This document shows, in pieces, positions 1 to 64,000 of a DNA stretch of 64,000 nucleotides. The stretch is from Chondrosia reniformis (Eukaryota; Porifera; Demospongiae; Chondrillida; Chondrillidae). The stretch covers positions 6,276,501-6,340,500 of the forward strand of contig OX359189.1 in NCBI GenBank assembly GCA_947172415.1. Reading direction: 5' to 3'. The position numbers and the translations under genes are program-made. Position 1 is the stretch's first letter. Each line of letters opens with the position of its first letter. The notes under the pieces were generated by a model. That model did no database searches and was not told the DNA's origin. It was given only the letters and a program-made list of their open reading frames with translations.

Positions 1-428
1 TAGCTCTTCAAGTGGGTTGGTCTACAGTCCATATCTGGATACTGATCATTGCATAAGCCAGACCTAAGGCATGCAGTAGTAGATATATACATACGTATGT
101 ATAACAGGACTGGGTTAGTGCCAGATAGCATGTCTGGCTTTAGGAGGAATCACCTCTGATGGAATTAAAACTAATCTTGAGATGGCCATTTAGGTAATTG
201 TACTTTAGTGGCAGAACATTGGTGGCGAATCTAGCTGTTCTATAAGTTTGATCTCCAGTAATAGTGTGAGCTGAAAAACAAGGCAAGTCTAGTAGTATCC
301 TCATGAAAAAATCTAGGTTTAATTCTTAGCTAATTTTATAGATTAAGCTAAGTCTCCTATAGGGAGTCAAGTTATATCATCTTGATGTATGTGAGGTATG
401 TTACTGCACTGCTGTGCATGTTGATTAC
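1..428. other. Left-edge stretch without an assignable exon
   Basis: This stretch should contain, or lead to, the last coding exon(s) of the arylsulfatase gene. A pyrimidine-rich 3' splice site on the minus strand ends at 271, but the frame dictated by the preceding exon meets a stop after about nine codons without a convincing family match. Nothing else was recognised. Confidence 0.4.
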
Positions 429-3400
429 CCTTGGGTAAAGAAGTGTGCCTTGTACTGTTTGTATCGCAGGGCCCAAACTCCATCTTTCATAGGTGGCTTG
501 TTTGAATAGTAGTAAAACACTTCCCTTTGGCTCTATATCATAATGAAAAGTATACAATGGGCAGTAAAGGGAATTCTAAGGCCATTTGTAAAGCACAAAG
601 TAACTTATTAAATATTACTTCATTATATATACGAATATATTTAGTGTAAAACTACTACATCGGAGTACAGACCAACTTCCTGATGATGACCATCCAAGGT
701 TACCTCACAACAGTTCTCTCATTACACTAGCTACCCGTGCATTTACTACAGAACTAATCTTATGAGCAGCACTCACTGAGCCATTATTAAACAGAATAGG
801 ACCCATGTCATATCCATCCAAAGTTACGTCTTTCTTCGGTTGAATGTCAACAATTTTTAGAATTGTTGGAAGAAGATCAAGTGTAGATGCCATCTGTAGA
901 AACGCATTATGTGTTGAACATACATACAAAATGTAGCATACAAAGTACAGATGCAAAATACTGTATGGCAAAGTGTGATAATAGTATGGCTTATAAAGGA
1001 TAGTTTTCCTTAGAAAACAGCTACATATGTAATAGAATAAGGATTTCTTCTAATTGTGTCAAACTTATCCTTTGAAAGGATCATCTTTCGACTTTTAGAG
1101 TGTCTAAAGACGCAGTTTTCTTGTCTACCTTGATTGTCAGATGTTTCGACCCCGAGGGTCTTCTTTCTTCAGTGAGTCATCAAGAGAGACAACAAAACTA
1201 TGTCTTTAGACACTCTAAAAGTGGAAAGATGCTCCTTTCATACGTATGTCTGCTTAAGTGAACAATGTTCAAAGGAATTAGAAATGATACCAAAGCATAC
1301 AGAGTATCCAGTATAATATAATACTGGACTGAAGCATATATACGTATGTATGATATACCATTACTGACCAAGAGAAACATGCATACCTCAGCAGTTTTTC
1401 CAGGTTTAATCATTTGAGGCCACCAGGCTATGCCTGGAACCCTTTGACCACCTTCATAGGTAGTTCCTTTGCCACATTTCAGTGTACCCGGATTACCTCC
1501 ATCAATACCCCAAACCAAAGCAGGACTACAAGTCGTCAACAACAATAATGTGTAAATTCAAATATGTTAGAAAGACACCTCAACAAACTACTATATTTGC
1601 TACCTGTGTAAATACTGGCTAACAACAATAAGTTAAAGGATCAAGGGTCAATAATCAAACCAGATATGCTGGGCAGTTTAGGGCTTACTATGCTAGTTTA
1701 CTATATAGACATAAAAGATACATTATAATCAAATAAAACAAGAGAAATAGCAGAAACATTTATGCTCTCTCTCATGTGCACCCTCACTCTCACGTGCGCC
1801 CTCTCTCTCACGTGCACCCTTACTCTCACGTGCGCCCTCACTCTCACGTGCGCCCTCACTCTCACGTGCGCCCTCACTCTCACGTGCGCCCTCACTCTCA
1901 CGTGCGCCCTCACTCTCACGTGCGCCCTCACTCTCACGTGCGCCCTCACTCTCACCGTGCGCCCTCACTCTCACGTGCGCCCTCACTCTCACGTGCACCC
2001 TCACTTTCACGTGCACCCTCACTCTCACGTGCACCTGCATTCTCACATGCACCCACACTCTCACGTTCACCCTCACTCTCACATGTACTAGGCAATATGT
2101 AGAGTAATATGATCACATGATGTTCTTTTACACTGCCAGTAGAATCACAGTGATATGTGGCAACCTATTGTATTCCTTCAAATTATACTGCCTATACCAT
2201 TGCTCCATTCACTTACCCATTATCAGAGCTAAAAAATATAAATGTATTCTTGTCCACTCCAGCTTCTTGTAGAGCAGTCATAATCTGGCCTACGTTCCAG
2301 TCCAGCTCATTCTAAACAAGAAAATTATGTTGCAATAGTAAGTTTTGGAGTCATAGATAGAATTGAAACTCTGCTGATTATGTGAAATGGTAGAATTGAC
2401 ATAATAGTTCACACAGCAAACATTGTATACACTTTTGAGAATATATGATATGTAGAAATCATCTCACCAGTGCATCACCAAAGGGTCCCCTACTGCTTGA
2501 ATTAGTAAATTCTTTACCAGCAAACTGTGGCTTGTGAGTGTGTTGAAATGCCACATACAAAAAGAATGGATTACCTAAATAAAGAGTGTGCATATATCAA
2601 TAATAAGAATATAAATATGCTTAGATGTAGGTACGTAATATATGTATTAAGTCAAAAAGTAAGAGTTATTGAGCGATAGCACAGCCACTGGCACCACCTC
2701 TGACTCCTTCCTCAGTGGTGTACCAGCATGACACTCGTGCCTTAGCAAGTGGCAACCTTCACCTACCTTGACCATCAACAAACTTTGGTAAAAAGGCTTT
2801 TGTGTATCAAGGAACTCAGCTATGGAACTCCCTATCAGAAGAGCTGAAGCAAATCAAATCCCTATCTTCATTTACGTACCTCCGGTGTATGCTCTCACTT
2901 CTATTCTGTATAATACCTCTATAAACAATCAATTGTATCTTTTTTATGACAGTTTAAAACTTTTAACTTAATTAATTTGACTTTTCTTTGTGTGTTCCTT
3001 TTAGTATTTGCTTTCACTGGGTGCCTTAATAGTAGTCCATTGGCCATTGGGCTATTGGCCATCCCCAGTTTAAATAAGATATCCATCCCCGTCCCGTCCC
3101 CGTCCCCATCCCCATCCCCATACTGGAGTTCATAAATAATCAATATCCAAGATGTTTCAATTCGTAGATATTGATTGTTTGTTAACTCTAGTGGCTGTGC
3201 TATTGCTAAATAACTCTTAGTACCTCTAAGTACCTATACACAGCAATGAACCTTGATCAAATCATATATTAAGTCATTGATAATTATTTGAGCATCAGCA
3301 ACTATAGAGCAGGTTTAAACATTTCATCCTTAGGTGCTCATCAGCAATATGAGAGAGTAGAACTGAGGGTCAAAACATGCTGAAACTCAAAATAATTATC

Positions 3401-6400
3401 AACCATAATGATCCCAGCAAGTACCCCTTATTGTTACTTACAGTATATTTAAGTATCCCAATTTATTGACACTCAGCAACAATTGTATTTAAAACAAATT
3501 GAACGTTTCAACCCGGAGGTCTTCATCAGCATAAGTATATATACAGTATATCTAAGCGTGTACATGCATATACCTTCTTACCAGCCTTTTTCTTAATAAA
3601 CATGGTAGCAGCATCAACATACGTTTGATGAATTGTCAATAAATCAGCAGGTTGCTGAATAATTGTAGAATTTTCAAATATCGGACAGTGAACCATGGAT
3701 GTGGCTAGGAGAACCAGACCAAATAGTAACAATAAAATACTGAATTACTGGACATTACAAAACAAAGTGGAGACAAGCAAATGTACTAGCTCTGTCATCA
3801 TTAGCTAGCTTATGAGTATTACTAGACAAATAAAAGCCATGCAAAGTATATAATTGTATACATAGAATAGATTAAGAGATAATTCTTAAAAAATGTAGAG
3901 CTTTGTTTGAAGTTTCGTTAACTTTTAGTTTATTCTATTGGGTCAATGAACTGTACTTGTTTTTCTTACACATTTTCCACCAATATTTTGTTTCATCAGA
4001 ATATAATTGTTATTGGTATCATCAAAATAAATTCCAGGCATTAATTCTATATATAAATACGTACATTGTGCATCAAATTTGATTCTTAATTAGTTTAACA
4101 GGTACAGTTATCTATATTTTTCTTTTTTTCATTCTCACTCAACACGGTTAAAAGGAGTGTAGCTGCTACACCCTGGCAAGACACTATATTTTGATTACAG
4201 CCTTTTAAAGCTCCGATTTTAACAGTGTACGTATGTCTGATGTGCAAAGATAAAATTTCACAAACATATGCATGTAAGTGTTGCTATACCTCCATGTTGT
4301 GCACATGGTCCATTTGGATAAAAACAGGGTATGTCATTACAGGGACATTCATCATGAGAGTACGGGATACCCTGGAGATAAGATTACAACCATCTCATTA
4401 GAACTGTAATAAAAGTACAATAATTCACTCTAGGACATTTCACAGATTATGTGTCTACAGTACTTTTTGGGTCTAGACAGGACATTGCAATTGGTAATCG
4501 TAAAAGGTTATCGCTGCATGCATAGTGACGTCAATCTAGTAGGAAAGTTTGTTTAAATCGTAGTCGCAAGTTACTGTTTGCAACGTCCAGTCTGGACAAC
4601 CGACCAAAAAGTACTGTACATAATATCAGATATGAATAGCAGGTATTGGGTAACATGCCAGTTTAGTCTCTTTCACACTTTCTTACCAAATAGTAGTCAA
4701 AACCATGGTATATGGGGAGATATTCATTCTTCTCTCCAACTCCCAAGTGCCACTTTCCAACCATACCAGTATCATAACCAGCCGTCTTCAAATACTCAGC
4801 AATTGTAGTCTCATTATGAGGGAGACCTATGACATGTTAAGAATTGAACATTTTACTGTTTAACACATTGTGTGATAAGCTCAGCTGGAATTGACTAAAC
4901 ATAGTATTACTCATACATATTTCAAATATGTAAGTTAAAGTCCCAATCCAAATTTTAGAATGAGTTTGTAGTAAACTCGATCAATCCTAAAGAAAAACAG
5001 TCACAATGTATGTCCCTTTAATCTGCCAATACACTCTCCTCTCTTTGCAACACTCACCTCCAATGCTGTCAGGCTCAAATACTCCTGGATATATACCAGA
5101 TCTAGTTTGATAACGACCTGTCATCAGAGCAGCCCTGTGGTAAATGTACAATTACTGTAGTTACAGGAGTGTTCAGTGGTATACATTGGGACACACACTT
5201 GAATAGTGGAATAGCTATAAGGACTAATATACTGCAAAACAAATAATATGTACTAGTTATTACACGCTCTCAATGCCGTATTGCTTTTATTGCACGAGTC
5301 CCAAGGGCGAGTGCAGGAAATACGCAATACGGCATTGAGAGCGTGTAATAAGTGGCTTATTGCTAAATTAATCGCTTATACATTACTGTACTTGACCTTT
5401 GCAAGTGCTGATTGATATGTAATTAGTGTGTTTGTGTTGCTAGCCATATTATGGAAGATGCGTGGGGGCTTTTTCCGCTTTAAAGCCATATAAGGAGGTG
5501 TTAGGGGCGCTTACGGGTTACTGCAGTGCTGGTAACCCGTTTACCTGCACACCTTTCCCTTTGATGTATGACGTCATCATGCAATAATAGTGGTTATCCA
5601 TTTAATATGTAATGTTAACACTTTAGATTAAAATGTTAATATTGCAATACTAATTTGTATTGTTAAACTGTTAATATAATAATTATACATTACAAATAAT
5701 AAGAGCTGTAGCATTATTTGATTGGATATAACTGTTTTTCCTTTTAAAAATTAAAAGCATTAACTTATTCAGAGTTTACTATATTCAGTGATTATAACTT
5801 TTGGACCATTTATACGTAATTGAAGCATTAGAGAATGCGTGGGCAGGGAACCGTAACACAATGGATGATAGGGTATCATTCCTATAACATCCATACATAA
5901 TAAGAGATGGGTTAGTATTAGTCGTATATAATACTGCATGTACCTTGAAGGGCTGCAAACTGGAGCTGATGAATAGAAGTTTGTAAACCTAAGACCTTCC
6001 TTAGCCAACTTATCGATGTTTGGAGTGGTAGAGGTCGGATGACCATAGCATGACAGATCACCAAATCCAAGCTACACAATATTTAAGTGAATTGCTTAAT
6101 TTAATCCATTTACATTGTTTACACCACCAGCCTGAGAAGGATCATTACTAAACTGCTGTGCACGACATACAAATATCAATATAATGTATAATGAAATAAC
6201 ACTAGCCCAATTACAAGTAATACAAGAAGTATGCCGAAGTGTACCTCCGGTATAAGGCAAATTACATAACGGTACCCGGTACGGGGTTCCGTCGGCTCCA
6301 TCGACTACGGGAATAGCAGTTACTCGATAATTAAAGTAGAGTAGGCTTTGGACCATTGGCAAGGAGCACATATCAGAGGCAGTTCAAGAGAAAAACCATT

Positions 6401-6635
6401 GTACAACATTGATCCAATGAATGAACTGCGCATGCGTCGTACTAGCTCCAATATAATACATTTACCACGGAGTGGAGACTGATTTTATTTATATTTTCGT
6501 AGTACACTATAGCTTATACTCACTTACATCATCAGCAAAAAATATCACAAAATTCGGCTTAATCCCTAATACTGATGGAAGACTAAAAGCAAAGAGAAAA
6601 AAGAAAACAATTGAGCAATGCCAGAAGACAGCCAT
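429..6635 (-). CDS. ARSA: Arylsulfatase A-like lysosomal/secreted sulfatase (multi-exon, 3' end outside or unresolved)
   Basis: Hydrolyses sulfate esters, probably of sulfated lipids or glycans in the lysosome or outside the cell (family knowledge). Coding exons by GT/AG sites and phase: 6528-6635, 5944-6071, 5058-5134, 4687-4826, 4290-4371, 3582-3704, 2468-2574, 2217-2311, 1387-1525, 777-893, 429-532; all join in frame. The ATG at 6635 opens a signal peptide (hydrophobic [10 protein letters not shown]), followed directly by [11 protein letters not shown], the metal-binding start of sulfatases. CSPSR, completed across the exon 2/3 junction, is the formylglycine site; GKWHLG, SSDNG and [10 protein letters not shown] follow. 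FYYYSNKPP and YKAHFFTQG in the last exon match the arylsulfatase A C-terminal region, so ARSA fits better than other sulfatases. The terminal exon(s) were not identified; a weak 3' splice site lies near 271. Introns hold several repeats listed separately. Confidence 0.9.
1074..1239. repeat. Long inverted repeat with hammerhead-like core in its loop
   Basis: Arms 1074-1112 and 1201-1239 are near-perfect reverse complements (about 39 bases, a few mismatches). A second nested stem continues inward on each side (TTGTC and CTTGAT blocks facing ATCAAG and GACAA). On the minus strand the loop holds CACTGAAGAAAG, then GACC, a short loop, GGTC and GAAAC. It lies in an intron of the sulfatase gene. It is probably a foldback mobile element. 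Confidence 0.7.
1763..2088. repeat. 18-bp minisatellite carrying CACGTG E-boxes
   Basis: About 17 tandem copies of an 18-base unit, best read as CGCCCTCACTCTCACGTG, with decay at both edges. About 13 copies keep an intact CACGTG palindrome; one near 1955 is broken by an inserted C. It sits in the intron between sulfatase exons 2217-2311 and 1387-1525. Long open frames across it on both strands are by-products of a period divisible by three. Confidence 0.95.
2690..2915 (+). pseudogene. Remnant of a non-LTR retrotransposon C-terminus
   Basis: The plus strand near 2788-2880 encodes [20 protein letters not shown] followed by KQIKSLSSF. This resembles the conserved tail after the reverse transcriptase of CR1/RTE-type elements (an aromatic then LWNSLP, then SF). 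No full frame or start remains, and the block lies in a sulfatase intron. The family assignment comes from motif memory only. Confidence 0.6.
3086..3119. repeat. CCCCAT/CCCCGT simple repeat
   Basis: A short pyrimidine-rich run of six-base units (CCCCGT drifting to CCCCAT) in a sulfatase intron, just downstream of the retrotransposon remnant. Confidence 0.8.
3280..3350 (-). repeat. Dispersed hammerhead-like short element, divergent copy
   Basis: Minus-strand order is ATTGCTGATGAGCACC, a short loop, GGATGAAATG, a spacer, then GTTGCTGATGCTCAA. It shares both conserved ends with the copies at 3464, 18363 and 44038. The helix II pairing is weakened here. Confidence 0.55.
3464..3535 (-). repeat. 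Dispersed hammerhead-like short element
   Basis: On the minus strand it reads CTGATGA, GACC, a TCCG loop, GGTT, GAAACGTTC, a spacer of about 20 bases, then TGTTGCTGAGTGTCAATAAA. The CTGATGA...GAAAC pair with a short stem between is the conserved core arrangement of hammerhead ribozymes. It is intronic in the sulfatase gene and only about 110 bp from another copy. Confidence 0.6.
5257..5351. mobile_element. Foldback element with 28-bp perfect arms
   Basis: Arms 5257-5284 and 5324-5351 are exact reverse complements (start TTATTACACGCTCTC) around a 39-base loop. The sequence continues into another hairpin (5513-5521 with 5532-5540, ACGGGTTAC/GTAACCCGT, plus an AGGTGT/ACACCT pair outside it). 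The block 5257-5555 looks like one MITE-like or foldback insertion in a sulfatase intron. No coding capacity. Confidence 0.75.
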
Positions 6636-6795
6636 TTTCTCCAAGCGCGTGTGTAAGTCACATGCAATTATTGTTTACAATAGGCAATGTGATTGTATGG
6701 CATCATGAAGTACAGATTAAGTACTGTATACATTATGTTGAAATAAGTGTAGATATATTCCAAAGTTCGGAACATGCATGCAAACAGGTTGCATG

Positions 6796-7812
6796 TTAGA
6801 GGTTGCTTGATGGATCTTTTAAAAGATTTTCATTTACTACCAAACGTACAACCTCTAAGGCGCATCCCCAGGAGTAGGCAATTCCATTAGAAGAATGACC
6901 ATAATTGTGAATAATACACTTGTCTCTCTTTATCCTTATTAATTCTAATCTAATGGTATCTCTCCCTGGCCTGAGACCAACCCATTCATCCAGCACAGGA
7001 GCATCCTTTAGAGACGGCAAGACAGACTCTGCTCTTGCTGATATCCTTTCCCTTTGTTCTGGGTCCACTTCATAATCTTCCTTTCCTTTAATGGATACAC
7101 CACCAATATAAGTATCATTTACGCGAGGAAAAATATCTATTCCAGGACTTTCATTTGAATCAGTAAATATGGGACAGTTGATTTGCAGAAACTGCTTTAT
7201 CCATGGTGCCCTTCTTGACTGTGCTTGTCCCCACAAGGCATGCATTCTAGGATCTGGTACAAGCTCTCCTGATCCCAATCCAGTGCAATTGATGACTATA
7301 TTGCAGCTGTGTAGCAACGTATCTATATCATGGATTTTGGCTTTAGTAATACGACCTCCAGCTGACAGAAACTTCTTCATAAGAAATGGAAGATACAAAC
7401 GGCTGTCTACAATGTATAGACCACAGTATGAGCGGACAACTTCTGGTAATTTCATAAGGGTCTTTTCTTCTTCAGAAACCAATCTAAAACCTATGCTTGA
7501 ATCAATCTCTTCTCTGTCACAGTAACCGAAGCAAAATGTAACACCCGCTTCGGCAGCTTCCTCAGAGTTCCATAGTTTCTTGAAATGTTGCAGTGAATCT
7601 AGATACCATTTCCTTAACTGCAAGGCGTTCTCTCCCGGTTTTGCGTTGCGTGGGACTATTGATCCCCCAGCTCTATCACTCGTAGTGTCCGGGGTTATGT
7701 GTTCAGTAATGACAGAGACGTCCAGGTAAGGCAGTCTTTCTACTATACACACAGCAGTTGAAAGACCTGTAATCCCACCTCCTATTACTACTACCTTTAA
7801 ATCAGTCGTCAT
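6796..7812 (-). CDS. DDO: D-aspartate / D-amino-acid oxidase, intronless, peroxisomal
   Basis: FAD enzyme that oxidatively deaminates D-amino acids to 2-oxo acids, ammonia and hydrogen peroxide, normally in peroxisomes. 338 residues, close to the usual 340-350. The N-terminal dinucleotide fold is VVVIGGGITGLSTA (residues 7-20). GLRPGRDTIRLE near residue 280 carries the Arg that binds the substrate carboxylate, and HNYGHSSNGIAYSWGCALE is the C-terminal FAD signature. The last three residues, SNL, form a PTS1-type peroxisomal signal. The SNL end leans towards D-aspartate oxidase, but the acidic versus neutral choice cannot be settled by eye. The ATG at 7812 is followed at once by the FAD fold. 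The single-exon structure among intron-rich neighbours could reflect a retrocopy. A CACGTGACGT element lies about 40 bp upstream of the start. Confidence 0.92.
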   Translation of the reverse strand: MTTDLKVVVIGGGITGLSTAVCIVERLPYLDVSVITEHITPDTTSDRAGGSIVPRNAKPGENALQLRKWYLDSLQHFKKLWNSEEAAEAGVTFCFGYCDREEIDSSIGFRLVSEEEKTLMKLPEVVRSYCGLYIVDSRLYLPFLMKKFLSAGGRITKAKIHDIDTLLHSCNIVINCTGLGSGELVPDPRMHALWGQAQSRRAPWIKQFLQINCPIFTDSNESPGIDIFPRVNDTYIGGVSIKGKEDYEVDPEQRERISARAESVLPSLKDAPVLDEWVGLRPGRDTIRLELIRIKRDKCIIHNYGHSSNGIAYSWGCALEVVRLVVNENLLKDPSSNL

Positions 7813-8324
7813 TCTAATCTGATGTTGGACGGCTCAGGAACCCCATTCACGTGACGTTTCTATTAGGCGTACCGTAATGGTTGAAATTATATAAAGCGCC
7901 TCAGAAATTTTTTTTTATTCACCACAGGAAAGGGAATGATGCGCACAAATATGGAAGTGGTGTGTATGGTAAATATGAAAGTGGTGTGTATGGTAAATAT
8001 GAGGGTTATCCGTGTCACATGATCCCTACTTCAGCTATACCAGATCAGTTTTGCCAGATCAGTTTTGCTACCTCACTTTTAGAAATATAATTATTTTATT
8101 CTTATACGTATTTGCCAATCTCGGCATTGCCGATATTTAGGTGTAGATTATTGCGGTACGACTAGATACGTACTATTATTAATAGAGCAGATATTGGCAC
8201 AAGCTCTGACATCTCTACTCTGCACCACATCAAGACATGATTTTTTAATTATATATACTTCTGCAAGGTCCAACTGCAGGCATATGGAGGCACCTATAAA
8301 GGGGAGAGTGGAATTGATCATGCA
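7813..8324. promoter_or_regulatory. Divergent intergenic region between the oxidase and the tandem array
   Basis: About 500 bp between the minus-strand oxidase start and the plus-strand array head. It contains CACGTGACGT near 7849 (E-box overlapping a CRE-like TGACG), a two-copy 24-bp direct repeat at 7955-8003 (GGTGTGTATGGTAAATAT core), and TATAAA at 8295-8300, about 46 bp before the first ATG of the array. A bidirectional promoter is inferred. Confidence 0.5.
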
Positions 8325-11300
8325 CTACTTGAAAAGCAAAAAGAAATGAGGGCCGAATGGATCTACGCAGGTAAGTAATTGTTGGTGTCTATTTCTTCTG
8401 CATAAAGAGAAGCCGAAAACATAATGGGTTAGGGCAATGAGATCATCTCACATAATCTTCTCTTTTCTTCATTTGGTCTTATTATTACTACATGAAAAGT
8501 AAAAACAAATGAATGCCGAATGGATCTACGCAAGTTAGTAATTGTTGGTATCTATTTCTTCTTCTTCATAAAGAAAAGCGGAAACATAATGGATTAGGGC
8601 AATTGGATTATCCCGATCACATATTCTTCTCTTTTCTTCAGTTGGTCTTATAACTACATGAAAAGAAAAAAGAAATGAATGCCGAATGGATCTACACAGG
8701 TAAGTAATTGTTGGTATCTATTTCTTCTTCTACATAAAGAGAAGCCGAAAACATAATGGATTAGGGCAATGAGATCATCTCACATAATCTTCTCTTTTCT
8801 TCAGTTGGTCTTATTACTACATGAAAAGCAAAAAGAAATGAATGACGAATGGATCTACGCAGGTAAGTAATTGTTGGTGTCTATTTCTTCTTCTTCATAA
8901 AGAAAAGCGGAAACATAATGGATTAGGGCAATTGGATTATCCCGATCACATAGTCTTCTCTTTTCTTCAGTTGGTCTTATAACTACATGAAAAGAAAAAA
9001 GAAATGAATACCGAATAGATCTACGCAGGTAAGTAATTGTTGGTGTCTATTTCTTCTTCTTCATAAAGAAAAGCAGAAACATAATGGATTAGGGCAATTG
9101 GATTATCCCGATCACATAGTCTTCTCTTTTCTTCAGTTGGTCTTATAACTACATGAAAAGCAAAAAGAAATGAATGCCGAATGGATCTACGCAGGTAAGT
9201 AATTGTTGGTATCTATTTCTTCTTCTGCATAAAGAGAAGCCGAAAACATAATGGATTAGGGCAATGAGATCATCTCACATAATCTTCTCTTTTCTTCAGT
9301 TGGTCTTATTACTACATGAAAAGCAAAAAGAAATGAATGACGAATGGATCTACGCAGGTAAGTAATTGTTGGTGTCTATTTCTTCTTCATAAAGAAAAGC
9401 GGAAACATAATGGATTAGGGCAATTGGATTATCCCGATCACATAGTCTTCTCTTTTCTTCAGTTGGTCTTATAACTACATGAAAAGCAAAAAGAAATGAT
9501 GGATCTATGTAGATAAATAATTGTTGGTATCTATTTCTTCTTCTGCATAAAGAGAAGCCGAAAACATAATGGATTAGGGCAATGAGATCATCTCACATAA
9601 TCTTCTCTTTTCTTCAGTTGGTCTTATTACTACATGAAAAGCAAAAAGAAATGAATGACGAATGGATCTACACAGGTAAGTAATTGTTGGTGTCTATTTC
9701 TTCTTCTGCATAAAGAGAAGCCGAAAACATAATGGGTTAGGGCAATTGGAACATCTCACATAATCTTCTCTTTTCTTCAGTTGGTCTTATTACTACATGA
9801 AAAGCAAAAAGAAATGAATACCGAATAGATCTACGCAGGTAAGTAATTGTTGGTATCTATTTCTTCTTCTGCATAAAGAGAAGCCGAAAACATAATGGAT
9901 TAGGGCAATGAGATCATCTCGCATAATCTTCTCTTTTCTTCAGTTGGTCTTATTACTACATGAAAAGCAAAAAGAAATGAATGACGAATGGATCTACACA
10001 GGTAAGTAATTGTTGGTGTCTATTTCTTCTTCTGCATAAAGAGAAGCCGAAAACATAATGGGTTAGGGCAATTGGAACATCTCACATAATCTTCTCTTTT
10101 CTTCAGTTGGTCTTATAACTACATGAAAAGCAAAAAGAAATGAATGCCGAATGGATCTACGCAGATAAGTAATTGTTGGTATCTATTTCTTCTTCTGCAT
10201 AAAGAGAAGCCGAAAACATAATGGATTAGGGCAATGAGATCATCTCGCATAATCTTCTCTTTTCTTCAGTTGGTCTTATTACTACATGAAAAGCAAAAAG
10301 AAATGAATGACGAATGGATCTACACAGGTAAGTAATTGTTGGTGTCTATTTCTTCTTCTGCATAAAGAGAAGCCGAAAACATAATGGGTTAGGGCAATTG
10401 GAACATCTCACATAATCTTCTCTTTTCTTCAGTTGGTCTTATTACTACATGAAAAGCAAAAAGAAATGAATGACGAATGGATCTACACAGGTAAGTAATT
10501 GTTGGTGTCTATTTCTTCTTCTGCATAAAGAGAAGCCGAAAACATAATGGATTAGGGCAATGAGATCATCTCACATAATCTTCTCTTTTCTTCAGTTGGT
10601 ATTATTACTACTACATGAAAAGCAAAAAGAAATGAATACCGAATAGATCTACGCAGGTAAGTAATTGTTGGTATCTATTTCTTCTTCTTCATAAAGAAAA
10701 GCGGAAACATAATGGATTAGGGCAATGAGATCATCTCACATAATCTTCTCTTTTCTTCAGTTGGTCTTATTACTACATGAAAAGCAAAAAGAAATGAATA
10801 CCGAATGGATCTACGCAGGTAAGTAATTGTTGGTGTCTATTTCTTCTTCTTCATAAAGAGAAGCCGAAAACATAATGGATTAGAGCAATGAGATCATCTC
10901 ACATAATCTTCTCTTTTCTTCAGTTGGTCTTATTACTACATGAAAGCGGAATGGATCTACGCAGGTAAGTAATTGTTGGTATCTATTTCTTCTTCTGCAT
11001 AAAGAGAAGCCGAAAACATAATGGATTAGAGCAATTGGATCATCTCACATAATCTTCTCTTTTCTTCAGTTGGTCTTATAACTACATGAAAAGCAAAAAG
11101 AAATGAATGCCGAATGGATCTACGCAGGTAAGTAATTGTTGGTATCTATTTCTTCTTCTGCATTAAGAGAAGCCGAAAACATAATGGATTAGAGCAATGA
11201 GATCATCTCACATAATCTTCTCTTTTCTTCAGTTGGTCTTATTACTACATGAAAAGCAAAAAGAAATGAATGCCGAATGGATCTACTCAGGTAAGTAATT

Positions 11301-14300
11301 GTTGGTGTCTATTTCTTCTTCTGCATAAAGAAAAGTGGAAACATAATGGATTAGGGCAATTGGATTATCCCGATCACAGTCTTCTCTTTTCTTCAGTTGG
11401 TCTTATTACTACATGAAAAGCAAAAAGAAATGAATGACGAATGGATCTACGCAGGTAAGTAATTGTTGGTGTCTATTTCTTCTTCTTCATAAAGAGAAGC
11501 CGAAAACATAATGGATTAGGGCAATGAGATCATCTCACATAATCTTCTCTTTTCTTCAGTTGGTCTTATAACTACATGAAAAGCAAAAAGAAATGAATGC
11601 CGAATGGATCTACGCAGGTAAGTAATTGTTGGTATCTATTTCTTCTTCTGCATAAAGAGAAGCCGAAAACATAATGGATTAGGGCAATGAGATCATCTCA
11701 CATAATCTTCTCTTTTCTTCAGTTGGTATTATTACTACTACATGAAAAGCAAAAAGAAATGAATACCGAATAGATCTACGCAGGTAAGTAATTGTTGGTA
11801 TCTATTTCTTCTTCTTCATAAAGAAAAGCGGAAACATAATGGATTAGGGCAATGAGATCATCTCACATAATCTTCTCTTTTCTTCAGTTGGTCTTATTAC
11901 TACATGAAAAGCAAAAAGAAATGAATACCGAATGGATCTACGCAGGTAAGTAATTGTTGGTGTCTATTTCTTCTTCTTCATAAAGAGAAGCCGAAAACAT
12001 AATGGATTAGAGCAATGAGATCATCTCACATAATCTTCTCATTTCTTCAGTTGGTCTTATAACTACATGAAAAGCAAAAAGCAATGAGGGCCGAATGGAT
12101 CTACACAGGTAAGTAATTGTTGGTATCTATTTCTTCTTCTGCATAAAGAGAAGCCGAAAACATAATGGATTAGGGCAATGAGATCATCTCACATAATCTT
12201 CTCTTTTCTTCAGTTGGTATTATTACTACTACATGAAAAGCAAAAAGAAATGAATACCGAATAGATCTACGCAGGTAAGTAATTGTTGGTATCTATTTCT
12301 TCTTCTGCATAAAGAGAAGCCGAAAACATAATGGATTAGGGCAATGAGATCATCTCGCATAATCTTCTCTTTTCTTCAGTTGGTCTTATTACTACATGAA
12401 AAGCAAAAAGAAATGAATGACGAATGGATCTACACAGGTAAGTAATTGTTGGTGTCTATTTCTTCTTCTGCATAAAGAGAAGCCGAAAACATAATGGGTT
12501 AGGGCAATTGGAACATCTCACATAATCTTCTCTTTTCTTCAGTTGGTCTTATTACTACATGAAAAGCAAAAAGAAATGAATGACGAATGGATCTACACAG
12601 GTAAGTAATTGTTGGTGTCTATTTCTTCTTCTGCATAAAGAGAAGCCGAAAACATAATGGATTAGGGCAATGAGATCATCTCACATAATCTTCTCTTTTC
12701 TTCAGTTGGTATTATTACTACTACATGAAAAGCAAAAAGAAATGAATACCGAATAGATCTACGCAGGTAAGTAATTGTTGGTATCTATTTCTTCTTCTTC
12801 ATAAAGAAAAGCGGAAACATAATGGATTAGGGCAATGAGATCATCTCACATAATCTTCTCTTTTCTTCAGTTGGTCTTATTACTACATGAAAAGCAAAAA
12901 GAAATGAATACCGAATGGATCTACGCAGGTAAGTAATTGTTGGTGTCTATTTCTTCTTCTTCATAAAGAGAAGCCGAAAACATAATGGATTAGAGCAATG
13001 AGATCATCTCACATAATCTTCTCTTTTCTTCAGTTGGTCTTATTACTACATGAAAGCCGAATGGATCTACGCAGGTAAGTAATTGTTGGTATCTATTTCT
13101 TCTTCTGCATAAAGAGAAGCCGAAAACATAATGGATTAGAGCAATTGGATCATCTCACATAATCTTCTCTTTTCTTCAGTTGGTCTTATTACTACATGAA
13201 AAGCAAAAAGAAATGAATACCGAATGGATCTACGCAGGTAAGTAATTGTTGGTGTCTATTTCTTCTTCTTCATAAAGAGAAGCCGAAAACATAATGGATT
13301 AGAGCAATGAGATCATCTCACATAATCTTCTCTTTTCTTCAGTTGGTCTTATAACTACATGAAAAGAAAAAAGAAATGAATGCCGAATGGATCTACACAG
13401 GTAAGTAATTGTTGGTGTCTATTTCTTCTTCTGCATAAAGAAAAGTGGAAACATAATGGATTAGGGCAATTGGATTATCCCGATCACAGTCTTCTCTTTT
13501 CTTCAGTTGGTCTTATTACTACATGAAAAGCAAAAAGAAATGAATGACGAATGGATCTACGCAGGTAAGTAATTGTTGGTGTCTATTTCTTCTTCTTCAT
13601 AAAGAGAAGCCGAAAACATAATGGATTAGGGCAATGAGATCATCTCACATAATCTTCTCTTTTCTTCAGTTGGTCTTATTACTACATGAAAAGCAAAAAA
13701 AATGAATGACGAATGGATCTACGCAGGTAAGTAATTGTTGGTGTCTATTTTTTCTTCTTCATAAAGAGAAGCCGAAAACATAATGGATTAGGGCAATGAG
13801 ATCATCTCACATAATCTTCTCTTTTCTTCAGTTGGTCTTATTACTACATGAAAGCCGAATGGATCTACGCAGGTAAGTAATTGTTGGTATCTATTTCTTC
13901 TTCTGCATAAAGAGAAGCCGAAAACATAATGGATTAGAGCAATTGGATCATCTCACATAATCTTCTCTTTTCTTCAGTTGGTCTTATTACTACATTAAAA
14001 GAAAAAAGAAATGAATGCCGAATGGATCTACACAGGTAAGTAATTGTTGGTGTCTATTTCTTCTTCTGCATAAAGAAAAGCGGAAACATAATGGATTAGG
14101 GCAATTGGATTATCCCGATCACATAGTCTTCTCTTTTCTTCAGTTGGTCTTATAACTACATGAAAAGCAAAAAGAAATGAATGCCGAATGGATCTACGCA
14201 GGTAAGTAATTGTTGGTATCTATTTCTTCTTCTGCATTAAGAGAAGCCGAAAACATAATGGATTAGAGCAATGAGATCATCTCACATAATCTTCTCTTTT

Positions 14301-16135
14301 CTTCAGTTGGTCTTATTACTACATGAAAAGCAAAAAGAAATGAATGCCGAATGGATCTACTCAGGTAAGTAATTGTTGGTGTCTATTTCTTCTTCTGCAT
14401 AAAGAGAAGCCGAAAACATAATGGGCTAGGGCAATTGGAACATCTCACATAATCTTCTCATTTCTTCAGTTGGTCTTATAACTACATGAAAAGCAAAAAG
14501 CAATGAGGGCCGAATGGATCTACACAGGTAAGTAATTGTTGGTATCTATTTCTTCTTCTTCATAAAGAAAAGCCGAAAACATAATGGGCTAGGGCAATTG
14601 GAACATCTCACATAATCTTCTCATTTTTTCAGTTGGTCTTATAACTACATGAAAAGCAAAAAGAAATGAGGGCCGAATGGATCTACGCAGGTAAGTAATT
14701 GTTGGTGTCTATTTCTTCTTCTTCATAAAGAGAAGCCGAAAACATAATGGATTAGAGCAATGAGATCATCTCACATAATCTTCTCTTTTCTTCAGTTGGT
14801 CTTATTACTACATGAAAAGAAAAAAGAAATGAATGCCGAATGGATCTACGCAGGTAAGTAATTGTTGGTATCTATTTCTTCTTCTGCATAAAGAGAAGCC
14901 GAAAACATAATGGATTAGGGCAATTGGATCATCTCACATAATCTTCTCTTTTCTTCAGTTGGTCTTATTACTACATGAAAAGAAAAAAGAAATGAATGCC
15001 GAATGGATCTACGCAGGTAAGTAATTGTTGGTATCTTATTACTACATGAAAAGCAAAAAGAAATGAATGACGAATGGATCTACGCAAGTAAGTAATTGTT
15101 GGTGTCTATTTCTTCTTCTTCATAAAGAGAAGCCGAAAACATAATGGATTAGGGTAATGAGATCATCTCACATAATCTTCTCTTTTCTTCAGTTGGTCTT
15201 ATTACTACATGAAAGCCGAATGGATCTACGCAGGTAAGTAATTGTTGGTATCTATTTCTTCTTCTGCATAAAGAGAAGCCGAAAACATAATGGATTAGAG
15301 CAATTGGATCATCTCACATAATCTTCTCTTTTCTTCAGTTGGTCTTATTACTACATGAAAAGCAAAAAGAAATGAATGACGAATGGATCTACGCAGGTAA
15401 GTAATTGTTGGTATCTATTTCTTCTTCATAAAGAAAAGCGGAAACATAATGGATTAGGGTAATTGGATTATCCCGATCACATAGTCTTCTCTTTTCTTCA
15501 GTTGGTCTTATAACTACATGAAAAGCAAAAAGAAATGAATGCCGAATGGATCTACACAGGTAAGTAATTGTTGGTGTCTATTTCTTCTTCTGCATAAAGA
15601 GAAGCCGAAAACATAATGGATTAGGGCAATGAGATCATCTCACATAATCTTCTCTTTTCTTCAGTTGGTCTTATTACTACATGAAAAGCAAAAAGAAATG
15701 AATACCAAATAGATCTACACAGGTAAGTAATTGTTGGTGTCTATTTCTTCTTCTGCATAAAGAGAAGCCGAAAACATAATGGATTAGGGCAATGAGATCA
15801 TCTCACATAATCTTCTCTTTTCTTCAGTTGGTCTTATTACTACATGAAAAGAAAAAAGAAATGAATGCCGAATGGATCTACGCAGGTAAGTAATTGTTGG
15901 TATCTATTTCTTCTTCTGCATAAAGAGAAGCCGAAAACATAATGGATTAGGGCAATGAGATCATCTCACATAGTCTTCTCTTTTCTTCAGTTGGTCTTAT
16001 AACTACATGAAAAGCAAAAAGAAATGAAGGCCGAATAGATCTACGCAGGTAAGTAATTGTTGGTGTCTATTGCTTTTTCTTCATAAAGAGAAACCAAGGG
16101 TTAGGGCAATGAGATTATCTCACATAATCTTCTCA
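8325..16135 (+). repeat. Tandem array of about 49 splice-site-bearing exon-intron units (about 160 bp each)
   Basis: I located 49 copies of the junction GCAG|GTAAGTAATTG or variants, the first at 8371 and the last at 16049, mostly 160-167 bp apart. Each unit has a pyrimidine tract ending CTTTTCTTCAG, an exon-like block of 58 bases starting TTGGTCTTATTAC and ending GGATCTACGCAG, then GTAAGT and an intron-like part of about 105 bases. Only four copies have damaged donors (near 8533, 9512, 10165 and 15088). Block variants are 41, 58 or 61 bases. In one frame the block is open and reads LVLLLHEKQKEMNAEWIYA; the other two frames stop. No open frame of 60 codons or more exists anywhere in the array. 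The last unit loses the acceptor and grades into unique sequence after 16130. It could be a satellite born from an exon-intron duplication, or a transcribed RNA array. Confidence 0.95.
8346..8370 (+). CDS. Possible first coding exon at the head of the array
   Basis: TATAAA at 8295-8300 is followed by ATG at 8346 and eight codons, MRAEWIYA plus one base, ending at a perfect donor GTAAGT at 8371. The preceding sequence (GAAAAGCAAAAAGAA) already matches the repeat unit, so this may be the ancestral exon from which the array grew. Splicing into the next block would give MRAEWIYAVGLITT and a stop; reading into the intron stops after MRAEWIYAGK. A real protein product is doubtful. Confidence 0.3.
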
Positions 16136-17775
16136 TATCTGTGTGATGAGAGCCAAGGAAAATTGCATCAAGATACATCAGCTGAGGGAGGATGACAATT
16201 CTTATGCAACTTCACGAGAATGAGCCAGGGTTTTCGGTAAAATGTGACATTGGAGGATGTAAAAAATCTTATCAAATGTACTACTTTTTACTGCACTCAT
16301 GACTCACTTCATTCAAATGTAACCTTTTATACATAGCAGTCCAAACCGATCTGTAAACATGTTATGTCAGGATTTGTGTATTCATGATTCGCTGTGTTAA
16401 GAACAATTGGAAACAATTTAATTTGCTTAATACTACTCCAATTATCCTTTAACATGACTCAACTCAAATGTAGACTTGCTTCTTACAGCCCGCACAGCGG
16501 AGCTGCTTTAACTCACGCATCCTTAAACTGATAGCGCCGCGCGCTTACGGACTATTTACCGAGGTTATCCGTGCTTTCAATGTGTGTATAGTATAAGTCA
16601 GACTATGTAGCGCACAAATTCCCCTCTGATATTCAGAAAGGAAGGAATATTTTTCAGTAGCTATAATATACAGAAAGAACCAACACGATAATTTCAACGA
16701 TTAATAATGATAGTTAGCATCCTTACATTGGGCAGATGACTTGGAAAATCTGACAGTACGCGTATCTCCACTTCTTAAGAAGAATACATTTGTACACCAA
16801 ACCAGTATGAGAGAGACGCATGCATGCACAGACTTGAATGGCTAACTAAACAGCACGTTGACGGCATCAATTCCTGTCGCGAAAATGGCGCTGAAAGTCA
16901 CGTGACAAGCGCAATCCTTGCTTTATAAAAATTGGACAAACAGGAGTCAGAGCATGCTGTGTAATAGGTAGTATATGTATAGTTATTTTCATTTTTCTAT
17001 ACTATTGTATAAATAATTCATTGTAAAATTTCAGATGTATTCAGCTGCCCTCACCATTTAAACGATATACTTTTATACAATGCTTATAATAAATGTTTAT
17101 AATTATATAATCAAACTCTACCAAGTTTGACCTCCATTTGCTAAGAAACAAAGAGACCTAATTATAACACTTTTTCATTTAGAATTCTTAAACTTTCAGA
17201 AATTTATTAAAATCTCTATATAGATTGGCATGGGTCATATGAACCTCCTGCCTGTGAATTATGGCAACCAGTATAATTTATATTGTCTTATGAGGTACGT
17301 AATTAGTTATATTATATAGGCATCTATTTTAATTATATGAACAGGTAGTTTTAAGTGTATTAAGGGTATATACGTATATATATGGGTCAAAAATAGAAGA
17401 TATTAACTTCTTGTACATTGTCATGTGGTAGGATGACCTCAAGCTCTCCCACACTCAATTAACACAGAAAGGATATACATGTCCCACACACATGTGAGTA
17501 TATATAATTGTCGATGAATTGTATCTTGTTAAGAGAACCCGCATGGTTTCACTCTCTATACAGCTAATGGTTGTGTGCACATATATACAAATATCCATTA
17601 AAATTTTGGTCACTGTAGCAAATCAATATATATACAAAAAATGTATATGTAAGTCATTGATGTTATGACACAAGTAGTAGACCATAAAACAGTGTTCATG
17701 TGCATGTGCATAATAGTCTTAGATCATTAATAATTACCATCCCTTTACCTCATGATTATGTCCTGTACTTATAAA
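16136..17775. other. AT-rich intergenic stretch, no gene recognised
   Basis: No family match or splice chain was found. 16160-16200 has a short open segment (MRAKENCIKIHQLREDDNS) that echoes the MRAEW start of the array, then a stop. 16500-16560 is locally GC-rich (GCGCCGCGCG). 16885-16930 combines AAAATGGCGC, GTCACGTGAC and CTTTATAAAA, which could be a promoter, but no convincing downstream exon follows on the plus strand. Confidence 0.4.
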
Positions 17776-18660
17776 GTGTTTTATGTAAAGGTCATTTGAC
17801 TCACCATGTGTGCATGAAATGACACAATCTCTATATTCATGAACTAGATATTACATAACCTCAGTTCACCCACACTTAGACATTGAATTATCTGTATATA
17901 TGATAATTTTATATTTCTAGCAATAGAGTACAGATTGTGTGTCCACATGACATCTGTTGAAATGGATTGAGACTGTCTCCAGGATGTCGTACAGAGGAGG
18001 GTTTGCGGTCAGCTGTAATTAGATGACATCCGTCCATATGAGACACAAGACTACAGGAGGTCCGGATGGGGGAGGGTTTGCGGCCTACTGTAATGTAATC
18101 AGAAGACACTCAAAGACATTATTATTTGTCACAGCGGAGTACTTCTATATATAGTTTATATAACAGTGATTGAGGCCTCAAGCTGAGAATACCTAATGTA
18201 TCATAACATGCAGCAAGTTTCATTTCAAATGACATGGGCCAGAGGCTATATATATACGTATATACTATATACAACACATGCAACATGACATCATTGATAT
18301 ACATATATGTATATATGAAGGAATAAGGAGTGTTTGGTGTGATCATTATGAGAATAAAGCCTTATTGAGTGTCAGCAACATAATTCTAGACGTTTCAACC
18401 CAGAGGTCTTCATCAGCAATATACGTATGAAGAATGGGAATACAAGCCAGTTTAAATAGGAAAGGGTGTGACATTTGGTGATGTTAAAAGGTGCGTCGAA
18501 TATTTATGAAGATAAAGAAATGATTTAGTTAATGAATGGGTAATCAGTAGACTGAATAGAGTATTACTGAGCTAGTATATACATATGTACATTAAATAGG
18601 TGGCTATGTTTCAGCTTAAAAATTAAGGTACTAGCGTTAAGCAAGCTTGAAGCAGCTATT
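17776..18660. repeat. Dispersed repeat, copy 1 (interrupted by an insertion)
   Basis: Nearly identical to 26904-27530. Both copies start GTGTTTTATGTAAAGGTCAT and contain two internal copies of GGAGGGTTTGCGG about 70 bp apart. Homology holds to about 18250, weakens, then resumes at about 18570 (GTACATTAAATAGG, then the CTTGAAGC region). The 18345-18570 stretch is absent from copy 2 and contains a hammerhead-like element. The two copies flank the M13 peptidase gene in direct orientation. Type of repeat unknown. Confidence 0.8.
18363..18420 (-). repeat. Dispersed hammerhead-like short element
   Basis: Minus strand: ATTGCTGATGA, GACC, a TCTG loop, GGTT, GAAACGTC, a spacer, TGTTGCTGACACTCAATAAG. 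It sits inside the stretch that interrupts repeat copy 1 but is missing from copy 2, which is direct evidence that the segment was inserted after the duplication (or lost from copy 2). Confidence 0.65.
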
Positions 18661-19218
18661 TTACACTATATGTGTCTATATAAGGGGTCATTTTATATTT
18701 TCCAACCAACATGCATGCATGTACATGAATGTATATGGTTGTCCATCAATAATTACATGCCTATACATGTATGTAGACTAAGCTTAAGCCTGTAAGACAA
18801 AATTCCTCATTTTTGTATGTACTGTTCATATGTACATGTGTACATACGTATGTTAACTTACATATGTATATATACTAGCTTTTAATATAGCTGTTCTGAT
18901 TTGCTGATCTATACATACATACATACCTGTCTGCTATTTAAGATGGATAATATGGTAATTTTCACACCCTGTTTATACACCATTTCAATTTAAGCGCACA
19001 GGAAACGTTAATGTACAAAAACTGGCATTAAAAGCCATTTCGTAAATTGAAGAAAGCGGATATTACAGATAAGCCATTTCTAATATTACAAATACACTTC
19101 ACTCAGAAAGATATACTATAATTCCTATTCTATGTAAAAGAATAAACGTTTGGAGTATCTCTATTCAAAGCATGTAAAGTAATATTAACTTCGACAAGTT
19201 AGTAAACTAATTCACTAA
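18661..19218. other. 3' flank of the peptidase gene
   Basis: AT-rich, with many TATGTA/TACATA runs. No exon, RNA gene or repeat with a second copy was recognised. It should contain the 3' untranslated region of the minus-strand peptidase gene. Confidence 0.4.
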
Positions 19219-22200
19219 TCACCAGATGTTACATTTCTTTTCTGGGTTGTACCTAGCACCAGCTTTGCAATTAAATGTCTGAGCAAACTCTTCATTATTA
19301 GATACTGTTCCCAAGACCCTTGAAATGTAAAAAAATAATAGGTGAAACAGATAAGGACATAATTAAAATCATGTAAGTTTTTACATGTGTGAAGAGACAA
19401 AACTATGATAATTTGCGGGATCTCTGTTTGTTTGTTCATTCGCAAACTCCACCTTTGAATTGGGCGCCATCAACCTGGAGTGCCCCAAGGGGGTTGGCAT
19501 TTTCTTTTTAGCCTTTCTTCACCAATTTGGCCTTACTTCCATTATTCAAAAATGCCATTTTTGCCATGGATGTACACGGTTGTTGTGGAATTAAGATTCA
19601 CACGTAGTTGAACAGTAAGTACCACGTCTGTAGGGTGGGTTCTCCTTATCTCGTATGGTTAAATTTATTTAGTACTTATGTATAATCTGAATGGACATTA
19701 AATTTATCTAGTACTTATAATCTGAATGGACAATCTATAAATATACATTTTTAGTGAAGAATAATAATGCCCCTGTATTAGTTACTATGGTATCTTATGC
19801 ATAATATTAAATAGTGTTCCCTTTTGTGTATATCTGGTACAGTAAATACAGTATTGAGAATGAATGAACTATTTAGATAATTAAAAATATGTATGTATAC
19901 TAAAAACAAATATTCTAATACATCAGAAAGATGGTTTGCTTACCTGATTGGTCCTGGGCTGTGGACATCAGATAAAGCTGCCTGCAGCCCCGCTTGACTA
20001 AATTTACTGCAATAAAGCTAGATAACATGAAGAAATTACTTCAATTAGCTTGTAAGGTGGACAAAATTTACTGTAAGTATATAGGCATACAAACTCCTAT
20101 ACGCCGGTACTTGTATAATATCTGTTAGAACAAATATTTGAACAATATAATATATACCTGAGCATAAGCTATATAGAAGAGCTGGTCCTGGGTATACTTC
20201 TCACTCAGGATTGGGAGATCAAAATTCCTTCCGCGTCCAATTCTATTCTTATAAGCCTGGAATACAATGATAGATTCCTAACATCTAACTACTCCATGCA
20301 AAGAAAACTACAAAACATGACCAGATTTTATACGTACCCTAAAACTGGTCTCTAAGCCTCCTGAATCTGCTATATTTTCACCAATTGTCAATTGACCATT
20401 AACCTACAGTAGACATAATATATATAACAAAATTTACATGTACATATATGTATGTATATAAAGTATAAACACCATTGATACACTATTATAAAATGTAAGC
20501 TGTTGTAATATAAATAGTTTTATATAAAAAAAGTTAACTAAACATATTAAAAATACACAATTGATGTCATAACAGATGAACTGTTGTAAAGTATTATTTA
20601 GCTGGCCTTTCTGGGTTGGATACAAGCAAATGAAAAAGGACATATACTCCTCCTTTGCTGAGACTTTGGATGACCTCTGCAATATATGTAGTTAAAAATA
20701 AGCCAGGAGGCTGTGTTTGACCTATGTAGATTAACGGCTTGATTGCATCGGACAAGTCACTTGGAGTCGGACTAATTGGGCGAGTTCTGAGAAGGCTCAT
20801 TGATAAGGCTGTATTCACTCAAACCTCTAATTACATGCAGTGAGAATGCTGCAGCTTTGTGTAAGTCATTTGAATGGATGCAATCCATGAAGAACTATAT
20901 ATGAAGACCCAACACACTGAAGTTCTGATGCTCATTGATGCATCTAATGCATTTAATTCCATTAAGGGGGAATCAGTACTAAGGAATGTGCAAGATCTAC
21001 ACCATGTATAGTGTACTTGCACCAATACTTACTGATAACTCATTCAATTTGTAGTTATTGTACTGATCTACAAAACATGATACTCTCTCATCAAAAGCCT
21101 TTACAGAATCATTGGTCCACCACATTCTACGATTGCCATTGAGGTCAAACTGTCTTCCTGCATTAACATGTTCACTTATCACTCACTCATGTTAATATAC
21201 GTAGTTATTATAATCAGATTGAACAGCAATATTCATGCATGCATTTTTAAAATATAGCATTCACTCTTCTATATATAGCATGCGTTTTAATCAGGTACGT
21301 ATATATAGTATAACAGGGAGTCTTGTGAAAATGCTTTACATCTCCGTTATCTCATTTCATATTATGTGTGTAATTAATTTCATCTTACCATTAGTATCAA
21401 ATCCATGAGTGAGTTCATGGCCAGTTATAGCTCCAATGGCACCGTAAAGGTAGTAGCTACATTTTAGTGGAGAAACCTTCACTTCAGACTAAGCTTAAGA
21501 ACAGAAACAAATTATCAACTACTAACTCACTCAGGCCAACCTGCTCTAAATGCTGGTGAATGTAATATTCCTTCCAAATAGACTATCATATGTAAAGCAC
21601 AAGAATGAATATATCAGTTGAGGTACAATAATATTAAAGGTATAGACTCACCAAACTCATTCAAACTTGCATAATAGAAGGCATTTAGAAATGTTGGCGG
21701 ACTATAAAGGGTTATTCTAGTCCATCTGGAGAAAAGAACAAAAACATCTATAACGGTAGGTTCTGAAGATTTATTTAAATCTGCTACACATTTCCATTTA
21801 AGCAGATACCTATACTTACAGTGTGGCATTTACTGGGACTGTAAGAAAAAATTTGAATTCGTTTTTTACAGTAAGTCTTTGAGTGGATATAAAGTTCTGA
21901 ACAAGTGTGGATTCATTTGGATTAACCTAATGATATAAAAAGTACTCTTATAATATTCATATCAATGCATTCCTATATTGTAATTCAAACTGAAGATAGC
22001 TGTACTAGTGTCATTAATTCTTTTACTCACATCAGCATAGAAGTTATTCAGATATTCATCATCAAATATTTCATCAGGATAAGCAATTCTGTGATTTACA
22101 GCATTTACCTTGAGAAAGAGCACAATATACATACAAGTTTACAGTTATTGTGCAACATATAGCATTAATATAGACCATAATATAATTTAAGTCTAATATA

Positions 22201-25200
22201 TTTGCTGCATGTACGTATATTCAAATTAACACCTATAATTAAGAGTAATAAATAAACTGCAATACGGAGCATTATAATTGATGAATATATACAGTAAATT
22301 CCTTTTTCTCAATAGGCTAAATCAATGTTTTCAGGAATTTCACCCAATTGCCATTTTTGCCATAAAGTCTTAACAATAAACGTATACTAAAAAGAGCTTG
22401 CACTATCCCAATTAATATACCTCTATAAGTTTCAATCACAAACTATGTACATACGTACGTATAGGATAATCTATCTGGATTGTGGTAGAATCTCTCAGTA
22501 GATCTATACTCATGACATTTATACTGAAAACACTAAACTGTTACCATCCTAACTCTTCAACTAATACGTATGTATATGTGCCAACCAACTGAACTCTTTA
22601 AAAAAAAAGAATTATTTTGCTTTGACCTGTTTAATATATTATACATATGTAAACTGTTATAGTAAAAATATTGCTTGTGAGGCTTCCTTCAGCTTGCACA
22701 CATAGGTTATACGTACGTAAGTGGCTTAAGAATGTGGTAAAAGTAGAGTACCTTATCAATAACTGCTTGCCTGGTCTCCTCATCAAGCCAGTCATGCTGT
22801 CTGGTACGTTGCTTAAAGGCAGTCATGATATCAGTGACCATCTCAGTTAGCTATAAAAAGTAGATAATACTTTTAATCTATACTTGTCCAGTTAAATCTC
22901 TAATTCTCAACAAATCACACATGAATATATACATACATGTATCTTTTATATACGTAGAACAGCTGGCTGCTTCGCAAAGTATCACATAATTGCATGTCTA
23001 TTCATATCTATATATTTCATGATTCACCAAACCACTTACAACAGTTCTTGTTCCTGACTGTACTTGTGAGGGAGTATACAACCTTGAGATGGCAAATGGT
23101 AGCTCAGTAGTTACAAGTTTGACACAAGATAGCTTGCCACTCAATCCAAAATTGGTAAATACACTGGCAAATTCACCTCCCAAAAAAGGGATGAAATTCT
23201 TCGCAACTATCCACTTTGCATAGTTATTGAGGGTGCTAATACAAGTTTAGAACAATCACGTCCTGCCATGCAATGCTGAAGGTGGGTATGTACGTACATA
23301 GGTTGCTCAGCCCAAAAATGTCATATATAGAAAGGTAGACCATGTACTCACAACTAAGATCCCACTGTGCTAGAAGGCCTTTTTGGAGAATACCTAATCA
23401 GTAGCACTGGGTAGCGTTCTATAGAGTCAGTAAGTTACCTAGTAACCCAGACTTTTGAAAGAAATTGGTTATTATAACTTAGCAAGTCTACTACATCTAC
23501 ATTCTCTAATGCAGTGGGACATTCTAACCTTAATATGATGTAAGGTACGTAAATATTTGTTGCATACCGTACCCCATATTTATGACATGTAAACCTTTTT
23601 CAGTATCGATCTTAGCCTATAAGTTGGAGGCCTAAAATGCTGTTGTGATGGTGAGACAAGAATAGAGGGGTACAATATATGCCAAATGTTTAATCCTTAC
23701 CTTGCAGGAGTATTAGTTACTAAAGTAGTTAGATTACTCAAGTAACCTTGATCTGTTAATTGAAAGATGGAATCATCAGTGAATATATTAGAGCTAGCTG
23801 AACCAGTGACTGCAGTAAACATAGCTTTGAAATATGCCAACCAATCAAGCTGCAAGAAATTAAATTAGTATCATGATCAATGATAGTTTATGTACACATA
23901 TATATACACATATAGATGTACGTACATATGTACGTACATATGGCATATTATTCAAATAAAATATAGCTGACTATATACAGTGACAACTGCAATGTATTAT
24001 ATATATAAGTGAATCCAAAAAAAGATGACATTACTTTAGAAGTTTACCTCTGGAATCTGAAATTGCTCTGTTAATTGCCGAATTGATAGATGTACAATTT
24101 TAGACTTAGTAGAGAGCTTCATAATACAAAGAGAGTTAGGTTACTATACATGTGATGTATACGTACATAAAAAACATCTATTACCTGAATAAGCTTCGTC
24201 TCAAAATCAATTACATCATTCATTGCTGCTGTAATAACAGTCATATTGCCAGTTTTTCCTCCAAGAAGATACACAGAGTTTGTCATGTATGTTAACAGTC
24301 TGCTCCTTAACTGTAAATAAAGTACGTAGTTATATACGTAATTGCAGAATGATTGAAATGAAGAGTTTCAAGTGTTTTTTGCCCTTGAAATTAAAACTTA
24401 CCACTGGAGTTTGATAGGCTATAGCAAGGTCTGCTGAAATTGTTGTTCCACTTGGCTTCAGCTACGTATATTCATGTAGAAATACATAAAACATTAGTCA
24501 ATATAAAGTATGCCATCAAAACCTACTCGAAAGGTTGGATTTGTTGCATCTATATCATCAATTGCTATCTGGTAAGCAAAAAATGGCTTCAAATTATCTC
24601 TTCCACTCTTTCCAGGTTGATGAATATGGTAATTAGCCAGCTGACTGAAGCTAAATGAATTTTCAGGTATAATATTAGCAAGAGCCCATCCACCTAGTTC
24701 ATCTCGTATAAAGTTGACCAAAGGGGCACCGCCTACACAAAAAGGGCAATCACATTTATAATTAGCATTTTATCTAAATTTATAATTTAATTTATACTAA
24801 ATCAATCACCGAGATACATGGTGTGTAGAAAACTACTCACTCAGTAATAAAGTTTAAAACTTAGTACTAATCTTACCGATATAAACTCATGCCCTCACCT
24901 GCAATATTAATCGCAGTCTGATTATTACAGCTGTCAAAGAAGCTTTTAGCTTTCCTCACTGCGTTTACATCAGTACTTTTAACTTCTGACAAAAGATTCT
25001 CAATTGCTAGATCATTTTGAGGATCAATTTCAAAGAGCCCTCCTACCTGCACTGTAATAAAAATAAACAACATTCAGCTATGGCCTGCATGCATGGTGGC
25101 CCATGGTATCTCATAACTATCATTCAAAAATGTATGTGAAGGAGCAGATGTGAATGGAATTTTTGATTATAGTTTATATTTAAACATCTAGTCTTCATGT

Positions 25201-26696
25201 ACAAATTCACCTCTTACTTATGTAAACTTATGAATTTGGTTGTGGGGGTAAAGTGCCAGAACATTAACACTCTTATTAGTTCTTTTCACATATTCATATT
25301 ATGTACATACAGTAGCCGATTTTAGTATTAAAGCAAGCCTCTCGTAATATAAGAGATTTTTTGGTTTTTGGAGACACTTCGGCAACAAATTCTTCTGATT
25401 CTATCAAATCTTCCAAATAATTCCTACAAACACAGTCTTCTCTCTCCAGTCCCAAACATCCACCTTATTTGAGCCTCAGCCTAGCTGAACCTTCAAAAGC
25501 TTAGCTACTAAGCTCCTAGCTTCTCTCTTCCTTATTTAACACTCTGTTTTATATCTCCTATCCTATCACACATATCCTTGCTACTTCCTTTTAGTACATT
25601 TTTATTCCATTCATTTTTCAATTTCCTTTCATCATACCAGGTCCTACTAATGATCCTACTCCGGTCCATTTGCTATTTGTTTAAGGGTTACTGTCAAAAG
25701 GCTCCAGTTTTCAATTACTTTGCTAATATTCTTATTCCAATTGCTTATCCAAGTTCCTATTAAATAGTCAAATACCTATCCTTCAACCTATACCAGTACA
25801 TCAGTAATCTTACTTACTTGTACTCTAAATCTGGCTGGTAACCATTGACTCACTATTCCCAATGCAGTGAGTGGGTTGTGGATGTTTACTCCTATACATC
25901 TGAGGACTCTGTTCTGTACATTATCTATAATCCCAAGTAGAGTCCCCCCAAACCCCTACCTCATAGTCAATTACGGAGGAGACTAATACTTCAAACAATC
26001 TCAAAAAGAGCAGGAACTGCAAATCTATATACCATTGCTCTGACATATATTTGCACTTAGAGCTCTTTTTGGCTTTTTGCATACGGTCTTTGCAATTGAT
26101 CATCATTTTACAATCTAATCTTCACTTAATGGGATTCATAGGTACTGGTAACTATACCACTTGCCACTTTATTACTACACTTTAAAATTGGTTGTGGCTC
26201 TTGCTTCTGATATGTATAATGTAGCTGATTTTTCATTATTAAGTTAAACTATAGACCTTAACTACTATTTACTTACGAATGTATAAAATGTATGTATATT
26301 ATATACCTGTGGAGCCAGCTTATTATTTAACTAACCGGGTGGTTCAGGACGTGTTCTCTCCCAGTTACGGCAGCTAAAGTTATAAAAATCTTCACAAGGA
26401 TCAATACTCTCATCCAAACTGTTGATGACCAACGAAGCAAGGTTTACGCAATCTGGAGTCAAGCACACGTTGCTACTGGAACTGGATTGTGAGCTAGAAG
26501 CAGCCGCGTTGTTAGCTTGCGCATAGAGAGCAATAAAGACTATCAGGAGGATCAGGAGGAGAGCCAGAATCACAGTAGTAACAATGCCATAGAACAAGCA
26601 CCATCTTCTCATATTCGACGGCTTAAAGGGTTTCTTCATGTTATCAAAGGCGGAATCTTTGAAATTTGCACCTTTGACTTCATAGGAATCTGCCAT
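19219..26696 (-). CDS. M13 family zinc metallopeptidase (neprilysin / endothelin-converting enzyme-like)
   Basis: Type II membrane ectopeptidase that cleaves extracellular peptides. Exons: 26336-26696, 24899-25051, 24527-24732, 24402-24461, 24185-24310, 24048-24116, 23701-23849, 23040-23235, 22752-22850, 22031-22108, 21820-21926, 21652-21725, 21531-21582, 21389-21456, 21033-21157, 20338-20403, 20158-20256, 19944-20017, 19219-19318. They sum to 2262 bases, 753 residues, the normal family size. A cytoplasmic tail is followed by a membrane segment at about 34-58 and a Ser-rich linker, then CLTPDCV and DPCEDFYNFSC. NAFYY precedes the zinc site GHELTHGFD (His590, Glu591, His594); GENIADSGG supplies ligand Glu650. 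DVHSPGPIRV has the catalytic His and Arg, and the end CNIW is typical. The stretch after CRNWERTRPEPP is about 25 residues shorter than usual, so a small exon may be missed. Confidence 0.93.
20690..20995 (+). pseudogene. Degenerate reverse-transcriptase fragment in a peptidase intron
   Basis: Antisense to the host gene. Frame pieces read GLIASDKSLGVGLIGRVLRR, LIDKAVFTQTSNYMQ, and, after stops and a shift, TEVLMLIDASNAFNS with LRNVQDL. DASNAFNS followed by a leucine-rich helix is a reverse-transcriptase palm motif. Several stops show it is dead. It appears to be from the same element type as the fragment at 29736, which covers the next part of the palm. Confidence 0.7.
25320..26108 (-). pseudogene. 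Non-LTR retrotransposon 3'-region remnant in peptidase intron 1
   Basis: Minus strand reads LFEVLVSSVIDYEVGVWGDS then, after a one-base shift near 25930, DNVQNRVLRCIGVNIHNPLT and WLPARFRVQ. The pattern VQN(K/R)V..R..GV matches the region after the reverse transcriptase of LINE-like elements. Further minus-strand pieces to about 25320 (NYLEDLIESEEFVAEVSP) probably belong to it. Not part of the peptidase. Confidence 0.6.
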
Positions 26697-26903
26697 CGTT
26701 GTTGCTCCGAATCAAAGATTAGAGGCTTAACGGTAACGCCTTAACTAGCGCTTTTATACAGAGGAGGGCTTCCTGTAGGGGCGGCGTAGGAGGATATTTG
26801 CCCCACCCCCGTGAAATGACCTCTGGGTGGCAAATTTCCTATAAATATATAACTAATTTAGATCATTATTAAGTTACCTCATTACTGTATCCTGTAATAC
26901 CCT
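26697..26903 (-). promoter_or_regulatory. Likely promoter region of the peptidase gene
   Basis: The 200 bp before the peptidase ATG is the only GC-richer stretch nearby (GGGGCGGCG near 26778 resembles an Sp1 site). The repeat copy begins directly behind it at 26904. Promoter function is inferred from position only. Confidence 0.3.
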
Positions 26904-27530
26904 GTGTTTTATGTAAAGGTCATTTGACTCACCATGTGTGCATGAAATGACACAATCTCTATATTCATAAACTAGATATTACATAACCTCAGTTCGCCCA
27001 CACTTAGACATTGAATTATCTGTCTATATGATAATTTTATATTTCTAGCAATTGTGTGTCCACATGACATCTGTTGAAATGGATTGAGACTGTCTCCAGG
27101 ATGTCGTACAGAGGAGGGTTTGCGGTCAGTTGTAATTAGATGACATCCGTCCATGAGACACAAGACTACAGGAGGTCCGGATGGGGGAGGGTTTGCGGCC
27201 TACTGTAATGTAATCAGAAGACACTCAAAGACATTGTTATTATTTGTCACAGTGGAGTACTTCTATATATATAGTTATACAACAGTGATTGAGGCCTCTG
27301 AGAATACCTAATGTATCATAATATGCAGTAAGTTTCATTTCAAATGACATGGGCCAGAGGCTATATAGCACATGTACGTATGTAGATGCAACATGCATAT
27401 GACATAATTCAACAGAATTGAACCATATGTGTATATGTACATTGAATAGGGCACCCATATTTCAACTTAAAAAAGTGAAGGTGCTGGCGTTATGCCAGCT
27501 TGAAGCAATGCCATTTTAGTTTTCAACTGG
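26904..27530. repeat. Dispersed repeat, copy 2
   Basis: Second copy of the 17776-18660 repeat, about 95 percent identical by eye over the first 450 bp, with small indels. It lacks the 18345-18570 insertion. The two copies lie on either side of the M13 peptidase gene. Confidence 0.8.
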
Positions 27531-27610
27531 AGGTAATGTTTTCATATTATTTGCATATTGAAGCTTTTAATGTTTTAAAACATCAATTTAAAGTGAAAAT
27601 AACCAACATT

Positions 27611-27727
27611 TGATTATATCCATCAAATGTTTTGTGTTTATATTCATGTGACACACTGGCATCTCTTGCAAAGTAGGCTCCACGGCCATATGCTCCCTCT
27701 CCACTTACTAGAACATCAAAACTTCTT
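27611..27727 (-). pseudogene. Isolated fragment of a PARP catalytic exon
   Basis: 27645-27727 matches 48829-48911 at about 82 of 83 positions; weaker homology runs on to 27611. Minus strand reads KKFDVLVSGEGAYGRGAYFA then RDASVSHEYKHKTFDGYN, the donor-loop and tyrosine part of the ART fold. The N-terminal HGT motif and the C-terminal strand are absent and the frame stops shortly after QMLV. It lies about 110 bp beyond the stop of the NuSAP-like gene. Near identity at DNA level in one half and divergence in the other suggests a recent partial duplication or gene conversion. Confidence 0.8.
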
Positions 27728-27839
27728 CAACTTTGAATTTAGTAACTCAAATTACTCAATTAACTTACAAAAATAAGGTGAGAATGACATTAACTAGAAA
27801 TGGAATATAATGCATAATAAGTACTGTTTCAGTTCTAAG

Positions 27840-30800
27840 TTAGTACTTCAACTTTGGCAATGGACCTGCATAATTATGAACAAGAAAAGTATCAAACACG
27901 TAGGCATCCCTGGCATTCAGCTAGTATACGTACTTTAGTATGGCCAGAAAAGCCATAATAAATTTCAAAATATTTAAAATGTACTTTTCACTCTTTGGAT
28001 TAAACTCTTACGGTACAATGCTGCTGCTTCATAGTAAATATGTACATATGTATGTATAGATATCACAAAACACTAACCTACATTAAGTTGATATTTGACT
28101 ACATGTACATAAGTTAGTATTTGTATCTGTACAGATAAGTAATATAATAACATACGTACCCTTGTGAGGTTTATATTTCATTGACTTGTTCAAGGATGAC
28201 TGCAGATTGAATACTTTTTTCACTTCACCTGTACCACTTCCTTCTTTTTTGGCAGAAAATTTATACAGACCTGCATGGATATCAAGGACAGGAAGTAAGT
28301 ATTGGCATGCCACACATCATGCAGGCATATAGTACCTGGATTGTTCACAGGGTTATTTTTCCTGGGAATCTGACTCTTAAGCTATATAAGAGAAAAAAGG
28401 AACAAATTAGCCAATACAAAGGATACCTGGAAATTAAGGACCAAAATTTAATAATCATTTAAGGGAATCTTGGAAATAAAGTATTAGTTTCATTGAGTTC
28501 TTGTTTCACTGTATACGTACATACGTACATGCATTTTAGTGTACACACAGTACGTATATAGACCTTACTAATCATGTTTATGGAATAAGAGAAACAAAAA
28601 AACTTAGAAACAGGCCTATAGATTTAACAATAATAATAAAAAGTACACACAAAGGACTTCAAATACATAGTTGAAGAAACCAAACACCACTTTGTTGTTG
28701 ATCCATGAGGAGTTGATAGTGCAATGCACATGGTAGCCACATCGTACGTAAATAAAATTCACCTAAACAATATTTTACCTTTTTCTGGTGGCTGTCTGTA
28801 ATTGATGGCATCCTAGAACATGGAGAGTCACTTTTAGGTTGGTAAAATATACGTGTGTTATATTATTATTATTATTACAAAATATAGTATAACAATTACA
28901 AACCTATTAAATACTTTTGCATGTATAGCATCCCAATCCTTGACGCCAGCCGCCTTAGGTCTGTTTTCTTTCTGATTGTGTATGCTGCTTAGACTGGTTC
29001 TAGCTAATGGTTCAGTGGCCACTGCAAAGATGAGAAATTAAACTTCTTGTTGTACGTAATTACCACTGTTATATATGTATATAGCATGTTTATATTGCAA
29101 AATGTGCACGTCACTGGAGCTGTAAATGCTCAGTGAATCAGCAATGATTCTATAACTGCTTGAATCATGAGTATATACATACTTCTTTCTGATACACGTT
29201 TTTCAATTATATTCAAAATTTCATCTTTTTCTGCAGGTTCCTAAACAAATGAATAAAATTTACATGTAATACCATTTTGGTTAAATATATGACTGCAGTA
29301 GAGTAATTCACCATACATATATGATCATGTATAATTGGTAATATATCAACAATCTTAACAGTTTACCATTTTACTTTCTTGTGACTCAATTTTAGGAAGG
29401 TTTGCATTTTGTAGTTTTTCAACTGGTACTTCAAAGGTAGACTTGCGTAGTCTTTTTGTTGGGGGTGTTGAATCTAAATAGTAAATTAGTGAAGTGTTAG
29501 TAAATTGCAAATATTACAGAATGGATCCACTGGTACGTACGTACTTCACGTACTACAGCTACGTACGTACTTCACGTACTACAGCTACGTACGTACTTCA
29601 CGTACTACAGCTACGTACGTACTTCACGTACTACAGCTACGTACGTACTTCACGTACTACAGCTACGTACGTACTTCACGTACTACAGTTACGTACGTAC
29701 TTCACGTACTACAGCTACGTACGTACGTATGTACAGGTTTGGTTTGTGGATGATGCCACGGCAGCAGCATCCTGTGAACGGCTAAAACAGTGGTGGGATG
29801 CACTGTCAACTTTCGGGCCCCACTTTGGATACTCTCCAAATGCAACCAAAACCATACTTGTTGTGAAGGACGAGCACGAACAGACAGCCAATTCACTATT
29901 TTCGGCCTTTTTCGACGTAAGGGTTTTCCACCCAAATGCCCCCACCTACCGCTACAGAGACCTGGCAGCTCTGTACAAGATGCATGAAGGAATCAAGAAG
30001 AGAGAGTATGGCGAAAGAGTGAGGGAAGTTGAACGAGGAGTGTTCACCCCCCTAGTCTTGTCAACTACAGGGGGTATGGCAAGAGAGTGCACTGTTTTTT
30101 TTCAAAAGGGTGGCTGATGCCATTGCAGAGAAAAGAAAACTATACTACTCCCAAGTGATGGGGTGGCTTCGATGTAGGACCTCATTTGCATTGATCAGAT
30201 CAGCAATCATGGCCATCAGAGGCTCCAGATCCAAAAGACCATGTGGTCTCGCCAGCGACATCCCCCTTGCCACTTCTGAGGGCAAGGTTGGTCCTTAGAT
30301 GATTAGGCATGTAACTTTTAAACAATATGACTTGAGCTGTTTTTGTCCCTTTAACTGAAACATTTCAGTGTATTAGATGCTTTAATAGTGTTATAGTACG
30401 TACGTATATGTACTTTTCAATGTAATAAAAAAAACGTACGTACTTCACGTACTACAGCTACTACATGTACTACAGCTGCTTCACGTACGTACGTACCTTT
30501 GGAGGTGGCTGGCTTTGGTGTATCACGTATACAACTTTTCTTTTTAAATGTTTGGCCCTCAAAAGAGGCATCATTATCTACTTCAAATGGCCTCTTACGA
30601 TTAATGAGGTTCTCCTGGACTGGTGCATCCTAAGGTAGTACAGTATAGTACAGTTAATCACTCTGTGCACTGATGGCAGATGAAAACATTGGACTAGAAT
30701 GTGGTACAAACATATCTGATAATGTAATAAAAAATAGCAGGAGTATAAATACAGAATGAAGTGATATTATTTGTTGCATTCATAATTGAAACGGTAGAGC

Positions 30801-31842
30801 ATCAGCAACACAAATATTAACAGAAATTGAATGTATCAAGCTAGAGGTCTTCTTTAGCAATCATTCAGTTACAGATACAGAAGGGTACATATTCCAATGA
30901 TACCAGCCTCAATAAACAACATTCAGATACACGCACCTCAGACTGTATTTCAGGAGCATCTTCTAGGTCGGATACCACTGGGGTCTTCTGCTCATCTAGC
31001 TCTTTGCAATTAGTCAGGTCTGTCATTACTTGGATCTGTAAAATAGATGACTTGCTGGCTCAAAGACTGATGTACATGTCTACTGATTTTGAACACAAAC
31101 CTTTTTCGGATCTTCAAGACATTCACTTGGTTGTTCTTCCGCATTGTTTCCTGCTTCAGTATTCTCTACTCCTTCATCACTCTTTGCTTCTTCCTTGTCT
31201 TCTTCAACATTCTCTACTCCTTCATCACTCTTTGTTTCTTCCTTGTCTTCTTTAGCATTCTCTACTCCTTCATCACTCTTTGCTTCTTCCTTGTCTTCTT
31301 CACATTCTTTGACAATTTTGGTGTTTTCAAGATTCTTTTTCTCAATGAGCTCTCTAATGGCTGCCACTAGCTCGACATTCTACAAGTATATAGCAGACAC
31401 ACCTAAATGGTGGACTTGTGTATACATGTACCCTGAAGTGATAGGGCTTATTGTACCATGTACGTACATAAGTGGACAAGCAATCAAAGCCAATTCTATA
31501 GTAGAAACATTAAATATTATTAGGCAATAGAGATAAATGAAAACTTTATGAATTCTAGCCTCTTCAAAGCGGAGTAGCAGTAAGATAACGACTTATTGAA
31601 GTGGTGCGAAAATAAGACAAACCTAACTTTGACACAACTATTAGTGTGTTCGACACAACACAGAATAACGTATGTAACGTTTGGAGAATACAGAAAAATC
31701 AGTACGCCTAAATATATTCTGATTATTAGCACGAAAATATCAAACAAACTTTTAGATTAGCTTTAACACAATTGACTTTACATATACGCTGCAACTTTTT
31801 CCTAGGTAGAGTCGACAACTCCTCTAAACTGGGTAAATCCAT
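27840..31842 (-). CDS. NUSAP1: NuSAP-like nucleolar and spindle-associated protein
   Basis: Microtubule-binding mitotic spindle protein by family knowledge. Exons: 31750-31842, 31101-31379, 30937-31035, 30497-30620, 29367-29473, 29183-29240, 28904-29021, 28779-28812, 28336-28381, 28160-28270, 27840-27865; total 1095 bases, 364 residues (human about 440). The N-terminus MDLPSLEELSTLPRKKLQ, then CKVNCVKANLK, matches the SAP-like NuSAP start. VFNLQSSLNKSMKYKPHKG near the C-terminus is the signature of the microtubule-binding region. Exon 2 encodes three 16-residue acidic/basic repeats (EEDKEEAKSDEGVENA). The acceptor of exon 4 is uncertain: the stronger AG at 30631 would bring a stop into frame, so I used CAG at 30621-30623. 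The protein ends soon after PHKG (PLPKLKY), without the long charged tail of vertebrates. Confidence 0.82.
29534..29735. repeat. 26-bp minisatellite with palindromic TACGTACGTAC
   Basis: Seven full copies plus a partial one of TACGTACGTACTTCACGTAC followed by TACAGC, in a NuSAP intron. Degenerate copies of the same unit recur at 30433-30497 on the other side of the reverse-transcriptase fragment, so the repeat brackets that insertion. Confidence 0.9.
29736..30297 (+). pseudogene. Internally deleted reverse-transcriptase fragment in a NuSAP intron
   Basis: Antisense to NuSAP. The frame begins QVWFVDDATAAASCERLKQW, whose FVDD corresponds to the catalytic (Y/F)xDD box, and continues FGYSPNATKTILVV. 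It then jumps to a downstream region (VFHPNAPTYRYRDLAALYKM, REVERGVFTPLVLSTTGGM). A frameshift at a T run near 30095 leads into AEKRKLYYSQVMGWLRCRTS and AIMAIRGSRS. The junction around 29910 looks like an internal deletion. It is a dead copy, better preserved than the fragment at 20690. Confidence 0.8.
30793..30866 (-). repeat. Degenerate hammerhead-like short element
   Basis: In the plus-strand sense it has AGCATCAGCAACA at the left end and AGAGGTCTTCTTTAGCAAT at the right, matching the ends of the other copies. The CTGATGA and GAAAC boxes are both mutated. Located in a NuSAP intron. Confidence 0.5.
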
Positions 31843-31884
31843 TCTTGAAGCAGCGGCTTTGTCTCCTCTTTTCGCACCTTCGAA

Positions 31885-31893
31885 TTTCCCGCC
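31885..31893 (-). promoter_or_regulatory. E2F-type site upstream of NuSAP
   Basis: GGCGGGAAA on the minus strand, 43 bases upstream of the ATG, matches the E2F/DP consensus TTTSSCGC. It fits a cell-cycle gene such as NuSAP, but whether E2F binds it here is inference. Confidence 0.45.
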
Positions 31894-32124
31894 TAAACAA
31901 ATTATGAATGTAGTTACGACTTTGAATCCATAGAAGTCATTTTTCATTACGTAATGAATTATCACTATAGCTACGTACTTCCGGTAACAATGAAAGAAAT
32001 ACTGTACAAACATTATCAAATACAACTTTTCTCAATCGAATGAAGCATAAATATTTATAGTCATATATTAACTATAACTGTCAGGCTCTTTGACATCACC
32101 AGATGTAGATTCATTTACTTCAGC

Positions 32125-33749
32125 TTACACATCTGTGATATTCTCTGGTTCTAAAGGTACATCTCCTTCACCGGGTTGTTCTGAAAGAACATCTCCTTCA
32201 CCAGGTTGTTCTAAAGGAACCTCTTCTTCACCAGGTTGTTCTAAAGGAACCTCTTCTTCACCAGGTTGTTCTGAAGGAATGTCTCCTTCACTGGGTTGTT
32301 CTGAAGGAACATCTCCTTCACCGGGTTGTTCTGAAGGAACCTCTCCTTCACCGGGTTGCTCTAAAGGAACCTCTCCTTCACCGAGTTGTTCTGAAGGAAC
32401 CTCTCCTTCACTGGGTTGTTCTGAAGGAATATCTCCTTCACCGGGTTGCTCTAAAGGAACCTCTCCTTCACCGGGTTGTTCTGAAGGAATGTCTCCTTCA
32501 CTGGGTTGTTCTGAAGGAACCTCTCCTTCACCGGGTTGTTCTGAAGGTACATCTTCTTCACCGGGTTGTTCTGAAGGAACATCTCCTTCACCGGGTTGCT
32601 CTAAAGGAACCTCTCCTTCACCGAGTTGTTCTGAAGGAACCTCTCCTTCACTGGGTTGTTCTAAAGGTACATCTCCTTCACCGAGTTGTTCTGAAGGAAC
32701 CTCTCCTTCACTGGGTTGTTCTGAAGGAACATCTCCTTCACCGGGTTGTTCTGAAGGAACGTTTCCTTCACCAGGTTGTTCTGAAGGAACGTTTCCTTCA
32801 CTGGGTTGTTCTGAAGGTACATCTCCTTCACCAGGTTGTTCTGAAGGAACGTTTCCTTCACTGGGTTGTTCTAAAGGTACATCTTCTTCACGGTGTTGTT
32901 CTGAAGGAACATCTCCTTCACTGGGTTGCTCTAAAGGCACGTCTCCTTCAGCTTGTTCCTGTTCCATAGATGTGTTTGGTTCTGCTGCAGCAATTATTAA
33001 ATTTGTTTTAGAGTCGCTTTTGTCATCTGTTGAAGTTGCAGGTTCATCTGCTTTTCCATTGTTAATATTATCTGTAACAGCAGATGTTTCATGAGTTGAT
33101 CCCTGAATACCACCCTTATTCATTTGGATAGAATCAGCCACTCCTAATGTAGGTGAATAGAATACAGTAACCCTACACTAAACAGACCTAGGACAACCTA
33201 TATTACGTAGTTTACAATCTCAAAAAGAGATGACATAATTACTTAATAGTACATAAAATGTCTACAACTGATCCTGTAGGCCAAGCTTCCATCTCCAGCG
33301 GCAGAAAAATGAAAATGCTTTATGGATTGCAGACACCAAATAAGGATGCATGAGCTCACAATAGTATCAAAATTAAGCACCCTGGCCCTGGACTGCTCAG
33401 CGCCAAAGCGCTGTAAAGAAACATTACACAAGTTTTAAAGTATCTTAATATCATGTTCTCGACTCAATTTGTTTACCAATAGAAGCTAACACACCATTCC
33501 GGGCTTTCAGTTTGTTTTCAAAATATTCCGCAGCAAACTGAATAATGTTTTCAGGCTGATACCTCAGAATTTCGCAACATAGATTTTCCAGTACATTTTC
33601 AAATCCAAAAGGTATTCTTAATTCTAATTGTAAAAGAGGTATATATACACATACGTAACTTTGCCTTTCAATGTATATAAAATTAAAAATCAATGGTCAG
33701 GGCGATCAACCTTATGTGCGAATCACAACTCACTAGCAGGGGCAGCCAT
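32125..33749 (-). CDS. RIIa-domain protein (SPA17/CABYR-like) with 10-residue tandem repeats
   Basis: RIIa domains dock to A-kinase anchoring proteins and to radial-spoke and fibrous-sheath proteins of cilia and sperm tails. Exons: 33734-33749, 33477-33623, 32125-33143; total 1182 bases, 393 residues. The ATG at 33749 gives MAAPA, then KLRIPFGFENVLENLCCEIL and RYQPENIIQFAAEYFENKLK, the classic RIIa helix pair. The third exon starts with a linker (VADSIQMNKGGIQGSTHE) and then about 27 copies of a 30-base unit encoding EQPGEGDVPS with S/L and G/S swaps, up to TAA at 32125. A donor-like GTGTAAGC overlaps the stop, so an extra exon is possible but not needed. It lies 282 bp upstream of NuSAP on the same strand. 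SPA17 has an IQ motif at its end; none is visible here. Confidence 0.85.
32150..32955. repeat. 30-bp coding minisatellite
   Basis: About 27 exactly phased 30-base units, so regular that two units fill each 60-base line. Variation is mostly in synonymous or S/L and G/S positions, and higher-order blocks of several units recur (compare 32281-32460 with 32491-32640). Length is probably polymorphic. Confidence 0.95.
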
Positions 33750-35900
33750 TTTACTTCTTGGAATTTTAAAATTGGTTGCCATGGAAATGTACAGGATAAT
33801 GGCTCACTATACAAATGCCATCCCACCAATTAGTACGAGTCGAGATGTTCCTTGATTGAAATGCACAGACACTCAGGGTGTTACCAACTATGTAGAATAG
33901 AGCAAAATCATTTTAATTAGTACTAAAATTCTAATTTAGGTTTGGTAAAACATTACCTTACATGCCTTGTAAATTAGTTTTTGGGGATTTATTTATAACA
34001 ACTGTATACACATATAGGCATCTGTTGTGTTCTGAATGATGTAGGAAATACTGCAGTACATTCCATGGACAAGATAAAGGCCATAAATATCTGTTTGGAT
34101 AACCTTGTGTGGGCCAAATATGAGAAAATCTGCCTTAATGAACATACTGAATAACAAGTACAGTTTGTAGATGTTAATTAGCATATTTTTGAGGTAAGGA
34201 CAATCATGCAGAAAAACATGAAACATCTTTCTGAGGCTGTGCAACCAAATAAATAATGAATTGATAGTGTCAGGTTAATTCATAGCTGCAAGGTGCTTAG
34301 AGGTGATTATGATTACCTTACATTTGACCACAAATATGCAATATATCATGAAAGGACAACTGTGATTATAAAAGGTCAGGTTATCTAACCAGCACATTCT
34401 GTTATAGGTATGCTTCTAGTAAACATGCTGAAACTGATCTCAGTTTAAAGAAATGTAACAATAAACAACCCATTCTACCACATGTATTTATGACTTGATT
34501 TTGCTTAAACTTTGTATAAGCCATATTTCTATGGAACCAGATTTCATGCAATAAGTAGGGAATATACCTGAAAGTGTGATATTAGTTGAAATAAAAATGA
34601 AGATAACTGTGCATTGGTCAGTACAAACGAGCATTGGTTATCAAATTGAGAACAATTCAAAACATTTACCCAAGGACTAGCTTATCTGGCACTATGGTAA
34701 TTGGTCTACAAATCAGTCAACTGCTAACCTGTTTATTATAACTGAAAGGATACATGGCTAACAATGAAGTAACTCAACCAATGAAGTAACTCAACCTATA
34801 TATTAGGCCTTTTGTGCAAACTGATTTGCAAAACTTGCAATACTTGTGTACAGATGTATATACCATCTACTTGACTAAGTGAGAATTGTAACAATATAAG
34901 TATTCATTATATGGAAACAAGTCACCAGGTGTTCTATTAAATCATTAAATGTAAGACTACAAAATTTTCAACATACATAAAAGCCATATATATAAACAAT
35001 ATACTTGGATATAATATTACTTGGAGCCAAATTTCAGGGGCTTCAAAACTCCAAGGCTACCTTAAAACATGCTGGCTTGTAAGGCATCACTAGTAATTAG
35101 TAACAAGTGCACAAACATGTATCTTTATAGTAATAAGCAATTTCACTTTAGTATATAGGTGTGCAATAATGCATGCACAATGCTATATAGTTACTAAACA
35201 CTGTAGTGACATAGGCAATTCACATGGGTGTACGAAAGATGAGATATATAGCTACATATCGATGGTGAATATTGCATTATACAGTTCATGTTAATTGAAT
35301 TGAATTAAATTGAATTATAATGGGACCACTTAGCCAGTGCAGGCTACTTTACATGGTTTCCATAAAATATAGAATTAAAAGTTATATATGCACGCAGTAA
35401 AACAAGAGTCCAAAAAAACAATACATTCAGTAACAAAGTGATAATTTAGTAAGTAATAATCTGTAAGATATGGCAGATTTACCAAAATTAGTACGGACTT
35501 TGTTCAAAAATAGACACCTATTTGCTGATGCTCTTGTTAGTGTACAGCAGTGAGTTATGTCCATGGAAATGACAAACGTGCACCATGCATGCAGCCTAAT
35601 TATTATCTAATAGCTTAAGTAGATACATAATATAAATTTATTAAGCTGCAAGGTAATTTTCCAAAGTCTGTGGATGTTTATAGGTTAACGTTACCGCAAT
35701 GACGTCACAGAAAATAGGCGTCTTTACAAGTGCATACTATAATAGATGACTTGTCGATCGAGAATAAAGAAGTCAGCCAGATTATAAAAGAGTGTAAGGC
35801 GTACCTATATGCAGATAGCCTAACAGTGCTCTTGGAAATCTAACGCATTATCGTCATTGCAAAGATCCATTCGTGTCGATAGAATCTTCAGCTGTACAAG
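33750..35900. other. Gene-free stretch between the RIIa gene and the first Ig gene
   Basis: No exon chain or RNA gene recognised. It should hold the promoters of both divergent neighbours. Minor features are a 17-bp direct repeat (AATGAAGTAACTCAACC) at about 34763-34797 and an AATTGA run near 35300. AT-rich throughout. Confidence 0.4.
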
Positions 35901-38900
35901 ATGAGCAGTAAGCGTCTTATAAGAGGATGGACTATGCTTTTAGTAGCAGCAGCAGCAATCACAGGACGAGACTTAGTACAAGGTGAGCAGAGTAATACCA
36001 ACACTAGGTAAAACATCGGCATAGTTAGCTCTAACGTTGATATTAGGGTATATCAGGCCGATCGAGAGAAGGTCATTAGAAATTGAAACAGTCCACGATG
36101 AATATATCGATCTGACAGACTTGCAGAAATGATTCTGCAAAATGAATAGGTCTATTCAATAGAAATGTAACTATGCTAACTTGCTAGTTCCAGTAGCTGT
36201 GTAGAGCAGATCAAATGACCGCTGCAATCTCTGCGCGTGTAAATTCTGAAGCTTACATAAGCTTATAATACACGGTTGGTCATATTAAACTTTTATACTG
36301 TTGCAATGTGTGTAGCAGTAGCCATTCTCTGAAAGACAAAGTATAGCTTAAACTTTTGTAATATTTTTTTAACTGCACATTAGCTTGGGTATATGTGTTA
36401 AGTACATGCACATTTTTTTAACTTAAAATAAATTCTGTAGTTTAAGTTATGTATTCATTTGAAAGGAATTCTGTGTGACATTATGGTGTTAACTCTCTCC
36501 TCCTCATTTATCCACTTTATTATGGAGGTATTGTCAATGAATCTCATTAGGAGGTCATGAATATTATTATGGCCGTCCCACCGGTCCCTCTCCTACATAT
36601 GGGTGAGACTGTTGCCTACTGCCTATAGATCAACACTGCATAAAATTCAAGTTAAGAGACACTTGTAATGATCTTAATATATAAACCTTCAAAGGTTTAT
36701 AGTCATAATAATAATGGTAATAACTTTGATATTGCCGTAGGAGAAAAATATTTAGTGGTCTTTCCATATATGTCATTTACTTGGGTTAACCCCTCCTGAT
36801 ATATCAGATGCTTACATAAGCTGTTAGGCTATATTTTTACATATGTAAGGAACTATAGGGGAGTTGCATATTGCATTACAGAGGACTTAGTTTGTTAATA
36901 GCTTGTGTAATCATACAAGGTTATCAATCCCTCGGTACGTATATATATATACGTAAGTATGTGTGGGACACTACGTATGTAACTAGAATCAACTGGTGCG
37001 GTGAATAAAACTGATAAACAATATGGATGGCTACATCTATATAAAAACGTGTTGGTACATCAGAAGCATCAAAAAGTCATATGTATCTATGTAAAAGTCA
37101 CTGTATCTTCATCCAAACTCTCTTCAGGTTTAGTTCCCCTATAGGCTCTTTTACAGAATAGGCATAGCATGTAGGAAAATGGTATCGTAGATTTTCATGT
37201 GTCTAAGTATGAAGTAAACCAACTAAAAAGTCAATGTTGTACAAAGCATTTTCATATTTTTAATTTTATTCTAATTACATTAGAAGCAAATGGGATACCT
37301 ATATATTAAATTTACATGCTTGAACAAGTAATTTAATGTACAAATGCCTGGAACAATTATAGAAGATAAGAAATGTAGTTTTAGACCAATTAAATTAATA
37401 AGATTAATTAAGATAAGTATAAAAAATTGACTAACAACATGATAAAGGAAGTATAGACTCGACTGGCAAATTATAGATTATATCATAGGGGATGAGGAGG
37501 GGTACTTGTGGGTGTATAAGTTCAAAGTAAGGGAGGATACTACAGAGTTCCATAATATATACCAATATTATGTATTAGATATACTATCCTGTGTAGCCAA
37601 AAGAATCTCACTTTTCTCACACTATCATGACATTGGTCTCAAGTGATCTTAGATTACATATTCGATATCATATTACGTGTACCTGAAATATACTACTCCT
37701 AAGCTAGTACCTCCCAGCACTGTTATTTAATGCAGATCACTGCATTATCTAACCTGAGCATAAGAGATATTAGAAACTAACCTTTAAATAATTATAATCC
37801 TAATACGTTATATCATCCTGTTCAATTATTATTATTTCTATTTCTATTATTATTAGGATAGCTTAATTGGCTGGTATATAATATTATATAGCTTGAAATG
37901 TATAATATTTCTTTTATGTAATGATATTTTCTAAATCTACATGTAGCAATTGAGAATTGTTTTTAAATTACCAATCAGAATCCTATAGAATATGATATTA
38001 AATATGCAATGTCTGTGTAAAGGCTAAGCTAGAATATATAGTATATGCATGATAGAGAGATGATATATATAATCGATTTGCTAATGATGTATGGTAGTAC
38101 AGTTCTAGATGTACTATAAGTTACTTTACTGTTCTTTTTTCATTTTTTTGGAAAATGCAACCTCCTTAAAAGTGGGACCTACACATTTTCACTGCTCGTT
38201 ATCCTCCTATACTGAGACGTTATAAGACTCTCTCTATCTCAATAATGTTTATGATTCCTCTTGTTATATGACTCCTCTTGTAATTATGTCTCTGTCATAC
38301 AAGCTCTTTTGTATGTTATGCAACAGGCACAGCAACACTAGTGATCACACCAAATAGGGACACCTATGAAGTGTTACATGGAAGTAAGGTGGAAATTAGG
38401 TGCAAACTGAGTCAGTCCTTACAGAGACCAATCAACTGGAAGATAGATGGTATCTCATATTATCCCAACAGTGGCTTTCCAAGCGGTCATGAATTGACAT
38501 TCTCTAATACAACAGTATCGCTACTGAAAATAGAGCATTTTACTACAGAATTTTCTGGATACACATATAGGTATGTATATACATATTATTCATTGCACTG
38601 CAATGAAAGTTATTAGGTATGCTGCATGAGTTAATAATAATGATAATTAGAATAATTGTTCTTGGATGATCAGTACACCAACAAGTCACTTCTCAATTCA
38701 GATCAATGTTTAACCCATCACGGACTTCATCAGGCATACAATACAGAAAAAAGTGGGTGCTTGATCGTCCAAAAACAATCACTATTAATTGCACATATGT
38801 ATCCAGAATGTAATGCCCACACACGTACTGTTATATACAATAATTATTATGTTACGTGAGTGTACTTCAGTACATGTAGTGGAACTAGCTTAATGTACGT

Positions 38901-41843
38901 ATATATATCAACCTTATTTGGCTGGTTGAATTAGACAGGGTGACTGGATTAACAGAGTTTAAGTGTATATACGTACTTAAAACTATTGTAGCATAAGGTT
39001 TTGGGACTGGATCAAAGTGACAACTTTTTAAGCAAGTGAGCAAGTGAGAGATGTAACGGTGACTGTTTGTCCAAGCAATTTCTATATATAATGACGTATA
39101 TAAAGGATTGATGAAGACTAATTGATTGATTGCAGATCTAGATTCACTTTGACTATACAAACTGAATGGCTTAATAGCTGAAGATGCATTCAGGAATAAA
39201 TTTAGAGCTCCATTTAAAAGTTTTATTACTTCACATTTGGTATCTGGGCGGTAGAATGGTCTCACCTTATTCAGTGATATCATACTTTGCATAAAAGCCT
39301 TATATGTACTAGGAATAATTTATTCAATTTATCATATGTATTCTCTCCCTAAATACTTTCCATTCTTGGTGGTTAGAAAACATGCATTGTGAGCCAATAG
39401 AACCTGACAATTTTGTAACTACACATTGCTGCTCACAGAGGAGCAAAAGATATGTTAAGCATACAGGTTATTAAATAAACTATGACTACCAGCTGGGCAG
39501 GTGTAAGCTATAAAATACTGAGGAGACCATGTAGCTAAAAATAGTAACCTTTCAATGGTACATTCTTGGTAGCTGTAGATGTACAAACAATAGCTTGGTA
39601 GACAAGATGACTGGCAGACTCCCACATCATAATGTACTCTAACAACTAATCTTTCAAACACCACATACCAAACAGCTTGCACAATCAGTTATTGCCTTTA
39701 CTTGCCCTTCTGTGTTAGATGGATGAATGTTAAATTGCAATATTGAATTTCAGGAAGTTTTCGTTTGTAGGAGATAGGCTCACAGGTGTATTATATGTCT
39801 GTTATTAGCATGCATATGTTAGAAACATGACCACAGACCCAAAGGTCTTGTAAATGTTTGTTACTCTTTGTACATGTATTGTGAAACATCGACAATGTAT
39901 CAGCTGCAACTACAATGTGCTCACAAGCAGCAGAACATGGTCACCTCTCTAGTACAGTCATTTGATTAGTGGTCACCTCAGTTGAGTCCATAAAAATACA
40001 CTATGTCCCTTTATGTGTATTCTTAAACTCTGCTAAAATCTGACAATCCAGATAATGCCGTACGTACCTATGCAATTGGCTGTAGCCATTTTTTAAGAAA
40101 CATATTCGAAGACATTTATAGTTTCAAAGAGACAAAAGATGAATCATCCAAAATATCACTTCAACACAGTTAGAAGGAATCCTTATTCTATATTCTTGCA
40201 GATGCTTTGTACAAGCAAGTCCAACAGAAACAATTGAAAGCAGATTGCTGACAGTAACTACAACAGGTTAGTAAGCTCATAGATTGAAGTAAGGACACAA
40301 TACATGTATACGTAGACCAACTATTTTACCTAATATGCCATCTCAACTGCAGTTAAATAGTAAATAAAAGCAATACCAATACATATTTTAAACATGCTGC
40401 AGTTCTTGGTTTAATCTACTATTGACTCCTTTGACCCCAGGGGCCTTCTTCAGTGACTGCTAGGTGGAAAATGTATTTTAGAGACAATGCTTCATGTCAA
40501 AACTGTGTTATTAAACTTTCAAAAGACTGGAAGACGAAACAGAATATATTAACAAACAACTGTATTGATACAGTATATATGTATGATAATCTAGAGATTT
40601 AAATGACCTCAGCTACAACTTTTATCAATTTGAGTATTGTCCAGGTTCATTTTAATCTCTAGTATTATTGTAATCGTAACAAACAATCCGGTATATATGT
40701 ACGTATGTATATATGAGGACAAATATACATGTACATATGTATGTGTGTGTAGATATATGTACATGCAGTTAGTTCAAAGTGAAACTGATAGTCTAAAACA
40801 TTATATATACACTTTATCCCATCACACTTTGAAGAATGCTTTGAAAACTTAAACTGTAATAATACAATATAGCTACAGAATACATACTGATGGTAAGCGG
40901 ATATTGTAAGTTTGCGTTTACGTACAGCTATATGTGTGGATTGCTGTAGCAAGAACTTAAGATCAATTAACTGGATTAGTGTAATTGACAGTTATCACTA
41001 AAGGTTATTCCCACATAAAATACCCATGACTATGTCAAAGAACTCCCACAAAGGCATGTCTGCAGTATATTCCTCATTCAGTGGGATTGACTATCACTCT
41101 GGGATACAGTCCAAATTATAACCAACCATGCTACCCACCTACAAAGTATCAAACAAATCGTTTGTACATTGCAGACTCCCCATGTCATTAAACCAACTGG
41201 TGCTTGACCCCTCTCTTACTTCCTCCTGCAGTGCCTACTACAACTGTGCCTACATCTGCGCACTCCAGTACTGTCAATAGCCCCTCAAGCAGCCAAGGTA
41301 CCTACATACTAAATCAAAATCTCTCTACCAATTAAATTATTATTTAGGAGTATTTAAGAGTATATGAGATATTGTAGGAGTGCCATATCTACACATAATA
41401 GGTCTTTATATAGGTCCTGTGACTACCAGTACATACATGGGAGGGAGGGAGAGTACAACCTCAGTATTACCCACTGTCACAGGTATGTGGACATTGGTGC
41501 ATTGCCACACAATAGAACTACATAGCTGCTTTCAGTAGTGAATGTAAAAAAACACACATCAAAGTTTTTAACCGAAATATAATCCACCTCTACCAATTCT
41601 TTAAATATTATGTCAAGGTGCTGTATACTATATATTCATATTCAGGTAGTTCTGGACCATTGGCCTGCAATTACTAATGTTAGTTAACTATATATAGTAA
41701 TAACCTTTTCATATTATTTTGTAGGAACACCCCAAGGTACAGAAAGAATCAGTAGCTCAATAATAACAAGATCATCACTTCTACTAGCATTTTGCTCAAT
41801 TCTAGTTGTAGTGTTACTGCATAACACAACGCAAAATTTATAA
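35901..41843 (+). CDS. Single-Ig-domain membrane glycoprotein, paralog 1
   Basis: Predicted cell-surface protein; function unknown. Exons: 35901-35982, 38327-38570, 40202-40266, 41232-41297, 41414-41482, 41725-41843; 645 bases, 214 residues. Exon 1 is a signal peptide (MLLVAAAAITG core). Exons 2-3 form one Ig-like domain: VEIRCKLSQSLQRPINWKID holds the first Cys and the core Trp, and the second Cys is in RCFVQASP, with the intron falling just before it. Exons 4-5 are a Thr/Ser/Pro-rich, mucin-like stalk. Exon 6 ends with a hydrophobic segment (LLLAFCSILVVVLLHNTTQNL), either a C-terminal membrane span with almost no tail or a GPI signal. All internal junctions are phase 1 except the one inside the Ig domain. 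Adhesion or recognition is plausible from architecture only. Confidence 0.82.
37085..37210. repeat. Diverged repeat shared with 42605-42715
   Basis: Contains CTGTATCTTCATCCAAA, then TTCCCCTATAGG and GCATGTAGGAAAATGG, matching 42605-42715 at roughly 80 percent by eye. One copy is in intron 1 of Ig paralog 1 and the other between the two paralogs. It may be a dispersed repeat rather than part of the gene duplication. Confidence 0.65.
40390..40462 (-). repeat. Hammerhead-like element, second subtype
   Basis: Minus strand has CACTGAAGAAGGCCCCTGG then GGTCAAAGGAGTC, the same subtype as the loop core at 1143-1172 (CACTGAAGA...GGTCGAAAC). The GAAAC box is mutated to CAAAG. It lies in an intron of Ig paralog 1. 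Confidence 0.5.
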
Positions 41844-43763
41844 GCAAGGATTCATTGACCTTTAACCTTTTAAAGACTTACAAACAGTTCTGAGAATACA
41901 CCTCTGATCAGGAAAAGGAATAATTTTAAATTATGACTCTTCTGATTGTACATACGTAAATTTACATAGAGTACATTTTTATCTTCTATTGTATATAAAT
42001 ATTTTGTTTTTTTTATTTTAAACTATTGTATTGTTGTGTAAACATTTCTATGTATTGAATCTTTCATGTAGCTATATCTGAATCAATTTATAAAGAACAT
42101 CAACCTATGTATGTACATTCATATTATTCTACTGTCTATTGGGGATATAGCACATATTAAAGTTATAATTTAATTTGTACAGATCAATTAGGGCTAGATA
42201 TTGAGGGTATAATTAATCAAAGACAGAGTGCATTAATTTTATAATAAACTTGGTAAATTAATCTATTTAAACTTTAGCAAACTTAATTGCACATCTATAT
42301 ACGCATGATCTAATGTATAGATAGGACAATACCTGAACTGTACCACTTTGTATCAGCATTAATTATATATAGTACTGTATATATATATACAGCAACACAC
42401 AATAACTTTATATACATACAAAAAGACCTTGAATTTCATCATAATCTTAATAATCTTTACACTTAAATGTATATGCTCCATCTAACTAGTATAGGATTCA
42501 TAAAAGATCATGATTAAAAAGACAAAGATTCCCAGGGTCACTGATGAAGAGTGGAATTCCAAAAACAGTTGTCTGACCCAGTGGTGCAGAAGAAGAAAGA
42601 AAAGACTCCTGTATCTTCATTCAAAACTCTGTCCATGTTTATTTCCCTATAGGATTTTTTACAGAGTAGGCATGGCATGTAGGAAAATGGTGTATTAGAC
42701 TTTTTATGGGTCTTACAATATGTAGATCATTGAGGCAGGTTGCTATAAGGATAAACATATTAAACTTTCCCAAAGTTGATGTAGTGTCACCTCCTACCGT
42801 ATGCCATGTACTAAATGGTTGCATCACTGAAATAGCTGAGACGGTTCAAGTAGCATGACCCTAACACCTACAAAGTAAGGGTTGGAGTGTCATTACCATT
42901 TGATGGAGGAGTGCCAGAGGTCTATTAAACCAGGCATGAAGTAACACATTAAACGTATCCACACCATTGCTGATGGCACGTTGGACATTAAAAGAGACAG
43001 TAAAAACAGTGGCACAATGTCTGTTGATGAATATTGCAATATAGGTGTCACATTAGACACAAGTCTAGACAGAATAGGAGCTACATTAAGAACAATACCG
43101 TAATAACATAATGATTTGGTATTAAATTACTTTTGGTGGTTAACGTGTAAAAGGATGGGCCAATCATATCTAATTACCAAGTGTTGAAATTTTCACCTCA
43201 AAAGCCAATGATTACCATATATGGAGAAAACAAACTACCGACTAATTATGTACATAATTCCCAAACCATTGATATATAGTTGACTAATAACTAAGGTTCT
43301 ATAGCAATTTGGAAGTAATTATACGGTGCTCGCATAAGTAACATTGATGGATATCCATATATAGAAGAACTTTGTAACTTAGCAAAGTGCCTATGATCGG
43401 ATACTCCAACGGATATAGTTTTATCGTTAAACTGGTAAACGGCGCTTTTGATTGTTCACCAGTTTACAGTATTCGTGGGAAACACATTTCGTACCTACTT
43501 ATATCGACCAGTTGGCACAGAGACGGGGAAACCCCTAAGTGCGTAGGAGTCGCGCCTCTGGCGCCTGGATATAAAAACAAAGGGAGATCATGGACAATCT
43601 AAGTAAACCTCTACAAGTTCTCCAGCTGTTGGAAGCGTGTATTCAGGTGAGATGCTTTCTAATTATAACTTTCTATTGTTGGCGTCACTCGAGTTAATAG
43701 AGAGTATATATTAGCTGAATCTGTACTTATTTCTTTAACAGTCGAAGCGTATATATTTCAGAA
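41844..43763. other. Intergenic region between the two Ig paralogs
   Basis: Contains the 3' flank of paralog 1 and the promoter region of paralog 2. 42605-42715 is the second copy of the repeat at 37085. Near 43425-43470 there is a hairpin (AAACTGGT ... ACCAGTTT). No additional gene recognised. Confidence 0.4.
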
Positions 43764-46700
43764 ATGGTTTTGTGCAAGAAGGTGTATCTTGTTTTATTGC
43801 TTTGGATAACGGCATTGGAAAATGTAAACGGTTAGTCAGTTTATAATTCTAAATATAATTCACTTATAATTTGCTGACTACCTGAACTGATGCATGACCA
43901 TGGGACATTGCTACCCTCACAACTTGTTATGCTTGATCTTTTCTAAATTAAAAGGTTGATTATTTTACTAGTATCTTGGTAATATTGAAGTTATGAGGTA
44001 GAGGACTGGATGTAATTATAGCTGTATGATATATGAAGTTTATTGAGCAACAGCAACATTAAATCTTTGGAATTGAACGTTTCAACCCTTAGGTCTTCAT
44101 CAGCAATATGAAAAAAATAGCTATATATACGTATGATTCCTCATTTATGTGTGAGAAAGTAGAATAGTCGTGTTTAAGTGTTAATTTGATTAAATCAGTC
44201 TTTCAGCTCCTATGTGTACTCGACCTAATTCCAAGTTTTACCAATCCTCTTTGTACCCTATTTGCAGCCCTAGCTGTAGACATAGCATTGTTGGGCGGTG
44301 TGGATAATACAGTACTCTTTGGAAGTACAGTACAGCTGTTGTGTATGCTCAGTGAAGACAGACAGCAACCGATAGTGTGGCATATTGGGAGCCAAGTGTA
44401 CTACCCAGATAGTGAATTTCCAGATGGCCATGCTATTATCTATCATGATAAAAATCGATCCAAAATTGAAATTTCCAGTTTTGAAGAACATCACAATTTT
44501 ACTTCCTACAAGTAAGGATGCTGACTTACGTCTAGATCTACATGCATGTTGTTGTATCTATTAAATTGCAAGCCTATATTATTATGTATACTAAATAATA
44601 TAATGCAATTTACTCAATATTTGTCAAGGAATATTTTAGTACTAGTATAAATGTTATATGCACCATCGTTTTATACGTATGCAACTTATATAAGTCCTAT
44701 AGTACAGTCAGGACTAAAGTTGTGCACCAATAGAGCTCAACCGTTAACCACTTCTTAGCCATGCAATAACTAGTTTAGGATAATTCCACATTCCACATTA
44801 AGCTGTAGAACAATAGAGAACAAGAATTCCATTGACAGATGGTCTAACATTATGTGTTTCTATGCACACACAAATTTGTCGTGAGTATGAGTATTGCATG
44901 ATAGTAGTGCTGGGTGGTGCGGTTTGCTCTACACATTATGATGTAGCATGTGATGACTTGTTTGCATAACTGCCTTTAGCAAGATTGCATCTAGTGTAGG
45001 ATGGCCTTGTGTGGTTGAGTAGTTTATGTAAGCAAATATGTATGTACTTGAACTCAGATTAGAAATATCCCCTGTAATACAAAACAACTGCTGGACATTT
45101 GATGTATTGAAATATGGCATATAAGTATGCACTTCTTGAAGAGTATATACTAAATTGTAATGCCTCTGTCAATACAGCGTTACCTGACTGACTCTGTTTT
45201 ACATTAGAACCTCAGGAATGTTGAAAGGTTTTAATATACGTATATAAATGCGTATATAGATAAAAAGACGCAAAACAAACTACATGCATCTCTAGACACT
45301 CTGATGATTTAGAAATGTACATTTAAACTATAAAGAAATGGGGATAGAAAGTAAACGGTAGCCTAATGTTCTTATTGTCAAATAGACATATAAATTGTCC
45401 ATGTTTATAGTCTGAATGATACTGTATATACAGTATATACATATAATAACCATAATCCCTTTCACATTATTTTGTTTGCTCCTTTAGATGTTTTGTGCAA
45501 GTGACCCCAATATATAGAACAGAGAGTGAAACATTAGTTTTAACAGGAATATGTAAGTAGTTTGTATGTAATCAATGATGTTATCAATCGTGTGTCTGTG
45601 GGAGGACTTAGGAGGTGGGAGGAGGTTAGAAGTCCCTTTACAAGCTCATGTAGTTAGGTACGGAAGTGTTTCACTATCCCTGTATGTACACGGTATAGTA
45701 CCTATTTACGTAGTTCTTATAGTGTGTGTGGGTTCTTTGGACCCTTTAGACAAACTCAAATGGCAAGGGCCACTATCTGGTAATTTCTTATACTATAACT
45801 ACTAATTTAGGGATTTATTCTACCATTGTGCAGTTGCTTAACATTTATTAGTGTTATAGTGAGAGGTAAAACGAATCTACAATGAAACACGTGTTTGAGA
45901 ACACTACTACCAACCCTAGATGCACCTCAAAAATAGCAATACCTTACGTATATTGCATGCTAAACCAATGTTTGGTCATTAGTATAAAAACAGCATAACT
46001 AATGTAATTTATGTCTTATCCACAGTGTGTTGCATACATATATATGTAGCTTGTTCATGGATCTATATCCACACCATATTAATATATCCTTCTTCACTGT
46101 GTATAGATGAAGCAGCTACAGTGTCTGTCACAGATGTATTACATGAGCAAGCAAGCACGCAGTTACACACTACTAGTAGTACTGCAATGACATCCTCACA
46201 CTCTCCAGCTCCCACCAGTGTAGCTACTACACAAACACTACCCCTACCATCCAGTAAGTATATGTAAATGTACACATTCTTTAATATATGTTTGCTATAT
46301 AATATACCCTAAAAAGGCAAGAGATCCATATGTGTATTTAGTCTTGCTTATTCATGCAAATCAATTTTTATGCCATTATAATTCTTTTTACTTTTACCTT
46401 ATATTGTAATACAGTGGCCCCCGGTTAATCAGGATCCGGTTAATAGGGATTTTCGGTTAAACGGGTGCATTCCTGTGGAACGGATTCGCTATACACGTTT
46501 TGTATTCAAATTATAATTTATATACAAAATGTGTATAGCGAATCCGTTACTTCTGATAATCGGGACGAGATTTCGGTTAATTGGGACGTTTGGCGAAGGC
46601 TAAGGAAGAAATCTTGGAGCAGTTTGAAAGCAGCTGCAATCATGGCATCCCGATTAAGTGGATTGTACTGTATTACGTTTAAACAAGTACTGTACATATA

Positions 46701-47029
46701 AACACGGAAGGGTTAAATGTTTTCACATAATAAAAGCTGCATAATTTTGATTATTTATCTTGTGTGATAGTATATACACTTATTGCATGAATATCTAGCT
46801 AGCTTAAAGAATTATATTGTATTACTATACCATAGTTAGGTATAATAAATGTTACAGTATATAGTTATATGGTTCAGCCTTGTCTCCTTTCTTATATGTA
46901 CCTGTAGCATCACCAGTACCCTCAGTGACATTACCAGAGGACAATGCTGCAATGTGCACTTTTAATGTAGTGAATACACTAATTATTCTTACATTAAACA
47001 TTGCTTGTGTATTATATCTTTATAAATAA
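43764..47029 (+). CDS. Single-Ig-domain membrane glycoprotein, paralog 2
   Basis: Exons: 43764-43830, 44268-44511, 45488-45552, 46107-46253, 46908-47029; 645 bases, 214 residues. Exon 1 is a signal peptide (VYLVLLLWITAL core). Exons 2 and 3 have exactly the lengths of the paralog's Ig exons (244 and 65 bases) and the same phases. Shared pattern: a Cys strand (VQLLCMLSEDRQQPIVWHIG), then YYP.S.FP.GH, and after the intron CFVQ..P....E. Exon 4 is a Ser/Thr-rich stalk made of one exon instead of two. Exon 5 ends in a membrane segment (TLIILTLNIACVLYLYK). Function is unknown; tandem duplication with paralog 1 is clear from structure. Confidence 0.82.
44038..44106 (-). repeat. Dispersed hammerhead-like short element
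   Basis: Minus strand: ATTGCTGATGAAGACC, loop TAAG, GGTTGAAACGTTC, spacer, AATGTTGCTGTTGCTCAATA. The ACGTT after GAAA can pair with AATGT, with one G-U pair, giving a helix III-like stem. In intron 1 of Ig paralog 2. Confidence 0.65.
46410..46672. mobile_element. pogo/Tigger-like MITE with internal hairpin
   Basis: Ends are TACAGTGGCCCCCGGTTAAT and, reversed, TACAGTACAATCCACTTAAT, both followed by C(A/G)GGAT. TACAGT...TTAATC.GGAT is typical of pogo-type terminal repeats with a TA target. The interior has a 27-bp inverted repeat (46479-46505 with 46522-46548, one mismatch). No transposase frame. It lies in the last intron of Ig paralog 2. Confidence 0.7.
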
Positions 47030-48595
47030 TGACCGCTTTCCCTTATTTCTATGTATATATGTGCCTGTTTTTAACCAGTGAAGATATTTTATATTATTTC
47101 AAATATATACATATTTCAGTCAGCAATGAGTTTAATGATCAATTATATATATTACTAGTTTATGCCTCACGTACACAAGGGACATAAATAGCTAGCTGCA
47201 ACGTTAACCTTGAATGTACTACACTACATATGTACTACACAGTGCAAGTTACAAATTTATACACGAATGCAATTGTAAGTGACTCCTAAGATAATCACAC
47301 TGAGGTATATAATATAGTGCATTCACATAAACAACAGGGGTAGACATGATTTAGTAACTTGCACACAGGGACATAAAAGGCTAAAGCCTTTAATTTATTT
47401 CATGAACAATTTCCCTTGTCACAATACATCACCAGATTGTGCAATCATAACCTTAAATTCTTCATTATATCTCGATTATTTTGCAACTTTAATTAAGCAA
47501 AACTTCGCCAGACGTTTGACATACACATGTACCATGATATATGTCGGTTTCACAGTGATTTGACAAATTGATAATTTTTATCAATATATATAACACATGG
47601 TTTCAATATAAATTTTCTATAGCTTTTCTATAGTCTAAGGACATTTTATATGCAGACTTGGTCCTCCGTTTTCTACCAAATGGAGAACTATATAAATCAA
47701 AAAATCCCTTAATTTAAAAACACTAATCTTTATGATACTATGCCCATTCTGTTGCTAGGTCCTTTCCTGGAGCCATATGAATTATTTAGATTAATTAATT
47801 AATTTATAATTATATTATTTAGATTACCTTAGTATATTGTAACTTGTACTGTATATATAATATGTTGTACTATATAGGAGAAGGACATGTACAGGACTAT
47901 GAATTCACACAACCACCATTATTATACTATATATTATTATTATTATTATTATACGTATTTTGTATTTGCAAAATGTTTCTAAATCCTATAAAAATGGCCA
48001 CCTTTTTAATGAATTCAGCACTAAGTACACCAAGTCTCTATCCATTACAATGCTAAAGACTAATGGCCACATATTCCACCACACATAATCCTAGCCCTCA
48101 TGCATGTCCAAAAACCTTACTCAAAGAGGATGACAAATCTTCTCAGAAATTAACAGAGTGTGCACGAGATGTACATATGTCATAATTGTACATGGCATTA
48201 TAGATTATACAAATCTTCTTGTTGCGAATGAATATATGTATATAATAAGTAATAATTAATATATACATTAATAATATATTGGAATTGGAATTCGTGGCAA
48301 TGGCTTGGCAGTATAATATATTAAATGCTTTTAACAAATATTTTGCTGTCCCTTTTCTATTCATAAGTGCAATATATAACTGCTGTTCTTCGTAATTCAT
48401 GCAGAAATTAATTTAATATAGACTTGTTGATTATTCACTACAAAGATTAGAGTTTAAACGATAATGATAAATTACTACAGTTCTGCTACATAATAAAATA
48501 ACTACAGTGTTACCATTAAATTGTTAACTAAACACTATTGTGTGTGTTTATATATGCAATTGAAGTCTATACTATTATAACTATACAATGTTTAA
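47030..48595. other. Convergent intergenic region
   Basis: Lies between the 3' ends of Ig paralog 2 (plus) and the sacsin-PARP gene (minus). AT-rich with a TTA simple repeat at 47932-47952. No gene recognised. Confidence 0.45.
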
Positions 48596-51500
48596 TTAAC
48601 ATGTATATGTGATGCAGTAAGCCGGATAGGACTGATCATTGCGGTGCACAATATAGATGGGTGTTCCAAGCACTCCTAAGATGCTGTCATACTGCTCTAC
48701 TATCCCATCTCGCTCCCTCTTGACTAAACTCAAGTCCCCCCTATTATGTCTGCAATCTTTAGCATCTCCTAATAGGACCTTTGCCACTAACATTTGATAA
48801 TATCCATTACATGTTGGGTGTGCATATCCATGTGACACACTGGCATCTCTTGCAAAGTAGGCTCCACGACCATATGCTCCCTCTCCACTTACTAGAACAT
48901 CAAAACTTCTTTGCCCTTTAAAGATATCTTCAGGATTATGTGCACGAGTCCCATGAAATACAGTAGTAACTTCATTGCAGTACCCAAGTCTCTCAACAAG
49001 TCTATTTCTCTTTGAGGCATAATCTTTCCAAAGATCAACATTCTGGACCCTCTCAATACTGAAGATTCTCACTCTAAAGTTACCCATGCTGCTGTAGAAG
49101 GTCTCTGATATGCTTTTGTATTCATCACAAGATTGACGCAATGTCCTTAGAGCAAACTTTTGTCCTTCCATACGAGGAAGGAACCACTCGGGAGGGAAAC
49201 CTATAATTAAGTGAATGATCAATATATAGATATCTTGATATGCTTAATTAAAAACACTGTTTTCAAAGGAAATACAGCAGAGAGATAATAACAACTATAT
49301 ACAGACACAATTATTTAAAGACATTACACATTAGAGTAACTAATAGTGCATTAAGGTCTCCCAGATTCTTTAAAACTGTAACATCAAATGTCATATATAC
49401 AGCAATAATGGTCTTACTTGTTGGATCAATGTGTTCATCTCTTCTATCGGGCAACCTGACTGACATATTGTCCATCATTTGTTTAACACTGGGAAATTTC
49501 TCTTTAATCGTTTGATACATTACTTTAACAGCTTCTACCACTTCCTCAGCTTCAGAAAACCTATCAGCATAGGAATAGGCTGGCGCTTGCTTTGGTAGAT
49601 TGTAGCCAGGATAGCGACACTTCATAAAGTGTCCAGATACTTGAAGAACTTGTGGCATTAAATCAACACCTGACACCCAGTCGCAATGTCCTTGTAATTC
49701 TTGGCAAAGATCCATCACATTTGTATGTCCTGACAACTTTCTGTCTAGTCCAAAGAGGGCGAGGAATAAAGCTTTCAAGCATTTCTCAACACTTTCATGT
49801 AAAAGGAAGCAAACTTGGGCTGGAAACACTTCCAACACATTTGGCTGGTTTTGATTGGCTGCTTTAATCTGTTGAGATTGCTTGCATTTCTCAACACTTT
49901 TATGTAAAAGGAAGCAAACTTGGGCTGGAAACACTTCCAACACATTTGGCTGGTTTTGATTGGCTGCTTTAATCTGTTGAGATTGCTTAAGCAAACTTAA
50001 TGCAGCGTTAAAGTCATTAAGTGCTTGCATTAGCCACATACTGGCTTCCTCAAGGTTCGGTTGGGGTGGTGGCTCAACCTCAACAGGAGAACGCCAGATA
50101 GGGTCCCTAAAATGTTGTCCACCTGACCAAAGATTGCTGAACCTTACCCTTCTTGGAGTGGACCCACCTCCTGATCTGGAGTTTGGCCCTCCATAGCCAG
50201 TGCTCCCAGTGGCCACTCCCCCATAGCCAGTGCTCCCAGTGGACACTCCCCCATAGCCAGTGCTCCCAGTGACCACTCCCATCAAGTTAGGGTTCACTTC
50301 TGCCTGATCTCCTATCAGCTGGCCTCTTTCAACTTCCAATTGGCAGCTAATACCAAATGAGGATGCTACGTCTGTTAAAACTCTGAATGCTTCATCAAAT
50401 ACATCCATACACTCCATCTTCCTACATAAATAATGAATCTGATAAAGTAAACGAACTGTAGTATGTTTCTTTTGCTCATGGGTAAAGACTTTATTGATTC
50501 CAGTGTAGAGTTGTTTTAATTCTGCCCTTAATGAGTCCGCTTTAGTAACAGAAAAGTTCAGAACAGATATTGGACCAGGTAATGTTTCAGCAATACTGTC
50601 AGGTAACTTTGTATCAATTTTCCATGCTTTTAGAATGCTGTACTCGTAACCTGCGGGCATATATTTACTGAGTAACAGGACACAGGAGTGGACCACCTTA
50701 ATTTGGTCATCCTCTCCTTGCATGGTAGGTTTTACCTTTAGATGGCACTTTGTAGGCAATCCTTTTCCTTCTAATGCTACAATTTCAGCATTTATCAAGG
50801 AGGCATGTTCTTTACTTTTAAACTTGACAATTTCACCAACTTTAAAATTGAACAGAATAATATGATCCAAGTATGGTGTAAGTGGAACATCACATCCTAA
50901 AGGTGACCTTGCAAAGTTTTTGTCACTGCCATGAATGTACTCCGGTATCTTATGGCTACTCAGTAAACTACCAATCATGTCTGGTTGTTGACAGGACAGC
51001 ATCTCCATAAAGATATGACTATCATGAACAACATGACCAAATTGCTGATTGAGTCCAACAAAGAGTCTGTAGAGGAGCTCATTTCTATCTACTGGTGAAG
51101 TACTGTCACTCTCATGAGGTGCAATGTACACAGTACAGGATACCACATCTTCTGAAGGCATTATCAGACAAGAGGAACTAGAATCTAGTGAGTTGGAGAT
51201 CTCTTCATTATTCTCATCCACAAGTACTGTAGTTATGAGTTGGACACAGACTAATTCTATATTGTCCAGTTTGCTCTTCAAGGTCTCAACTAGTTCATCT
51301 GAAGGTGGGTTCTTGGTCTCATACTTTATCAAGCGCAGAAGACCATTAAAAAAGTAATCAGATTTCAAGACTGTTTTAAGGTGCTGCAGATAGGGGCAAT
51401 GCTGGTCACCTCTCTCCTCAGCTGCAACTCTTTCTGCATTGCACAGATTTGCTTTATTCAGCATTTTAGGGTGAGGTTTCTCAACAATCAATGACGACAA

Positions 51501-54500
51501 TAATGGTATACCTAGCCATTCCGGTAAAGAAGGATTTCCAAAATTGTCTTTTGGTGGAGTTTTGATGAATTTATAACATTTAGATGTTCTGTGGAGTCTT
51601 TCCCTATACCAAGGTGCATCATTGAGGATAAGATTTGTAGCTAGCTCCAGTTTCTCCTCTTCAGAGAGAAGGGGGAGGTTGTCTATATGAAGGTCCTGAT
51701 AGATTCTGTCAAATGGATCCTTTATCAACCTTGATAAAGTTACAAAATGATCATAAGCTCTTCTAGCATCAGATTGTTCATTGGGATTTAGACCTACTTC
51801 CCCCAATCTAGTATTGTGCCAAAGTGTTTTCAGGAATATACAGCAGTGATTAATGGTAAGGTCACTTGAAGATCCTATTATATCCAAGAATTTTATTAGA
51901 GATTTACAGTATTCAGGGACAGTTTCTATACATGAGTGTAAGTCAGGCCTTTTCACAACAGTATGACTGCCTGGTACAAGTTTAAAGCTAAACTGGCCAT
52001 CTAAAATGTACAAACAGTTGCTTGTCTGTAGCAGTTCCTTTAGATTTGGCTCATCTTCCTTTTCACAGGAATTAATACAAGCATAGTGGGATAGAAATAT
52101 GTCTTGTAACTGATGCAGAATTTCCAAAGTGTTTCTTCTGTCTGGAAGTTCCTTACAGACAGACAGAATCTTTGAAAGTTCCTTCAAGTTTTCAGCTGCT
52201 ATGATGGGAGTCACTCTGCATATACCCAAGGTTTTAATGAAACCCAAATTAGTAGAAATGTTGAATTCTTTAGGCAGAACTGGTCTACAAAGACAGGAAA
52301 GCTCCCAGTCATGGTCTTCAAGTTGGATAACAGAACCCTTTATAGTATTCCAACCTCTGACAGGCATCTTAAAATCTGGTATTATGTAACTCAAAACATC
52401 AGAGGGACTTTTCTCATCCAAGCTTGGCACAATAGCCAAGGAACTGGCCTGGCAAAGGAAATCAGCACTTGGTCTAAGATCATCTGTCCTAATTTGTTCA
52501 GCTAAATTAGCTAAAAGTAAAATTGCTTTTCTTTTGCTAATGCCAAAATCTTCATTATCATTAACTGCTTCAATCAGTGACTTTGCAAATGATAGCCATA
52601 GTTGACTATTTACTTTTCTATTTAAACCTAACAGTGATAAGAAATCAAGCCATTGTAAGGAATCAAATTGTGTTGGAGGAAAATCACTTTCTTGTTTGAA
52701 TTCACTAAAGAGTTCAACATTTGGATCATAGAGATCCCTTGGAGCTGCAATGGTGTTATCAGTCTTACGGATGAATTTCAGGGAAGTGAGTATACTTATA
52801 ATAACATTCCATGATGACCTGGTCTTTTTACTTGGACCGGCCTGGTAGTATAGCTGCTTTATGTATTCAACATGGGGCAATAACACTTCTGGTGTAAAAC
52901 ATTCTCTGTGGAAATGGGAAACTAAATCTCTGTATAGTTCTAATATTGCATGAGGGCGATTTTGTATGATATTCACTCCTGCTTTTGACAAGAAATTTTC
53001 ACAATACATTGGTATAGTAACAAAAGCAATTCCGATCCTCATGTCAGTGAGTTCAGAGAGACCATCAGTAGGTATACTGTCCCTGTAGAGCCCAAAGACA
53101 GTACGAAAAGAGTCTATTCTTGAAAGCTTTTTACTGAGCAATTGGAACAAGGGCAACTCCTTTAACCAAGTCTGATTCTCTTGTTTATGCAATTCTTCAG
53201 ACTTATCTAAAAACTCAATTAGATTGTAAACTTCTTTTTCAACAGTATCTTCTAGTTGAGGTAGAACGTTCTTATGAAATTTTAGTAGAAGAAATATATC
53301 ATCTGCATTGTCAGGATCAGCAAAATACTGCTTAAAAGTCCAGTTACCAATACATAGATCTTGATCAAAAACTTTTTCTAAACATAGTACAGGAAGTTTG
53401 AATTCATTAATGAGTTTGATTCGGTTAGACTTTGCAGAAAGTATCACTTTTCTTCTCGACAGTGGATATATATTATCATTAGTTGTTGGAATTACAATAA
53501 AGTTAGAAAAACTCTGAAATACATTTTCTCTTAGGCAGTCCTTTAAATACTTCCAAAATAAAGTTAACAATATCTTGTCAACTTTATTAAAAGGCAGTAC
53601 TTGTTCATGTGAAAGCTTTGGCAAAGCAAGATGTTTTGCAACAAACTCTGGATTATCGGCCAACTTTTTAATAACACCTAAATCTTGAAGTTTGGTATAA
53701 ATAGCACTTTCATTAGCTATATCCTTAAGGATGAAGTGCTCTTGGCAAGTTGGAAGAAGATCAGAATGTCTATCATCATAAACATTGCACATCAATCTTA
53801 ACTGATTGTTGTTTGTCACCATAAGTGGAACACCATTCAATGCATCTTCCCACTTAGGACTGGGCATGGATTTACAGTCAATATCATTCAATACGAAGTG
53901 AAGAAGGGGTATAATGTTGGCCTTTATTACATTCTCATAAACATGTAGCTCTTTAGCAATAGAACGTAGGTGATCTCTCAGAAAAGCAGCACTTACTCTT
54001 CCTGAAAATTTAGCTGTCTCATTCTGTGATATCAATGATGCTTTTAAGGAATGCAGTATCCTGGAGGGAGCATTAGTTAGCTTTATGCCAAGACTGATTA
54101 ACACCTCTGGTTTCGGTTCTTGATATAGAGGGCTGTAAAATAGTCCCATTTCTGGACCATTGAATGAAAGCCAATTGCTGGAATTGTCCAATGAAATAAG
54201 TATACCCACATGATTTAAAAAAAGGTAACAAAAGAGATGTTCAGGTAGTTTGAAAGATTCCAAAACACCTTTTATGTCTGGCTGAGGGAAAAGGCTGTAG
54301 AACCAGTCTAGGAATTCCTTATCTTGAACAAAAAACCTTTTACAGTACATTAAAAGCTCAACATATGCTCTCATAACTGTTTGCTGCACAAGTTCTCTAT
54401 TCCAGTCTTTGAGATCATGTGTATTGCCATGCTGGAGATCTCGTCTTGAGTCACTCAACCAGAAATGGCCATTTACATGAACTGGCAGTTTTGATTCATG

Positions 54501-57500
54501 TGGCAAAGGGAGGTAGCAGTAAACCATACCTTTTGGCTTTTGGGTGCTTTTCTTAACAACCTTGGGATCCATGAATTTAGTGAAATCAGGAACAGATGCA
54601 GCCACTCCACCAAAAGGTAAAAAGCTACATTGAGAGGCCTTAATCTGAAGTTCTGGAGTGATATCGTTAGATCCCAATCTCTTACTAACCACCCATTGCT
54701 GTCTCTGAGTATTTGAGTGCCTGTCAATAGTCTGAGTAGTTACTTCATATACAGCACTGCTACTGTTGATCTGATTACCACTTTTAAGAGAGGATGGAAA
54801 GGAAAGCATTTCGCTTCTAAAGCTTGCACAATCATGAGTCCCTTTCTTGTCCAAACTAGCAGTAAATGAACCCAAAAGAGAACATTTATTTTTTTCTGAT
54901 ATCTCAAAGAATGCAATTTTTCTAACAGAATTGAGAAAAAGCAAACAATTTTCTCCAATGTTTGAACAAAAGGACAAAAATAATTTATTCATATTCTTAG
55001 TAGTCATTTCTTTAGCTTCTTTAATACACCTTCTCTTACTGACAGTTCTCACAAAAGGTAAACGAAACAACACAAATCCATTTGGCCATTTCTTTGAAGA
55101 ATCTTGAAAATAATGAGGGCATATGGATGAAAGCTTTTTCAGTGTCTCAGTTGCAAATGGGGCCATTTGGTCCTCAAATACTTCACTAATATCACCCAAT
55201 TCACCTTGTAGCATCCACCTTTTTCCAGGATTATACATATCACTTCCAGGTACAAATTGCAATGTTGGATCAAAAGTACAAAAGTTCTCAGGTTTCCCTC
55301 CCTCCGAATGTGATACAAACATTGGACAGTCAGTGACATGATAGGCAACGTTGAAACCAATTCCAAATCTTCCTATTGTTTCAGGAGAATTATCTTTAGT
55401 GCCTTTCCCAAGTTGTGCAATTCCAGTAATATCTTTGTCAGTAAACTTTTTGTTATTGAACACTAGTAATGAGGGAACATGTTGCAATTTCCTCCAGTTA
55501 CTGTGACGTGGGTCAAATAATGTTTTATCCTTAAAATTTCTCTGGTCCAAGATAAATACAATTTCTGAAGCTCCAGCATCATCAGCATTTTGAATGAATT
55601 CTTTAAATATAGAAGTATCTGCATGGTAATTCCTTAAAATATTACTCAAGCGATCACATAAATCTTCATGTTGTCCATAACCAATAGCAGAAATTACAGA
55701 ATTATCACGATAGTTTGATAAAAGTGCTTCCAGTGGGCTTTGGATACCCAGGTCTTGAGCAGTTTCAAAAGAAATCTTTGGGTGTAATCGATACTGTCTC
55801 TTAGAACTACTAGTCTCTTCAAGAGACTTGAAACACTCTTGCCTTGCAAATAAGGTTTGGATTTGTTGATCAGAATACATTAAGCTCTCCTTGTTTCTCA
55901 TTATACCATCAACATCAGGCAAAAAGAGGTTTGCATTTTCTTTATACATGTAAAGTTTCTTTGAGCAATAAATGGTAAAATCAAGTATTTCTCTAGGTAA
56001 AGAAATTTCCATAAAATCAGTTTTTATTGCTTGCAGAGTTAAGAGTAACTTTTTCTGAGAAATGATGTCATCTACACCAAGCTTTTTAAACAGCTCTGCT
56101 GTAGACAAAGATAGCCTACCAAGTGTAACAAGGTAGGGTGGGCATTTATATTTTTCTTCAAAAAAGACACAATGGACATTGTAAAAATCAGACTCTTGCC
56201 ATATAAAAGGCACTTCTTTCAACTCTGTGGACATCAATGTAAAGGCATCCTTATTTTTCACTATCCTTAAAGAGGCAGCATCACTTTCTGGTCCAAATGT
56301 TTCAAGGGCTAAATAAGAATAAATTTCCTTTGTGATCTCATCTAGAAACTTTAATACCTCCTTTGCTTGATGCAATCCATGTTTTTCATTCCTCCACCAT
56401 GATATAATTGCTTTGAGGTGGTTGAGGATTTCTTGTAGATTAGGATTTCTCTTAAATGTCAACAAATAGGTCAGGCTATGTGGGACTGTCCCATCCAAAA
56501 TGAAAGAATGTGTAAATACCAATTTCTGTTCAGATGATGGGAACATATCAAAAGATTTCATAAATATAGCATCTGTCTCTCTCCAACAAGTGAATTCTGA
56601 ATTAGGACATTTCATAACTGGTAGAAACACCACCTCTGAGAGTGATGCTGCTAACTTCTTGTCACTTTCAGACAAACGTTTGGCAGGTTTAGAATAGGTA
56701 GCTCTGTAAACTTTAAAATGATATTCCAGAAGATAGTGCACTAAAAGTCTACTTCTTGATATAGCAGTATCTACATTAACATTTGAGATGGAATGAGCCC
56801 GCTCGAGAACATCTTCATCTTTGAGTCTCAAACGAGCCATTCCCAGTGAACGCAGAGCAACTACTACTTGTCTATTCTTCATGTAGTTATCAGCAGCAAA
56901 GCGGCCTTCTTCTATGGCAAACAGGCTTGCAATGTCAGTAGCAGATGAATCCACAAGGTGAGTTGCTTTAGCAAGTTCTCCCTTGGGCTCTGTGGGAATA
57001 ACAGAAGCAGAGGCTATCATGTCATTCAACCAAGAGTATCTGTCCTTGAAGGTTTCTAAATGTTGCAAGATAAAGATTGTCATTGTATCCCTCATGGCGG
57101 TATCAAAACAAGAAATATTATCTAAAAAGAAGACACAAAATTCTTGAAATGTAAACCCTTTAAACAAATACCAGAGTCTTGAAGGAACTTTAATAATCGA
57201 TATATTCTGACTGACCAACAGGTTGCAAATCAGGTCTCTTTGATTGTCTTTGAATGGAGCTAATAAGAAGTCATGACCCAATACTACTACCTCACTGGGA
57301 GCCATCCATCGGCCTCCATAACTTTTGGTCCAAACAATTGTTTTTTTAGTTTCTTTCAGTTCCTTTTCAAATGCTGTGGAAAGTTTGGGTCTTACTGAAT
57401 CTACAACACCTCTTTTTGGTTCACCAGTAGGGAATAGTTGGTAGTAACTATGCAAGAATTCATTACCTCTGGTAGAATTCATGTCAGAAGGATTATTAGC

Positions 57501-60500
57501 AAGATATTGTAACAACTCAAGGACAGCTAATACAAGAGAGTCACTGATTAATGCATCATTCCAAAGATTCTCCCTTAATAAACGACGGTCTTTAGTTATG
57601 TCAAAAAATCCATTTACATGAAAATCAAGAGAACATCCAAATGGTAAAGGAAGAAAACAAGATAACCCTCCTTCTGTATTTAGAGGAATAACACCATAAT
57701 CCTCTTTGCATACTTTCACAGCAACTTCAGTCAATGGAATAAGACCATCTTCATTATTGTAACTTTGTGCCTGTTCAAGGCTATTTCTTTGCCCCAAGGC
57801 TGAAGAAACAACCCACAAAGTAGTCTTTCTGTTTTTCCCAGAAACACTGGTAATTCTTTCTATTTGTGAGGTAGGAGGCTGCGAGAAATCTCTACCAATG
57901 GGCAAGCAAAATGATTTCTGGAATGGTCCTTTGGTCTCCCCTTTCCGTTCTAATTTAAATATGCTGCTGGTAGCACTTCCGTCATTTTGCTCTAGCAGTT
58001 CAATTGAATTTACATTCTGTAGAAACAATAAAATGGTAGATGCTGATTCTATTAAAGATCTTTTAAGGGACTCAATACTTCTAGATCCTTTGGTGAAGGT
58101 GTCATTACAAATATCACTAACCACCCCTGGTTGGCGGAATGGGAATCTAAACAAAGTACCTTCAAATCCATTAGGCTCGGGATTAGTAGTATTACAATTG
58201 AAGACACTATCATAAGGTGCTAGCTGATCTGAATAATGATTCTGCAATCCTGTGTTTTCCTTCACAAAATCAATCTGCATGCCAGGCTTAGTTGGCTGTA
58301 CTCTTTCCCCAAGATATTTCAGATGGGGATCAAATATCAGTAGCTGATTTTTAGTAACAAAGCTTGGTACATCTGTCAGATGATATGTTGCACAAAACCC
58401 AACTCCAAAACGACCAATTTTTGTGTAATCAGTGAGTTTAGTTTGGCCAGCAACTTTGCAGATGTTCTTTAAATCACTTTCACTGAATGTCTTGTTGTTA
58501 TATGCATACAAAGCTGGGCCTTGCCATGCTGCCATTTCTCTGGTTAGCAGGTTATTTTGGCCAAATGTCTTCCATGAAATTAGGAATTTTACTACAGTAG
58601 CTCCAGCATCATCAGCATTCTGAATCAGCTCCTTGAAAACATCAATATTATCACCATAATCTTCTACCAGACCCTTAATTCTGTGAGTAATGGATTCATA
58701 AGGCCCAGTTGATTCAAAATGTATAGCTATAGCACTTGATGGGGCAGCCTTAATACTGAGAGGCTGAACTTTGAAAAACTGTGCCACTTTTGCTGTAATC
58801 CTTTCATGAACAAAACAAAAGGAATCATCTTTACCTTCGGAAGGATCACGCTGTATGTAGTGATTGTCATAAGTGAGTTCTGACGGTTCTCTCAGGTCAT
58901 TGTGGACAGTTGGTAACAGGAAACCAGAAATGGAGGCCACTGAATCAACTTCCACCAAATATTCGGCAACAGAAACAACGATATCTAACTGCTTGCAGTC
59001 AAGTGTACCATCGTGACCTAATGAAGTATGTATCTCTTGAACTACATTTACTCCATCTTCAGCAGTCAAACATTCAACTAGTCCACTGTTCAGCCACAGA
59101 CCTTTGTGGTTCCTCAGACATGATGCATCTTGTGAACTGTATCTATAAGGAGCCAAAGAGCAGCTTTCTAATGGCTCCAGAGCACACTTGTCTTTTGTTA
59201 CAAACTGGCACTCAGAATCAATCCAAACACAAGCCAGCTCAGTACTAGTATTTAGGAAGACTATAGTATCATGGTTTTCAAGATATTCATAGATTGATTT
59301 TACCATCACTGAAACAGAATTTGCTTTCAAAGCCTTCCTGGGTAATGCTACTACATTTATAAAATGAGTCATTACAAGTTTAGGAGAAACTACAGTGAAT
59401 CCCTGTGATGCTATTTCTGAAGTAAGGGGATAATATTGTGACAGGAATAATGATGCAGACCCTACCAAACTGGCTTGAGAGTAATCTATACTCAGTTCTG
59501 ATGGGAAGCAAAGCCTGCTTACTTTGCTTCCTGCCCAAGGGAGCTGTCTGGGATAGCCACGAGGAGGTGACTGCTCACAAAATAGAAATGGTATTGACAT
59601 CAAATGTTTAAGTAAGTCTGTACGGTTTGGGTGCTTGAAAATTTCACTTAGAATAAGCTTGGATCTATTCAGTGCCTCTCCTTTTGACGCTGTATTATAA
59701 GTCACTTGAACTGACTTGGCCCTCTCCTTAATGAAGCTTAGGAATGATGCATTATTTGTCATTACACTATCCCATGTTTTAAGATCATACAACCTTAGCT
59801 TAGCAAGTACTCTGTCAAAATCCATTGATGGAAAAAAGGGCTCAGAGGGAAGGAAAAAGTCTTTCAGTTTACTGTCTTTTGGATCATAAAGATTTCTGAT
59901 GTACTGCAATGTACCATCAGTTGTAGGAACTATAGCAGACCCGCTTATAAACCGCTCCAATTGACCATTTTGATTTGGTGGGTTAGAGTTTTCAATCAAC
60001 CACAGCAAAAGTTTATTTCTAGTTGAAGTGTGCTGCCTGTTGGCAAACTCATAAATTTGTTGAGCAAAGTTCCCAAGTGAGGCTGGTTCAGCTCCAGTAG
60101 CTCTTTGGTAAAGGCTTATATTTCCACTGGATACATTTAGTATGTTTCCAGGAAAAGGCAAATTTGAAGGAAAATGAATATCGGTTGAAGGTAAGATATA
60201 ATTCTGTGGTGAATAAAGGTTTATAAAATGACTTCCTCCATTCCCCACACCACATTCAAATATTGGCAGTGATCTAATGGAACTTAATTCAGTACCACTC
60301 AAACGGCAAAAATGTTGACAAGCAGAAGACAAATATAGAGAGAGTTTCCGTTTATCATTATCATTAAGAGAGTGAGACACTGTTTGAGTAACATGAGGCA
60401 AGTTGGGTAGGTTATGAAGCAGGCCCAAGCAGTTAAGCTCTGGTAAATATTGATTTAGTTCATGTCCAAACCTAAAATACCAGTTTGAATTAACAAGCAT

Positions 60501-63500
60501 AGAACACCCTAGCAACTGTGCTATAGAATTTAGGTCTCGGTCTGATCCATTTCGAAATAGTGTTCCAGTATCAAGGTGGTAGAGAAAGTAAACACCTCCG
60601 TTGGTGACATTTTCTGGTCCTTCTGCTACCACAAGAGGAAGATTGGTGACTCTTCGAAGCAGCTGATTATTACTGATGAAGCTCCACACATTGCTCAACC
60701 ATTCTGCTGAAGGATGACCATTTCTGTTGGGAGTCCACTGAACTGGGTTAGCATTTCTCGGTGTCCAAGTCTGAATAGATTGTGGGAGCAAAGACACACA
60801 TACAGTATGTGCATCGGCTATGGTCAGCTTGTACATCTGGTAATTGGCAATATTGTTGAATATCTGCCACAAATTAGTGTAAAGATCATTGGATAGAATC
60901 ATGTGATCAAGATTATGCAAGAGCATTGACTGATCTGCCACAACTATGTAAACATTTTGATGTCCAAATGAGATTATATTTCCACTCTTCAACAAGAGAA
61001 GTGGAATGTTGATAAGATCATTAAATCTGTCAGAAGTAACATAACGAAGGCAATCCTGTAATAGAGACAAGTTGTAGTTCACCTTTGATTTTACTAGTTC
61101 GTTATGTCTGAACCAGTTTCTTACAATCTGTGGTGTAATTTCTCTGACATCTAACTGGCAATGCAGCTGAATATGTTGTGGAAAGCACACTACTGGATAT
61201 CCGAGTTGAATCAAAAGATCTAAAATTGAATTTGGGATGGCTCTATTTGGAGGGGGACAATAAGCTTCGGAGGGTTTTACCCATTTCCCTCCACCTGCTG
61301 GAGTCCAAAGTACAGGAAGATTGGACAGTAAGGGGAGCATCCTTTCTACAAGGTACTTCCAAGCTTTCTCTCTAGTCTTACTCAATAGAGGAAGGAGACT
61401 AAATGGGGCATCACTACAGAGCTGCTGATATGAGTAAGTGGAGAACTGAAAGGTCATAAGGGAGCAACTGGTTGTGACGAGTACAGCATAAGCTGGTGTA
61501 ATTAGGTGTTCCATAAGATATTTGTTCCATTTGGCTTCATCGCTTTGATCATCAAGGTCAAGCCACCGAACTCTTCTTCTATTGTCTGAAAGGCTAAAGT
61601 AGCCATGAATGTGTACTGGGAGACCAGTATCATTATTAGAAGACATTGGGAGGAAGCAGAAAGCAAATCCCTTGTTATCCAGCATAGCAGGAGTAGAGGA
61701 AATGGGAATTTTCTTCTTGCTTTTATGAAAGCATTGTTGTACAGTGTTTTCAATTAGCTTACAATTTGGTTGATTACTAATAACTCCATGCATTACCTGT
61801 TGAGGTGGAGAGATGGTTTCAGGTAAAGGAGCGGCCAGCCCAACCCAAGGAATAACCTTGAGTTTCCTTGCTAGCTCTACCATTTCTAAACTGTCTGAAC
61901 CTACTGCATTGCACAGAAGATAGGGGTATTGAGCAACACCTCTAGTGAGAGGTCCCTCTACCATGATTGTGCACTTACTGATATTACAGACAGGTCTCTG
62001 TATTCCCTTGGCTCTTTGGGAAGTCAAGGAGTTTTCTATACACCATTTTCTAGTATGGGTGACATCATCACCTTGGATTGAAACTTTAAGTAGTAGATCT
62101 GGTGTGTAACGTCGGGGAAAGGCAGATTGGTTGTACAACTCAACAGTTGTGACATGATTGAGGAACAAGAGCAGTCGAGGGGCCTCTTCAGCAAGAGACT
62201 GGTAGAGGACTCTGTGAGCTTCCTCAGCAGTGTACATTCTATCAGATATTCTGGATTTGAAATTGTTATTGCGAAATGGGAAGCGAAAGAGTGTTCCATT
62301 GTAGTAGCTAATGCGGTTGCTGTACCCAAATACTCCCTCGAACGGAGCTGATTGAGAGGTGTATCGATTAAAATCCCTAATTGGGAATTTTTGTCCAGTC
62401 TTACCTTCATTTTTAATTACATTCTCATGGGGATCCATTATACCAACATAATCTCCACTAATTATAGTGGGCAGATCTACACACGTATACAAACAAATAA
62501 TACATAATTCAAGACTTAAGGACTGAGGTATTATATCATCATATACCCATATGTGAAGATAGATTATCTGTACTTATGTAATGGTTACAGTAGTATAGAT
62601 AATCTGTGAAGTGAATAAGGCCTCACACACATTTTACATACTCTCAATGATCAACAATAGTTCATTTAGATACTAATAAGCAAATAGCATCTCTTGAACT
62701 AAACATAGAGAGTTACTGATAAGAGTTATTATACATATGTACGTATATGTGATATATATTCAACATACATACCATGCTTCTTCTACCTCCAACATTAATA
62801 TATACGCACAGGATCAAATCTCAGGTTTTATATGGTATGAAACCTATTTGAAAATTCTTGAACAGCCAGATATCAAAGGGTGCTCAAGTATGCACTAATA
62901 GATAAATATTTAAGACTTTAACTTTTTAACAGCCCCATTCCCATGTTTATACATACTTTCATACCTTTTGAAACCTGGTAGTTCAAAAGAGTTTCATGCT
63001 ATCTGAAACCTGAGACTTGATTCTGTGTACGTACAGTACTATTTATTAGTACTTTGCTAATATTTTCAAGTATGCACAAACATTTTCAAGTATGCACAAA
63101 CATTATGTATGTTATATAGTAATGTCGTGTACCAATAATATACGTACTAATGCTTTATTTAGAAATTCTTTAAGTGTATGACAAAATCAAGGGGCAAGCA
63201 TGGAAGCTAAATGATTTTAGATACTTGAGGGATTTTAAGAAGGGGATAAGATTTAAGCAAGGGTGTATATAAACCTCTAAATACATGGATACAGACAATT
63301 GTCAATGAATTTGTTAACTGACTTGATATACGTATAACAATATACACTTACGTGTGTACATAATATGTGTACATATATGTATACACCAACCAGTTATGTT
63401 ATGAACAGACTGAAATCCAAGTCCAAAGCGTCCAACCTTCAGAACATCCTCCTCTTTCATACTCTGATGCATCTTACCAATGTTCCTCCAGTCCTCATCA

Positions 63501-63655
63501 GTAAACACACTATTGTTCCAAGCCAGGAGGGCAGGTCCCTGGAATGGAGCTAAAGATGGCTTCCACAACCCTCCAGGGTCTATGGAGTGCTGACGAGCAT
63601 CAATACAGAACTTTACTGTATGTGCTTCAGCATCATCAGCATTCTGAATCAACTC
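48596..63655 (-). CDS. Giant sacsin-like protein fused to a PARP catalytic domain (5' end outside window)
   Basis: Exons in the window: 63391-63655, 49418-62476, 48596-49200, joined in frame (phases 1 and 1). The 13,059-base central exon parallels the giant exon of vertebrate SACS. Three GHKL/HSP90-like sacsin modules are visible: ELIQNADDAEAHTVKF with GRFGLGF in the first exon; ELIQNADDAGATVVKF with GRFGVGF at about residue 1275 of the giant exon; EFIQNADDAGASEIVF with GRFGIGF at about 2285. A Gly-rich repeat (STGYGGVSTG) at about 4090 precedes a C-terminal HEPN domain (about 4140-4320). No J-domain HPD was seen. The last exon is an ADP-ribosyltransferase domain: FHGTR, GEGAYGRGAYFARDASVSHG and YPAYCITY. 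Sacsin modules act as chaperones; the ART domain would modify targets with ADP-ribose. The non-acidic residue in the last motif suggests mono-ADP-ribosylation or inactivity. The fusion itself rests on splice-site and phase reading. Confidence 0.85.
49780..49989 (-). repeat. 105-bp in-frame tandem duplication inside the HEPN domain
   Basis: Two adjacent copies, 49780-49884 and 49885-49989, differ at only a few bases. Each encodes 35 residues including KQSQQIKAANQNQPNVLEVF and PAQVCFLLH.SVEKC. It repeats one HEPN helix hairpin and keeps the frame. Confidence 0.9.
50195..50285 (-). repeat. 30-bp coding repeat (STGYGGV)
   Basis: Three copies of a 30-base unit encoding GSTGYGGV(S/A)T in the linker before the HEPN domain of the sacsin-like protein. 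Probably a flexible spacer. Confidence 0.85.
62477..63390 (-). other. Intron of the sacsin-like gene
   Basis: About 0.9 kb between the first visible exon (donor GTTGGT at 63390) and the giant exon (acceptor TAG at 62479-62477). The join gives HNIT-D-LPTIISGDYVGIMDP, matching the sacsin module sequence. A 19-base direct duplication, CATTTTCAAGTATGCACAAA or close, occurs near 63061-63100. Nothing else seen. Confidence 0.7.
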
Positions 63656-64000
63656 CTACATACAATGAAAATGACCAAATTACATTAAGACTGTTTACAT
63701 TTACTGGTAATTTGAGTTACTCAAGAGGTATGCTAAAGAAAAATGCTTTGAATTCCATTGTTGCCAGCTATTTACGTACATCTACATATACATATATCAA
63801 GCTCACAATCCTTCAAGTATGCATGGAATATTGAATTTATAATCAACTGGATCATCTGAACCTATTTATCTAAATTTATCTGTTAATCATTTGCCTTTAT
63901 GTGTGCTTATACTACCCAGGACCTGCATGAAAACCTACTGTTATAGATGCAGCACTTCTGTTTCAAATAATTTATCTATCCATTCATCTAACTCTTTAGA
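63656..64000 (-). other. Upstream intron of the sacsin-like gene
   Basis: The exon at 63391-63655 opens directly with ELIQNADD, so the preceding exon should encode the start of that module. It was not found in these 345 bases and must lie beyond the right edge. Confidence 0.5.

Follow-up and report, generated by a model that had tools for sequence, protein, structure and literature searches.

The window, a 64,000-nucleotide stretch of the genome of the sponge Chondrosia reniformis, contains at 8324–16134 of the plus strand a tandem array (array 1) of head-to-tail units of about 163 bp. It holds 49 donor-equivalent sites, and the step from donor to donor is mostly 163 bp (range 146–166 bp, with one exception of 71 bp). 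An example unit at 9300–9462 consists of a 58-nt ‘exon’ (9300–9357) followed by a 105-nt ‘intron’. Acceptor-to-donor segments are 58 nt long in 36/47 cases, 61 nt in 5/47, 41 nt in 4/47, and 50 and 57 nt in 1/47 each. On the same strand, unique sequence enters the first unit at 8280–8370, ends in the first CAG|GTAAGT and is readable as an open 30-codon exon. In the first complete repeat ‘exon’ (8473–8539), which lies at the 5′ edge, both sites have decayed: the acceptor reads CAT (8470–8472) and the donor CAA|GTTAGT (8531–8539). The last unit (15991–16134), at the 3′ edge, keeps an intact donor with unique sequence in place of the next acceptor. A fused unit at 14959–15192 lacks the greater part of one intron together with its acceptor, leaving the 71-bp step between two donors. 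Moreover, a 782-bp block at 10166–10947 is duplicated exactly at 12276–13057, and this offset of 2110 bp, or 13 units, indicates block amplification within the array, in which we counted 15 exact repeat pairs of at least 200 bp and 19 pairs of identical units. The neighbouring open frame on the minus strand (6796–7833) encodes an FAD-dependent oxidoreductase (Pfam DAO, E 1e-35) and points away from the array. A tRNA search found none.

The splice-like signals of array 1 are almost uniform. Exact CAG|GTAAGT occupies 45/49 donor sites, the four deviants being CAA|GTTAGT (exon end 8533), TAG|ATAAAT, CAG|ATAAGT and CAA|GTAAGT. AG ends 46/47 acceptor positions (43 TTCTCTTTTCTTCAG, 2 TTCTCATTTCTTCAG and 1 TTCTCATTTTTTCAG), and the only other one is the CAT at the 5′ edge. 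Thus, the earlier note described the locus correctly as about 49 tandem exon–intron-like units, each with a 58-base ‘exon’ and an ‘intron’ of about 105 bases, with a perfect U1-type donor in about 45 copies and a pyrimidine-tract acceptor in nearly all. Outside array 1, CAGGTAAGT occurs a single time in 256,100 sampled bases searched on both strands, so that its frequency in the array does not reflect a motif common by chance in this genome. It is also absent on both strands from 47/47 tandem-repeat rows with a period of at least 40, some of them overlapping, in the background sample of twenty 10-kb stretches from contigs C1–C6 of the same genome. One 170-bp background array (L041), checked on its donor-like side, carries GGTGAG six times on one strand. 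However, since all 49 are copies of one unit, they do not count as 49 independent observations.

Within array 1, splice positions are not generally less variable than the rest of the unit. Polymorphic sites make up 7/24 splice positions and 51/139 others (circular shifts, 85/163). Mean diversity at GT and AG together is 0.022, a value equally low in 63/163 circular shifts, and donor GT alone has a diversity of 0.043, with 103/163 two-base windows as low; in the donor 9-mer, 5/9 positions are polymorphic. Differences appear when variants are weighted by their spread. Variants found in at least two units affect 2/24 splice and 45/139 other positions (Fisher 0.011; circular shifts 15/163), those in at least three units 1/24 and 36/139 (Fisher 0.011; 14/163), and those in at least five units 0/24 and 23/139 (Fisher 0.019; 11/163); for substitutions alone in at least five units, the counts are 0/24 and 17/139 (Fisher 0.057). 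In addition, uniformity is high over the last 15 acceptor positions (10/163 windows of 15 bases are as low in diversity) and over the 16 bases from donor GT onward (8/163 as low), and ‘exon’ diversity (0.106) exceeds ‘intron’ diversity (0.056). The scarcity of spread variants at splice positions is a weak hint of constraint in array 1. Equal diversity at GT/AG and elsewhere had been proposed in advance as the observation against function, and our data come close to such equality; variants at splice sites have spread less, however.

A possible source of such constraint is that the plus strand is transcribed and the array acts as RNA, either sequestering U1/U2AF or producing mini-exons, circles or lariats, and that selection maintains the sites in array 1. 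The near-perfect donors, the acceptors with pyrimidine tract and AG, and the few spread variants at splice positions agree with this idea, while the diversity of donor GT, which is not low, goes against it. The related locus described next weakens it further, and we regard it as very unlikely.

The genome search for other arrays suggested by the earlier note revealed a paralogous array of 12 units (array 2) at C1:9.143 Mb, on the same chromosome and 2.85 Mb from array 1. Search with the array-1 unit recovered the array 1 locus alone, and array 2 surfaced through the 3′ flank and then through its own unit; hence these searches may have overlooked a third array of greater divergence. A profile built from the units of both arrays matched nothing in the twenty sampled 10-kb stretches, even with E values up to 10 allowed, and blastn on the same 200 kb gave two chance-like matches only, of 17 and 20 bp. 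In array 2, AG is found at 0/12 acceptor positions, all 12 of which read CTG, and CAG|GTAAGT at 0/12 donors, which read GTAAGC (7/12) or GCAAGC, with GC for GT (5/12). ‘Conserved splice sites’ is therefore an accurate term for the letters within array 1 but not for the paralogous arrays together. Between the consensus units, splice positions match at 19/24 and other positions at 112/142, and 108/166 shifts match as well or better; for the donor the match is 6/9, equalled or exceeded by 151/166 shifts. For a function as RNA, both the absence of splice sites from array 2 and an inter-array match at splice positions no better than elsewhere are unfavourable. The difference at the acceptor may have arisen by a change of AG to TG or of TG to AG.

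Identity is 0.916 within array 1 (45/48 segments, two edge and one fused segment being dropped), 0.919 within array 2 (11 complete units) and 0.739 between the arrays. Of 176 columns, 17 share no base between arrays and 4 show shared polymorphism. These values, 92% within and 74% between, point to concerted evolution, and its other marks are present as well, namely head-to-tail units, block duplication and a fused unit. On the antisense strand, examined as a wrong-strand control, arrays 1 and 2 contain 47 and 12 copies, respectively, of the acceptor-like 9-mer TTCATGTAG, and 43 and 8 copies of its 11-mer form TTTTCATGTAG. Thus, the antisense motif is preserved in array 1 to about the same degree as the sense acceptor, and it is preserved also in array 2, where the sense acceptor is not.

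Similarity between the two loci extends beyond the repeats. The 3′ flank at 16269–16909 is shared with the paralogous locus from C1:9141960 onward, with identity of about 64% over the whole segment and 74% over 16269–16472; a weaker match extends back to 16175, and two copies of the flank were found in the genome. At its end lies a 35-bp block (16875–16909) that is identical at both loci and, to the eye, resembles a promoter (CACGTGAC; AAAATGGCGC). The 31-bp core of this block has exactly two genomic occurrences, one at each locus, and none further with up to 3 mismatches. This arrangement raises the alternative that the duplicated functional unit is a minus-strand transcription unit starting from the block at 16.88 kb, so that the array would be transcribed antisense, or would lie within sequence upstream of the DAO gene, and its splice-like sites would be meaningless. 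Several observations fit: detected inter-locus homology ends at the identical block and, in the other direction, within the first unit; the core is confined to the two loci; the antisense acceptor-like 9-mer is kept in both arrays; and at each locus about 0.5–0.65 kb separates the array from the presumed start codon of a downstream gene with this orientation (DAO at one locus, a TPR-repeat gene at the other). However, the promoter is one by eye only, and the block could drive the opposite direction or be an enhancer. We consider this alternative unlikely.

Protein-coding explanations were also evaluated. Among the ‘exons’ of array 1, 22/47 have no open frame at all and frame 0 is open in 24/47. 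In-frame exon variants comprise 11 missense, 4 nonsense and 3 silent changes, and all possible single changes divide 126:15:30; stops and missense changes thus stand at about neutral proportions, and coding constraint is not evident in these ‘exons’. Lengths that are not multiples of three are common among mutually exclusive exons. Dscam-like mutually exclusive coding exons, or a poison-exon cluster in a coding gene, would therefore agree with the ‘exon’ length of 58, which is not divisible by three, and with the units open in frame 0, but the neutral proportions and the five different segment lengths do not favour them. Nor do the presumed flanking exons: they have no protein homologue, and of the upstream one, nothing but the unit itself recurs at the paralogous locus. 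For the exon-like stretch at 8280–8370 no homologue was found, and its counterpart at that locus is limited to about 8323–8373. The presumed upstream and last exons, when joined, matched no solved structure and gave no protein-search candidate; Pfam gave no match above cut-off and one sub-threshold match (E 0.093). As for docking/selector pairing of the Dscam type, reverse complements of four unit motifs were searched in 7800–8330 and 16136–18000 with up to 2 mismatches, giving one weak 2-mismatch match at 17868. Overall, such coding exons are highly improbable here.

An array of spliced-leader-type RNA genes, in which a short exon and a donor suffice and an acceptor is not needed, would account for tandem copies with an invariant stretch from the last base of the donor (TAATTGTTGGT). 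Against it, the exon (diversity 0.106) varies more than the intron, one tested unit folds no better than its shuffles (z -0.30), and Rfam at gathering thresholds matched nothing in the window. This alternative is extremely improbable.

We conclude that array 1 is, with good probability, a locus-specific satellite that arose by tandem duplication around one exon–intron boundary and was then homogenised, with no function in splicing. In this model, an ancestral stretch carrying an exon-like end, a 5′ splice site and downstream intron-like sequence would have been tandemly duplicated, and the array would have grown by unequal exchange and block duplication, with uniformity maintained by concerted evolution. 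Donor and acceptor letters would then persist through copying from unit to unit and not through selection of each for splicing. Duplication of the whole locus would have given array 2, in which homogenisation then favoured another unit, one that lacks the AG acceptor and has a weakened or lost donor. That a real exon–intron boundary was the origin, that copying was the mechanism and that array 1 has no splicing function are the parts of this model we infer; mutual copying of repeats is indicated as the preserver of the signals because the sister array lacks them. Array 2 could also have lost a function kept by array 1.

Hence, the case against a plain satellite, namely that it would have no need to keep such signals, fails, given the proportions of variable positions (7/24 and 51/139), the greater variation of ‘exons’ than of ‘introns’, the 22/47 ‘exons’ with no open frame, and the lack of the signals in array 2. 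The proposed roles as a decoy or as a generator of tiny exons, circles or lariats find no support, with array 2 free of the sites and splice positions matching no better than others, and the fallback of the earlier note, a duplication preserved by homogenisation, is favoured by identities within and between arrays.

Homogenisation can imitate selection: a count of 45/49 perfect donors suggests strong constraint, and a single paralogous array is enough to remove most of the case for it. Should array 1 nevertheless be transcribed, two arrays of the same family on the same chromosome, one with and one without signals, would allow a direct study of how a cell handles dozens of competing splice sites. 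Array 1 alone might even be spliced, with signals gained or kept; 45 strong donors and 46 acceptors in one nascent RNA would then titrate U1/U2AF or yield many tiny exons, lariats or circles, and the two loci would offer a natural comparison between presence and absence of the signals. We find this very doubtful.

Literature searched by related ideas rather than by organism name does not name the array, and several known systems resemble it. Dscam-type exons diverge while coding is kept, whereas the units of array 1 remain similar to each other and do not preserve a coding frame; the feature shared with such mutually exclusive exon clusters (PMC4835542) is a row of dozens of similar exons. Elsewhere, new splice sites are created by tandem duplication of a segment with intron and exon signals, which resembles array 1, but that duplication is single, lies in a coding gene and gives a new spliced intron, whereas array 1 has 49 units, no proven gene and is known from sequence alone. 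The 31-bp VNTR of CBS spans a splice boundary and is a short repeat with competing sites in one or few copies. Human CBS 844ins68 (PMC2630376) is likewise a short duplication with a splice boundary in which several copies of the site compete, but it has one or few copies and belongs to a known coding gene. PMC6692358 was set aside as a parallel, since its splice sites sit in a miRNA hairpin, apart from the VNTR. The IR1 repeats of Epstein-Barr virus, with exons W1 and W2, are also tandem units each having exons and introns (PMC5834210); transcription and splicing take place there, and the repeat domain of EBNA-LP is encoded by W1/W2, whereas the frame is not kept in array 1, whose transcription is hypothetical. 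Array 1 shares head-to-tail order, block duplication and high identity within but low identity between arrays with locus-specific satellites or minisatellites under concerted evolution, and differs from them in that a single strand of its unit holds a full 5′ splice site as well as a pyrimidine tract followed by AG.

The splice-like letters of array 1 (window 8324-16134, plus strand) are real and striking, and their most likely cause is ordinary. In our reading, array 1 is probably a satellite that took in a splice boundary when it arose and passes it on as its units are copied. The window covers C1:6276501-6340500 in a genome of 117,379,552 bp and 15 contigs, of which C1 (OX359189.1) measures 10,409,357 bp; the genome paper describes odChoReni1.1 of Chondrosia reniformis as 14 scaffolds plus the mitochondrial genome (117.37 Mb, longest scaffold 10.41 Mb) and states that RNA data for the species are public (PMC12181767).

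Tandem Repeats Finder reported a period of 163 at 8324-15036 and 15034-16134. The row of about 49 exon-intron-like units proposed in the earlier note was borne out, with CAG|GTAAGT in 45 of the 49 donor-equivalent sites and AG in 46 of 47 acceptor positions; the proposed 58-base exon was found in 36/47 units, the remainder having 41, 50, 57 or 61 nt between acceptor and donor. At the 5′ edge, a perfect donor is followed by the first repeat exon, in which both sites are lost; the 3′ edge closes with a perfect donor, and unique sequence replaces the acceptor after it. The remaining three imperfect donors belong to interior units. No signs of protein coding were seen in frame-0 variants, open frames or exon versus intron diversity of array 1. 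Frame 0 showed 11 missense, 4 nonsense and 3 silent variants, compared with 126:15:30 for all possible single changes; it was open in 24/47 exons, while 22/47 had no open frame at all, and diversity was higher in exons (0.106) than in introns (0.056).

Diversity was computed over 45 of the 48 segments, excluding the first, the last and a fused segment of 234 bp. Mean values for the donor 9-mer, the donor GT, the last 15 acceptor bases and the acceptor AG were 0.029, 0.043, 0.011 and 0, and circular windows of the same size were as low in 45, 103, 10 and 80 of 163 cases, respectively; other positions averaged 0.083, yet 88 of these 139 were invariant. When donor and acceptor were combined, 11/163 circular shifts were as low, and 63/163 when GT and AG were combined. 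The longest invariant stretches are TAATTGTTGGT, which begins at the last base of the donor and otherwise belongs to the intron, and AAACATAATGG, near the middle of the intron. Measured from the GT to the end of TAATTGTTGGT, a span of 16 bases ranks among the most uniform windows (8/163).

Any variant was present at 7/24 splice positions versus 51/139 others, or 7/24 versus 33/139 for substitutions alone. Variants in at least two units occurred at 2/24 versus 45/139 sites (Fisher 0.011; circular shifts 15/163), in at least three units at 1/24 versus 36/139 (0.011; 14/163), and in at least five units at 0/24 versus 23/139 (0.019; 11/163); the Fisher values for substitutions alone were 0.194, 0.126 and 0.057. 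According to these counts, splice sites of array 1 were mutated about as often as elsewhere, with a weak hint that variants spread less there.

The strongest result on the splice signals comes from comparison with array 2, a sister array that was reached by searching with the 3′ flank (C1:9142461) and recognised there on comparison. It lies about 2.85 Mb from array 1 in opposite orientation, with a period of 165 and 12.1 copies. All 12 acceptor positions read CTTCTG, none having AG, and the 12 donors read TAG|GTAAGC (6), TTG|GTAAGC (1) or TAG|GCAAGC (5). The consensus units agree at 131/166 columns, comprising 19/24 splice positions (6/9 in the donor) and 112/142 others. On the wrong strand, array 1 has 47 copies and array 2 has 12 copies of a 9-mer that resembles an acceptor, TTCATGTAG; for its longer form TTTTCATGTAG the counts are 43 and 8. 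High retention within an array is therefore no mark of splicing. The argument that a plain satellite would not keep such signals does not stand. Absence of the sites from array 2 does not prove array 1 idle. Beyond array 2, before its 3′ flank, is a small row of 23-bp units (5.4 copies; genome stretch L017, reversed-join 3311-3444), and no such row was reported next to array 1.

Mean unit identity was 0.916 within array 1, 0.919 within array 2 and 0.739 between them. The earlier note was right to caution that homogenisation could account for the conservation. Array 1 contains 15 internal exact repeat pairs of at least 200 bp; in the longest, of 782 bp, the two copies are offset by 2110 bp, or 13 units. 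When units 1 to 29 places apart were compared, those separated by 13 were most alike (0.937). One intron with its acceptor is absent from the fused unit, between donors 15022 and 15093. Mutually copied units are not independent evidence for splice-site conservation.

Outside array 1, CAG|GTAAGT occurred once in 256,100 sampled bases on both strands; a unit with this 9-mer is therefore unusual, and its probable origin is a genuine exon-intron boundary. In addition, the first units of both arrays have AG|GTAAG, as CAG|GTAAGT at 8368-8376 in array 1 and, by eye, AAG|GTAAGA in array 2 (outside the 12 donors counted), which suggests that the ancestral unit also carried it.

A right flank of about 640 bp is common to both arrays at 64% identity. 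At its far end is an identical 35-bp block (window 16875-16909; C1:9141966-9141996, minus), whose 31-bp core has exactly two genome occurrences with up to 3 mismatches allowed. To the eye the block is promoter-like; it includes CACGTGAC and AAAATGGCGC, which we take to resemble E-box and YY1 sites. It may be the part of the array 1 locus under selection, and may start a transcript in either direction. Left of array 1, the minus strand carries an open frame of the DAO family with its presumed ATG about 0.5 kb away; the corresponding neighbour of array 2, a TPR-repeat gene (Pfam TPR_2, E 3e-7) and presumably TOM70-like, is likewise oriented away from its array, at about 0.6 kb. To the right of array 1 are pieces of a peptidase M13 gene (19215-26711, minus), including 20997-21182 (Pfam E 4e-7) and 26331-26711 (under the Pfam cut-off).

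Farther along the window, an uninterrupted open frame of 4420 residues (49311-62573, minus), putatively a sacsin-type protein, adjoins a PARP-domain frame (48596-49243, Pfam E 5e-19). Other repeats are the 18-bp minisatellite CTCACTCTCACGTGCGCC (1765-2082, 17.6 copies) and a 30-bp repeat (32148-32950, 26.8 copies) inside a 350-residue minus-strand frame rich in EQPGEGDVPS-type repeats. Many of the sample's tandem-repeat rows, with periods of 40-224 bp, fall in a single 10-kb stretch (L049). Two further genome stretches contain arrays, L032:6809-8580 on contig C1 with a period of 169 bp and L041:1-1083 on contig C3 with a period of 170 bp; by eye their units seem related, and they possibly belong to one satellite family dispersed through the genome.
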